Positions 1-39,218 of a DNA stretch of 39,218 nucleotides are shown here, piece by piece (position 1 is the first letter of the stretch; each line of letters opens with the position of its first letter). A program made the position numbers and the translations under genes. The notes under the pieces were generated by a model. It saw only the letters and a program-made list of their open reading frames with translations, was not told the origin of the DNA and made no database searches. Source of the stretch: Bacteroidota bacterium (GTDB lineage Bacteria; Bacteroidota; Bacteroidia; NS11-12g; UBA955); assembly GCA_013205405.1 (NCBI GenBank), contig JABMMZ010000102.1, positions 1-39,218 of the forward strand, written 5' to 3'.

Positions 1-590
1 CAGATAAGGTTCATAAAGTAAAAACATTTACCGAAAAACCATCTTTAGAGCTAGCCTTAACATTTATAGAAAGTGGAGAATTTTATTGGAATAGTGGCAT
101 TTTTATTTGGAAAGCAGAAGATATTTTAGCAGAATTTGAAGCTCACCAGCCAGATATGTATACACTATTTAAAAAAGGCACAAAAAAATACAATACCCAT
201 GAAGAGCAAGCTTTTGTAAATAAGCAATATCCGCTTTGTAAAAGTATTTCTATTGATTACGCTATTATGGAAAAAACAAAGATTGCCAGTATTTTACCTA
301 CTACCTTTGGTTGGAGCGATTTAGGCACTTGGAAATCCTTATATGAATTGCGTGATAAGGATAACAATGGTAATTTATTGCATGGTAAAAATATGCATGT
401 TTATAACACTAAAAATTGCTTGGTAATAGAAGAGGCGCATTCGGATAAATTAGTAGTTATAGAAGGTATGGAAGGCGCAATTATAGTAGATACTCCTGAT
501 ATATTATTTATTAGTCATTTAAATAAGGAACAAGAAGTACGTGAAATAACGAATGATATTAAAGAGAAATTTAAAGGTAAGTTTTCTTAA
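1..590 (+). CDS. manC: Mannose-1-phosphate guanylyltransferase, C-terminal part (5' truncated by window edge)
   Basis: The reading frame is open from base 3 to the stop at 590, leaving about 195 C-terminal residues; the nucleotide-binding N-terminus lies outside the window. The enzyme makes GDP-mannose from mannose-1-phosphate and GTP in the cytoplasm, feeding GDP-sugar and cell-surface polysaccharide synthesis. Family hallmarks seen here are FTEKP near the start, the sugar-phosphate-binding segment FYWNSGIFIWKA, the SIDYAIMEK motif and FGWSDLGTWKSL, followed by the left-handed beta-helix-like tail (HGKNMHVYNTKNCLVI). It lacks the C-terminal mannose-6-phosphate isomerase domain of bifunctional ManC enzymes, so it is the short monofunctional form. 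The downstream gene is convergent, only 3 bp away. Confidence 0.9.
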   Translation, partial: DKVHKVKTFTEKPSLELALTFIESGEFYWNSGIFIWKAEDILAEFEAHQPDMYTLFKKGTKKYNTHEEQAFVNKQYPLCKSISIDYAIMEKTKIASILPTTFGWSDLGTWKSLYELRDKDNNGNLLHGKNMHVYNTKNCLVIEEAHSDKLVVIEGMEGAIIVDTPDILFISHLNKEQEVREITNDIKEKFKGKFS

Positions 591-593
591 ATT

Positions 594-836
594 CTAGTTA
601 ATTGAGTTTCTTACCCTTTTAAAAAATAATCGTATCGCTTGATTGATACTTATTTCTGATTTCAACATTTCCTGTTTGCAAAAAATAGCTGCTAACACAT
701 GGGTTAATTTTTCTCCTTCGTCCTTTCCTTCTATTTCTATTGACAAGGTTTCCTCATTCAATAGCGCATTTTCCGCTTGTTTTAGTTTTTCAATAGAATA
801 ATTTTCTGCATTGTATTTAATAGAAGATGAATTCAT
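594..836 (-). CDS. Small conserved protein, DUF6952-like
   Basis: This 80-residue soluble acidic protein has no signal peptide or membrane segment. Its pattern (a central run of acidic residues, then a hydrophobic helix, ending AIRLFFKRVRNSIN) resembles the small DUF6952-type proteins that follow a thioredoxin gene in many Bacteroidota. That assignment is from memory of the family and not a database result. The ATG overlaps the end of the upstream thioredoxin gene by 4 bp, so the two are probably translationally coupled. The biochemical function is unknown; the constant partnership with a thioredoxin suggests a redox role. Confidence 0.6.
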   Translation of the reverse strand: MNSSSIKYNAENYSIEKLKQAENALLNEETLSIEIEGKDEGEKLTHVLAAIFCKQEMLKSEISINQAIRLFFKRVRNSIN

Positions 837-1147
837 AAAGATTCTAATAATTCTATCAATTTTTCTTCATTAGTATTTGATACTGATTTTACAAATACAC
901 CATTTCTAAATATAGCAAAAAATGGCAATGTATCTAAGCCAGCTATTCTTCTAACTATAGGATTATACTCTGAGTTGATACTTAAAAATAAAATATGCTT
1001 AAAACGCTCGTCAGTGCTAAGTTTTTTGTATTTGGGTGAAAATAATTGACAAATGCCGCACCAATCGGCATAGTATTTTATGACTACATTTTCTGTTGAT
1101 GCTAAATGAACAGAATAAGTTTCATCATTACTTATTTCAACAGCCAT
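833..1147 (-). CDS. Thioredoxin family protein (WCGIC active site)
   Basis: A 104-residue single-domain thioredoxin fold without a signal peptide, so presumably cytoplasmic. The redox site is WCGIC (Cys30 and Cys33), and the cis-proline loop follows at Pro75 (TLPF). Gly-Ile between the cysteines differs from the Gly-Pro of classical thioredoxin and should make it somewhat more oxidising, as in other CxxC variants. It is the middle gene of a three-gene minus-strand unit: 1 bp after the rhodanese-thioredoxin gene, and overlapping the following small gene by 4 bp. Its client is not evident; in related genomes such genes often sit beside peroxiredoxins. Confidence 0.85.
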   Translation of the reverse strand: MAVEISNDETYSVHLASTENVVIKYYADWCGICQLFSPKYKKLSTDERFKHILFLSINSEYNPIVRRIAGLDTLPFFAIFRNGVFVKSVSNTNEEKLIELLESL

Positions 1148-1148
1148 T

Positions 1149-1883
1149 TTATTTATACTTATTTATCAATTCATTAAGTTCTTCTTCAGTTTTTCCGCCA
1201 ATGGTGCGGTGTAAGGTTTTACCTTTTTTAAATAAAATAATAGTTGGTAAAACATCAATTTTATATTTGGCAGCTAATTCCGGATTGACATCACTATCTA
1301 TACTTAAAACCGTTACTTCATCAGCTCTTTCCTCTTTTATTTTATCTACAAATGGCTGCATGACTTTACAAGGACCGCACCACGTAGCATTAAAATCCAC
1401 AAATACCAATTTTTTACTATTTATGATACTTTCAAATTCCTTTAAAGTATACTTTTTTAAATCACTTTTTGCCTCATTTGATACTAAAGCATTTTTAACC
1501 TCTTTTTCGGGCATAATAAGTGGCAAATTCGCTTTTGTCCATGCATCTATTCCTCCTGATAATGATACCACATTTTTGTAACCTAATTCATTCAATTTTT
1601 GCGCTGCATTCTCACTTCTAATGCCTTTTAAACAATATACATATATTTTACTTCCCTTGTTTAAATTTTTGTTCGCTTCAGTGATAAAATTATCGCTATT
1701 GTAATCAATATTTATTGCACCATCTATGAAGTATTGATTGTATTCTTCTGGTGTTCTTACATCTACCAATACGCCATTATTGGTTTGTACTTCTGCATAA
1801 AATTCTTCAGGCTGAAGCATTTTAATGTTTCCCTTACATGCTATTAAAAGCACTGTTAATATGATGTATGCATAATATTTCAT
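1149..1883 (-). CDS. Rhodanese-thioredoxin fusion lipoprotein
   Basis: A 244-residue two-domain protein. A short hydrophobic signal ends in the lipobox LIAC (Cys16), so it is predicted to be lipid-anchored in the envelope. Residues about 22-125 form a rhodanese domain with VDVRTPEEY and the catalytic loop YCLKGIRS (Cys84). Residues about 145-244 form a thioredoxin domain with WCGPC (Cys169, Cys172) and cis-Pro213 (VLPT). The fusion pairs a persulfide- or sulfur-carrying cysteine with a dithiol reductant on one chain, suggesting the thioredoxin half reduces the rhodanese persulfide or that both handle envelope thiols. It is the first gene of the redox operon. No TAnnTTTG box is visible in the 64 bp before it, so it may be read through from ybaB. 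Confidence 0.85.
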   Translation of the reverse strand: MKYYAYIILTVLLIACKGNIKMLQPEEFYAEVQTNNGVLVDVRTPEEYNQYFIDGAINIDYNSDNFITEANKNLNKGSKIYVYCLKGIRSENAAQKLNELGYKNVVSLSGGIDAWTKANLPLIMPEKEVKNALVSNEAKSDLKKYTLKEFESIINSKKLVFVDFNATWCGPCKVMQPFVDKIKEERADEVTVLSIDSDVNPELAAKYKIDVLPTIILFKKGKTLHRTIGGKTEEELNELINKYK

Positions 1884-1947
1884 GATTCGGAATTAATGGA
1901 TTTTATTTATCTGATACGGTTATATTAAAAATAATGATAATTGTTGC

Positions 1948-2247
1948 CTATTTGCTAAATAATCCTGCTAAGCCTTCCATGCCGCCTGTCATAGCACCTA
2001 TTTGACTAAAAGATGCTTTTTCTGAACTTTCTAAGGCTTTGTTTATTGCCAAAACCATGTTGTCCTCTAGTTTACTTTTGTTATTTAATTGATTTTCATC
2101 AATATAAATTGCTAAAATTTTTCTATTGCCATTGCATTCTACAGTAATACCACTGGTATTCTCTGAAATTGTAATTGCTTCTAAATTGGCTTTCATTTCT
2201 GCAGCCTTTTTTTTCATTTCTAATATTTGAGAAATATTTCTGAACAT
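1948..2247 (-). CDS. ybaB: YbaB/EbfC family nucleoid-associated protein
   Basis: A 99-residue protein with the YbaB/EbfC layout: an N-terminal helix rich in K, M and A (roughly residues 5-25), a central three-stranded beta sheet (GITVECNGNRKILAIYID), and a C-terminal helix and Gly/Met-rich tail (GAMTGGMEGLAGLF). Members are small dimeric DNA-binding proteins. In many bacteria ybaB lies beside dnaX and recR, but not here. The ATG at 2247 lies about 20 nt downstream of a good promoter (2273-2302). The gene may be co-transcribed with the redox operon that follows. Confidence 0.85.
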   Translation of the reverse strand: MFRNISQILEMKKKAAEMKANLEAITISENTSGITVECNGNRKILAIYIDENQLNNKSKLEDNMVLAINKALESSEKASFSQIGAMTGGMEGLAGLFSK

Positions 2248-2272
2248 AATTTTTGGTTTAATCTTTGTAATA

Positions 2273-2302
2273 CAAAGTTAAGCTAAATTACTTTCGCTCA
2301 AA
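2273..2302 (-). promoter_or_regulatory. Bacteroidota-type promoter for ybaB
   Basis: On the minus strand a TTTG (-33 box, 2299-2302) is followed after 18 bp by TAACTTTG (-7 box, 2273-2280), matching TTTG-N17-23-TAnnTTTG of the Bacteroidota primary sigma factor. The predicted transcript start near 2269 gives a leader of about 20 nt before the ybaB ATG. Confidence 0.65.
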
Positions 2303-2330
2303 ATAAAAATATATATATTTTAAAAATCAT

Positions 2331-2338
2331 TATTTTTG
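2331..2338 (+). promoter_or_regulatory. -7 box (TATTTTTG) of the M49-like gene
   Basis: TATTTTTG matches TAnnTTTG exactly. No clear TTG lies at the -33 distance. The box ends only 9 nt before the ATG at 2348, so the transcript leader would be about 6 nt. Confidence 0.4.
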
Positions 2339-2347
2339 AACTTTACT

Positions 2348-3988
2348 ATGTTTAATAAAAATCTATTACTTGCTTCGCTTTTAATCATTACTTCTGTCAA
2401 TTTATGTGGCCAAAAGTACAGAGATACCATTGAAAAGAAACTGAATGCTTATAAAAAAATTACACTTACTTCAGATATCAGTTCTCTGAGTATTGATGAA
2501 AGAAGGGGTTTAAAGTTTTTAATACTTGCAGCACAAGAAATGAATGAACTTTTTTGGTTGCAATCTTTTGGTAACAAATTAGAATTAGATTCTATAAAGG
2601 ACCCTATAATTAGGCAGTATGCTATAATAAATTATGGCCCATGGGATAGGTTAAATAATAATAAACCGTTTGTGAAAGGCTATGGCGCTAAACCAGCCGG
2701 GGCAAATTTTTATCCTAAAGATATGACTAAGCAGGAATTTGAATCATTAGTGGATAGTAATAAAAATAATCCTAACATGGTAATTAATAGAAATCCTGAA
2801 GACAATAAATTAAGAGCAGAGAATTATCCTGGAAATTATATGATGCATTTATCAAATACCTTTCAAGCTTTGCAGGCTGCAGCCGTATTTTTTGAAAAAA
2901 GTGATTCTATGTTTAGTAATTTTTTAAAGTTACGTGCTTTGGCCTTAATGACTAATCAGTACACTGAAAGTGATATTGCTTGGCTTGACTTAAAGAATAA
3001 TAAATTTGATATCATAATAGGTTCTATTGAAAATTACGAAGACCAATTATTAGGCATTAGAACGAGTTTTGAGGCATTTGTTTTAATTAAAGATTTAAGT
3101 TGGAGTAAAAAATTAGAAAAGTACGTTAGTTATTTACCCGAATTGCAAAAAAATTTACCTGGAGAAGATAAATATAAAGCAGAAACTGCCGGCAGTAGCA
3201 GTCAATTAAATGCATACGATGTGGTGTATTATGCAGGTGATTGTAACGCAGGGAGCAAAACAATAGCTGTGAACTTACCAAACGATGAAAAATTGCAATT
3301 AGAAAAAGGAACTCGCAGAAGTCAATTAAAAAACGCTATTCAAGCAAAATATGAAAACATAATGGTACCTATTTCGAATATATTAATCGATTCCACGCAA
3401 AGAAAACATCTAACTTTTAATGCTTTTTTTAGCACCATTATGTTTCATGAAGTAGCGCATGGTTTAGGTATTAAAATTACAATAAATGGTAATGGAACAG
3501 TAAAAGACGCACTTGGTGCTGACTATAGCGCGCTTGAAGAAGGCAAAGCAGATATTTTAGGCTTATATATGATTACTCAATTATACAATAAAAAAGTATT
3601 ACAAGAAGGAGAATTAATGGATTATTATGTTACTTTTATGGCAGGTATTTTTCGTTCCGTTCGTTTTGGAGCTTCTAGTGCACATGGTAAAGCCAATATG
3701 ATACGGTTTAATTATTTTAGAGAACAAGGTGCCTTTACAAGAAATGATATAACTGGGCAATACATCATCAATTTTGAAAAAATGAAAGATGCTATGACCT
3801 CTTTATCCGCCTTAATATTAAAACTGCAAGGTGATGGTGATGTGGCGGGTGTTAAAAAGTTATTACAAGAGAAAGGCAAAATAAACGATGAATTGCAGAA
3901 AGATTTAGACGGACTAAGTAATAAAAATATACCTGTAGATATTATCTTTGAGCAAGGTCTTGAAGTACTAGGCCTTATGGCAGATTAA
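2348..3988 (+). CDS. Exported M49-like zinc metallohydrolase (HEVAH / EEGKAD)
   Basis: I chose the ATG at 2348 because it begins a signal peptide that ends around NLCGQ. The in-frame TTG at 2336 lies inside a promoter box. The mature protein (total 546 residues) contains HEVAHG (His367, Glu368, His371) and, 26 residues later, EEGKAD (Glu397, Glu398), the zinc-ligand arrangement of peptidase family M49 and its Nudix-hydrolase-3-associated relatives. Classical dipeptidyl peptidase III has HELLGH with one extra residue between the histidines, whereas this subgroup has the plain HExxH spacing. It is probably a periplasmic metallopeptidase or hydrolase; the substrate is unknown. It is transcribed divergently from ybaB and precedes the tail-specific protease gene on the same strand. 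Confidence 0.75.
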   Translation: MFNKNLLLASLLIITSVNLCGQKYRDTIEKKLNAYKKITLTSDISSLSIDERRGLKFLILAAQEMNELFWLQSFGNKLELDSIKDPIIRQYAIINYGPWDRLNNNKPFVKGYGAKPAGANFYPKDMTKQEFESLVDSNKNNPNMVINRNPEDNKLRAENYPGNYMMHLSNTFQALQAAAVFFEKSDSMFSNFLKLRALALMTNQYTESDIAWLDLKNNKFDIIIGSIENYEDQLLGIRTSFEAFVLIKDLSWSKKLEKYVSYLPELQKNLPGEDKYKAETAGSSSQLNAYDVVYYAGDCNAGSKTIAVNLPNDEKLQLEKGTRRSQLKNAIQAKYENIMVPISNILIDSTQRKHLTFNAFFSTIMFHEVAHGLGIKITINGNGTVKDALGADYSALEEGKADILGLYMITQLYNKKVLQEGELMDYYVTFMAGIFRSVRFGASSAHGKANMIRFNYFREQGAFTRNDITGQYIINFEKMKDAMTSLSALILKLQGDGDVAGVKKLLQEKGKINDELQKDLDGLSNKNIPVDIIFEQGLEVLGLMAD

Positions 3989-4025
3989 AATAAAAAGTAA
4001 AATAATATATATAATAATAACAAAG

Positions 4026-4065
4026 TAAAATCGTTAGTACAATAACACCGAATAATACGATTTTA
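4026..4065. promoter_or_regulatory. 9-bp perfect inverted repeat upstream of the Prc protease gene
   Basis: TAAAATCGT (4026-4034) and ACGATTTTA (4057-4065) are perfect reverse complements separated by 22 bp. They lie 38 bp after the stop of the M49-like gene and 17 bp before the protease ATG. The spacing and lack of a following T-run fit a dimeric-regulator operator or a leader hairpin better than a terminator. No TAnnTTTG box is visible here. Confidence 0.4.
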
Positions 4066-4081
4066 ATAAAAAATAAAAAAC

Positions 4082-6166
4082 ATGAGTAAATTCAAATATT
4101 TCCTATTTATCCCTGGTATAGTGCTTATATCTTTAGCCTTTTGCTTTAAAAAAATAATTACTTCTGACGATTCAATAATTTCACAAGCCATTGTAAGTGT
4201 GCTAGAGAATGCGCATTACGAGCCTCAAGAAGTGAATGATAATTTTTCAGAAAAATTATTCTATTTATACTTAAAACGTTTAGATAATAGTAAACGTTTT
4301 TTTATAAAATCAGATATTGATTCTTTAAATCAATTTAAAACTTTACTAGATGACCAGGCAAAAGCTAATGAATATAATTATTTTGATATGGCCAATAGAT
4401 TGCATATTGTTAGAATTAATCAAATTGGCGAATTGTATAAAGAAATATTAGCTAAGCCATTTAATTTTACAGAAAAAGAAACTCTAGAATTTAATGAAGA
4501 AAATTCTCAATATTTAGATACGGAAAAAGAATTGAAAGAATTTTGGCGCAAATCTTTAAAACAACAAGTACTCGAAAAATTATTTCAAAAACAAAAAGCC
4601 CAAGATAAAGCCAAAGAACGCAAGGATACTTTGATAAAAATAAAACCCTACGATACATTAGAATACTTATCACGCATGGAAATACTAAAAAATCAAAATG
4701 ATTGGTTTTTGCGTTTGAAAAAATTTGATACTAAGGAAAAAGTAAGCCTTTATATCAATTGTATCACCGAACTTTTTGATCCCCATACGAGTTATTTTCC
4801 ACCTAAAGATAAAGAAAATTTTGATATAAGAATGAGTGGTAAGCTAGAAGGTATTGGTGCTCAATTACAAGAAAAAGATGGCTTTTTAAAAGTGGCAGGT
4901 ATTGTGCCCGGAAGTCCCAGTTATAAACAAGGCGAGTTAAAAGCAGGCGATATAATTATTAAGGTAGCGCAAGGTGCACTAGAACCAGTAGATGTTACCA
5001 ATATGAAAATAGATGATGCTATTCAACTTATTAGAGGAAAAAAGGGAACAGAGGTTCGTTTGACTGTAAAAAAATTAGATGAAAGCATTAAAATAATTCC
5101 AATTATAAGAGATGTGGTAGTATTGGAAGATGGTTTTGCAAAAAGTTCCATTATTGAAAAAAATGGTGACAAGTATGGATATATTAATCTACCTACTTTT
5201 TATATTGATATGAATGATAGATATGGTCGTTCTTGCGCGCGTGATATAGAAATTGAAGTAAAAAAATTGAAAGAAGATGGCGTAAAGGGTATTATATTAG
5301 ACTTAAGGAATAATGGTGGAGGCTCCTTAAGTGATGTAGTGAAAATTGGTGGTTTATTTATTGAAAAAGGCCCTATCACTTTGGTAAAAGACCGTGAAAA
5401 AAGAATAGACGTATTGGGAGATGATGACAAAAGTATTTTATATGATGGTCCTTTAACTATTATGGTAAATGAAAATAGCGCTTCTGCATCTGAAATATTA
5501 GCAGCTGCCATGCAAGATTACCACCGCGCAGCCATTATAGGAACCACCACATTTGGCAAAGGCACTGTACAAAGATTTATTGAGTTAGATGATGCTTTTG
5601 AAACAAATAGTGGTGAAAAACTTGGTGCAATTAAAATTACAATTCAAAAATTTTATAGAGTAAATGGCGGCACTACACAATTAGCAGGTGTTGTTCCCGA
5701 TATTGTTATACCTGATAGATACCGTTATATTGAATATGGCGAAAAAGATAGTGAGCACCCTTTAGGCATAGATTATGTAAAAAAAGCAGATTATAAAATA
5801 AATTATAGTTTTGAAAAAGGTATAATTAAAGCTAAAAAAAATAGTGATAAACGAATTGCTCAAAGTCAAATTTTTAAAGAAATAGAACGCTTAGCACTTA
5901 AAATAAAAGCACAAAGTAAACGTACTACTTTTACCCTTAATTTAGAAGAATATAAAGCTGAGCAAAAACAATTAGAAGATGATAATAAATTCTACGAAGA
6001 AAGTATTAAGCAAATAAAGGCATTAACTTTTAGCACAACAACAGCAGATTCAAAATTAATGGATAATGATACCCTAAAAGTAAAGATTAAAAATGATTGG
6101 AATAAAGGATTTGAGAAAGATATTTATATTCAAGAAGCTGTAGAAGTTTTAAAGGATTTACAATAG
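4082..6166 (+). CDS. prc: Tail-specific carboxy-terminal processing protease (Prc/Tsp, S41A)
   Basis: This 694-residue protein has the layout of large Prc/Tsp proteases. An N-terminal membrane-targeting hydrophobic stretch (about residues 5-22) is followed by a helical N-domain, a PDZ domain (about 250-335, with IGAQL and the KAGDIIIKV loop), and the S41 catalytic core. The C-terminal Tsp-specific domain occupies about 535-690. Within SASASE (466-471) the predicted nucleophile is Ser468, and its Lys partner is Lys493 in TFGKGTVQ, giving the 25-residue spacing typical of this Ser-Lys dyad family. It degrades or trims periplasmic proteins from their C-termini. The ATG at 4082 directly precedes the signal sequence. 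The protein is of normal length and appears intact. Confidence 0.93.
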   Translation: MSKFKYFLFIPGIVLISLAFCFKKIITSDDSIISQAIVSVLENAHYEPQEVNDNFSEKLFYLYLKRLDNSKRFFIKSDIDSLNQFKTLLDDQAKANEYNYFDMANRLHIVRINQIGELYKEILAKPFNFTEKETLEFNEENSQYLDTEKELKEFWRKSLKQQVLEKLFQKQKAQDKAKERKDTLIKIKPYDTLEYLSRMEILKNQNDWFLRLKKFDTKEKVSLYINCITELFDPHTSYFPPKDKENFDIRMSGKLEGIGAQLQEKDGFLKVAGIVPGSPSYKQGELKAGDIIIKVAQGALEPVDVTNMKIDDAIQLIRGKKGTEVRLTVKKLDESIKIIPIIRDVVVLEDGFAKSSIIEKNGDKYGYINLPTFYIDMNDRYGRSCARDIEIEVKKLKEDGVKGIILDLRNNGGGSLSDVVKIGGLFIEKGPITLVKDREKRIDVLGDDDKSILYDGPLTIMVNENSASASEILAAAMQDYHRAAIIGTTTFGKGTVQRFIELDDAFETNSGEKLGAIKITIQKFYRVNGGTTQLAGVVPDIVIPDRYRYIEYGEKDSEHPLGIDYVKKADYKINYSFEKGIIKAKKNSDKRIAQSQIFKEIERLALKIKAQSKRTTFTLNLEEYKAEQKQLEDDNKFYEESIKQIKALTFSTTTADSKLMDNDTLKVKIKNDWNKGFEKDIYIQEAVEVLKDLQ

Positions 6167-6187
6167 TGTAATAATAAGTGAATAAAA

Positions 6188-7249
6188 TTAGCCTTCCAAT
6201 CTAAATCTTTCTCTTTTTAATTCTTGGTAGGCTAGTGGTTTACTTTTTAATTCTGCAGTTTCATTTTGTTGTTTATATATATCTATTGCTGCAAATAAAG
6301 CATTACTAAAGCTTAATGTTAAGGCAATATTTTTTCCTGCTATATCATAGCCAGTGCCATGGTCAGGGCTAGTTCTAATGATACTAATGCCTGCAGTAAA
6401 GTTTATGCCATCTTCAAATGCAAGTGATTTAAAGGGAATAAGCCCTTGGTCGTGATACATGGCTAAAACCAAATCAAATTGTAAATAATTTTTCATACCA
6501 AAAAAACCATCAGCACTGTATGGTCCAAAACAAAACATTCCCTCTTTATTAGCTTGTTCTATGGCAGGTAAAATAATTTCTTTTTCTTCGTTTCCAATTG
6601 TACCACTATCGCCATTATGAGGATTCAAACCTAAAACAGCTATACGTGGTTTTACAATACCAAAATCTTTTTTTAAGCTTTCAGATGCTATTTTTATTTT
6701 ATTAATAATAACATCCTTGGTAATAAGCGATGCTATTTTTGAAAGTGCTACATGTTCTGTTATTAAACCCACTTTTAACTCTTCACATGCTAATATCATT
6801 AATGAATTTTGAGCACCTAAATACTGCGTTATAAACCCAGTATGACCCGTAAAACCTTGCTCAATTTTAATGGTACTTTTATCTACAGGAGCAGTTACTA
6901 TGGCATTTAATTTTTTGGCTTTTGCATCTTGCATCATTCTGTTAATGGCTAAAAAAGCTTCTTTTCCTGCATTTAAACTCGCTTTTCCATACTGAACTTC
7001 AAAATTATCATTACTTGAAGCTATCATATTTAATTGATTCTCTTTAGCTTCGCTAATATCTCTAATCAAGGTGTAACTATAGTTTTCTATGTTACACATT
7101 TTTTTGGCAGAAGTAAATGTTTTAGGATTACAATATAACACCGGTATGCAGTATTCATAAATAAAACTATGTTGAAGAGTTTTAATTACCACTTCTAATC
7201 CTACGCCATTTGGATCGCCTTGCGATATCCCTATAATTGGTTTTGCCAT
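6188..7249 (-). CDS. pdxA: 4-hydroxythreonine-4-phosphate dehydrogenase
   Basis: A 353-residue cytoplasmic enzyme of the DXP-dependent pyridoxal-5'-phosphate pathway; it oxidises 4-phosphohydroxy-L-threonine using NAD, and the product then goes to PdxJ. The family signatures are present: GISQGDPNGVG at the N-terminus, the metal-ligand histidines in TGHTGF (about residue 135), in NPHNGDSG (about 210) and in MYHDQGLIPFK (about 265), and RTSPDHGTGYDIAG near the C-terminus. It starts 4 bp after pepA, so the two share a transcript. The only evident promoter is ahead of pepA. Confidence 0.93.
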   Translation of the reverse strand: MAKPIIGISQGDPNGVGLEVVIKTLQHSFIYEYCIPVLYCNPKTFTSAKKMCNIENYSYTLIRDISEAKENQLNMIASSNDNFEVQYGKASLNAGKEAFLAINRMMQDAKAKKLNAIVTAPVDKSTIKIEQGFTGHTGFITQYLGAQNSLMILACEELKVGLITEHVALSKIASLITKDVIINKIKIASESLKKDFGIVKPRIAVLGLNPHNGDSGTIGNEEKEIILPAIEQANKEGMFCFGPYSADGFFGMKNYLQFDLVLAMYHDQGLIPFKSLAFEDGINFTAGISIIRTSPDHGTGYDIAGKNIALTLSFSNALFAAIDIYKQQNETAELKSKPLAYQELKRERFRLEG

Positions 7250-7253
7250 TGGT

Positions 7254-8684
7254 TTATTTACTTGCTTTTTTACTTAAAAAATCGAACATTAATCTAACAC
7301 CTACACCGGTTCCTCCTTTAGGTTTATAAGCATCTACAACATGGTTAAACGCAGGACCAGCAATATCAAAATGCATCCAAGGATAATCTGTAAAATGTTG
7401 CAAAAATTTAGCTGCACTTATTTGTCCTCCTTCTCCTTTACCTAAGTTAGTCATATCTGCTATTTCGCTTTTTAATTCATCAGCATATTCGTCCCAAAGT
7501 GGAAATTCTACTAGTCTTTCAAATACTTCATAACTGCTATCAAATACATCTTGTTTTATTTCATCGTTCGCAGTTCCTAAAAAAGCAGAGGCATAAGGCC
7601 CAATTGCCCGAACTGCAGCACCCGTTAATGTAGCAAAATCGCACACCAATTCAGGATTTAATTTTTTAGCATAATGCAAAGCATCTGCTAATACTAATCT
7701 GCCTTCTGCATCTGTATTTAATACCTCTACTGTAGTGCCGCTATACATTGTGATAACATCTCCTGGCGCATAGCTATCTTCGCCTATCCAATTATCTGTA
7801 GCTGGCACCAAGCCTACAACATGTATAGGAAGTTCGGCTTTTGCTACTGCATATAAAGTGCCTGCTACTACTGCGCTGCCTGCCATATCGCATTTCATAT
7901 AATCCATACTCATAGGGGTTGGTTTTAGGCTTAAGCCACCTGTATCATATACTACTCCTTTACCTACCAAAACATACGGTTTTTTATTAACCGCATTTTT
8001 AGGTTTATATTCCATAATATTAAAAGTAGGTGGTATTTTACTTCCCTTATTTACCGCTAATAAGCCACCCATTTTCTGAGCTTCTATTTTTGCTTCATTC
8101 CAAACTTCGACATTAAAACCTGCATCTTTACCCATTTTTTTAAATTCTTCGGACAATTGAAGTGCATTTAAAAAACTCTGAGGCTCATTTACCAAATCGC
8201 GCGCAATAAATGTAGCTTGTAATACTACATTTAAATTATCAATACTTTTTTTATCCATTTTTTCTGATAAAATAGTAATCTCAGATAAGGAATGGGTTAA
8301 TTTCTTTTTATCAGATTTATATTTTAAAAATTGGTAACTTGATAAGGCAATTCCTTCGGCTGTGCTTAAAGCTGATTTATTATCATTGGCTACAATTGTA
8401 ATGGAATCTATTTTATTTTCAATGGCTACTCCACAAATTTTAGCGCCCATTTTTCTTAGTTTTTCTGCTGCTTCCCAATTGATTGGACCCGATTGTAAAA
8501 TAATAAAAATATGGCTTTCTCCGTTATTGAAAAGTATTTGCTTCTTTTCTAATTTTATAGCATTTTTTACTGCATCTGTTTGTTCTTTAGTTAAATAAAC
8601 AGATTTTTTGAATGTTTTTGAATCAATAATCAATACAAGATTAGTGGTTTCGGAAATTTTATTGATAGCTTTTATCTTAATCAT
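7254..8684 (-). CDS. pepA: Leucyl aminopeptidase (M17 family)
   Basis: A 476-residue cytosolic M17 aminopeptidase. The N-terminal macro-like domain (about 1-150) is variable, and the C-terminal catalytic half carries VGKGVVYDTGGLSLKP, the metal- and bicarbonate-binding region MDYMKCDMAG, and the signature NTDAEGRL (about residues 320-327). It removes N-terminal residues from peptides during protein turnover. I chose the ATG at 8684; an in-frame TTG 9 bp upstream overlaps the -7 box and is unlikely to be used. The gene begins just past a terminator that isolates it from the upstream T9SS gene, and is followed 4 bp later by pdxA. Confidence 0.93.
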   Translation of the reverse strand: MIKIKAINKISETTNLVLIIDSKTFKKSVYLTKEQTDAVKNAIKLEKKQILFNNGESHIFIILQSGPINWEAAEKLRKMGAKICGVAIENKIDSITIVANDNKSALSTAEGIALSSYQFLKYKSDKKKLTHSLSEITILSEKMDKKSIDNLNVVLQATFIARDLVNEPQSFLNALQLSEEFKKMGKDAGFNVEVWNEAKIEAQKMGGLLAVNKGSKIPPTFNIMEYKPKNAVNKKPYVLVGKGVVYDTGGLSLKPTPMSMDYMKCDMAGSAVVAGTLYAVAKAELPIHVVGLVPATDNWIGEDSYAPGDVITMYSGTTVEVLNTDAEGRLVLADALHYAKKLNPELVCDFATLTGAAVRAIGPYASAFLGTANDEIKQDVFDSSYEVFERLVEFPLWDEYADELKSEIADMTNLGKGEGGQISAAKFLQHFTDYPWMHFDIAGPAFNHVVDAYKPKGGTGVGVRLMFDFLSKKASK

Positions 8685-8690
8685 ATTGTG

Positions 8691-8698
8691 CAAAAATA
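8691..8698 (-). promoter_or_regulatory. -7 box (TATTTTTG) of pepA-pdxA
   Basis: TATTTTTG on the minus strand matches TAnnTTTG and ends 6 nt before the pepA ATG, predicting a leader of about 3 nt. No TTG is visible at the -33 distance, where the terminator hairpin lies. Confidence 0.4.
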
Positions 8699-8701
8699 CA
8701 T

Positions 8702-8733
8702 AAAAAAAGTCTGCGTTTATGCAGACTTTTTTT
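8702..8733 (-). terminator. Bidirectional rho-independent terminator
   Basis: A 13-bp perfect stem made of A7-GTCTGC (8702-8714) and GCAGAC-T7 (8721-8733) around a 6-nt loop. Reading the minus strand, the T-run follows the stem 23 bp after the T9SS type A gene, as expected for its terminator. The symmetry makes it work in either direction. Confidence 0.85.
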
Positions 8734-8756
8734 TTAAGATATGTAAGTGATTAATA

Positions 8757-11288
8757 TTATTTTACCATTTTTTGTTGAAATACAATTTCATTATTTTGCT
8801 TCATTCTTATCAAATATATGCCACTTGCAAGCGCTTGTGTATTTAATGAAATGGCATTTACATCTGATAAAATTAATTTTCCAGTCATGTCCGTTACTTG
8901 AATTTCATAATTCTCCAAGTCGGTTTTAATAGTTAAAAAATCTGAAAATGGATTAGGAAATATTTGTGTTTGATTGGTGTGCAGTGTATTTAAGAATGTA
9001 AAATTAGGAACTGCTATTACTTGGTTTGTACTATCTGTACATGTTTGAAAATTAGTGGTAGCTAAGCTTACCGAAGCATTAGAGCTTATATAAGGCGAAA
9101 AATCTATCACTAATGGGTTTGTTGTGCCTATCATTACATTATTAGCATACCATTTATAAACAGTATTCGTATTATCTGTGGCTGCTAAGGTATAAATTTT
9201 CCAATTTCTAGTGTAATTAAATGCAGCCGAAGATGGCAGATTTAAAGTAAATTTAGAAGACTTTGAGCGAATGCAGCTGTTTACAATTCCTTTTGCTAAA
9301 AGTTGATCATTGCTTATTAAATTGGTATATAAGAAAGTATTGTTATTGCCGCTATTTACTAAGTTACCATTTTTATAAAATTCATAGGTATTATAAACAT
9401 TAGACATAACAAATAAGTATGAATTTTTGCAACTAAATACGTTTACACTTACCGCAGGATCAATTGGTAAAGTATCTAAAAGGAAACCTATTTTTTCAGA
9501 TATTGCTGGGCAAGTTGGACTTAAGCTATCTATAATCGAAATAGAAATTGAATCTCTGTTTGTTGGGGTAAATGTAAAAATTGTATCTTTTTTATAAGAA
9601 CCATTGTTAAAAGCAATACTGTATTTAGCTTTATAAAGTTGTTTTACCTGTAATGTTAAATCGGAGCCTTTGCAAATTCTGGCTGGTGAAACAATATTAT
9701 ACAATAAATTGGAACAGGCATTCGTTTTAATAGCAAAGGTTGTATCGCTAAAAGAACAAGGTATTTTTTGATTACTTCTAATGGTTACATTGTATGTTGT
9801 TGAAGAGCTTAATCCGTTTATTTTAATGGTACTATCTGAAGTAGTATTCAAAAAACTACCTCCATTTACCTTGTATTTATAATTTGTAATTCCATTTACC
9901 TTTGTCCAAGCTAAATTGATAGTAGAAGTAGTTTTACTAGTAATAATATTGCTTGGAAATAATCTTTTATTAATGACAATTTTTATATTATTTGAGTTTA
10001 TACTCAAACATTTTGCTATACTTTTGCCTACTGCATATATTTGGGCAGTGTTTGATGTACTATAGTTGTAAGTTAATCCTTTTATTCTGGCTTTAAGAAT
10101 GCCATTTTCATACCACAAAGTGCTATCAATATCTGTTCCTATTACTGTTAGAACATCCGAAAAAGTATTGCAGAAAGTATCGGCCACAAATGTTTTGGCT
10201 ACAGTCAATGTTGGTTTTGCATTTACATTTAGCTTAAAATTATTACTCGTGGCGGAACAGCTATTTAAAGTACTAGTCGTTTTAATGGAATAAATACCAG
10301 AGTCTTTAACAAAAATATTCTTAGTTGTTTTTCCATTTGGATTCCATTTGTAGGTAATATTAGATGCGGTATTTCCTAAAAGCAATAATGAGTCTCCTGC
10401 ACACACTGATGCTGAAGCACCATTGCTTATGCTGGCTAAAGGCGAAGGGCTTACTAAAAATTTTAAAGAATCAGGAGCACTTGTGCCTAGTGTATTTTTA
10501 ACTGTTAATATTGCCCACTGTGTGCCAGTAGAAGTAAATTTAACGCTTGGATTTTGATCCACACTTGTAGCTGGTGTAGCGCCAGTAAATTTCCAGGAAT
10601 AACTTGATGGTGAATTGGTTCCAGCTCCAGTAATGTTTGGAAAATAATTAGTACATGTTAAAGTATCATTGCTTTTAGCATCAGCTACTGGCATTAGGGA
10701 TGACAAGCCATATTCAAATGTTTTGCCATATATTGCATCTCCTGCATCATTCGAGCTATTATTATTTGTAGCCATTACCACTACATGAAATTTAATTTTA
10801 CCAGAAAAATTTCTAGGTGCTTTCCAAGTAAATACCCATCGTGTGCTATCTGTAGCAACAGAAGCCGTGCCAGTAGAAGTATGCGCAATGTATTCTCTGG
10901 TATCTGTTCCTACATTTCTTGTGTGTCTTTGTACACGTGTAGCGCCACTTGGAATGGCTAATGTGCCAATAGGTTTATTTGTAGAAGAAGTTAGCACAGT
11001 TAGCTGCATCCCAAATTTTGAAATGCTCTTTTGTTTGTAGGTTAATTCCATAGTATAAGTAGAATCAGGCACATAACCATTACCTGGAAAATTAGTTTTA
11101 AGTAAAATTTTATTCAATTGAGCATTGCTACTAGTAATAATACTACCGCCATGACAACTTGTGCAATTTCCGTCACTTGGTGCATTAGAGTATCCAGCAC
11201 CAGGACTATTTGCATTATTAATAGCACTTGTAAGGATAATAAAAAACAATAAAATAATAAATGTGTTACGTATGTATATTTTTTTCAT
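8757..11288 (-). CDS. T9SS type A cargo protein with CxxCH-containing choice-of-anchor V-like domain
   Basis: An 843-residue secreted modular protein. After an N-terminal signal peptide (about 1-24), residues about 30-200 form a beta-rich region opening with GNCTSCHGG (Cys42, Cys45, His46), as in 'choice-of-anchor V' domain proteins; CxxCH is also the haem-c attachment motif. A PKD-like domain (about 205-285) precedes Ig-like repeats, a fibronectin type III-like domain (about 443-525) and further Ig-like segments. The last 70 residues are a T9SS type A sorting signal (FPNPFSDFLTIK, GKLI, LASGIYLIRM, QKMVK). It should be exported by Sec, passed through T9SS and anchored or released at the surface. 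Its promoter carries Pho-box-like repeats. The role is unknown; adhesion or surface redox binding are possibilities. Confidence 0.85.
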   Translation of the reverse strand: MKKIYIRNTFIILLFFIILTSAINNANSPGAGYSNAPSDGNCTSCHGGSIITSSNAQLNKILLKTNFPGNGYVPDSTYTMELTYKQKSISKFGMQLTVLTSSTNKPIGTLAIPSGATRVQRHTRNVGTDTREYIAHTSTGTASVATDSTRWVFTWKAPRNFSGKIKFHVVVMATNNNSSNDAGDAIYGKTFEYGLSSLMPVADAKSNDTLTCTNYFPNITGAGTNSPSSYSWKFTGATPATSVDQNPSVKFTSTGTQWAILTVKNTLGTSAPDSLKFLVSPSPLASISNGASASVCAGDSLLLLGNTASNITYKWNPNGKTTKNIFVKDSGIYSIKTTSTLNSCSATSNNFKLNVNAKPTLTVAKTFVADTFCNTFSDVLTVIGTDIDSTLWYENGILKARIKGLTYNYSTSNTAQIYAVGKSIAKCLSINSNNIKIVINKRLFPSNIITSKTTSTINLAWTKVNGITNYKYKVNGGSFLNTTSDSTIKINGLSSSTTYNVTIRSNQKIPCSFSDTTFAIKTNACSNLLYNIVSPARICKGSDLTLQVKQLYKAKYSIAFNNGSYKKDTIFTFTPTNRDSISISIIDSLSPTCPAISEKIGFLLDTLPIDPAVSVNVFSCKNSYLFVMSNVYNTYEFYKNGNLVNSGNNNTFLYTNLISNDQLLAKGIVNSCIRSKSSKFTLNLPSSAAFNYTRNWKIYTLAATDNTNTVYKWYANNVMIGTTNPLVIDFSPYISSNASVSLATTNFQTCTDSTNQVIAVPNFTFLNTLHTNQTQIFPNPFSDFLTIKTDLENYEIQVTDMTGKLILSDVNAISLNTQALASGIYLIRMKQNNEIVFQQKMVK

Positions 11289-11295
11289 GTATTTA

Positions 11296-11327
11296 CAAAT
11301 ATATTTTATAACACTTGTTGTAACAAA
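11296..11327 (-). promoter_or_regulatory. Promoter of the T9SS type A gene
   Basis: On the minus strand TTTG (11324-11327) and TATATTTG (11296-11303) are separated by 20 bp, an exact match to the Bacteroidota promoter. The -7 box ends 7 nt before the ATG at 11288, so the leader would be about 4 nt. Confidence 0.65.
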
Positions 11328-11351
11328 TATAATTACCTTGATTGTAAAAAT

Positions 11352-11380
11352 ATGACAGAAATATGGCAGTGAAATGACAT
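11352..11380 (-). promoter_or_regulatory. Pho-box-like triple direct repeat (OmpR/PhoB-type operator)
   Basis: On the minus strand TGTCAT, TGCCAT and TGTCAT (plus-strand positions 11374-11379, 11363-11368 and 11352-11357) recur with an exact 11-bp period. The two promoter-proximal copies read CTGCCATATTT and CTGTCATATTT. This closely matches the 11-bp CTGTCATA repeats bound by PhoB-type winged-helix regulators. The site sits just upstream of the -33 box of the T9SS type A gene and directly after the gene for an OmpR/PhoB-type regulator, which is the obvious candidate ligand. Confidence 0.6.
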
Positions 11381-11409
11381 ATCTTTAAATTTAAAATTCT
11401 TAAAGGTAA

Positions 11410-12114
11410 CTAATTATCTTTCAATTCAAATTTATATCCCACCCCCCTTATAGAAAAAATATAAATTGGATTGCGAGGATCCGGTTCAAAATATTTTCGA
11501 AAAGATAAAATAAAATTATCAATAGTGCGGGTGCTTGGATATACTGCGTAACCCCAAACAGTCTGCAATATTCTTTCTCTACTTACTACTTCATTCTTAT
11601 GTTCAATTAGCAATTTAAGCAACAAGGATTCTTTTTTAGTTAAAATAAAATTACCATTTGCACCTTTGGCCTCATAAGTTTCAAAGTTTACATAATTATT
11701 GCCAAATTTAAATTCTCTTAAACTACCTGATAGAATAGAAACGGTGCTTCCTTTACGACTCATTAAATTTTGAACTCTAATTTGCAATTCTTCTAAATTA
11801 AATGGCTTGGTTAAATAGTCATCGGCACCTTTGCGTAAGCCTGCTATTCTATCTTCTGCTGTATTTCTTGCTGATAGGAATAGTATAGGGACTTCATTAT
11901 TCTTCAAACGAATATTTTCACATACCGCTAAGCCATCAATACCTGGAATCATAATATCTAAAATAACAAGGTCAAATTGTTCGTTTTTAAACCGTTTGAT
12001 GGCCTCTAAACCATCTTTCACAGCAATAACTTTATTGCCATCTAATTCTAAATTTAGTTTTACTAAATCTAGTAAACTGCTTTCATCTTCTACTAATAGT
12101 ATACGTTTGCTCAT
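11410..12114 (-). CDS. OmpR/PhoB-family response regulator
   Basis: A 234-residue regulator. The receiver domain (1-120) has the acidic pocket Glu9-Asp10, the phosphoacceptor Asp53 (VILDIMIPG), a switch Ser81 (FLSAR) and Lys103 (LTKPF). The C-terminal winged-helix domain (about 130-232) has FILTKKESLLLKLL, VWGYAVYPSTRTIDNFI and IRGVGYKFE. The ATG at 12114 lies 4 bp after the histidine-kinase stop, so the two are one operon and a cognate pair. The three 11-bp repeats 30 bp beyond its stop are the right kind of site for this DNA-binding domain, which suggests that it controls the neighbouring T9SS cargo gene. Confidence 0.92.
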   Translation of the reverse strand: MSKRILLVEDESSLLDLVKLNLELDGNKVIAVKDGLEAIKRFKNEQFDLVILDIMIPGIDGLAVCENIRLKNNEVPILFLSARNTAEDRIAGLRKGADDYLTKPFNLEELQIRVQNLMSRKGSTVSILSGSLREFKFGNNYVNFETYEAKGANGNFILTKKESLLLKLLIEHKNEVVSRERILQTVWGYAVYPSTRTIDNFILSFRKYFEPDPRNPIYIFSIRGVGYKFELKDN

Positions 12115-12118
12115 AAGC

Positions 12119-13297
12119 TTATTTTTTATTTATTATATTAAATGTTATATTGAATATAGCGCCATTTGGGCTATTTTTTTCTACCGTAATATTTGATTTA
12201 TGTTTTCGTAAAATCTGTTTTACTAAAAATAAACCAAGACCTGTACCTTGAGATTGACGTGTATTTTCGTCACCAATTCTATAAAATTTTTTAAAAATTT
12301 TATTTTTTTCCTTTTGAGCAATACCAGGTCCATTATCTGCTATTTTTATCTGTAATAAGTTATTATTTTCTGTTACAGAAATAACAACTTGCGCTTTAAC
12401 ACCTGCATACTTAAGCGTATTTTGAAAAATATTACTAAATACTAAACGCAAAGAAAGAATATCTCCAAAAATCATTTTTGGCTCTGTTGGTAATAATAAT
12501 TTACCTTCAAAAACTGGTGGGCAAAAAATAGTATTGGCTTCTTTTGATATTAATTCTGTTATATTTATCTCTTGAATATCGTATTTATAACTACTGCCGT
12601 CTATTCTTGTAGTTAGCAAAACATTGTCTATTAATTCGTTTAATCTATTGGCATTGGAGATAGTTTGATTTAATACAGATCCATGTTGTTCTTCATTTAA
12701 TTTTCTTGAAAAAAGTGTTTGTGCTCCTAATTTTATGGCAGCAAGTGGTGTTTTTAATTCATGGGTAACAGAAAGTAAAAAATTATTCTGCATTTTATTT
12801 AAATTGAGTAAGGATTCCAATCTTGAAAAAACCCATAATACTCCTAAAATAACTGCTATTGTAAATACAACCGCTTCTGAGTAAAAAGCTCTTAAATGCG
12901 ATTGATGGGTTTTATCTATCCCTAATATTTCTAGTGGAGAGGATTGTATTTCAATTAAAGAATTTAAGTTAGTGGCTGCTTTGTTTAAATTTAATACAGA
13001 AACTGATTTGTTTTTGATATTGGCCTTACTAATTATTCTATTCACCTCATTAATATGTATTTTTACATTCTGATAAAGAGAACCCTCTAAATGATGACTA
13101 TTTAAATATTCTACAATTTCGTTTTTAATGATAGTATTATTCAAATTTCTTTTTTCAATTTCAATAAGATGCTCTTTGTTAGCAAACTGTACCAAGGAGA
13201 ACAGCCACCAACCAAATGCTGCTAAAATATATGCAATTACTAATATTAAAATACCTCTTATTTTCAAAATAGAACCTAAAAAAATTGTTTTTTTCAA
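12119..13297 (-). CDS. Membrane sensor histidine kinase
   Basis: A 392-residue kinase with transmembrane helices at about 15-37 and 142-157, and a periplasmic or sensory segment of about 105 residues between them with no recognisable domain. The catalytic parts are complete: H-box SVTHELKTP with His179, N-box NIFQNTLKY with Asn293, G1 DNGPGIA (321-327) and G2 GTGLGLFLVK (351-360). There is no PAS or HAMP domain. No ATG or GTG is available near the N-terminus, so the start must be TTG, either at 13297 or at 13267 (beginning MKIRGILIL). The first overlaps a TATATTTG promoter-like box, which would favour 13267. The partner is the regulator 4 bp downstream. Confidence 0.88.
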   Translation of the reverse strand: MKKTIFLGSILKIRGILILVIAYILAAFGWWLFSLVQFANKEHLIEIEKRNLNNTIIKNEIVEYLNSHHLEGSLYQNVKIHINEVNRIISKANIKNKSVSVLNLNKAATNLNSLIEIQSSPLEILGIDKTHQSHLRAFYSEAVVFTIAVILGVLWVFSRLESLLNLNKMQNNFLLSVTHELKTPLAAIKLGAQTLFSRKLNEEQHGSVLNQTISNANRLNELIDNVLLTTRIDGSSYKYDIQEINITELISKEANTIFCPPVFEGKLLLPTEPKMIFGDILSLRLVFSNIFQNTLKYAGVKAQVVISVTENNNLLQIKIADNGPGIAQKEKNKIFKKFYRIGDENTRQSQGTGLGLFLVKQILRKHKSNITVEKNSPNGAIFNITFNIINKK

Positions 13298-13302
13298 ATA
13301 TA
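13295..13302 (-). promoter_or_regulatory. -7 box-like TATATTTG at the kinase start
   Basis: TATATTTG on the minus strand matches TAnnTTTG. If used, transcription would start inside the longest reading frame, about 24 nt ahead of the TTG at 13267. A CAAATATTTG palindrome (13306-13315) lies next to it between the divergent genes. Confidence 0.35.
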
Positions 13303-13320
13303 AATCAAATATTTGAACAA

Positions 13321-13554
13321 TTGAATTTACCTGAATATACCAAAGAACAGCTTTCTTTAAGAAATGGACAAGATAAACCAGAAATATGGATAGCCTATAA
13401 TGGTTTTATTTATGATGTTACAAATAGCAGATTATGGAGAAATGGCAAGCACTATGAGCATTGGGCCGGTCAAGATTTAACGGCTGAATTAAGCCATGCA
13501 CCGCATACTGAAAAGGTATTTGAAAGGTATAAAATAATTGGTGTTTTATTGTAA
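13321..13554 (+). CDS. Small cytochrome b5-like haem-binding protein
   Basis: A 77-residue single-domain protein. It shows the bacterial cytochrome b5-like pattern: IAYNGFIYDVTNSRLW, then HYEHWAGQDLTAELSHAPH, then VFERYKIIGVL. Histidines in the HWAGQDLT and SHAPH segments are the likely axial haem ligands. No signal peptide or membrane helix is visible, so it is probably a cytoplasmic electron carrier or haem or ligand binder. There is no ATG in frame. I prefer the TTG at 13321 over the TTG at 13285, which lies in the divergent kinase's promoter region. It faces rpiB tail to tail, 15 bp apart. Confidence 0.75.
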   Translation: MNLPEYTKEQLSLRNGQDKPEIWIAYNGFIYDVTNSRLWRNGKHYEHWAGQDLTAELSHAPHTEKVFERYKIIGVLL

Positions 13555-13569
13555 AGTTTTACAAAATTT

Positions 13570-14001
13570 TTACAAATCTATTTTCTCTACTCTGCTTTCA
13601 TGTCTACCACCTTCAAAAGTTGCAGATAAATAAGCATCTGTAATTTCTATGGCTGTATCGTTGGTAATATAACGTGCAGGCAAACATAAAATATTGGCAT
13701 TGTTATGTTGCCTTGCCAATGTGCCAAGCTCTGGCAGCCAGCATAAAGCAGCTCTGATACCTGCGTGCTTGTTAGCTGTTAGGCATACACCGTTTCCACT
13801 GCCACAAAGCAATATCCCTAATGTGTTTTCTTTGTTTAATAAATCATTGGCTACTTGGTGTGCATAATCAGGATAATCTACCGAATCAGCAGAATAAGGT
13901 CCTACGTCGTGTACAAAACAACCTTTGCCAATTAAATGATTTTTTACTACTTCTTTTTGGTCGAAACCTGCATGGTCGCTGCCTATGGTAATGTTTTTCA
14001 T
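13570..14001 (-). CDS. rpiB: Ribose-5-phosphate isomerase B
   Basis: A 143-residue RpiB-type isomerase interconverting ribose-5-phosphate and ribulose-5-phosphate in the pentose phosphate pathway. It contains SDHAGFDQK (Asp9, His10), the active-site loop LCGSGNGVCLTANK with Cys66 as the catalytic base, and His99 in RQHNNANIL. Length is normal for the family. It follows tatC by 4 bp and ends tail to tail with the cytochrome b5-like gene. The genomic pairing with tatC looks like simple co-transcription without a functional link. Confidence 0.93.
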   Translation of the reverse strand: MKNITIGSDHAGFDQKEVVKNHLIGKGCFVHDVGPYSADSVDYPDYAHQVANDLLNKENTLGILLCGSGNGVCLTANKHAGIRAALCWLPELGTLARQHNNANILCLPARYITNDTAIEITDAYLSATFEGGRHESRVEKIDL

Positions 14002-14005
14002 ATTT

Positions 14006-14818
14006 TTATTTTAAACTTGCTTGATAATCGTCTTCTGCTTTTTTCTTGTTATTTTCTACTCGTTTGGTAATAAATACGCCTATTTCAAAAAGCATATATA
14101 ATGGAATAGTTAGAATTACCTGACTTACTATATCGGGAGGCGTTACAATGGCTGCTACTATTAAAATAATAACAAATGCATATTTTCTGTATTTTTTTAA
14201 AAATGTGGAACTAATAATACCAATGCGCGCTAAGAAATACATTAATACAGGCAACTCAAAAATTAAGCCTGTACCTAAAACCAATAAACTCATAAAGGAA
14301 ACAATGCTTTGAATATTTATTTCATTTTTTACCAAAGGACTTAGGGTATAAGTGGCAAAGAAATTAATAGAGATAGGACATAGTACAAAATATCCAAACA
14401 AGATGCCCAACCCAAATAAAAATCCAGTATAAAATACAAAACCTTTAGACCCTTTCGTTTCTTTTTGATTAAGTGCTGGTTGTATAAATTTCCAAACTTG
14501 ATATAAAATATAAGGCATTGACAAAATAATGCCAGCCAAAAAAGCCAACTTAAATGACATCATAAATTGACCTGCCATTTCTGTATTCTGCAATGTTATT
14601 TGAAAATCTTTAACACATAATTGGTCGTTATGGTAGTAGGAGTGACTCCATTCGCATAATTTTCTGTAGGTAAAAAAATCGTGGTGTAATGGACCTAATA
14701 TGATATCATCAAAAATATTATCAATATAAAAAAAAGCTATGATTGATAAAACCAAAATAGCCAAGGCACTTTTAACTAAATGTTTTCGTAAGTCATCTAC
14801 ATGATCTAAAAAAGACAT
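14006..14818 (-). CDS. tatC: Twin-arginine translocase subunit TatC
   Basis: With the ATG at 14818 the protein has 270 residues and begins MSFLDHVDDLRKHL, the canonical TatC N-terminus that contacts signal peptides. Six membrane segments follow, with the typical central MPYILYQVWKFIQPAL region after the second. The open frame continues upstream to a TTG at 14959. That 47-residue extension includes KVVILNVVKN, which is a translated REP-like repeat, so I reject it. A GTG at 14869 is a less likely alternative. TatC forms the receptor core of the pathway exporting folded proteins. No tatA is visible nearby. Confidence 0.92.
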   Translation of the reverse strand: MSFLDHVDDLRKHLVKSALAILVLSIIAFFYIDNIFDDIILGPLHHDFFTYRKLCEWSHSYYHNDQLCVKDFQITLQNTEMAGQFMMSFKLAFLAGIILSMPYILYQVWKFIQPALNQKETKGSKGFVFYTGFLFGLGILFGYFVLCPISINFFATYTLSPLVKNEINIQSIVSFMSLLVLGTGLIFELPVLMYFLARIGIISSTFLKKYRKYAFVIILIVAAIVTPPDIVSQVILTIPLYMLFEIGVFITKRVENNKKKAEDDYQASLK

Positions 14819-14911
14819 TTCTTTTTCTTCGTGTTTTTCTTCTAAATGGTTATCTTGGTCTAGTGGCACTTGTCTATTTTTGATTTTTATAAGTTTGATT
14901 TTCGTTTTAAT

Positions 14912-14998
14912 ATTCTTCACTACGTTCAGAATGACAACTTTGCTTGATATATTGAGCAATATCCTATCTTTGTCATATTAAGCTTTAGCGAAATATCT
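14912..14998. repeat. REP-like palindromic element between fabG and tatC
   Basis: Two arms face each other. The left arm (14912-14937) is ATTCTTCACTACGTTCAGAA plus TGACAA. The right arm (14970-14998) is a degenerate inverted copy beginning TTGTCATATTAAGC. Between them is a small hairpin, ATATT-GAGC-AATAT (14949-14962). The left arm matches the 'GTCATTCTGAAC..AGTGAAGAAT' family of intergenic repeats that I recall as common in Bacteroidota genomes. The right arm ends at the fabG stop codon. I see no other copy in this window. Confidence 0.7.
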
Positions 14999-15740
14999 AC
15001 ATTAACATACCACCACATACACTCAGTGTTTGACCGGTTATATAGGTGCTCATATCGCTTGCTAAAAACAAACAGGCATTGGCTACATCATCTGTTGTAC
15101 CTCCGCGCTTCAATGGAATGGTATCTACCCAACCTTTTACAACATCAGCATTTAAAGCGGCTGTCATTTCGGTTTCAATAAATCCAGGTGCTATGGCATT
15201 ACATCTTACATTTCTACTTCCTAATTCTTTAGCTATAGATTTTGTAAACCCTATCATTCCTGCTTTACTAGCGGCATAATTAGCTTGACCTGCATTGCCT
15301 GTAACACCTACAACACTTGTCATATTGATAATGCTACCAGCTTTATTTTTTAGAAAAGTTTTTAAACAAGCTTTGGTTAAGTTAAAAGCCGATTTAAGGT
15401 TAGTATTTATTACCTGATCCCACTGTTCTTCGCTCATACGCATTAATAATGTATCGCGTGTAATACCCGCATTATTAATTAATATATCTATGCTTCCAAA
15501 ATCTGCAACTACTTTCTCTGCTAATTCTTGTGCAGCATTATAATTACTTGCATCACTTTGATAGCCTATAACTTTTACACCATATTTTAAAGCTAATTCT
15601 TGTTCAAATGCTCTTGCTTTTTCTACAGAGCTTGCAAATGTAAACGCAATATTAGCATCGTTCTTAGCAAATGCTTCTGCTATGCCTTTTCCTATTCCTC
15701 TACTTGCACCTGTTATTAAAGCTACTTTATTTTTAAGCAT
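14997..15740 (-). CDS. fabG: 3-oxoacyl-ACP reductase
   Basis: A 247-residue classical short-chain dehydrogenase that reduces beta-ketoacyl-ACP with NADPH in fatty-acid elongation. It has the cofactor motif TGASRGIGKG (10-19), NNAG (89-92), Asn114, Ser142 (MTSVVG), and YAASK with Tyr155 and Lys159. The C-terminal ITGQTLSVCGGMLM is typical of FabG. It is not in a fab cluster here. Its stop codon coincides with the edge of the REP-like element separating it from tatC. A short leader follows a TAAGTTTG box. Confidence 0.92.
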   Translation of the reverse strand: MLKNKVALITGASRGIGKGIAEAFAKNDANIAFTFASSVEKARAFEQELALKYGVKVIGYQSDASNYNAAQELAEKVVADFGSIDILINNAGITRDTLLMRMSEEQWDQVINTNLKSAFNLTKACLKTFLKNKAGSIINMTSVVGVTGNAGQANYAASKAGMIGFTKSIAKELGSRNVRCNAIAPGFIETEMTAALNADVVKGWVDTIPLKRGGTTDDVANACLFLASDMSTYITGQTLSVCGGMLM

Positions 15741-15765
15741 ATTATTTTATGTTTATATAGTGTGG

Positions 15766-15773
15766 CAAACTTA
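15766..15773 (-). promoter_or_regulatory. -7 box (TAAGTTTG) of fabG
   Basis: TAAGTTTG matches TAnnTTTG on the minus strand and predicts a leader of about 20 nt before the fabG ATG. A TTTG occurs at 15801-15804 but 27 bp away, which is longer than usual. Confidence 0.45.
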
Positions 15774-15804
15774 CATATTTTTTTATTTAAAAAACCCATT
15801 CAAA

Positions 15805-18084
15805 CTATTCTATTTTTATAGGCATTACTGTGTAAGTAAAAACAAGTGTTTTTAATTTTCTATTGTTTTTAGCAGAATCATATCCATCATCTACTTCTAT
15901 ATTACTAATTGAAATGGTATAAGTTTTATTAGCTTCTGCGGAGTTATTGAAATACCAAACGAGTGTGTTTAAACCATAACCTTGGTATAATTTTTCAACA
16001 TTTACCTTAATTATCTTGCCATTTTCTGTCACTGTAATTTTTGCCTTTTCAAAATTGGCATTATTCAAAGAAAAACTCCATCTAGCAGGCACAAATTTTA
16101 GGGGAAAATAATCTTCTGAGGGCCACATTACAGGTTTATTTTCGTTAAAATAAATTGGTTTTTTATTAATACCAGATCCAAAAACCCATAGGGCAGTAGC
16201 ATCATTGGTACTTCCATGTCCAAATACAGTATTAAAAGGATTTAATATCCATCTTCTATGTCCGCAAGAATAATTATTACCTCCATTGTCTTGCATTTCA
16301 CCTAGTATAGCATCACTAAAAGCATGACCTAAAGATAAATTGCTGCTGGAAGCGGCTAAGGCACCATCCGCAGTATAGCATTTCCATGTTTTGGGAGGAC
16401 TGTGATTTAAATCATAATTTGCACTCATTATGAGGGCAGCTTTTTGACTTTTACTATTCAAGGAAGCATCTAAAACGGAGCTATCTGGTAAACCAGCCAA
16501 ACGTCTTACATAGTTAATAGTATTTAAAACTATTTGTTGTCCTGCTTTATTTACAATACCTGCTTCACATTTTGATATATCTGGTTTCTTTTCAAAATAA
16601 CTGTCGTAACCATTGTGATACTCAACATACAAATAACTTGCCTTAAAATCTTCTATGACATATTGCTTTTTTAATTCTAAAATTTTAGAATCATTGGGGA
16701 AATATTTGAGTGCTTTAGAACAATTAACAGCAAAACCAGAATAGTTTTTATCTTTTAATAATTGGGCTAATAAGGTAGTATATTGTACATACTGTTTATC
16801 TTTAATTTCTTTACTGTTAATAGTTTCAGCATATTTATTTACTAATTCTATATTGTTAGTGGTTTTGATTTCATTAGTAATAAATGCATTGAGATTAATA
16901 ATTAAGGGTTTCAACTCTAGTTTAAGAGCTGGATATTTTATTTGACAAAATTGTAAAAAATCGTAATCTTCATTGTATAGTTTTTTGTTTAAGAAAAATT
17001 GATTGATATCTTTAATGACATCAATGGCTTTGGCTTGCTTTTTAAGGCTCTTGTGCGAATTTATCCAAACCAAATATTTTTTTTCAGAGGTTATTTCAGG
17101 TGATTTGGAAGTCAATTCATTTTTGAGTATTTCATACATTTTTCTATCCAATGTATCTGCTTTATTTAAACCAAAATTATCAAAATAACTACTTGTAATA
17201 AGTTTTAATTGGGGGCTATTTTCTGGCTCATTAATTAAATAATTTTTAAACAAGTAGCCATTTAAAATTTGAATATTAGCTTTTAATTGGCTTGAATGCA
17301 AAGTACTGTCATAGTAATTATGTATATGAATATTGTTGAGTATCTCATTAGTGTTAGTGCTGTAACTCTGTTCATTCGTTATTGCGCTTAAATGACTAAT
17401 AATGGTATTCTTACATAACGTGCTTTTGACATAAACAAATTGTGCTTTTTTAAGCACTTCATCTACTAAACTAATTTTATTTATTTCGAAATAAATAAGT
17501 ATTAAATCTGCATACGCAGTATCTAAATTTTCAAATAAAGCATCTTTGTTTTTAAAATGCTGATAATTGCCTACCACTAATTCTTTCAGCAATATATCTA
17601 TTCCTGTAAAATTTTTGCTTTTTAAGCACTTATATTTTTCATATTTTATAGAATTTAGTGGGCTTAGTTCAGTAAGTTTAGTATAAATATCATTGGCCTT
17701 TTCTATATTGGTTTCGCAAAGTATTCGTGCAGCAAAGAGTTGTTTTTTCACAATGTATTTAAAATCCAAATTTAACAATTCCAGTAATTTAGTTTCCTTA
17801 TCTTTTTTCTTTATTTTTAGTGCAATAGTCAATGCATTTTTTAAGGCATTTTTCTTTAACGAATGACTTTCTAAATTATCAATTTCAAGATACGATTTCA
17901 TCTGCCATACATAAGGATATAGCTCGCCATTACCTGCTTGACTTCCTATAATTTCAGTGGCTTTTTCTATACACTTTTCATAATCACCTTTGTTATACAA
18001 ATTTTCTAATTTCGGGAATGGGTTATACTGACCATAAACTGAGAATTGTAAAAAAGAAAATGAAATAAAAATTAAACGAAACAT
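15805..18084 (-). CDS. Secreted protein with helical N-terminal region and C-terminal CAP (SCP-like) domain
   Basis: I chose the ATG at 18084, which starts a signal peptide (FRLIFISFSFLQFSVYGQ); the 66 codons upstream overlap the next gene and are not protein-like. The 759-residue product has a long helical, TPR-like region (residues about 20-500, opening LYNKGDYEKCIEKATEIIG), then a CAP-superfamily domain at roughly 505-650 (TINYVRRLAGLPD, NYDLNHSPP, GHRRWILNP). A beta-rich tail of about 100 residues ends the chain. CAP domains are secreted and bind lipids, glycans or proteins; the activity cannot be predicted. There is no T9SS signal, so it is probably periplasmic or outer-membrane associated. 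The rRNA methyltransferase gene lies 79 bp upstream. Confidence 0.8.
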   Translation of the reverse strand: MFRLIFISFSFLQFSVYGQYNPFPKLENLYNKGDYEKCIEKATEIIGSQAGNGELYPYVWQMKSYLEIDNLESHSLKKNALKNALTIALKIKKKDKETKLLELLNLDFKYIVKKQLFAARILCETNIEKANDIYTKLTELSPLNSIKYEKYKCLKSKNFTGIDILLKELVVGNYQHFKNKDALFENLDTAYADLILIYFEINKISLVDEVLKKAQFVYVKSTLCKNTIISHLSAITNEQSYSTNTNEILNNIHIHNYYDSTLHSSQLKANIQILNGYLFKNYLINEPENSPQLKLITSSYFDNFGLNKADTLDRKMYEILKNELTSKSPEITSEKKYLVWINSHKSLKKQAKAIDVIKDINQFFLNKKLYNEDYDFLQFCQIKYPALKLELKPLIINLNAFITNEIKTTNNIELVNKYAETINSKEIKDKQYVQYTTLLAQLLKDKNYSGFAVNCSKALKYFPNDSKILELKKQYVIEDFKASYLYVEYHNGYDSYFEKKPDISKCEAGIVNKAGQQIVLNTINYVRRLAGLPDSSVLDASLNSKSQKAALIMSANYDLNHSPPKTWKCYTADGALAASSSNLSLGHAFSDAILGEMQDNGGNNYSCGHRRWILNPFNTVFGHGSTNDATALWVFGSGINKKPIYFNENKPVMWPSEDYFPLKFVPARWSFSLNNANFEKAKITVTENGKIIKVNVEKLYQGYGLNTLVWYFNNSAEANKTYTISISNIEVDDGYDSAKNNRKLKTLVFTYTVMPIKIE

Positions 18085-18163
18085 AATCTTAATATTTAAC
18101 GCATTATCTATCAATTTAGTATTCAAATTAAAACGGTAAAAATTATTTACATTATATAAAATA

Positions 18164-19045
18164 TTATTTAAATGCTCTAATCCAAGTGCATAAAGGCAAT
18201 TCAAACCCTTTGGTACTTGGCACAATGCATTCTCCCCATTCGGCATCGGTTTTATAATGGCATTTAAATAAATTACTGCCAATAGTTCCGCTTAGCCCCA
18301 TACTATAAAGATTGAGTAGCACAAAAAAATTACTTTTATCAGTAATACTAGCGCACAATTCAACTAGTTCATTCAGTTGTTCCTCTAATATCCACTTTTC
18401 GCCTCCAGGACCTCTACCGTATGCAGGTGGGTCTATAATAATACCTTGATAAATATTCCCTTTATTGGCTTGTCGTCTAATGTATTTTAGTGCATCTTCT
18501 ACTAGCCATCTTATTTCAGGCGCTTTAGATAATTGTCTATTTTCATTGGCCCATGTTACCACATTTTTTACTGCATCCAAGTGCGTAACATCGGCACCTG
18601 CATGGGCCGCTACTATGCTTGCCGCACCGGTGTAAGCAAATAAATTAAGCACCTTGCATTTACCACTTATGCGCTTTATTTGTTCATCTATAAAATGCCA
18701 ATTGCTTACCTGCTCTACAAATACTCCCAAATGTCCAAATGAAGTACAGGCTAATTTTAATGTTAAATTGAATGGCTTGTATTGAATTTCCCAATTTTTA
18801 GGCATTGGTTTAAAATATTGCCAACCGCCATTTTCATTATTTGTATCACGGTGACTTTTTTTGGTGTTATCTCTTTCAAATCGCGCATCAGCTAATTGTT
18901 TCCAATCTTTATCCCCTAATTGTTTTGGCCACAATGCTTGTGGTTCAGGTCTAATGAGGGTGTATTTACCAAACCGTTCTAGTTTTTCAAAATTACCGCT
19001 ATCTATCAATTCATAGTCGGGCCAATGCGGAATATTTTCTTTCAT
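18164..19045 (-). CDS. Class I SAM-dependent methyltransferase, RlmI/PF10672-like
   Basis: A 293-residue Rossmann-fold methyltransferase. The SAM-binding motif I VLNLFAYTGAAS lies at about residue 135, an acidic motif II at THLDAVKN, and the catalytic motif IV IIDPPAYGRGPGG at about 205. This combination is typical of the RlmI/RlmK-related 23S rRNA methyltransferases, but the N-terminal PUA domain of RlmI is absent and the N-terminus (PHWPDYELIDSG, RPEPQALWP) is of the shorter type. The exact rRNA position modified cannot be inferred. Cytoplasmic. No strong TAnnTTTG box is visible upstream. Confidence 0.82.
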   Translation of the reverse strand: MKENIPHWPDYELIDSGNFEKLERFGKYTLIRPEPQALWPKQLGDKDWKQLADARFERDNTKKSHRDTNNENGGWQYFKPMPKNWEIQYKPFNLTLKLACTSFGHLGVFVEQVSNWHFIDEQIKRISGKCKVLNLFAYTGAASIVAAHAGADVTHLDAVKNVVTWANENRQLSKAPEIRWLVEDALKYIRRQANKGNIYQGIIIDPPAYGRGPGGEKWILEEQLNELVELCASITDKSNFFVLLNLYSMGLSGTIGSNLFKCHYKTDAEWGECIVPSTKGFELPLCTWIRAFK

Positions 19046-19178
19046 AGTGTTTGTATTTGCAAAGAAAGCTAAAAAATATTTTATTTAAATAATAGATTTT
19101 ATCTTTCTAAAAATCTAATTGATATCTTTTCTTATCACCTCATCAAAACTAATGATATTTAAGCTATACTATTTTTAG

Positions 19179-19186
19179 TATATTTG
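19179..19186 (+). promoter_or_regulatory. -7 box (TATATTTG) of the nfu gene
   Basis: TATATTTG matches TAnnTTTG and predicts a leader of about 20 nt to the ATG at 19212. No TTG is evident at the -33 distance. Confidence 0.45.
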
Positions 19187-19211
19187 CATTCTTTAAAATA
19201 AAAATTCAAAA

Positions 19212-19775
19212 ATGAGTGATTTTGTAACCGTATATGCTGAGGCAACGCCTAACCCTGATAGTATGAAATTTGTAGTTAGCAAAATGATATTGCCTAACGA
19301 TAGTGTAGATTATAGAACCAAAGAAAAAGCGGAAGGAAACTCTCCACTCGCAGTTGCTATTTTTAATGAATACCCATTTGCGAATGGTGTGTTTATTATG
19401 AATAATTTTATTTCAATAACCAAACTGCCTGATGTGCAGTGGGTAGAGCATATTTCGCCAATTAGAGAATTTATAAAAACCTATTTAGAAAGCGAAAAGG
19501 AAATAATAAGTGCTAATAAAAATCTTACACCTGAGGAAGAGGGAGAGATAGAAGCTAAAATAAGAAAATTATTAGATGAACATGTTAAACCAGCTGTAGA
19601 AATGGATGGAGGAGCGATCAGTTTTAAATCTTTTAAAGAAGGTGTGGTTACGGTGGTAATGAAAGGAAGTTGCAGTGGCTGCCCATCTAGCACCTTTACT
19701 TTAAAGGCTGGTATTGAAAATTTATTAAAGAGAATGGTGCCTCAAGTAAAAACCGTTGAAGCTGAAGCTGAGTAA
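19212..19775 (+). CDS. Nfu-type Fe-S cluster carrier (Nfu_N + NifU C-terminal domain)
   Basis: A 187-residue protein with two parts. The Nfu N-terminal domain (about 5-95) opens with YAEATPNPDSMKF, and the NifU-like C-terminal domain (about 112-185) carries the cluster-binding pair Cys154 and Cys157 (GSCSGCPSS). Dimers of this domain hold a [4Fe-4S] cluster between them and pass it to apo-proteins in the cytoplasm. The combination resembles eukaryotic and Bacteroidota Nfu more than E. coli NfuA, whose N-domain is a degenerate A-type fold. It is not within a suf cluster here. Confidence 0.9.
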   Translation: MSDFVTVYAEATPNPDSMKFVVSKMILPNDSVDYRTKEKAEGNSPLAVAIFNEYPFANGVFIMNNFISITKLPDVQWVEHISPIREFIKTYLESEKEIISANKNLTPEEEGEIEAKIRKLLDEHVKPAVEMDGGAISFKSFKEGVVTVVMKGSCSGCPSSTFTLKAGIENLLKRMVPQVKTVEAEAE

Positions 19776-19784
19776 TTTTGGCAT

Positions 19785-19792
19785 TATTTTTG
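19785..19792 (+). promoter_or_regulatory. Possible -7 box (TATTTTTG) of the small lipoprotein gene
   Basis: TATTTTTG lies 15 nt before the ATG at 19808. A second match, TAATTTTG, overlaps the nfu stop at 19773-19780. No -33 box at proper spacing is seen. Confidence 0.3.
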
Positions 19793-19807
19793 ATGCTTTC
19801 TTAACTT

Positions 19808-20365
19808 ATGAAAAAAAAACTCTCTGCTTTTGCTATTCTTTTAAGTATTCTATTAATGAATGCCTGTAAAAGAGAAGATTCAATACCTTCTAATATTAGC
19901 AATATAAATACTGTTGCCCCTTCTGATACTATTACTAGTTTCTTAGTAAGTTTTGAAAATGAGCAAGATTCTAGTGTAGAATTTGGCAACTATGATGATG
20001 ACGATGGCCCAGGACCTAAAGCGGCCAATATAGGTGGCGTAAGTTTGAAACAAAACGCACCTTATAAAATTACTTTTAGAATAGAAGACGGTACGAATGC
20101 TGCCAACCCAATTATTTTAAACACTAAAATAAAAAACAATGGTAAAGACTACAAATTATGTATCACTAATAATTTAGCTATAACTACCACTGCTACTGAT
20201 TCTGATGGTACATTGCCTATTGGTTTAACATACGATTTAAATACAAAAAATACTGGGAATGGTACTATTACTTTTACCATTAAATACCAAAAAGGTGTAA
20301 AAAATGGTGATTGTGCACCAGGTACAAATTATTATACCTGTACACTTCCTATTTCTGTATTCTAA
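19808..20365 (+). CDS. Small lipoprotein of unknown function
   Basis: A 185-residue protein. A basic N-terminus and hydrophobic stretch end at LLMNAC (Cys20), a slightly atypical lipobox, so it is probably lipid-anchored. The mature part has an acidic segment with FGNYDDDDGPGP, then a beta-rich domain (NAPYKITFRIEDGTNAANP) and two late cysteines in the last 20 residues. The DDDGPG-plus-beta-strand arrangement vaguely resembles a family of small Bacteroidota lipoproteins, but I cannot name it with certainty. It lies 32 bp after nfu, and its stop codon overlaps that of the convergent gene by 4 bp. Confidence 0.7.
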   Translation: MKKKLSAFAILLSILLMNACKREDSIPSNISNINTVAPSDTITSFLVSFENEQDSSVEFGNYDDDDGPGPKAANIGGVSLKQNAPYKITFRIEDGTNAANPIILNTKIKNNGKDYKLCITNNLAITTTATDSDGTLPIGLTYDLNTKNTGNGTITFTIKYQKGVKNGDCAPGTNYYTCTLPISVF

Positions 20366-21219
20366 ATTTCAAAGTCCTTTTCTAAAAAGAACCCATTATC
20401 ATTTTGAATAATGAGTTTGTATTTCCCTTTTTTATATCTAACCAAAGACTGGTTAAATACAAATGTTTGTTTGCCTTCTGAAGTATAGGAATCTTGTAAT
20501 AAATAATTAACTATGCGTTTATCTTTATCAATAATATAGGCATTTAAAATGCCTGTGTGCGGTATTTTTACTTCCAATTCTGCGTTAAACATTAATGGCT
20601 TTGCAGTATTAAAGTCGCTGCCTGGGGTCAAATCTTTTTCTTTATATGAAATATTATACCATGGCACAATAATTTTTTTAATCTCAGCTAGTTTCTTACG
20701 CAACTGAACATCTGTATTATTCAAAACACCTACATTTTTTATAGGTCTATTATCGCTCATAACCCATACGGCACTCTGCATTGTAAATACTTCTATCGCT
20801 GCATTTTGAGATAAATATTGTGTTAATTCACGCCATTCTTTTGGTGCTAAAAAAGATTTATAAAACTTACTGTTTTTATTAGGAGCATGCATACTAGCTT
20901 GGCAACAGAAACCAAACAATTTTGACAAGAATTTCTTTTTTGGTTGAATGGTTACTATGTTTGGCTTTACTACTAAAATATCTTGTTCGCCACTATCTAA
21001 AGATACAAATCTTCTACCGCTCTCAATTTCTACTTTAATAACATTATCTGAAAAATTTTCAATTTCTACATTTATACATTCTCCACTATAGCCACCCAAG
21101 CCAATTGCTTGCATGCTTATAACATTCGTTTTTAGCAGAGAATCGGCCGTTAAAACTTGCTGTGCTACTAGACTTTGGCTAAATAAAAATACCAGTATTA
21201 TTATATTCTGAGTTTTCAT
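20362..21219 (-). CDS. Exported protein of unknown function
   Basis: A 285-residue protein that I do not recognise. The N-terminus (IIILVFLFSQSLVAQ) is a cleavable signal peptide, so it is periplasmic or secreted. The first half (VEIENFSDNVIKVEIESG) reads as a beta-sandwich, then a basic linker with a Cys pair (FGFCCQ, about residues 103-108) and a short helical segment around 'APKEWRELTQYLSQ'. The C-terminal 80 residues are again beta-rich (PHTGILNAYIID, YKKGKYKLIIQNDNG), resembling the bacterial Ig-like sheets seen in secreted proteins. There is no T9SS sorting signal. It is a single gene, convergent with the lipoprotein. Confidence 0.7.
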   Translation of the reverse strand: MKTQNIIILVFLFSQSLVAQQVLTADSLLKTNVISMQAIGLGGYSGECINVEIENFSDNVIKVEIESGRRFVSLDSGEQDILVVKPNIVTIQPKKKFLSKLFGFCCQASMHAPNKNSKFYKSFLAPKEWRELTQYLSQNAAIEVFTMQSAVWVMSDNRPIKNVGVLNNTDVQLRKKLAEIKKIIVPWYNISYKEKDLTPGSDFNTAKPLMFNAELEVKIPHTGILNAYIIDKDKRIVNYLLQDSYTSEGKQTFVFNQSLVRYKKGKYKLIIQNDNGFFLEKDFEI

Positions 21220-21318
21220 ACTTTAATTAACGATTTTTATAGATAAAAAGTATATAAATCTTAAAAATAAATTAATTTTGATATGATTTAAGCATAGTAT
21301 AAAATACTAAAAAATGCT

Positions 21319-21326
21319 TATTTTTG
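21319..21326 (+). promoter_or_regulatory. -7 box (TATTTTTG) of the PPIase-moxR-nth operon
   Basis: TATTTTTG matches TAnnTTTG and predicts a leader of about 35 nt before the ATG at 21365. No clear -33 TTG at normal spacing. Confidence 0.4.
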
Positions 21327-21364
21327 TATCCTTTTACATAAAAATAGAATATAAAAATAATAAA

Positions 21365-23386
21365 ATGAAACGAATTGTAATTATTACATTTATGGTATTA
21401 TTAACCATAAATTTGAGCGCTCAAAAAAAAGGTAAGGATACCACACTTTTTACCTACGGCCCGAAAAAAGTAAGTCTTAAGGAATTTGATAGAGGATTTA
21501 GCAAAAATGAAAAACCAGGCACTAAACATACAGCCAAAGAAGTAGATGAATATTTAGAATTGTACAAAAAATTTAAATTGAAAGTACAAGATGCCTACGA
21601 TAGTGGCATTGATACTACCGAAGGATTTAAAAGCGAACTAGCTACTTACAGAAAGCAAATAGCCAAACCTTACTTAACTGATAGAATGGTGAACGACCGA
21701 TTGGTAAACGAGGCTTACGAAAGATTAAAATACGAAGTGCGTGCGAGCCACATATTAATATTTTTAAATCCTGATGCATCTGCTCCAGATTCGATAAAAG
21801 CATTGGCTAAAATAAATGATTTAAGAGACCAAATAGTAAGTGGAAAATTAACATTTGAAAATGCTGCCGAGACGTTTAGCGAAGATCCATCTGCTCGCGA
21901 TAACAAAGGTGATTTAGGTTATTTTTCTGCTTTTCAAATGATATACTCATTCGAAAACCAAGCATTTAGCACACCTGTTGATCAGGTCTCTAAGGCATTT
22001 CGCACAGAATTTGGGTACCATATTATAAAGGTATTTGATAAAAGAGAAAGCAAAGGTGATATTACCGTAAAACATATTTTATTACAAACTAACCCTGAAC
22101 CAAGTGCTGAGGAATTAGCAGAGGTAAAAGCCAAAGTAGATGAAGTTTACAAAAAATTAAAAGTAGGTGAAAAATTTGAAATATTGGTTAATCAGTATTC
22201 AGAAGATGTGCAAACAGCTATGTCAGGAGGAGAAATACCTTCTTTTTCTATGACAAATAGCAGAATGCCTGAAAACTTTAAAACTACTGCTTTTGGATTA
22301 CAAAATGATGGCGACTATAGTGCGCCTATTCAAACCCAATCAGGGTTTCATATTATCAAACGTGTATCTTTAAAACCTGTTTCTTCTTTAAAAGATATGC
22401 GTTCTACTATTCTTAATAAAATAAGCAGAGATGGTAGACAATATCGAAATACGTTAGCAGTGTTCAACAAAGCTAAAAAAATATATAAAGTAAAAGATAA
22501 TGCGAATAATTTAGCTAAGTATATGAGTCAAATAGACAGTTCATTGTTAAATGCTCAGTACCAATTTAGACCTAAAAATATGGCACAAAAGGATTTTGAT
22601 GCTTTAGCAAAAAATCCTTTGTTTACATTAGGTTCTAAAAGTAAATCTTTTACCGTTGCTGAATTTGGAAAATACCTTACTAGCTTTGAAAGACCATTTG
22701 ATAGCAAGGCTTTGAGTTCTTTAATTAATAAACAATACGAAGCTTTTAAAATGAATAGTGTTATGGATTATTACGAAAATGATTTAGAAAACACGAATGA
22801 TACTTTTGCTGCGCTTTACAAAGAGTATAAAGAAGGTATTTTATTATTTACACTTACTGATAAAAAAGTATGGACTAAAAGCGTTGAGGACACTATTGGT
22901 TTAAAGAATTTTTATCAAAAAAATATGGAGAATTATAAATACAAAGATAGATATGATGCTACTATATTTCGTTGTGCTAACAAGGCTGTTGCAGATGGCG
23001 TTAAGCGTGATTTAGATGCTGGATTAATAATAGATTCAATATCAAAACGTGCTAATAAAACTAGTCCTTTAAATTTGGCTTCAACAATCACTAATAAATT
23101 TGAAAAAGGTGATAATGCATATGCTGATATGTTATTTGAAACTGGTAAAACAGATACTAAATATTTAATTTTTGAAGATGCTAAAAACCCAGGTGGTTTT
23201 ATTGTCATCCAAATCCATAAATTTATATTGGCTGGTAAAAAATCTTTGAACGAAGCTCGCGGTCCAATTACAAGTGATTATCAAAATTATTTAGAAAAAG
23301 AATGGTTAGATGGTTTAGCTAAAAAATATCCAATAATATTAAACACAGCCATTTTTAATATTTTTAAAAATAGAATGGCAAAGTAG
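21365..23386 (+). CDS. Periplasmic peptidyl-prolyl isomerase with two parvulin domains
   Basis: I chose the ATG at 21365, which starts a signal peptide ending INLSAQ; upstream codons in the same frame lie in the promoter region. The 673-residue product has an N-terminal SurA-like helical segment, then two parvulin (PpiC) domains. The first is at about 127-227 (RASHILIFLN to GYHIIKVFDK) and the second at about 234-334 (VKHILLQTN to GFHIIKRVS). About 340 C-terminal helical residues complete it. Such proteins assist folding of outer-membrane and secreted proteins. It is the first gene of a five-gene unit, 1 bp ahead of the next. Confidence 0.88.
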   Translation: MKRIVIITFMVLLTINLSAQKKGKDTTLFTYGPKKVSLKEFDRGFSKNEKPGTKHTAKEVDEYLELYKKFKLKVQDAYDSGIDTTEGFKSELATYRKQIAKPYLTDRMVNDRLVNEAYERLKYEVRASHILIFLNPDASAPDSIKALAKINDLRDQIVSGKLTFENAAETFSEDPSARDNKGDLGYFSAFQMIYSFENQAFSTPVDQVSKAFRTEFGYHIIKVFDKRESKGDITVKHILLQTNPEPSAEELAEVKAKVDEVYKKLKVGEKFEILVNQYSEDVQTAMSGGEIPSFSMTNSRMPENFKTTAFGLQNDGDYSAPIQTQSGFHIIKRVSLKPVSSLKDMRSTILNKISRDGRQYRNTLAVFNKAKKIYKVKDNANNLAKYMSQIDSSLLNAQYQFRPKNMAQKDFDALAKNPLFTLGSKSKSFTVAEFGKYLTSFERPFDSKALSSLINKQYEAFKMNSVMDYYENDLENTNDTFAALYKEYKEGILLFTLTDKKVWTKSVEDTIGLKNFYQKNMENYKYKDRYDATIFRCANKAVADGVKRDLDAGLIIDSISKRANKTSPLNLASTITNKFEKGDNAYADMLFETGKTDTKYLIFEDAKNPGGFIVIQIHKFILAGKKSLNEARGPITSDYQNYLEKEWLDGLAKKYPIILNTAIFNIFKNRMAK

Positions 23387-23387
23387 A

Positions 23388-24245
23388 ATGCTTAAATCTT
23401 TTGCATCTATATTACTTTTAGTATTTTTTATTATAATACAATCCTGTAAATCAGGTGGTAAAGAGAATACTGATGGTGTATTGGCAGAAGTAAATGGTGT
23501 AAAATTAATTAAAAAGGACTTGCCTGAAGAGCTAATTAAAAAATTTGGAACAAATGATAGTTCTGGTTATTTGAAAGCCTATATTGACCATTGGGTAATA
23601 ACTCAGCTAAGCCTGAATGCAGCCAATGATTACTTAGATAGCGATGAAAAAAACAATTCTAAATTAATAGAAGATTATCAAAATTCTTTGGTTTTGTATA
23701 CTTATGAGCAAAAATTAATTAAAGAAAAATTAGATACCGCTGTAACAGAAAATGATATTGAAACGTTTTATACCAAGAATCAAAATACTTTTCAATTGAA
23801 AAAAAATATTGTTAAAATACGCTATGTCAAATTAAATATTAAGCAAGCTGATATTACTAAATTGAAAAGTTTAATGCAAAATCCTTCCATTTTAAACGAT
23901 TCTTTATTAAAAATAATGGTTGAAAAAGTAAATGCTGACAATTTTTACATAGATGATAATTGGCTTTATTTAGACGATATAACTAAAGAAATACCCTTAG
24001 ATGAGAATTATGATCAAGAGCGTTTTTTAAGCAATAATAAATTTATTAAAATTGAAGAAAACGGTGTTACTTATTTGCTTTACATTATAGATTTTAGAAT
24101 AAAAGATACACCTTCTCCTCTTTCTTTAGAAAAGGATAAAATTAAAGATATTTTATTATATCAAAGAAAATTGGAGTTTCTTAAAAACAATAAAACAAAC
24201 ATGCTGAACAAAGCATACGAGAATGGAAATGTTAAAGTATATTAA
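23388..24245 (+). CDS. SurA-like lipoprotein without an evident parvulin domain
   Basis: A 285-residue protein. The signal ends in the lipobox IQSC, so it is predicted lipid-anchored. After GVLAEVNGVKLIKKDLPEEL, which resembles the start of the SurA N-terminal chaperone domain, it is helical with VTENDIETFYTKN, the connector that normally precedes a parvulin domain. The following 110 residues (KKNIVKIRYVKLN) align poorly with parvulin and lack the usual HIL/GYHI signature, so isomerase activity is doubtful. It sits between two true PPIase genes. I infer a chaperone-only partner for outer-membrane or T9SS protein biogenesis. Confidence 0.7.
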   Translation: MLKSFASILLLVFFIIIQSCKSGGKENTDGVLAEVNGVKLIKKDLPEELIKKFGTNDSSGYLKAYIDHWVITQLSLNAANDYLDSDEKNNSKLIEDYQNSLVLYTYEQKLIKEKLDTAVTENDIETFYTKNQNTFQLKKNIVKIRYVKLNIKQADITKLKSLMQNPSILNDSLLKIMVEKVNADNFYIDDNWLYLDDITKEIPLDENYDQERFLSNNKFIKIEENGVTYLLYIIDFRIKDTPSPLSLEKDKIKDILLYQRKLEFLKNNKTNMLNKAYENGNVKVY

Positions 24246-24265
24246 ACGGAGTGTTAGATAAAATA

Positions 24266-25624
24266 ATGAAAGATATAAAATTTTGGTTCGTATTAATTTT
24301 GATTTTTACTGGCAATATTGTAAAGGCCCAGCCACCTACAAAACAAGTAATTGATGAAGTAATAGCAGTAGTTGGTAATACCCCTATTCTTCGTTCTGAA
24401 TTAGATATTATTATTTCACAAATGGATCCAGATATTTTGGTAACAGAGGAAATAAAATGTCAATTGTTCAAACGTCTTTTAACCGACAAAATGTTATTAC
24501 ATCAAGCTGAATTAGACAGTTTGCCTGTTACTGATCAAGAAGTGGATGATAAAATGGATAATAATTTACGTTTTTTTGAACGTCAAATGAATAGTAGATC
24601 TGAACTAGAAAAATACTTAGGTATGAGCATAGCTGAATATAAAAAACAATTGCGTTCTAGAGTTAAAAACCAAATGTTGGTAGAACGTATGGAACAAAAA
24701 ATACAAGGCAATGTAAAAGTAACACCTAAGGAGGTGAGAGCGTATTTCCAAAAAATTCCAACAGACAGTTTACCCTTTATTTCATCGGAGGTAGAAGTAG
24801 GACAAATAGTTATTAAACCTATTTACAGCAAAGAAGCCCGAGAATTGGCAAAAGAACAATTAGGTATTCTACGCGATAGAATAATGGCTGGAGAAAGTTT
24901 TAATAGATTAGCAGGCTTATATTCTGAAGACCCGGGTAGTAAAAAAACAGGTGGTCTTTTACCTGAATTTGGCAGAAATGACATGGTACCTGAATTTGAG
25001 CGTACTGCATTTACAATGAAAAAAGACAGTATTTCAGAAATAATTGAAACCAAATACGGTTATCACATTTTAAGATTGATAGATAAAAGAGGTCAACGTG
25101 TTATTGTAAGGCATATTTTAATTCGCCCGCGTATAATTGATACAGATATGGAAATAGCTAAATTTAAACTTGATTCTATTGCAGATTTATTAAACACTAA
25201 GAAAATATCTTTTTGTGACGCTGTAAAATATTATAGTGAAGATGAAGAAACTAAACCAAATTGTGGGTTTTTTACAGACCCTAATCTTGGCACTCAAAAA
25301 ATTCCATACGACTATTTAGACAAAGAAATGTCTGCAGAAGTTAATAAACTTAAACCTGGGCAATACAGTGCGCCAGCTATAGCTTTTGCGCCAGATGGTA
25401 GCGAATACTACCGTTTATTTTATTTAAAATCTGAAAGCAAGCCACATACCGCTAATTTAGAAAATGACTGGCAACGTATTCAATCGCTAGCATTGGAAGA
25501 TAAAAGAAAATCATCATTGGATATTTGGGCTGGGGAAGAAAGAAAAAATGTTTACTTTTATATTAGTTCTAATTACATTAAATGTGGCTTTTTTGATGAT
25601 TGGGTAACCGTAAAAAATAATTAA
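24266..25624 (+). CDS. surA: SurA-type periplasmic chaperone/peptidyl-prolyl isomerase
   Basis: The ATG at 24266 starts a signal peptide ending VKAQ; a GTG 15 bp upstream is possible but not needed. The 452-residue protein follows the SurA plan: an N-domain (VIDEVIAVVGNTPILRSELD), then parvulin domains at about 175-273 (GQIVIKP to YGYHILRLID) and about 283-385 (VRHILIRP), with a short C-terminal strand. SurA escorts unfolded beta-barrel proteins through the periplasm to the BAM complex. It is preceded by two related genes and followed 9 bp later by moxR. Confidence 0.9.
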   Translation: MKDIKFWFVLILIFTGNIVKAQPPTKQVIDEVIAVVGNTPILRSELDIIISQMDPDILVTEEIKCQLFKRLLTDKMLLHQAELDSLPVTDQEVDDKMDNNLRFFERQMNSRSELEKYLGMSIAEYKKQLRSRVKNQMLVERMEQKIQGNVKVTPKEVRAYFQKIPTDSLPFISSEVEVGQIVIKPIYSKEARELAKEQLGILRDRIMAGESFNRLAGLYSEDPGSKKTGGLLPEFGRNDMVPEFERTAFTMKKDSISEIIETKYGYHILRLIDKRGQRVIVRHILIRPRIIDTDMEIAKFKLDSIADLLNTKKISFCDAVKYYSEDEETKPNCGFFTDPNLGTQKIPYDYLDKEMSAEVNKLKPGQYSAPAIAFAPDGSEYYRLFYLKSESKPHTANLENDWQRIQSLALEDKRKSSLDIWAGEERKNVYFYISSNYIKCGFFDDWVTVKNN

Positions 25625-25633
25625 TTTTAATAT

Positions 25634-26587
25634 ATGAGTGATATTGCAACAGTAGAAAAATTTACAGAAAAATATAAACAGATTCGACTTGAAATAGGCA
25701 AAGTAATTGTTGGTCAAAAAGAAGCAGTAGATGGAGTACTAATGGCTTTATTTTGCAATAGTCATGCCCTTTTAGTAGGTGTTCCAGGTTTAGCAAAAAC
25801 GCTTTTGATAAAAACTATTTCTGAGGTATTAGATTTAAAATTTAACCGTATTCAATTTACCCCCGATTTAATGCCAGGTGATATTACAGGTAATGAAATA
25901 TTAGATGAAAACCGTGCTTTTAAATTTATAAAAGGACCTTTATTTGCCAATATTATACTAGCAGATGAAATAAATAGAACACCACCAAAAACACAATCTG
26001 CTTTACTAGAAGCCATGCAAGAAAGAAATGTAACTGTAAGCGGTAAAGCCTACCCTTTAGACAATCCTTTTTTTGTATTGGCTACCCAAAATCCTATAGA
26101 ACAAGAGGGAACTTATCCTTTGCCAGAAGCTCAATTGGATAGATTTATGCTGAACTTAACATTAACGTATCCTTCTTTTGAAGAAGAAATGAATATTGTT
26201 AAAAATACTACGAGCAATAATTTTCAAACAGTCAATAAAATAATGTCTTCGCAAGATATTTTAGAATTTCAAACTTTGGTGCGCAAGGTGCCAATAGCTG
26301 ATAATGTTATAGAATATGCTGTGGGTCTTGTCTCTAAAACACGCCCTCAAACAGCACAAGCTACCGCTAAAGTGAACGAGTACATAAATTATGGTGCTGG
26401 ACCAAGAGCCGGTCAGTTTTTAGTGTTAGGCGCTAAGTGTAATGCTTTGTTAAATGGTAAATTATCACCTGATATTGAAGATGTAAAAACGATGGTATAC
26501 AATGTATTACGTCATAGATTGGTGAAAAATTACAAAGCTGAAGCAGAAGGGTTAAGTGTAGATGATATTGTAAAAAGCTTATTGTAA
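25634..26587 (+). CDS. moxR: MoxR-family AAA+ ATPase
   Basis: A 317-residue MoxR AAA+ ATPase. Walker A is GVPGLAKT (49-56, Lys55), Walker B is ILADEIN (Asp111, Glu112), sensor 1 lies in ATQNPIEQEGTYPLPEAQLDRF, and the C-terminal lid contains ASPR-like GAGPRAGQFL. MoxR proteins usually work with von Willebrand factor A or DUF58 partners in metalloprotein or envelope maturation. None of those genes is next to it here; instead it follows surA and overlaps nth by 1 bp (TAATG). Confidence 0.9.
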   Translation: MSDIATVEKFTEKYKQIRLEIGKVIVGQKEAVDGVLMALFCNSHALLVGVPGLAKTLLIKTISEVLDLKFNRIQFTPDLMPGDITGNEILDENRAFKFIKGPLFANIILADEINRTPPKTQSALLEAMQERNVTVSGKAYPLDNPFFVLATQNPIEQEGTYPLPEAQLDRFMLNLTLTYPSFEEEMNIVKNTTSNNFQTVNKIMSSQDILEFQTLVRKVPIADNVIEYAVGLVSKTRPQTAQATAKVNEYINYGAGPRAGQFLVLGAKCNALLNGKLSPDIEDVKTMVYNVLRHRLVKNYKAEAEGLSVDDIVKSLL

Positions 26588-27219
26588 TGCTTAAAAAAGA
26601 AAAGGTTGCATTTATACTTGAAACCTTAGAAAGACTGTATCCTGAAACACCCATTCCTCTTGACCACACAGATTCTTACACACTTTTAATAGCTGTTTTA
26701 TTATCTGCACAGTGTACAGATGAGCGCGTAAATAAAATTACACCGCATCTATTCAAAAAAGCCAATACTCCTCGGCAAATGGTACAATTAAGTATTGAAG
26801 AAATTAGAGAAATTATAAAACCATGTGGCCTTTCCCCAGCTAAAAGCAAGGCTATATTCAACCTTAGTCATATTCTTATTAATGAACATAATGGGCAGGT
26901 TCCTAATACATTTGAGGACCTTGAAAAATTACCCGGAGTGGGACACAAAACAGCTTCTGTAGTTATGTCTCAAAGCTTTGGATTTGCTGCCTTTCCTGTA
27001 GATACTCATATTCATAGATTAGCCATACGATGGGGGCTTACTAATGGCAAAAATGTAACCCAAACAGAAATAGATTTAAAGCGTTTGATACCCGAAAAAT
27101 TATGGAACAAAGCGCATTTACAAATCATATTTATGGGCCGACAATATTGCCCAGCAAGAGGACATATTGTAGAGCAATGCCCTATTTGTAGTGTGGTTGG
27201 ATGCAAGCATTATAAATAG
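26587..27219 (+). CDS. nth: Endonuclease III (Fe-S DNA glycosylase/AP lyase)
   Basis: A 210-residue base-excision repair enzyme that removes oxidised pyrimidines and nicks abasic sites. The helix-hairpin-helix LPGVGHKTAS carries the catalytic Lys121, and the catalytic Asp139 lies in PVDTHIHRL. Four C-terminal cysteines (188, 198, 201, 206) should bind the [4Fe-4S] cluster, but their spacing is C-x9-C-x2-C-x4-C instead of the usual C-x6-C-x2-C-x5-C. The ATG overlaps the moxR stop, so it is the last gene of the surA-moxR unit. A hairpin 30 bp after the stop may terminate the operon. Confidence 0.92.
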   Translation: MLKKEKVAFILETLERLYPETPIPLDHTDSYTLLIAVLLSAQCTDERVNKITPHLFKKANTPRQMVQLSIEEIREIIKPCGLSPAKSKAIFNLSHILINEHNGQVPNTFEDLEKLPGVGHKTASVVMSQSFGFAAFPVDTHIHRLAIRWGLTNGKNVTQTEIDLKRLIPEKLWNKAHLQIIFMGRQYCPARGHIVEQCPICSVVGCKHYK

Positions 27220-27250
27220 AACTTATTGCTTCAAAGAGCGCTTTTTTATC

Positions 27251-27353
27251 ATACCACCTTTGGTATCTTTTACACTGCTTCGCTAATGGTTATTAGCGCT
27301 TAGTTATTTATTAACACAGGTTAGCTAATGGTTTCCGATTGCTGAAACCATTA
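27251..27353 (+). other. Three consecutive hairpins in the nth - SGNH intergenic region
   Basis: Three perfect inverted repeats occur in 103 bp. ATACCA-CCTT-TGGTAT (27251-27266) is followed by CTTTT and may be the nth terminator. CGCTAAT-GGTT-ATTAGCG (27281-27298) has a 7-bp stem. TAATGGTTTC with GAAACCATTA (27326-27353) has a 10-bp stem and 8-nt loop. Hairpins 2 and 3 also share the direct repeat GCTAATGGTT. The remaining part of this 276-bp gap holds only the downstream promoter. The array could be REP-like or a small structured RNA. Confidence 0.5.
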
Positions 27354-27454
27354 AACAATTGGCGGAAAGCATTAAAATGCAAAATCTTAGATAAAAGTTA
27401 AAGGTATTTTTTTTGAAAAATATTCCTACACAATAAAACAATTATTTATTTCGT

Positions 27455-27462
27455 TACTTTTG
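27455..27462 (+). promoter_or_regulatory. -7 box (TACTTTTG) of the glycan-acylation operon
   Basis: TACTTTTG matches TAnnTTTG and lies 33 nt before the ATG at 27496, predicting a leader of about 30 nt. No TTG at the usual -33 spacing is seen. Confidence 0.45.
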
Positions 27463-27495
27463 CAACACATTAAATTAATTTAAAAAACCTTTTAA

Positions 27496-28941
27496 ATGAA
27501 GCCAGTCAAAGTATTGTTATTTTTAGTTGTATGCCTTACTTGCGTTGGTTTAGTTTCTGTTATTTTTCCTAAAGAAGGCGTAAAATTGTGGGGCGAAACC
27601 ACTTTATCGTTTCCTAATCTGAAAGAAAAAATTTCGCCTAAAATAGATTCTACCTTAAGTGTAGCCAAACTAAAGGCTATTGAAGAAAAGAAATCATTGA
27701 CAGAAAAAAAGGAAGCCATTCTTAAAAAAGTACATAGAAGTAGTGCAGATACTTTGGTGTTAATGCAAGTAGTAGCTAGCGAAAGTCCTGCTAAATTTTA
27801 CTTTATGAACGATGATAGGTCGGTAATGGATAAGTTTTTTGCTGCTTTAGAAACCTCGCAACGCGATAATACCAGTTTTAGAATTATTCATTATGGCGAT
27901 TCTCAAATAGAAATGGATAGAATAAGTAGTTACCTTAGAGAACAACTGCAACGCAGCTATGGCGGCAGTGGCATGGGCTTATTGCCTGCATTAGAGGTTA
28001 CACCAAAATATACAGTAGCCCAAGAAAGCGAAGGTGGCTGGGCCAGAAAATTAGCTTTTGGCTCAGAAAGCGGCAGAGCTAAGCATAACCGCTATGGCCC
28101 TATGGGTTATTTTTGTCAAAAAGAAAGTTATGTAGCTAGTGTGGTTATTACAGCTAGAGAAAATACCAGTTATAAAAACAGAAATTTTAAACAATGTAAA
28201 GTTGTGGTAGGCGCCATAGACAAACCATTAGAAATAAGCATAGCAGCCAATGGCAAAGTAATTGAAAATCAAACTATACAAGCCAGTAATAGCGAACAGT
28301 TAGTTACTTTTAATGTTGATAGTGCCAAAGGAAAAATAGGACTAAAATTTATAGGATCTAAAGCAGATATATTAGGCATAGCACTTGATGGAACTAGCGG
28401 AGTGAGTGTCGATAATGTACCTATGAGAGGTTGCTCGGGTAATATTTTTAAACGTTTAAATGCAGAAACTTTGCGCAAAACCTACGACATGTTGGGTGTT
28501 AAAATGTTGATTTTACAATTTGGCGGTAATGCCTTACCTGGTATGAAAAGTAAAGCAAATGCTGAAGCGTATGGTAAAAAAATTTTAGAAGAACTTAATT
28601 TTTTAAAAAGTATAGATCCGGGCTTATTGCTATTTTTAATAGGACCTGCAGATATGAGCACCAAAATAAATGGCACATTACAAACGCATCCTCAATTAGA
28701 GAATGTGCGTGATGCTTTAAAAAATGCTACATTGCAAGCGGGTGGAGTATTTTGGGATATGTACGAGGCCATGGGAGGCAATGGCAGTATGATAGAATGG
28801 GTAAAGGCAAAGCCAAGTTTGGGTTCGCCAGATTATATACACTATACTCAAAAAGGGGCCGCTAAAATTTCTGAGATTTTTTATGCCTCGCTGATGAAAG
28901 AATACGAAATTTATAAATTAAAGAAAAAAATAGGTAGTTAA
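27496..28941 (+). CDS. Membrane-anchored SGNH-hydrolase-fold protein with large insertion
   Basis: A 481-residue protein. The N-terminal hydrophobic helix (about 5-24) lacks a clear cleavage site, so it is probably a signal anchor, followed by a charged coiled-coil-like stretch (about 55-80). SGNH block I is HYGDSQ with Ser136; block III is FGGN (Gly344, Asn345); block V is SPDYIHY with Asp446 and His449. About 200 residues separate blocks I and III, including a beta-sandwich-like insert (LEISIAANGKVIENQ). Families with this fold act as O-acyl esterases or as periplasmic acyltransferases alongside MBOAT proteins (AlgX, PatB type). As first gene of a unit containing an MBOAT and glycosyltransferases, it probably acts on a glycan's acyl groups. 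Confidence 0.8.
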   Translation: MKPVKVLLFLVVCLTCVGLVSVIFPKEGVKLWGETTLSFPNLKEKISPKIDSTLSVAKLKAIEEKKSLTEKKEAILKKVHRSSADTLVLMQVVASESPAKFYFMNDDRSVMDKFFAALETSQRDNTSFRIIHYGDSQIEMDRISSYLREQLQRSYGGSGMGLLPALEVTPKYTVAQESEGGWARKLAFGSESGRAKHNRYGPMGYFCQKESYVASVVITARENTSYKNRNFKQCKVVVGAIDKPLEISIAANGKVIENQTIQASNSEQLVTFNVDSAKGKIGLKFIGSKADILGIALDGTSGVSVDNVPMRGCSGNIFKRLNAETLRKTYDMLGVKMLILQFGGNALPGMKSKANAEAYGKKILEELNFLKSIDPGLLLFLIGPADMSTKINGTLQTHPQLENVRDALKNATLQAGGVFWDMYEAMGGNGSMIEWVKAKPSLGSPDYIHYTQKGAAKISEIFYASLMKEYEIYKLKKKIGS

Positions 28942-28961
28942 AAAATATCAGAAAAAAAATA

Positions 28962-30242
28962 TTGCGTCATTTTAAATTATATCTCCTTGGTTTTATTTGC
29001 ATAGGCAATTTTATGCTTTGCAATGGGCAAGAGGGTGCAGTAAATATTGACCGTTATCCTTTTGTGAATTATGATTTAAACACCGTTCAGTTTTTTAAAG
29101 ACAGCCTTGATTTTTATGGTTTTTTTAGAAAAATAGATAAATTAGTAACTACAGGAAAAGGCAAAGTAAATATAGTTCATTTTGGTGGCTCGCATGTACA
29201 AGCGGATATGTGGACCGGAAAAATTAGAGAAAATTTTAATCAATTTTTAAATCAAAAACAAGCAGCCAGAGGTTGGGTTTATCCATTTAAAATAGGTATA
29301 AAAAATAATAACAATCCGAGTAATTATGAATTTACATCTACCGGCAGATGGGATGGGTGTAGGGCTGTAAATACTTCTTGTACAGGTAATATAGGTATGA
29401 ATGCCTTGGTAACCAATACCCATGACTCTTGTGCCAGTTTTACTGTTAATTTATTAAGAGGTGCTAAAACAGATTATGTATTTGATAGAGTTAAGGTATT
29501 TTATGATAACCATTATCAATGTTTTAATTTGCAAGTAGATTCTGCCTATTCAGCTAAAGAAATAATAGACAATAAAGAAGCAGGTTACAGAGAATTTATA
29601 TTTGAAAAACCTATGCATACGGTTACCTTTAAATGTAATAAAACGGATACATTACAAAATACATTTACACTATACGGCTTATATACTGACCTAGATGCAC
29701 CAGGAATAAATTATAATGCCATAGGAGCCAATGGCGCTAGTATTCCTACGTATTTAAAAAGTAATATGTTAGAAAGAGAATTGGCTGTTTTAAAACCAGA
29801 TTTAATTATTTTTTCTATTGGTATAAATGATGCCTTTTCAAGTGAATTTACACAATTAGGATTTGAAAGAAACTATGAAGAATTAATTAAAAAAATAAAG
29901 AAAGTAGCACCTAATGCAGCTATCTTATTTACTACCAATAGCGATAGTTATAAAAAAACCAGAAAAGGTAGATTCTATCAAAATATTACTGGACTAGAGG
30001 TAAAGTATGCCATGCGAAATTTGGCTTATAAATACAATGGTGGTGTTTGGGATTTGTTTTCTGTAATGGGAGGATTAGGAAGTATTGAGTTTTGGGCTAG
30101 AAATGGCATGGCTGCTAGCAGAGATAGAGTTCACTTTAGCGCTAAGGGTTATCAATTATTAGGCGATTTAATGTTTGTGGCTATCATTAGAAAATATGAA
30201 GAATATTTAAAATTACCAATTGCAAAAATTAAACATGATTGA
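28962..30242 (+). CDS. Secreted SGNH-hydrolase-fold protein with large insertion
   Basis: A 426-residue protein beginning at TTG 28962. This start is required to retain the signal peptide (RHFKLYLLGFICIGNFML, cleaved near NGQ); the next ATG would delete most of it. SGNH block I is HFGGSHVQ with Ser77, so the usual GDS is GGS. Block III is SIGINDAF (Gly287, Asn289, Asp290), and block V is DRVHFS with Asp388 and His391. As in the preceding gene, about 200 residues separate blocks I and III, with a beta-rich insert. It lies 20 bp after the first SGNH gene and overlaps the MBOAT gene by 8 bp. It is probably periplasmic, working with the MBOAT in transferring or removing acyl groups on a glycan. 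Confidence 0.8.
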   Translation: MRHFKLYLLGFICIGNFMLCNGQEGAVNIDRYPFVNYDLNTVQFFKDSLDFYGFFRKIDKLVTTGKGKVNIVHFGGSHVQADMWTGKIRENFNQFLNQKQAARGWVYPFKIGIKNNNNPSNYEFTSTGRWDGCRAVNTSCTGNIGMNALVTNTHDSCASFTVNLLRGAKTDYVFDRVKVFYDNHYQCFNLQVDSAYSAKEIIDNKEAGYREFIFEKPMHTVTFKCNKTDTLQNTFTLYGLYTDLDAPGINYNAIGANGASIPTYLKSNMLERELAVLKPDLIIFSIGINDAFSSEFTQLGFERNYEELIKKIKKVAPNAAILFTTNSDSYKKTRKGRFYQNITGLEVKYAMRNLAYKYNGGVWDLFSVMGGLGSIEFWARNGMAASRDRVHFSAKGYQLLGDLMFVAIIRKYEEYLKLPIAKIKHD

Positions 30243-31905
30243 AAATTTAATTCAAATAATTAAAACCTTCTTTCAATACAAAGAAAATGAACCCATTTTT
30301 TTTACTGAGATAGTATTTTGGATATTTTTTACAGCCGTATTTTCTATTTTTACTATTGTATATAAAAAGTACACTTGGCGAAATCTCTTTCTTTTTATCG
30401 TTAGCATATTTTTCTATTATAAAACAAATGGTGTCTTTTTTGTCCTTCTTTTATTTAGTATTACCAATGAGTATTTTGTAGCTAAGGCTATTTATAAAAG
30501 TAAGAATATTTCAAAACGAAAAATTTTAATTGCTTATAGTGTTATTTTAAATTTAGGTTTATTGTCTTATTTTAAATATGCCTACTTTTTTACGGATAGT
30601 TTTAACCAAGTATTTGGAACCAATAATCAAGTTATAAACTATTTTGCATTATGGAGTAATACCATCAGCGGTGGGCATTTAAATGTAGATAAAATAATTT
30701 TTCCTATTGGCATTTCATTTTACACTTTTCAAATACTGAGTTATACTTTGGATGTATATAGACATAAACTAAAACCATTGAATAACATTTTAGATTTGGG
30801 GTTTTATGCTACCTTTTTTCCTCAAATATTAATGGGGCCTATAGTAAAAGCGCGCGATTTTATTCCACAATTATATAAGCCTTATAAAATTAATGGTTAC
30901 TTTTTTGGATTAGCCATATTTATGATTCTAAATGGTTCAATTAAAAAATTAGTATTTGGCGATTATATGGCCGCTAATTTTATAGATAAAATTTTTGGCA
31001 ATCCTTTATTATTTACTGGTGTTGAGAATCTTTTGGCAGTTATAGCCTACTCCATGCAAGTGTATTTAGACTTTTCTGGATACACAGATATTGCTATCGG
31101 CATAGCCTTGCTATTAGGCTATAAATTTAAGGCTAATTTTAACTCTCCTTATAAAGCTAAAAGTGTTGCAGAGTTTTGGAAACGTTGGCATATTTCGCTT
31201 TCTAGTTGGTTGCAAGAATATTTGTATATTCCACTTGGAGGTAATAAAAAAGGCACTATTGCCTCCTATTTTATTATTACTATACTTACAGTTTTTATTG
31301 CATTAATGCTAGATGCTATTATTGTACTATGGATAGTTTTAGGTCTTACCATCGTTTTAGGAATTCTCTCATTTATTTATCCTAATGTAAAAAAAGCAGT
31401 TAATACCAATGTCAATTTGATGATTACAATGCTTTTAGGCGGATTGTGGCATAATCCTAAAATTACATTTTTAATATGGGGTGGCTTGAATGGTTTAAGC
31501 TTAGTGGTTTATAAATTTTGGAGAAAAATAAGCCCTTATCAAAATATAAATAAATGGTACGTCAATACATGGAAAATATTTATAACTTTTATATTTATTA
31601 CCTTTACGCGTATTTTCTTTAGGGCAGATGATATGGCTCAAGTAAAAGAAATATTTGATAAAATAATGTATGATTTAAATTGGAGTTATGCACCTGCAAT
31701 AATTGCTAATTTTTGGCTTGTATTTTTATTCTTAGGATTAGCTTTTGTTATTCATTTATTGCCAGAAAACATTAAATGGAATTATAAAAAAATATTTATA
31801 AAAATGCCTGTAATTGCCAAAATTGCTGTTGTTCTTGTTTGTATTTTTTTTATATATCAAAGCCTCAGTAGCGATTCTGTAAAATTCATCTACTTTCAAT
31901 TTTAA
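30235..31905 (+). CDS. MBOAT-family membrane O-acyltransferase (AlgI/DltB type)
   Basis: A 556-residue polytopic membrane protein with about 11-13 hydrophobic segments. MBOAT signatures are ILMGPIVKARDF, MQVYLDFSGYTDIAIG, EFWKRWHISLSSWLQEYLY (His319) and GGLWHNP followed by FLIWGGLNG. In AlgI and DltB the last motif is WGxxHG, and its His is taken to be catalytic; here that position is Asn419. A hydrophobic insert (TVFIALMLDAIIVLWIVLGL) lies between the two motifs. The protein should carry acyl groups across the membrane to the SGNH partners. I chose the ATG at 30235 over the TTG at 30220. Confidence 0.85.
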   Translation: MIENLIQIIKTFFQYKENEPIFFTEIVFWIFFTAVFSIFTIVYKKYTWRNLFLFIVSIFFYYKTNGVFFVLLLFSITNEYFVAKAIYKSKNISKRKILIAYSVILNLGLLSYFKYAYFFTDSFNQVFGTNNQVINYFALWSNTISGGHLNVDKIIFPIGISFYTFQILSYTLDVYRHKLKPLNNILDLGFYATFFPQILMGPIVKARDFIPQLYKPYKINGYFFGLAIFMILNGSIKKLVFGDYMAANFIDKIFGNPLLFTGVENLLAVIAYSMQVYLDFSGYTDIAIGIALLLGYKFKANFNSPYKAKSVAEFWKRWHISLSSWLQEYLYIPLGGNKKGTIASYFIITILTVFIALMLDAIIVLWIVLGLTIVLGILSFIYPNVKKAVNTNVNLMITMLLGGLWHNPKITFLIWGGLNGLSLVVYKFWRKISPYQNINKWYVNTWKIFITFIFITFTRIFFRADDMAQVKEIFDKIMYDLNWSYAPAIIANFWLVFLFLGLAFVIHLLPENIKWNYKKIFIKMPVIAKIAVVLVCIFFIYQSLSSDSVKFIYFQF

Positions 31906-31922
31906 AAATTTGAAAAAAAAGT

Positions 31923-32885
31923 ATGCGAATAAATTACTTAAGTTATGGCATAATAAATACAGGTGGATTTTATCATGAAAAATGTTTATTTGATACTTTA
32001 ACTAGCTACTATGGAAATGAGGCAGAACTTAAACTCATTCGAAAAAATAAACTTTATAAGCATTTTTTTGATTATATTAAATTATTAGTATTTGGTTTTG
32101 TAAATAGCAATGCAAAAATAAACTTAGTAGTAAGCAGGATAGCGTTTTCAGCAATTCTAAGAAATTTATTCACTCAAAATGAAGTTTGGGTAGTTCTTCA
32201 TAATTTCGATAACTCAGACGCTAAAAGTAAACTAATGAAAATTTATTATGCATTCCTATTTAAAATATTGCGAAGGGTAAAACATAATAGGTTTAAAATA
32301 ATTGTTGTTGCAGATTATTGGGTTACTTATTTTAATAAAACACTTGGCCTAAAAAATGTACATATTTTCCCCAATTTTCTTGATTTAGAAAAGTATTCTC
32401 ATTATAGTAAAGAACCAAATTCCAAAAAAATACATCTTGGTCAATTTAGCACTAAAAATGATAAAGCTATATTTGAACTTGCAGAAAAATTAACTAAACA
32501 AAATTACGACTGTTTTTTTACTACATTAAATAAAAATGAAATTTTAAAAACAACCAATTATAGCATACTCTATTTTGGTGCTTTTGAGGCTTATTTGCAA
32601 GCAATAGCAGATTGCAAATGCACACTCGCCCTTACAAATATAAATGAAGGTTGGAATAGAGTAGCACATGAAAGTATATTATTAAAAACACCTGTTATTG
32701 GTTATAATAAAGGAGGTTTGGGTAATTTATTAACCGACAGTAATAGCAATATTATAAGTTCTACCGATGAGGTATTTAAAATAATTATTGATAATAACTT
32801 TTCTGTAATTGACTCAGATTTCATAGAAAAATATAGTACAATAAATGCAAAAAAATATTTAATGGAGATATGCAAGAGCCTTTAG
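31923..32885 (+). CDS. Glycosyltransferase, GT4-like (GT-B fold)
   Basis: A 320-residue cytoplasmic protein. The C-terminal part has the GT4 E-x7-E motif (Glu242 and Glu250 in NEGWNRVAHE), followed by LLKTPVIGYNKGGLGNLL, typical of nucleotide-sugar binding retaining GT-B enzymes. The N-terminal half (NYLSYGIINTGGFYHEK, WVVLHNFDNSD) would bind the acceptor. It is shorter than most GT4 enzymes but has both halves. It lies 17 bp after the MBOAT gene and overlaps the next glycosyltransferase by 16 bp. The donor and acceptor sugars cannot be deduced. Confidence 0.75.
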   Translation: MRINYLSYGIINTGGFYHEKCLFDTLTSYYGNEAELKLIRKNKLYKHFFDYIKLLVFGFVNSNAKINLVVSRIAFSAILRNLFTQNEVWVVLHNFDNSDAKSKLMKIYYAFLFKILRRVKHNRFKIIVVADYWVTYFNKTLGLKNVHIFPNFLDLEKYSHYSKEPNSKKIHLGQFSTKNDKAIFELAEKLTKQNYDCFFTTLNKNEILKTTNYSILYFGAFEAYLQAIADCKCTLALTNINEGWNRVAHESILLKTPVIGYNKGGLGNLLTDSNSNIISSTDEVFKIIIDNNFSVIDSDFIEKYSTINAKKYLMEICKSL

Positions 32886-33835
32886 TTTCCATATTAATAG
32901 CTGCCTATAATGCAGAAAATACTATTGCAGAGGCAATTGATAGTTGCCTTGAACAAAGTTATAAAAACATTGAAATAATAGTGTGCAATGATGGCAGCAC
33001 GGACGATACCTTACATGAAATAAATATTGGAAATAGCGAAAAAATTGAAGTGATAAACCATGCAAGTAATAAAGGTATAGCGTATACTAGAAATACCCTA
33101 TTAAAGGCTTCAAATGGTGAATACATTGCCTGGTTAGATGCTGATGATTTTATGGATGAAACACGTATTGGCGAACAATTAAATTATATGTTAGCCAATC
33201 CAACAATTGATATTTGTGGCAGTTGGGTGATGCTGGTAGGTAAAAATGGATTATCAGATCTTAAAAAACTTCCTACTAATTCTAATTTTATTAAAGCACA
33301 TCTCTGGTTTAAAAACTGCTTAGTACAACCCAGTATTTTTAGCAAAAACTTTTATAAAACAGAAAATATTTTCTATAATCCAGATTTCGATTATATGGAA
33401 GATTATGAACTATGGGTAAGGTTAAGAAACACGAAGCAATTTTCGAATATTGATAAGTACTTAACCTATTATACCAAGCCTGATAATAAAGAGTTAGAAG
33501 CTAAACATATTAAATATAGATTTAATGAAAAACAAGCTAAATTATGGGAAATAAAATGGCAAGAAATACCTAACAATTTAGGCAAAGAGGCAAAGAAAAA
33601 TTTTCAATTGTTCCTTAAGGTTAACAAGAAACTTAATGCTTACGAAATTAATGATATACTGCGTTGCTTGAAGGCTATAGAAAATAATGATGTAAATAAA
33701 GAATTAAATAGTTTCATTCAATACCATAGGTTTAGAGTATGGAAAAATGGGGGTTTAGTTTATAAAATTAAAAACTTAAGAATATTACTTAAAACTTTTT
33801 CATTCTTAAAATTCAAACAAGAAAATAATATTTAA
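32870..33835 (+). CDS. Family 2 glycosyltransferase (GT-A fold)
   Basis: A 321-residue GT2 enzyme. It begins with VSILIAAYNAENTIAEAIDSCL, continues with IEIIVCNDGSTDDT, and has the metal-binding DADD (90-93) within YIAWLDADDF. The acceptor region contains EDYELWVRL (catalytic-base ED). No membrane segment is present, so it works on a nucleotide-sugar and a lipid-linked or nascent glycan at the inner membrane face. The ATG at 32870 lies inside the end of the preceding gene, with a GGAG six bases upstream; this is one of the few Shine-Dalgarno-like sites in the window and supports coupled translation. It ends the operon. Confidence 0.88.
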   Translation: MQEPLVSILIAAYNAENTIAEAIDSCLEQSYKNIEIIVCNDGSTDDTLHEINIGNSEKIEVINHASNKGIAYTRNTLLKASNGEYIAWLDADDFMDETRIGEQLNYMLANPTIDICGSWVMLVGKNGLSDLKKLPTNSNFIKAHLWFKNCLVQPSIFSKNFYKTENIFYNPDFDYMEDYELWVRLRNTKQFSNIDKYLTYYTKPDNKELEAKHIKYRFNEKQAKLWEIKWQEIPNNLGKEAKKNFQLFLKVNKKLNAYEINDILRCLKAIENNDVNKELNSFIQYHRFRVWKNGGLVYKIKNLRILLKTFSFLKFKQENNI

Positions 33836-33850
33836 TACCGTTAAGGTATT
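33834..33850. terminator. Weak hairpin between convergent operons
   Basis: AATACC-GTTAA-GGTATT forms a 6-bp stem overlapping the GT2 stop codon and the 3' end of the convergent T9SS type B gene. It has only a short T tract, so terminator function is uncertain. Confidence 0.3.
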
Positions 33851-33852
33851 TA

Positions 33853-36800
33853 TCACTGTTCGCGAATGAGTTGAATAACCCCATTCAATATTGGTTCATC
33901 TTTATCTTTCCCTTTGTATCTATAATTCAAAATATAATAGTAAGTGCCATCCGGACAGTCTTCTGCTACATTTCTTACCATGCCATTCCAATCATAAGCT
34001 TTATCAGTACTTTCAAACACCAATACACCCCATCTGTCGTATATTTTTAAATCATATTTTTCTTCCCCTTTTAAATAAATATTAAAGTAATTATTCCCTT
34101 CTAATCCATCTTTATCTCTGCTTACAAAACCATCTCTAGCACCTGGTGTAAATACATTGGGAGGTAGGATAGCTCTTTCATAAGGGTTTATTATTTTTTT
34201 GCAAATGGTATCCTTACATCCTAAAGCATTGATAGCCTCCAAACAAATCCAATTTTCCCCTAGATTATTAAAGAAAGATTCACATATTTTTCTATCAGGT
34301 TCATTTTGCTGAGCATTTTCTAGAAAGGCTAATTTATTTTTTACAATATCTTTACTATGAAAAAAGCCCCAACGGTACTTTACACCAAAACTAGACGTAT
34401 TGTTAAAACAATAAATAGGTGCTCTGGATTCATCTATATCAAAATTTGCTATTATGCTATCTGTATAAACCATTATGCTATCTCTACTTGGACAAACGAG
34501 TTTATTTAGTCCATTGGTATCTGCGGAAAAATAAATTTTAAAAGCACCAAATCTATTCAATCTATATTTTTTTTCTAAACTATTATTTTTATCTATTATT
34601 TGTTTTTCAAATTGCCAATTATAGTTTGAATATGTATTAGTAGAAGTTATTATAGCTACTATTTTTAAAGTATCACCAACACATACTATATTTGGTATTG
34701 CTTGCAATTGGTAGGTATCATAAGGCAAAACAGTAATTTTTATTTTATTTAAAGTATCAGGGAAAGTTTCTGAACAATATTTACCTGTGCCTTTTATACT
34801 ATCATTTTGTGTTAAATAAACAAAAAATACGCCTGTTTTTCTATATTGATGCGTTATATATCCGGTGTCATATTGTGGTTCAAAAATACCGTCACCATAG
34901 TTCCACAACCATTGTGCAGAGGGGGTAGCATTTTTAGATATATTATGAAACGTTATGCTATCATTTACACATATTATATGCGATTCATTAATTTCAAATT
35001 TTGGTTTTGGTCCTGGCAGGTCTACTTCTTGAAAAGTGGAATCTACACATCCTAAAATTGTGGTTACGATTAGCCATATTTTGAAGGTACCATTTTTTGT
35101 AAAATCATGCCCAATTTGTTTTGGCAGTTGTTTATTAAATGAAGCGTCTGGGCTTCCATCTCCCCATCTAATGGTCCAATTAATAATATTATCACATGTT
35201 GGCAAGCCTCTAATTTTACAAGGATCCATAATATAGGATGTGTCAAAAAGCTCAACTATTGTTTTGCAATTTGGCGCTCTAAAATCAAGAAAAAAGGCTG
35301 CCTTAGGACCCATCACATATATATTTTGTGGTATCGTATCTCTACATCCTAAACTATCGCCCATAGTAACTCGTAATTGATATAATCCAGAAGATTTATA
35401 ATAGATGCCACCTGCTTCTTTTCCTAAAGAAATTAATGGATTACCTAAGCCTATTCGCGCATAAGGCATACCGCCAAAAATAGTTTGTAAATTTGCTGTA
35501 TTATCATCTGCCTTGCTAAAATCCCAAACTGTTTGCGCCTCAAAACCTGTCTGTCCAGCTTTCGATTCTCTAATTTTCCAATAATCTATAGAATCTATAG
35601 AACCAAAGTTAGAATCTCGGGTGTCGTAATATCTAAATTTAGTACTTGCATCAATTGTATTACCTTTACATATTATACTATCATTAAAGGTGATTTCTGC
35701 ATTAAAACCTGCTATAATACTTTTATCATTTGCTAATGGGCAAAATGTTGGATAAATACTTTCAACATTTCTTACTACTCTATATAATCCTCTTTTCTTA
35801 ATATAAAAACCATATGCTTTATAATTATTTGAATTTACGCTTATAGAATCAAATGGTAATAAACTGCTGTCTTTATAATGCAAAATTGTGGCATTTGTAA
35901 CATCATAATCAAAAAAAAGTGTGCTGCCAATACCAGTAGTATCAATACATCCTTTACTACCACTCAATGGATTACCAATAACACCCACACCATTCCATAT
36001 AAGATCTACAATGGTAGTATCATCATAATCTGCAATTGATAATCCTATTTTGGATAATTCCTCTCTCAGTCTATTATTTCTACTGCCCATTAAAAGGTGT
36101 TTTCTATGCCTGTGGACTATGGCTGTAAAAATGGTATCCGTTTTATTTAAAACAACATTGCCATTGTTATTTTTATATCTATCTATTACGGTATAATTTA
36201 CTTTCTGACTAGGGTATTTATAATGATTTTGAATATTATAATAATTCTCTATAATCATTTCTAAAGTATCACCAGCCGAATTTAATAAATACCAACTACT
36301 TGAAGCTGCTAATTTATTACTATTATTTTCCCGTTGTGGTATGATGGCATAAACAGTTGTTTGAGGACAAATGTACTTTGATTTATTTTTTTCTCGTCCT
36401 AGTAATTCTAAATTTGCAGAAAGTCTTGGAAAGTTAGCAAAACTAGGGTAATATACAGTATCTACGCAATAATTATCCGGCTCTGTTCCATTGCCAATAA
36501 TTAAAGCAAGATTTACATTTTGTATATTTTTTTCCAAAAAGTCAGTATCATGATATGAATTAAAAAAAACGCTGTTAAAAGCTCCTTCTAAATTATACCC
36601 GCTATAAGGGCCATTTCTTCTGGTAAAAGAGTTTCTGTATACTTCTCCTCCAAACTCATCATGAATAAGTTTATAATCATTGGGGGTTTTTAAATAGTTA
36701 AAATTTATTTTAGCAAATGATTGTGTGCATCCTGGTTTGGTATCTGACAATGAAAGCTCAATAACCTTATTATTATACCCATAACAATAATGATCTTCAA

Positions 36801-38949
36801 TATACAAGCCTTTAGCTGATGGTGGTTGTAAGGCAATTGAAGAAGAACTTTCACTTATGCATTTTAGTGGGTGTAGTGTGTCTTTTTCTATCAATCTTAT
36901 AATAAAACAAGCGGGTATTTTATTATAAAAAAATTGTCGATGCATGGCTGCATTCACAGTATCCAAGCTTGTTAAATTTGGTATTTTTATTTTTTTTATA
37001 ATTTTATGAATTCCTAATATTCCTGAAAGAGGTATGGTATCTTTATTAATTTTTAATGCATATAAAAAATAGCATTTATCTGTTTTGCTCTTAGAAATAA
37101 TTGAATATAAATTAGGTGCAATTTGTGTTTTAGGGCCTATCACTCTTATTTGGCTACTCCCATCATTTTTATCCAAATAAATAGTATCATTGTTTGGCAC
37201 ATAAATCCATAGATTATGTGGTGTTAAAGTTTCACCTTTACCAAATAATCCTGAAGGTATTTTTTGCTTTCTTAAGCCTGTAAAAATGATGCTGTCTTTA
37301 CTTCTATTGCCCATTGAATTATCTCCGTAATATAGAATTGTATCTGTAACAATGTATAAGCTATCGCTTGCAAATACTTTAATTTTTGAACATGTTTTAG
37401 TTTTAAAATCAAACATATTTTTATAAAAAAATTGAGTGCTATAGGTATACTTATAAATAGAATCCCAAGGCGTATACCAATGGCTTGGAGCAAACTCTCT
37501 GCTGTATCGACAATTTAGCCAAGTATTTCTATTGGCTTTTATATCAGTGGTACAAGCCTCACAATAAGTATCTCCAAAATCCCACAGACGTACAACATTT
37601 TGATTAGACCTAATATTTGGTATGTTTAGAAGACTTTTATTTGCTTTAAAAACATGTCCTAAATTGCCTGCCTGTTTGTTAAATAAACTATCATCATCAA
37701 GCATATTTCTATCATTATGATAAAATTCACTTTTATCTGAAAAACGCACTGTGTCTTTAATAATGCATTGATAACGTTCTCCAAATTCAATAAAATTAAA
37801 AGATTTTTCTATTTTACTTATTGGGCCAATTACCGTTACTGTGTCGGTTAATACATAAGGTCCGCATGGGTGACTCACTGTGCAAACAATTAGGTGTGGG
37901 CCTAATTCTCCATAACCATGCGTACCATTGTATTCCCTTTGAAATCCTGGATTAAAATTCCATGCTATATTTCCTAACGGCACATAGTTTTCTATACCCT
38001 TGGGCAAAAGTTTAAAAGTAAAAGTATCGCCTGAACAAAAAGAATCTCTTGAAATTTTAATGCTTGGTTTTAAATTGTAAAGTACCACTTCATCTATTTG
38101 AAATATTTTTTTACAACCAATTTTTGTTATTATTTCCAACCTGGGATTATAAATACTTTTAATTTGACCACTATTTGTATAGTCGTGTTTTACACTATCC
38201 CAATTTAAACTATCAGAAGTACCATCTCCAAATATCCATTTAAAACTTTTAATGTCTGAAAGCCTTACTTGTGATTGGTTTTTAAAATTAGCCGTTGCAA
38301 AACCTGAACAAGGATTGCCTTGAAAGGTAAAACTAGCAAAAAGTGTAGGCGAAAATTGTACTTTTAATAATTGAGGGTATGCGTATTTTGTAATGCATCC
38401 ATTGCAGTCTTCTATTTCAACTAATAGAGAACTGGCACTGCCTTGGGGGTCATAAAAGGTTTTGCAAATAGTAGCTGGCAATTTAACAGGCTTAAATTTG
38501 GTGCCATATTTTGTAATCAATTCATTATCACTAAATAAATATTTGATAAATTTGATACAATAATCGCCATCGCCCGAAAGACTTGAATCTTGAAAACAAA
38601 ACACATTACCCTCAAAACATTGAATAGAATCTGATAATAATTTTATTCTTACTTGGGGTTTTGGTTTTACTGTAAGAGTTACTGTGCTTTTACAACTGCT
38701 ACCATTAGGCAATGTACAAGTATAAGTTATTGTTTTAAAGCCCGAAGTTCTAAATATAAATATTGGTGTAGGAGTGGTATTATTGTTTCCTTCGTTATTA
38801 AAATTCCATTGTTGATTACTGGGTCCTTGAGCACTTGCATAAAATTGGATTGGATTATCTATACATGCCAATCCTGTGTATGATGCCACACATTGTCCTT
38901 TTAAAATAAAAGTACTTAAAAGTAGAATATATAATAGAATGTTTCTCAA
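33853..38949 (-). CDS. Giant PKD-rich T9SS type B (gliding-motility-type C-terminus) surface protein
   Basis: A 1698-residue secreted protein. The start is a TTG at 38949: an in-frame stop lies 12 bp upstream and the signal peptide (RNILLYILLLSTFILKGQ) begins right there. PKD-type beta domains are visible at about 20-95, 203-290, around 456 (LWDFGDTYC), about 1250-1310 (TIRWGDGSPDAS) and about 1325-1400 (LWNYGDG). The final ~100 residues (ILPPNVFTPG, LKIYDRWGVLVFEST, DWNG, DGTYYYILNY, GVIQLI) are the type B T9SS sorting domain of gliding-motility-associated proteins. Cysteines are numerous. The protein is probably a surface adhesin or structural protein. It is convergent with the glycosyltransferase operon. 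Confidence 0.88.
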   Translation of the reverse strand: MRNILLYILLLSTFILKGQCVASYTGLACIDNPIQFYASAQGPSNQQWNFNNEGNNNTTPTPIFIFRTSGFKTITYTCTLPNGSSCKSTVTLTVKPKPQVRIKLLSDSIQCFEGNVFCFQDSSLSGDGDYCIKFIKYLFSDNELITKYGTKFKPVKLPATICKTFYDPQGSASSLLVEIEDCNGCITKYAYPQLLKVQFSPTLFASFTFQGNPCSGFATANFKNQSQVRLSDIKSFKWIFGDGTSDSLNWDSVKHDYTNSGQIKSIYNPRLEIITKIGCKKIFQIDEVVLYNLKPSIKISRDSFCSGDTFTFKLLPKGIENYVPLGNIAWNFNPGFQREYNGTHGYGELGPHLIVCTVSHPCGPYVLTDTVTVIGPISKIEKSFNFIEFGERYQCIIKDTVRFSDKSEFYHNDRNMLDDDSLFNKQAGNLGHVFKANKSLLNIPNIRSNQNVVRLWDFGDTYCEACTTDIKANRNTWLNCRYSREFAPSHWYTPWDSIYKYTYSTQFFYKNMFDFKTKTCSKIKVFASDSLYIVTDTILYYGDNSMGNRSKDSIIFTGLRKQKIPSGLFGKGETLTPHNLWIYVPNNDTIYLDKNDGSSQIRVIGPKTQIAPNLYSIISKSKTDKCYFLYALKINKDTIPLSGILGIHKIIKKIKIPNLTSLDTVNAAMHRQFFYNKIPACFIIRLIEKDTLHPLKCISESSSSIALQPPSAKGLYIEDHYCYGYNNKVIELSLSDTKPGCTQSFAKINFNYLKTPNDYKLIHDEFGGEVYRNSFTRRNGPYSGYNLEGAFNSVFFNSYHDTDFLEKNIQNVNLALIIGNGTEPDNYCVDTVYYPSFANFPRLSANLELLGREKNKSKYICPQTTVYAIIPQRENNSNKLAASSSWYLLNSAGDTLEMIIENYYNIQNHYKYPSQKVNYTVIDRYKNNNGNVVLNKTDTIFTAIVHRHRKHLLMGSRNNRLREELSKIGLSIADYDDTTIVDLIWNGVGVIGNPLSGSKGCIDTTGIGSTLFFDYDVTNATILHYKDSSLLPFDSISVNSNNYKAYGFYIKKRGLYRVVRNVESIYPTFCPLANDKSIIAGFNAEITFNDSIICKGNTIDASTKFRYYDTRDSNFGSIDSIDYWKIRESKAGQTGFEAQTVWDFSKADDNTANLQTIFGGMPYARIGLGNPLISLGKEAGGIYYKSSGLYQLRVTMGDSLGCRDTIPQNIYVMGPKAAFFLDFRAPNCKTIVELFDTSYIMDPCKIRGLPTCDNIINWTIRWGDGSPDASFNKQLPKQIGHDFTKNGTFKIWLIVTTILGCVDSTFQEVDLPGPKPKFEINESHIICVNDSITFHNISKNATPSAQWLWNYGDGIFEPQYDTGYITHQYRKTGVFFVYLTQNDSIKGTGKYCSETFPDTLNKIKITVLPYDTYQLQAIPNIVCVGDTLKIVAIITSTNTYSNYNWQFEKQIIDKNNSLEKKYRLNRFGAFKIYFSADTNGLNKLVCPSRDSIMVYTDSIIANFDIDESRAPIYCFNNTSSFGVKYRWGFFHSKDIVKNKLAFLENAQQNEPDRKICESFFNNLGENWICLEAINALGCKDTICKKIINPYERAILPPNVFTPGARDGFVSRDKDGLEGNNYFNIYLKGEEKYDLKIYDRWGVLVFESTDKAYDWNGMVRNVAEDCPDGTYYYILNYRYKGKDKDEPILNGVIQLIREQ

Positions 38950-39054
38950 ATATGACTTTACTTACATAGACGCGAAATTACAGAAAATAGTTCTATAAAA
39001 ATTAAACCTTATAATATTTTACATTGCACAGACAGAGTTACAATAACTCCTTTT

Positions 39055-39082
39055 TTTGTAAATAATATATCCCCTACCTTTG
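39055..39082 (+). promoter_or_regulatory. Promoter-like pair at the right edge
   Basis: TTTG (39055-39058) and TACCTTTG (39075-39082) are separated by 16 bp, slightly short of the usual 17-23. The -7 box ends 7 nt before an ATG at 39090. Divergent to the T9SS type B gene. Confidence 0.5.
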
Positions 39083-39089
39083 TCGAATA

Positions 39090-39173
39090 ATGAAAACCGC
39101 TTGGAAAATTATAAGACCTATCATACTTATACTAGTCTGTGTTGAAATATTTCTTCATTTTTATATCACCTGA
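39090..39173 (+). CDS. Short membrane ORF, possibly the frameshifted start of a gene leaving the window
   Basis: The ATG at 39090 opens 27 codons (MKTAWKIIRP then a hydrophobic helix IILILVCVEIFLHFY) that stop at TGA 39171-39173. A different frame is open from 39172 to the window edge and reads ERFQVKTFRDYFSSV, which looks like normal protein. A single-base change would join the two into a membrane-anchored protein. A perfect 9-bp hairpin, TCACCTGAA-CGAT-TTCAGGTGA (39166-39187), covers the stop. It could be a leader peptide, a real frameshift or an assembly error. Function unknown. Confidence 0.35.
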   Translation: MKTAWKIIRPIILILVCVEIFLHFYIT

Positions 39174-39218
39174 ACGATTTCAGGTGAAAACTTTTCGAGA
39201 TTATTTTAGCTCGGTCAA

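Follow-up and report, generated by a model that had tools for sequence, protein, structure and literature searches.

The window (the whole stretch of 39,218 nucleotides that was analysed) carries five plus-strand open reading frames in the order SGNH1, SGNH2, MBOAT, GT4-like and GT2 (Table 1). As an earlier note on this DNA had claimed, they are tightly packed: 20 bp separate SGNH1 from SGNH2 and 17 bp separate MBOAT from GT4-like, while SGNH2 and MBOAT overlap by 8 bp and GT4-like and GT2 by 16 bp. The start of the unit at 27455 coincides with a conserved promoter-like element of putative activity. Of the 10 loci listed for the window's genus, 8 have the block TTCGTTACTTTTGCA 5' of SGNH1 and a ninth has its core TTACTTTTGCA; a generic sigma-70 scan gave fewer sites than in shuffled sequences. 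A T9SS-type gene neighbouring the cluster lies on the opposite strand and varies among relatives.

Table 1. Genes and sequence features of the locus (positions in the window).
Feature	Coordinates	Strand	Remarks
Promoter-like element TTCGTTACTTTTGCA, TAnnTTTG at 27455	27449..27463	+	consensus element, putative
SGNH1, Ape1-like SGNH protein, membrane-anchored	27496..28941	+	481 aa ORF
SGNH1 inserted beta-rich domain, ~aa 174-309, counterpart of Ape1 CBM35-like insert	28015..28422	+	model secondary structure and Ape1 alignment
SGNH2, soluble periplasmic Ape1-like protein	28962..30242	+	426 aa ORF, TTG start
SGNH2 inserted beta-rich domain, ~aa 122-255	29325..29726	+	model and structural alignment
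MBOAT acyltransferase, PatA-like	30235..31905	+	ATG start, 556 aa; PF03062
MBOAT hydrophobic insertion, ~47 aa (aa 345-391), N-terminal of catalytic H406	31267..31407	+	FWKRWH-GGLWH spacing
MBOAT C-terminal acyl-shuttle motif FIYFQF (Y553)	31885..31902	+	sequence, FxYxxF pattern
GT4-like glycosyltransferase	31923..32885	+	320 aa; weak family call, best E 0.003, below cut-off
GT2 glycosyltransferase	32870..33835	+	321 aa; PF00535, E 5.3e-32

SGNH1 and SGNH2 are both Ape1-like. The best PDB matches of their profiles were the peptidoglycan O-acetylesterases 4k3u and 8gkd/8gld (E 4e-25 and 3e-50). In VIA-align structural alignments, SGNH1 matched Neisseria meningitidis Ape1 (4k3u) with Z 35.7 and Campylobacter jejuni Ape1 with Z 31.5-32.1, and SGNH2 matched them with Z 38.0 and with Z 35.7 and 35.4, respectively; among the matches listed, Z was ~18 or less for all but these two enzymes. 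The alignments to N. meningitidis Ape1 span 342-348 residues and cover the inserted domain. Both proteins combine the SGNH fold with a beta-rich, CBM35-like insert after block I, which sets the catalytic Ser and the block II Gly ~180 residues apart in each, and the earlier description of both as insertion-bearing was correct. Both also have the Ape1 family residues, namely the Ser, the block II Gly, the block III Asn and Asp-x-x-His. These were invariant in 105 of 105 sequences for SGNH1 (S136, G312, N345, D446, H449) and conserved in 110-111 of 111 for SGNH2 (S77, G258, N289, D388, H391). The Pfam family Lipase_GDSL_2 matched SGNH2 with E 8e-15 and SGNH1 with E 1.3e-4, the latter below the family cut-off.

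The two proteins differ at their N-termini. SGNH2 starts with a cleavable-looking, signal-peptide-like segment, in agreement with the earlier view that the pair is exported. SGNH1 seems rather to be membrane-anchored, as its TM-like segment (aa 3-23, peak hydropathy 3.0) has no obvious cleavage site. This segment is followed by a linker of ~110 aa; the SGNH core starts at ~aa 127, and the block I Ser is residue 136, against a median position of 137.5 across the named loci. In five genera of the window's family, SGNH2 orthologues carry LysM domains at the C-terminus. The motifs differ as well, with GDSQ (motif I), RGxSG and DYIH (motif VII) in SGNH1, and GGSH (motif I; GDSH in many relatives), NGA and DRVH (motif VII) in SGNH2. 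Compared with the Ape1 motifs described in 2005, neither GDSQ nor GGSH conforms to motif I, GDS(H/F), while DRVH but not DYIH conforms to motif VII, Dx(V/T)H. The ~100-aa segment after motif I, which Ape1c lacks, was present in all aligned SGNH2 sequences (span 166-211). This incomplete fit to the subfamilies of 2005 counts against the OAP reading given below.

Likeness to other SGNH classes, for which the earlier note had proposed a comparison with AlgX and PatB, was more distant. SGNH1 resembles PatB at the level of the fold only (Z about 13-14), and PatB chains were absent from the best 50 structural matches listed for SGNH2. The PatB/DUF459 model gave 16.6 bits for SGNH2 (cut-off 27.2), no match for SGNH1, and no match elsewhere in the host draft genome, which is 84% complete. 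Both proteins retain the block II Gly, a position taken by Ser or Asn in PatB, and only SGNH1 shares the PatB architecture of an N-terminal TM anchor and a long linker. Kinship with AlgX/AlgJ was rejected, as neither protein had an ALGX match in Pfam at E 0.1.

The MBOAT protein (PF03062, E 6.6e-17) has the features of a PatA-type acyltransferase: the MBOAT fold, the invariant His and a C-terminal FxYxxF. H319, H406, Y553 and F556 were invariant in 19 aligned homologues, and FxYxxF forms the C-terminal end in 67 of the 71 MBOATs of the named loci. In C. jejuni PatA this motif carries the acetyl group, and its Tyr is auto-acetylated from acetyl-CoA (PMC12148441). FWKRWH and GGLWH are 82 residues apart, versus 35 without the insertion; the insertion is not peculiar to the window, as 68 of 91 homologues share it. 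DltB was the best named model, yet D-alanylation of the DltB type was rejected on its score of 117 bits against a cut-off of 375. Only one MBOAT was detected in the host draft genome.

Of 80 named loci of Bacteroidota and Chlorobiota sampled by SGNH2 similarity, 69 had the genes SGNH1-SGNH2-MBOAT in this order and on a single strand, mostly with gaps within a few bases. The co-occurrence anticipated by the earlier note held for these three genes, but not for the GT pair, which was not found at the other named loci outside the window's genus. In a phylum-wide sample of 99 genomes (E 1e-30), SGNH1 was present in 22 and SGNH2 in 12, which indicates that the system is patchy. The order at the window is that of an O-acetylpeptidoglycan (OAP) cluster, ape1b-ape1c-pat, in which two SGNH genes accompany an MBOAT gene. 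Several loci depart from it. At L186 and L187, SGNH1 overlaps or abuts the MBOAT gene and SGNH2 lies on the opposite strand. Family f16 lacks SGNH2 but has a short soluble SGNH protein alongside SGNH1 and MBOAT. Where SGNH1 is missing and SGNH2 present, its slot holds an anchored protein: at L164 one of the DHHW/AlgX type, a family that includes a known O-acetyltransferase, and at L056 and L057 an SGNH-like protein not assigned by Pfam, which for L056 found no match in a PDB search. In family f2, which belongs to the host's order, the SGNH1 gene sits behind a gene for a LysM-bearing lytic transglycosylase, while SGNH2 and MBOAT adjoin each other without SGNH1, with genes for sugar-phosphate isomerase and nucleotidyltransferase alongside. 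These sugar-nucleotide neighbours would be compatible with a glycan other than peptidoglycan.

Judging from fold, motifs and gene order, we infer with good confidence that the three genes form a unit for peptidoglycan O-acetylation and de-O-acetylation, as regards substrate, acyl group and chemistry alike. Peptidoglycan is the likely target because SGNH2 relatives carry LysM domains and SGNH1 of family f2 follows a LysM lytic transglycosylase. In Neisseria the lytic transglycosylase LtgA binds Ape1 (PMC7083599), and in two Bacteroides species with OAP clusters, B. fragilis and B. thetaiotaomicron, 27-69% of the peptidoglycan is O-acetylated (PMC1199599). The earlier idea that MBOAT and SGNH partners acylate an envelope glycan thus appears right, whereas a surface or secreted glycan with a T9SS or capsule link found no support: peptidoglycan is indicated instead by the LysM fusions, the neighbouring lytic transglycosylase and the homology to Ape1. 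In the proposed mechanism, the PatA-like MBOAT would take acetyl from cytoplasmic acetyl-CoA onto Tyr553 of its C-terminal FIYFQF. A periplasmic SGNH protein would collect it on its own catalytic serine and transfer it to peptidoglycan, presumably to the MurNAc C6 hydroxyl. The second SGNH protein, acting as an Ape1 esterase, would strip the acetyl so that lytic enzymes can act. Peptidoglycan O-acetylation governs lytic enzymes and lysozyme resistance.

Since the host draft genome has no PatB/DUF459 match, one of the two Ape1-fold proteins is probably the acetyltransferase. On balance we lean towards SGNH1 in this role, which is that of PatB, with the soluble SGNH2 as O-acetylpeptidoglycan esterase. 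This assignment is favoured by clusters in which an anchored SGNH protein is repeatedly paired with a soluble one, by SGNH1 being the co-directional MBOAT neighbour at L186 and L187, with SGNH2 on the other strand, and by the loci where other anchored proteins fill the SGNH1 slot while SGNH2 is retained. A TM anchor and a long linker, both present in SGNH1, have been described for PatB. SGNH2 keeps the Ape1-like G(D/G)SH and NGA blocks, where SGNH1 instead has GDSQ and RGxSG. Counting against it, both proteins keep the esterase-typical block II Gly; as SGNH1 and SGNH2 share this residue, it was rejected as a discriminator between the two activities. The reverse arrangement, with SGNH2 as the acetyltransferase working with MBOAT and SGNH1 as a membrane-anchored esterase, is possible with perhaps one chance in three. 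It is favoured in family f2, where SGNH2 adjoins MBOAT and SGNH1 sits with the lytic transglycosylase, reminiscent of the binding of Ape1 to LtgA, and the SGNH2 gene lies immediately 5' of the MBOAT gene in most loci. Yet SGNH1 is the anchored protein, whereas SGNH2 is soluble, comes closest to Ape1 in its motifs and is fused to LysM domains in several genera, and the reversal fits poorly with L186 and L187 and with family f16, which lacks SGNH2 altogether.

The earlier note had read all five genes as one pathway, in which the GT pair builds a surface or secreted glycan that MBOAT and the SGNH proteins acylate. In its favour are the tight spacing and the position of the GT pair 3' of the cluster in 9 of the 12 genus loci with full flanks; alginate, cellulose and secondary wall polymers are also modified by MBOAT-SGNH systems. 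However, the GT4-like gene is unlinked from the cluster in close relatives (G004, G006, G007, G015), and the GT2 gene adjoins it even at unlinked sites (L166, L167, L169). GT4-like proteins are 44-49% identical to their genus orthologues, linked or unlinked, and core proteins 57-78%. No polymerase, flippase or exporter was found among the family-scanned genes of the window, and the T9SS-type neighbour differs among relatives. We therefore reject the five-gene unit and consider such a pathway unlikely. The GT pair is next to the cluster in this genus alone, its sequences diverge faster, and the closest relatives have it at another site; it is thus probably a neighbour of the widely conserved three-gene core, a separate two-gene module that shares a transcription unit with it in this genus. 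Likewise improbable is that the cluster adds a non-acetyl acyl group to peptidoglycan or modifies another periplasmic polymer. DltB as best named model (far under its cut-off) and the sugar-nucleotide genes of family f2 might suggest so, as might an AMP-binding acyl-activating enzyme (Pfam) between SGNH1 and MBOAT at L178 of family f16, with open reading frames of similar size at L176, L180 and L181. The window cluster, in contrast, has no acyl-activating gene or DltC-like carrier, its MBOAT carries its own FxYxxF like the acetyl-CoA-using PatA, and Bacteroides with the clusters listed in 2005 do O-acetylate peptidoglycan (PMC1199599).

Returning to peptidoglycan O-acetylation with SGNH1 as transferase, we tentatively propose, at somewhat under even chances, that the O-acetyltransferase of Bacteroidota is the anchored Ape1-fold SGNH1 rather than PatB/DUF459, that its soluble paralogue SGNH2 is the esterase, that both derive from one ancestor within one operon, and that other SGNH-type proteins have replaced the anchored partner elsewhere. 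The comparative pattern, in which each MBOAT has an anchored and a soluble SGNH partner, directly predicts which gene performs which step and could reveal how an esterase fold became a transferase. It also cautions against taking neighbouring glycosyltransferase genes for parts of such units.

In all likelihood, the window cluster belongs to a type of cell-wall unit already described. Paired insertion-bearing SGNH proteins, which the earlier note missed in the MBOAT systems it compared, are not without precedent: ape1b-ape1c-pat clusters have been known since 2005 from B. thetaiotaomicron, B. fragilis and Porphyromonas gingivalis (Weadge et al. 2005; PMC1199599), and the insert is a known Ape1 feature. 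The Bacteroidota version was listed there on sequence alone; its enzymology, including its acetyltransferase, was not found in the open-access papers that were searched. Like those clusters of the same phylum, ours has two Ape1-family SGNH genes and then an MBOAT gene. It is set apart from the published description by the segment of SGNH2 that Ape1c lacks and by GDSQ/GGSH instead of GDS(H/F), and it has two GT genes downstream. With patA-patB-ape1 of Neisseria and Campylobacter it shares a single FxYxxF-ended MBOAT and an SGNH pair of which one member is anchored and the other soluble. SGNH1 and SGNH2 have the fold and insert of the Ape1 of those operons; the anchored partner at the window is of the Ape1 fold, in a draft genome without a PatB/DUF459 match. 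Alginate O-acetylation by AlgI/AlgJ/AlgX likewise combines an MBOAT with periplasmic SGNH proteins, which are acetyltransferases in that system, but SGNH1 and SGNH2 match Ape1 and not ALGX. D-alanylation by DltB-DltD-DltX shares the MBOAT family and the acyl-Tyr shuttle logic; in contrast, the window MBOAT bears the shuttle motif itself, in a cluster without carrier or acyl-activating genes.

The order of the cluster, together with fold, insert and active-site residues, places the three core genes (SGNH1, SGNH2 and MBOAT) with the O-acetylpeptidoglycan (OAP) clusters and Ape1-like proteins. Pfam detects only a generic GDSL domain in the two SGNH proteins. PDB searches, with single sequences and with profiles, grouped both with the peptidoglycan O-acetylesterases of N. 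meningitidis (4k3u) and C. jejuni (8gkd/8gld), which were also the top Foldseek matches of their AlphaFold models (mean pLDDT 84 for SGNH1, 90 for SGNH2). Aligned to 4k3u with VIA-align, SGNH1 gave Z 35.7 (342 residues, 2.8 Å) and SGNH2 Z 38.0 (348 residues, 2.9 Å); for both models, all rows other than the two Ape1 enzymes had Z of ~18 or less. The match takes in the beta-rich domain that separates the SGNH motifs block I and II; the N. meningitidis Ape1 version of this domain is a CBM35-like module (PMC6174289, PMC9487903). Hence, the insertions that the earlier note regarded as distinctive are a known Ape1 feature. All 105 SGNH1 sequences keep the catalytic Ser, Gly, Asn, Asp and His, and the 111 SGNH2 sequences do so almost without exception, so both are probably active enzymes.

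The five open reading frames lie where the earlier note had placed them, with the gaps of 20 and 17 bp and overlaps of 8 and 16 bp that it reported, given an MBOAT start at ATG 30235. Position 27455, its start of the unit, is a TAnnTTTG element within TTCGTTACTTTTGCA, a block upstream of SGNH1 that is kept in the majority of the genus loci compared. The core was present in 12 of 12 genus loci with full flanks (L033-L044). Among 80 named loci from genome_contigs, picked by SGNH2 similarity, 69 had all three genes in order on one strand; contig ends cut some of the remainder. Judging by record titles, these 80 loci cover Flavobacteriales, Bacteroidales, Marinilabiliales, Cytophagales and Chlorobiota. 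Across a phylum-wide sample, SGNH1 and SGNH2 were patchily distributed.

We read the GT4-like and GT2 genes as a separate two-gene module within the shared transcription unit. They follow MBOAT in L036-L044 (GT2 unrecognised in L040), but are missing there in the closest relatives (L033-L035, L047), which carry the pair at a separate genome site (L166, L167, L169; in genome G004, GT4 is on other contigs). Only 5 of the 80 named loci have the pair, all from the window's genus, and its identity to relatives is 35-49%, versus 57-78% for the core. The closest relatives also have a 2428-aa plus-strand ORF immediately 3' of MBOAT, in place of the window's PKD/CHU_C gene.

Features of the window and of relatives' loci (L numbers)
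Feature	Location	Strand	Description
CAP-domain protein	15805-18282	-	825 aa
PPIC-type isomerase group	21314-25624		285-aa protein without Pfam match, flanked by two PPIC-type prolyl isomerases (second SurA-like); upstream of MoxR and Nth
SGNH1	27496-28941	+	
SGNH2	28962-30242	+	
MBOAT	30235-31905	+	
MBOAT insertion	31267-31407	+	~47 hydrophobic residues before catalytic His
GT4-like	31923-32885	+	
GT2	32870-33835	+	
PKD/CHU_C protein	33853-38949	-	1698 aa, type IX secretion signal; strand opposite to cluster
Convergent variant	L186, L187		SGNH1-MBOAT, SGNH2 on opposite strand
Reordered variant	L183-L185		SGNH1-MBOAT, then SGNH2
GDSL variant (family f16)	L173, L175, L177		Short soluble GDSL protein with SGNH1 and MBOAT
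DHHW variant	L164		Anchored DHHW/AlgX-type protein with SGNH2-LysM
Anchored SGNH-like protein	L056:5122-6192		No Pfam match; adjoins MBOAT and SGNH2
Anchored SGNH-like protein	L057:4145-5143	-	No Pfam match; adjoins MBOAT and SGNH2
AMP-binding (acyl-activating) enzyme (family f16)	L178:7066-8787		Between SGNH1 and MBOAT
Tandem MBOAT pair	L174:6752-9717		Behind single SGNH1

The window's MBOAT is a PF03062 member ending in FIYFQF. Its Tyr553 is invariant across 19 aligned homologues, and 67 of the 71 MBOATs at the named loci terminate in FxYxxF. The Tyr of this motif receives an acetyl group from acetyl-CoA in C. jejuni PatA, and the acetylated motif peptide can serve N. gonorrhoeae PatB as donor (PMC12148441). 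The MBOAT insertion is frequent in the subfamily: of 91 homologues, 68 have it and most others lack it. In the window's draft genome, which is 84% complete, this was the sole MBOAT detected and no further SGNH2-like protein was found.

Three lines of evidence point to peptidoglycan as the substrate. In other genera of the family, SGNH2 orthologues still adjoining MBOAT have C-terminal LysM domains. In f2, another family of the taxonomic order to which the window's genus belongs, SGNH1 is preceded by genes for an amidase-family protein and for an SLT transglycosylase with LysM (by Pfam in L159 and L160, by similar ORFs in L161-L163); Neisseria Ape1 forms a complex with the lytic transglycosylase LtgA, and each stimulates the other (PMC7083599). 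Finally, the order ape1b-ape1c-pat was described for B. thetaiotaomicron, B. fragilis and P. gingivalis, and peptidoglycan O-acetylation in the two Bacteroides species was 27% and 69% (PMC1199599). Against peptidoglycan, the SGNH2-MBOAT pair of f2 adjoins sugar-phosphate isomerase and nucleotidyltransferase genes. The acyl-activating enzyme, identified by Pfam in L178 alone, has similarly sized ORFs in L176, L180, L181 and L189; another acyl group could be used in these f16 relatives.

Ape1 is an esterase, and the main point of interest is which protein serves as transferase. No DUF459 match indicating PatB, the known Gram-negative O-acetyltransferase, was found in the 84%-complete draft genome. 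PatB has an N-terminal transmembrane anchor and a long linker (PMC12148441). SGNH1 likewise has an N-terminal hydrophobic anchor and linker (median position of the block I Ser, 137), and SGNH2 has a signal-peptide-like N-terminus, with block I at 80. The variant arrangements retain one anchored SGNH protein alongside a soluble one, with the anchored proteins of L056 and L057 as possible SGNH1 substitutes, and the DHHW family includes a known O-acetyltransferase (PMC9487903). On these grounds, we lean towards SGNH1 as the transferase. The f2 arrangement, in contrast, favours reversed roles, and the block II Gly, present in both proteins, does not separate transferase from esterase. In the convergent variant, SGNH2 is set apart from MBOAT's co-transcribed partner, SGNH1.

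The locus is real and well conserved, but a system of an already known kind. Both SGNH proteins depart in part from the definitions given in 2005: SGNH1 has GDSQ, and SGNH2 carries a segment absent from Ape1c as then defined (PMC1199599). We therefore withhold the labels Ape1b and Ape1c from these proteins.
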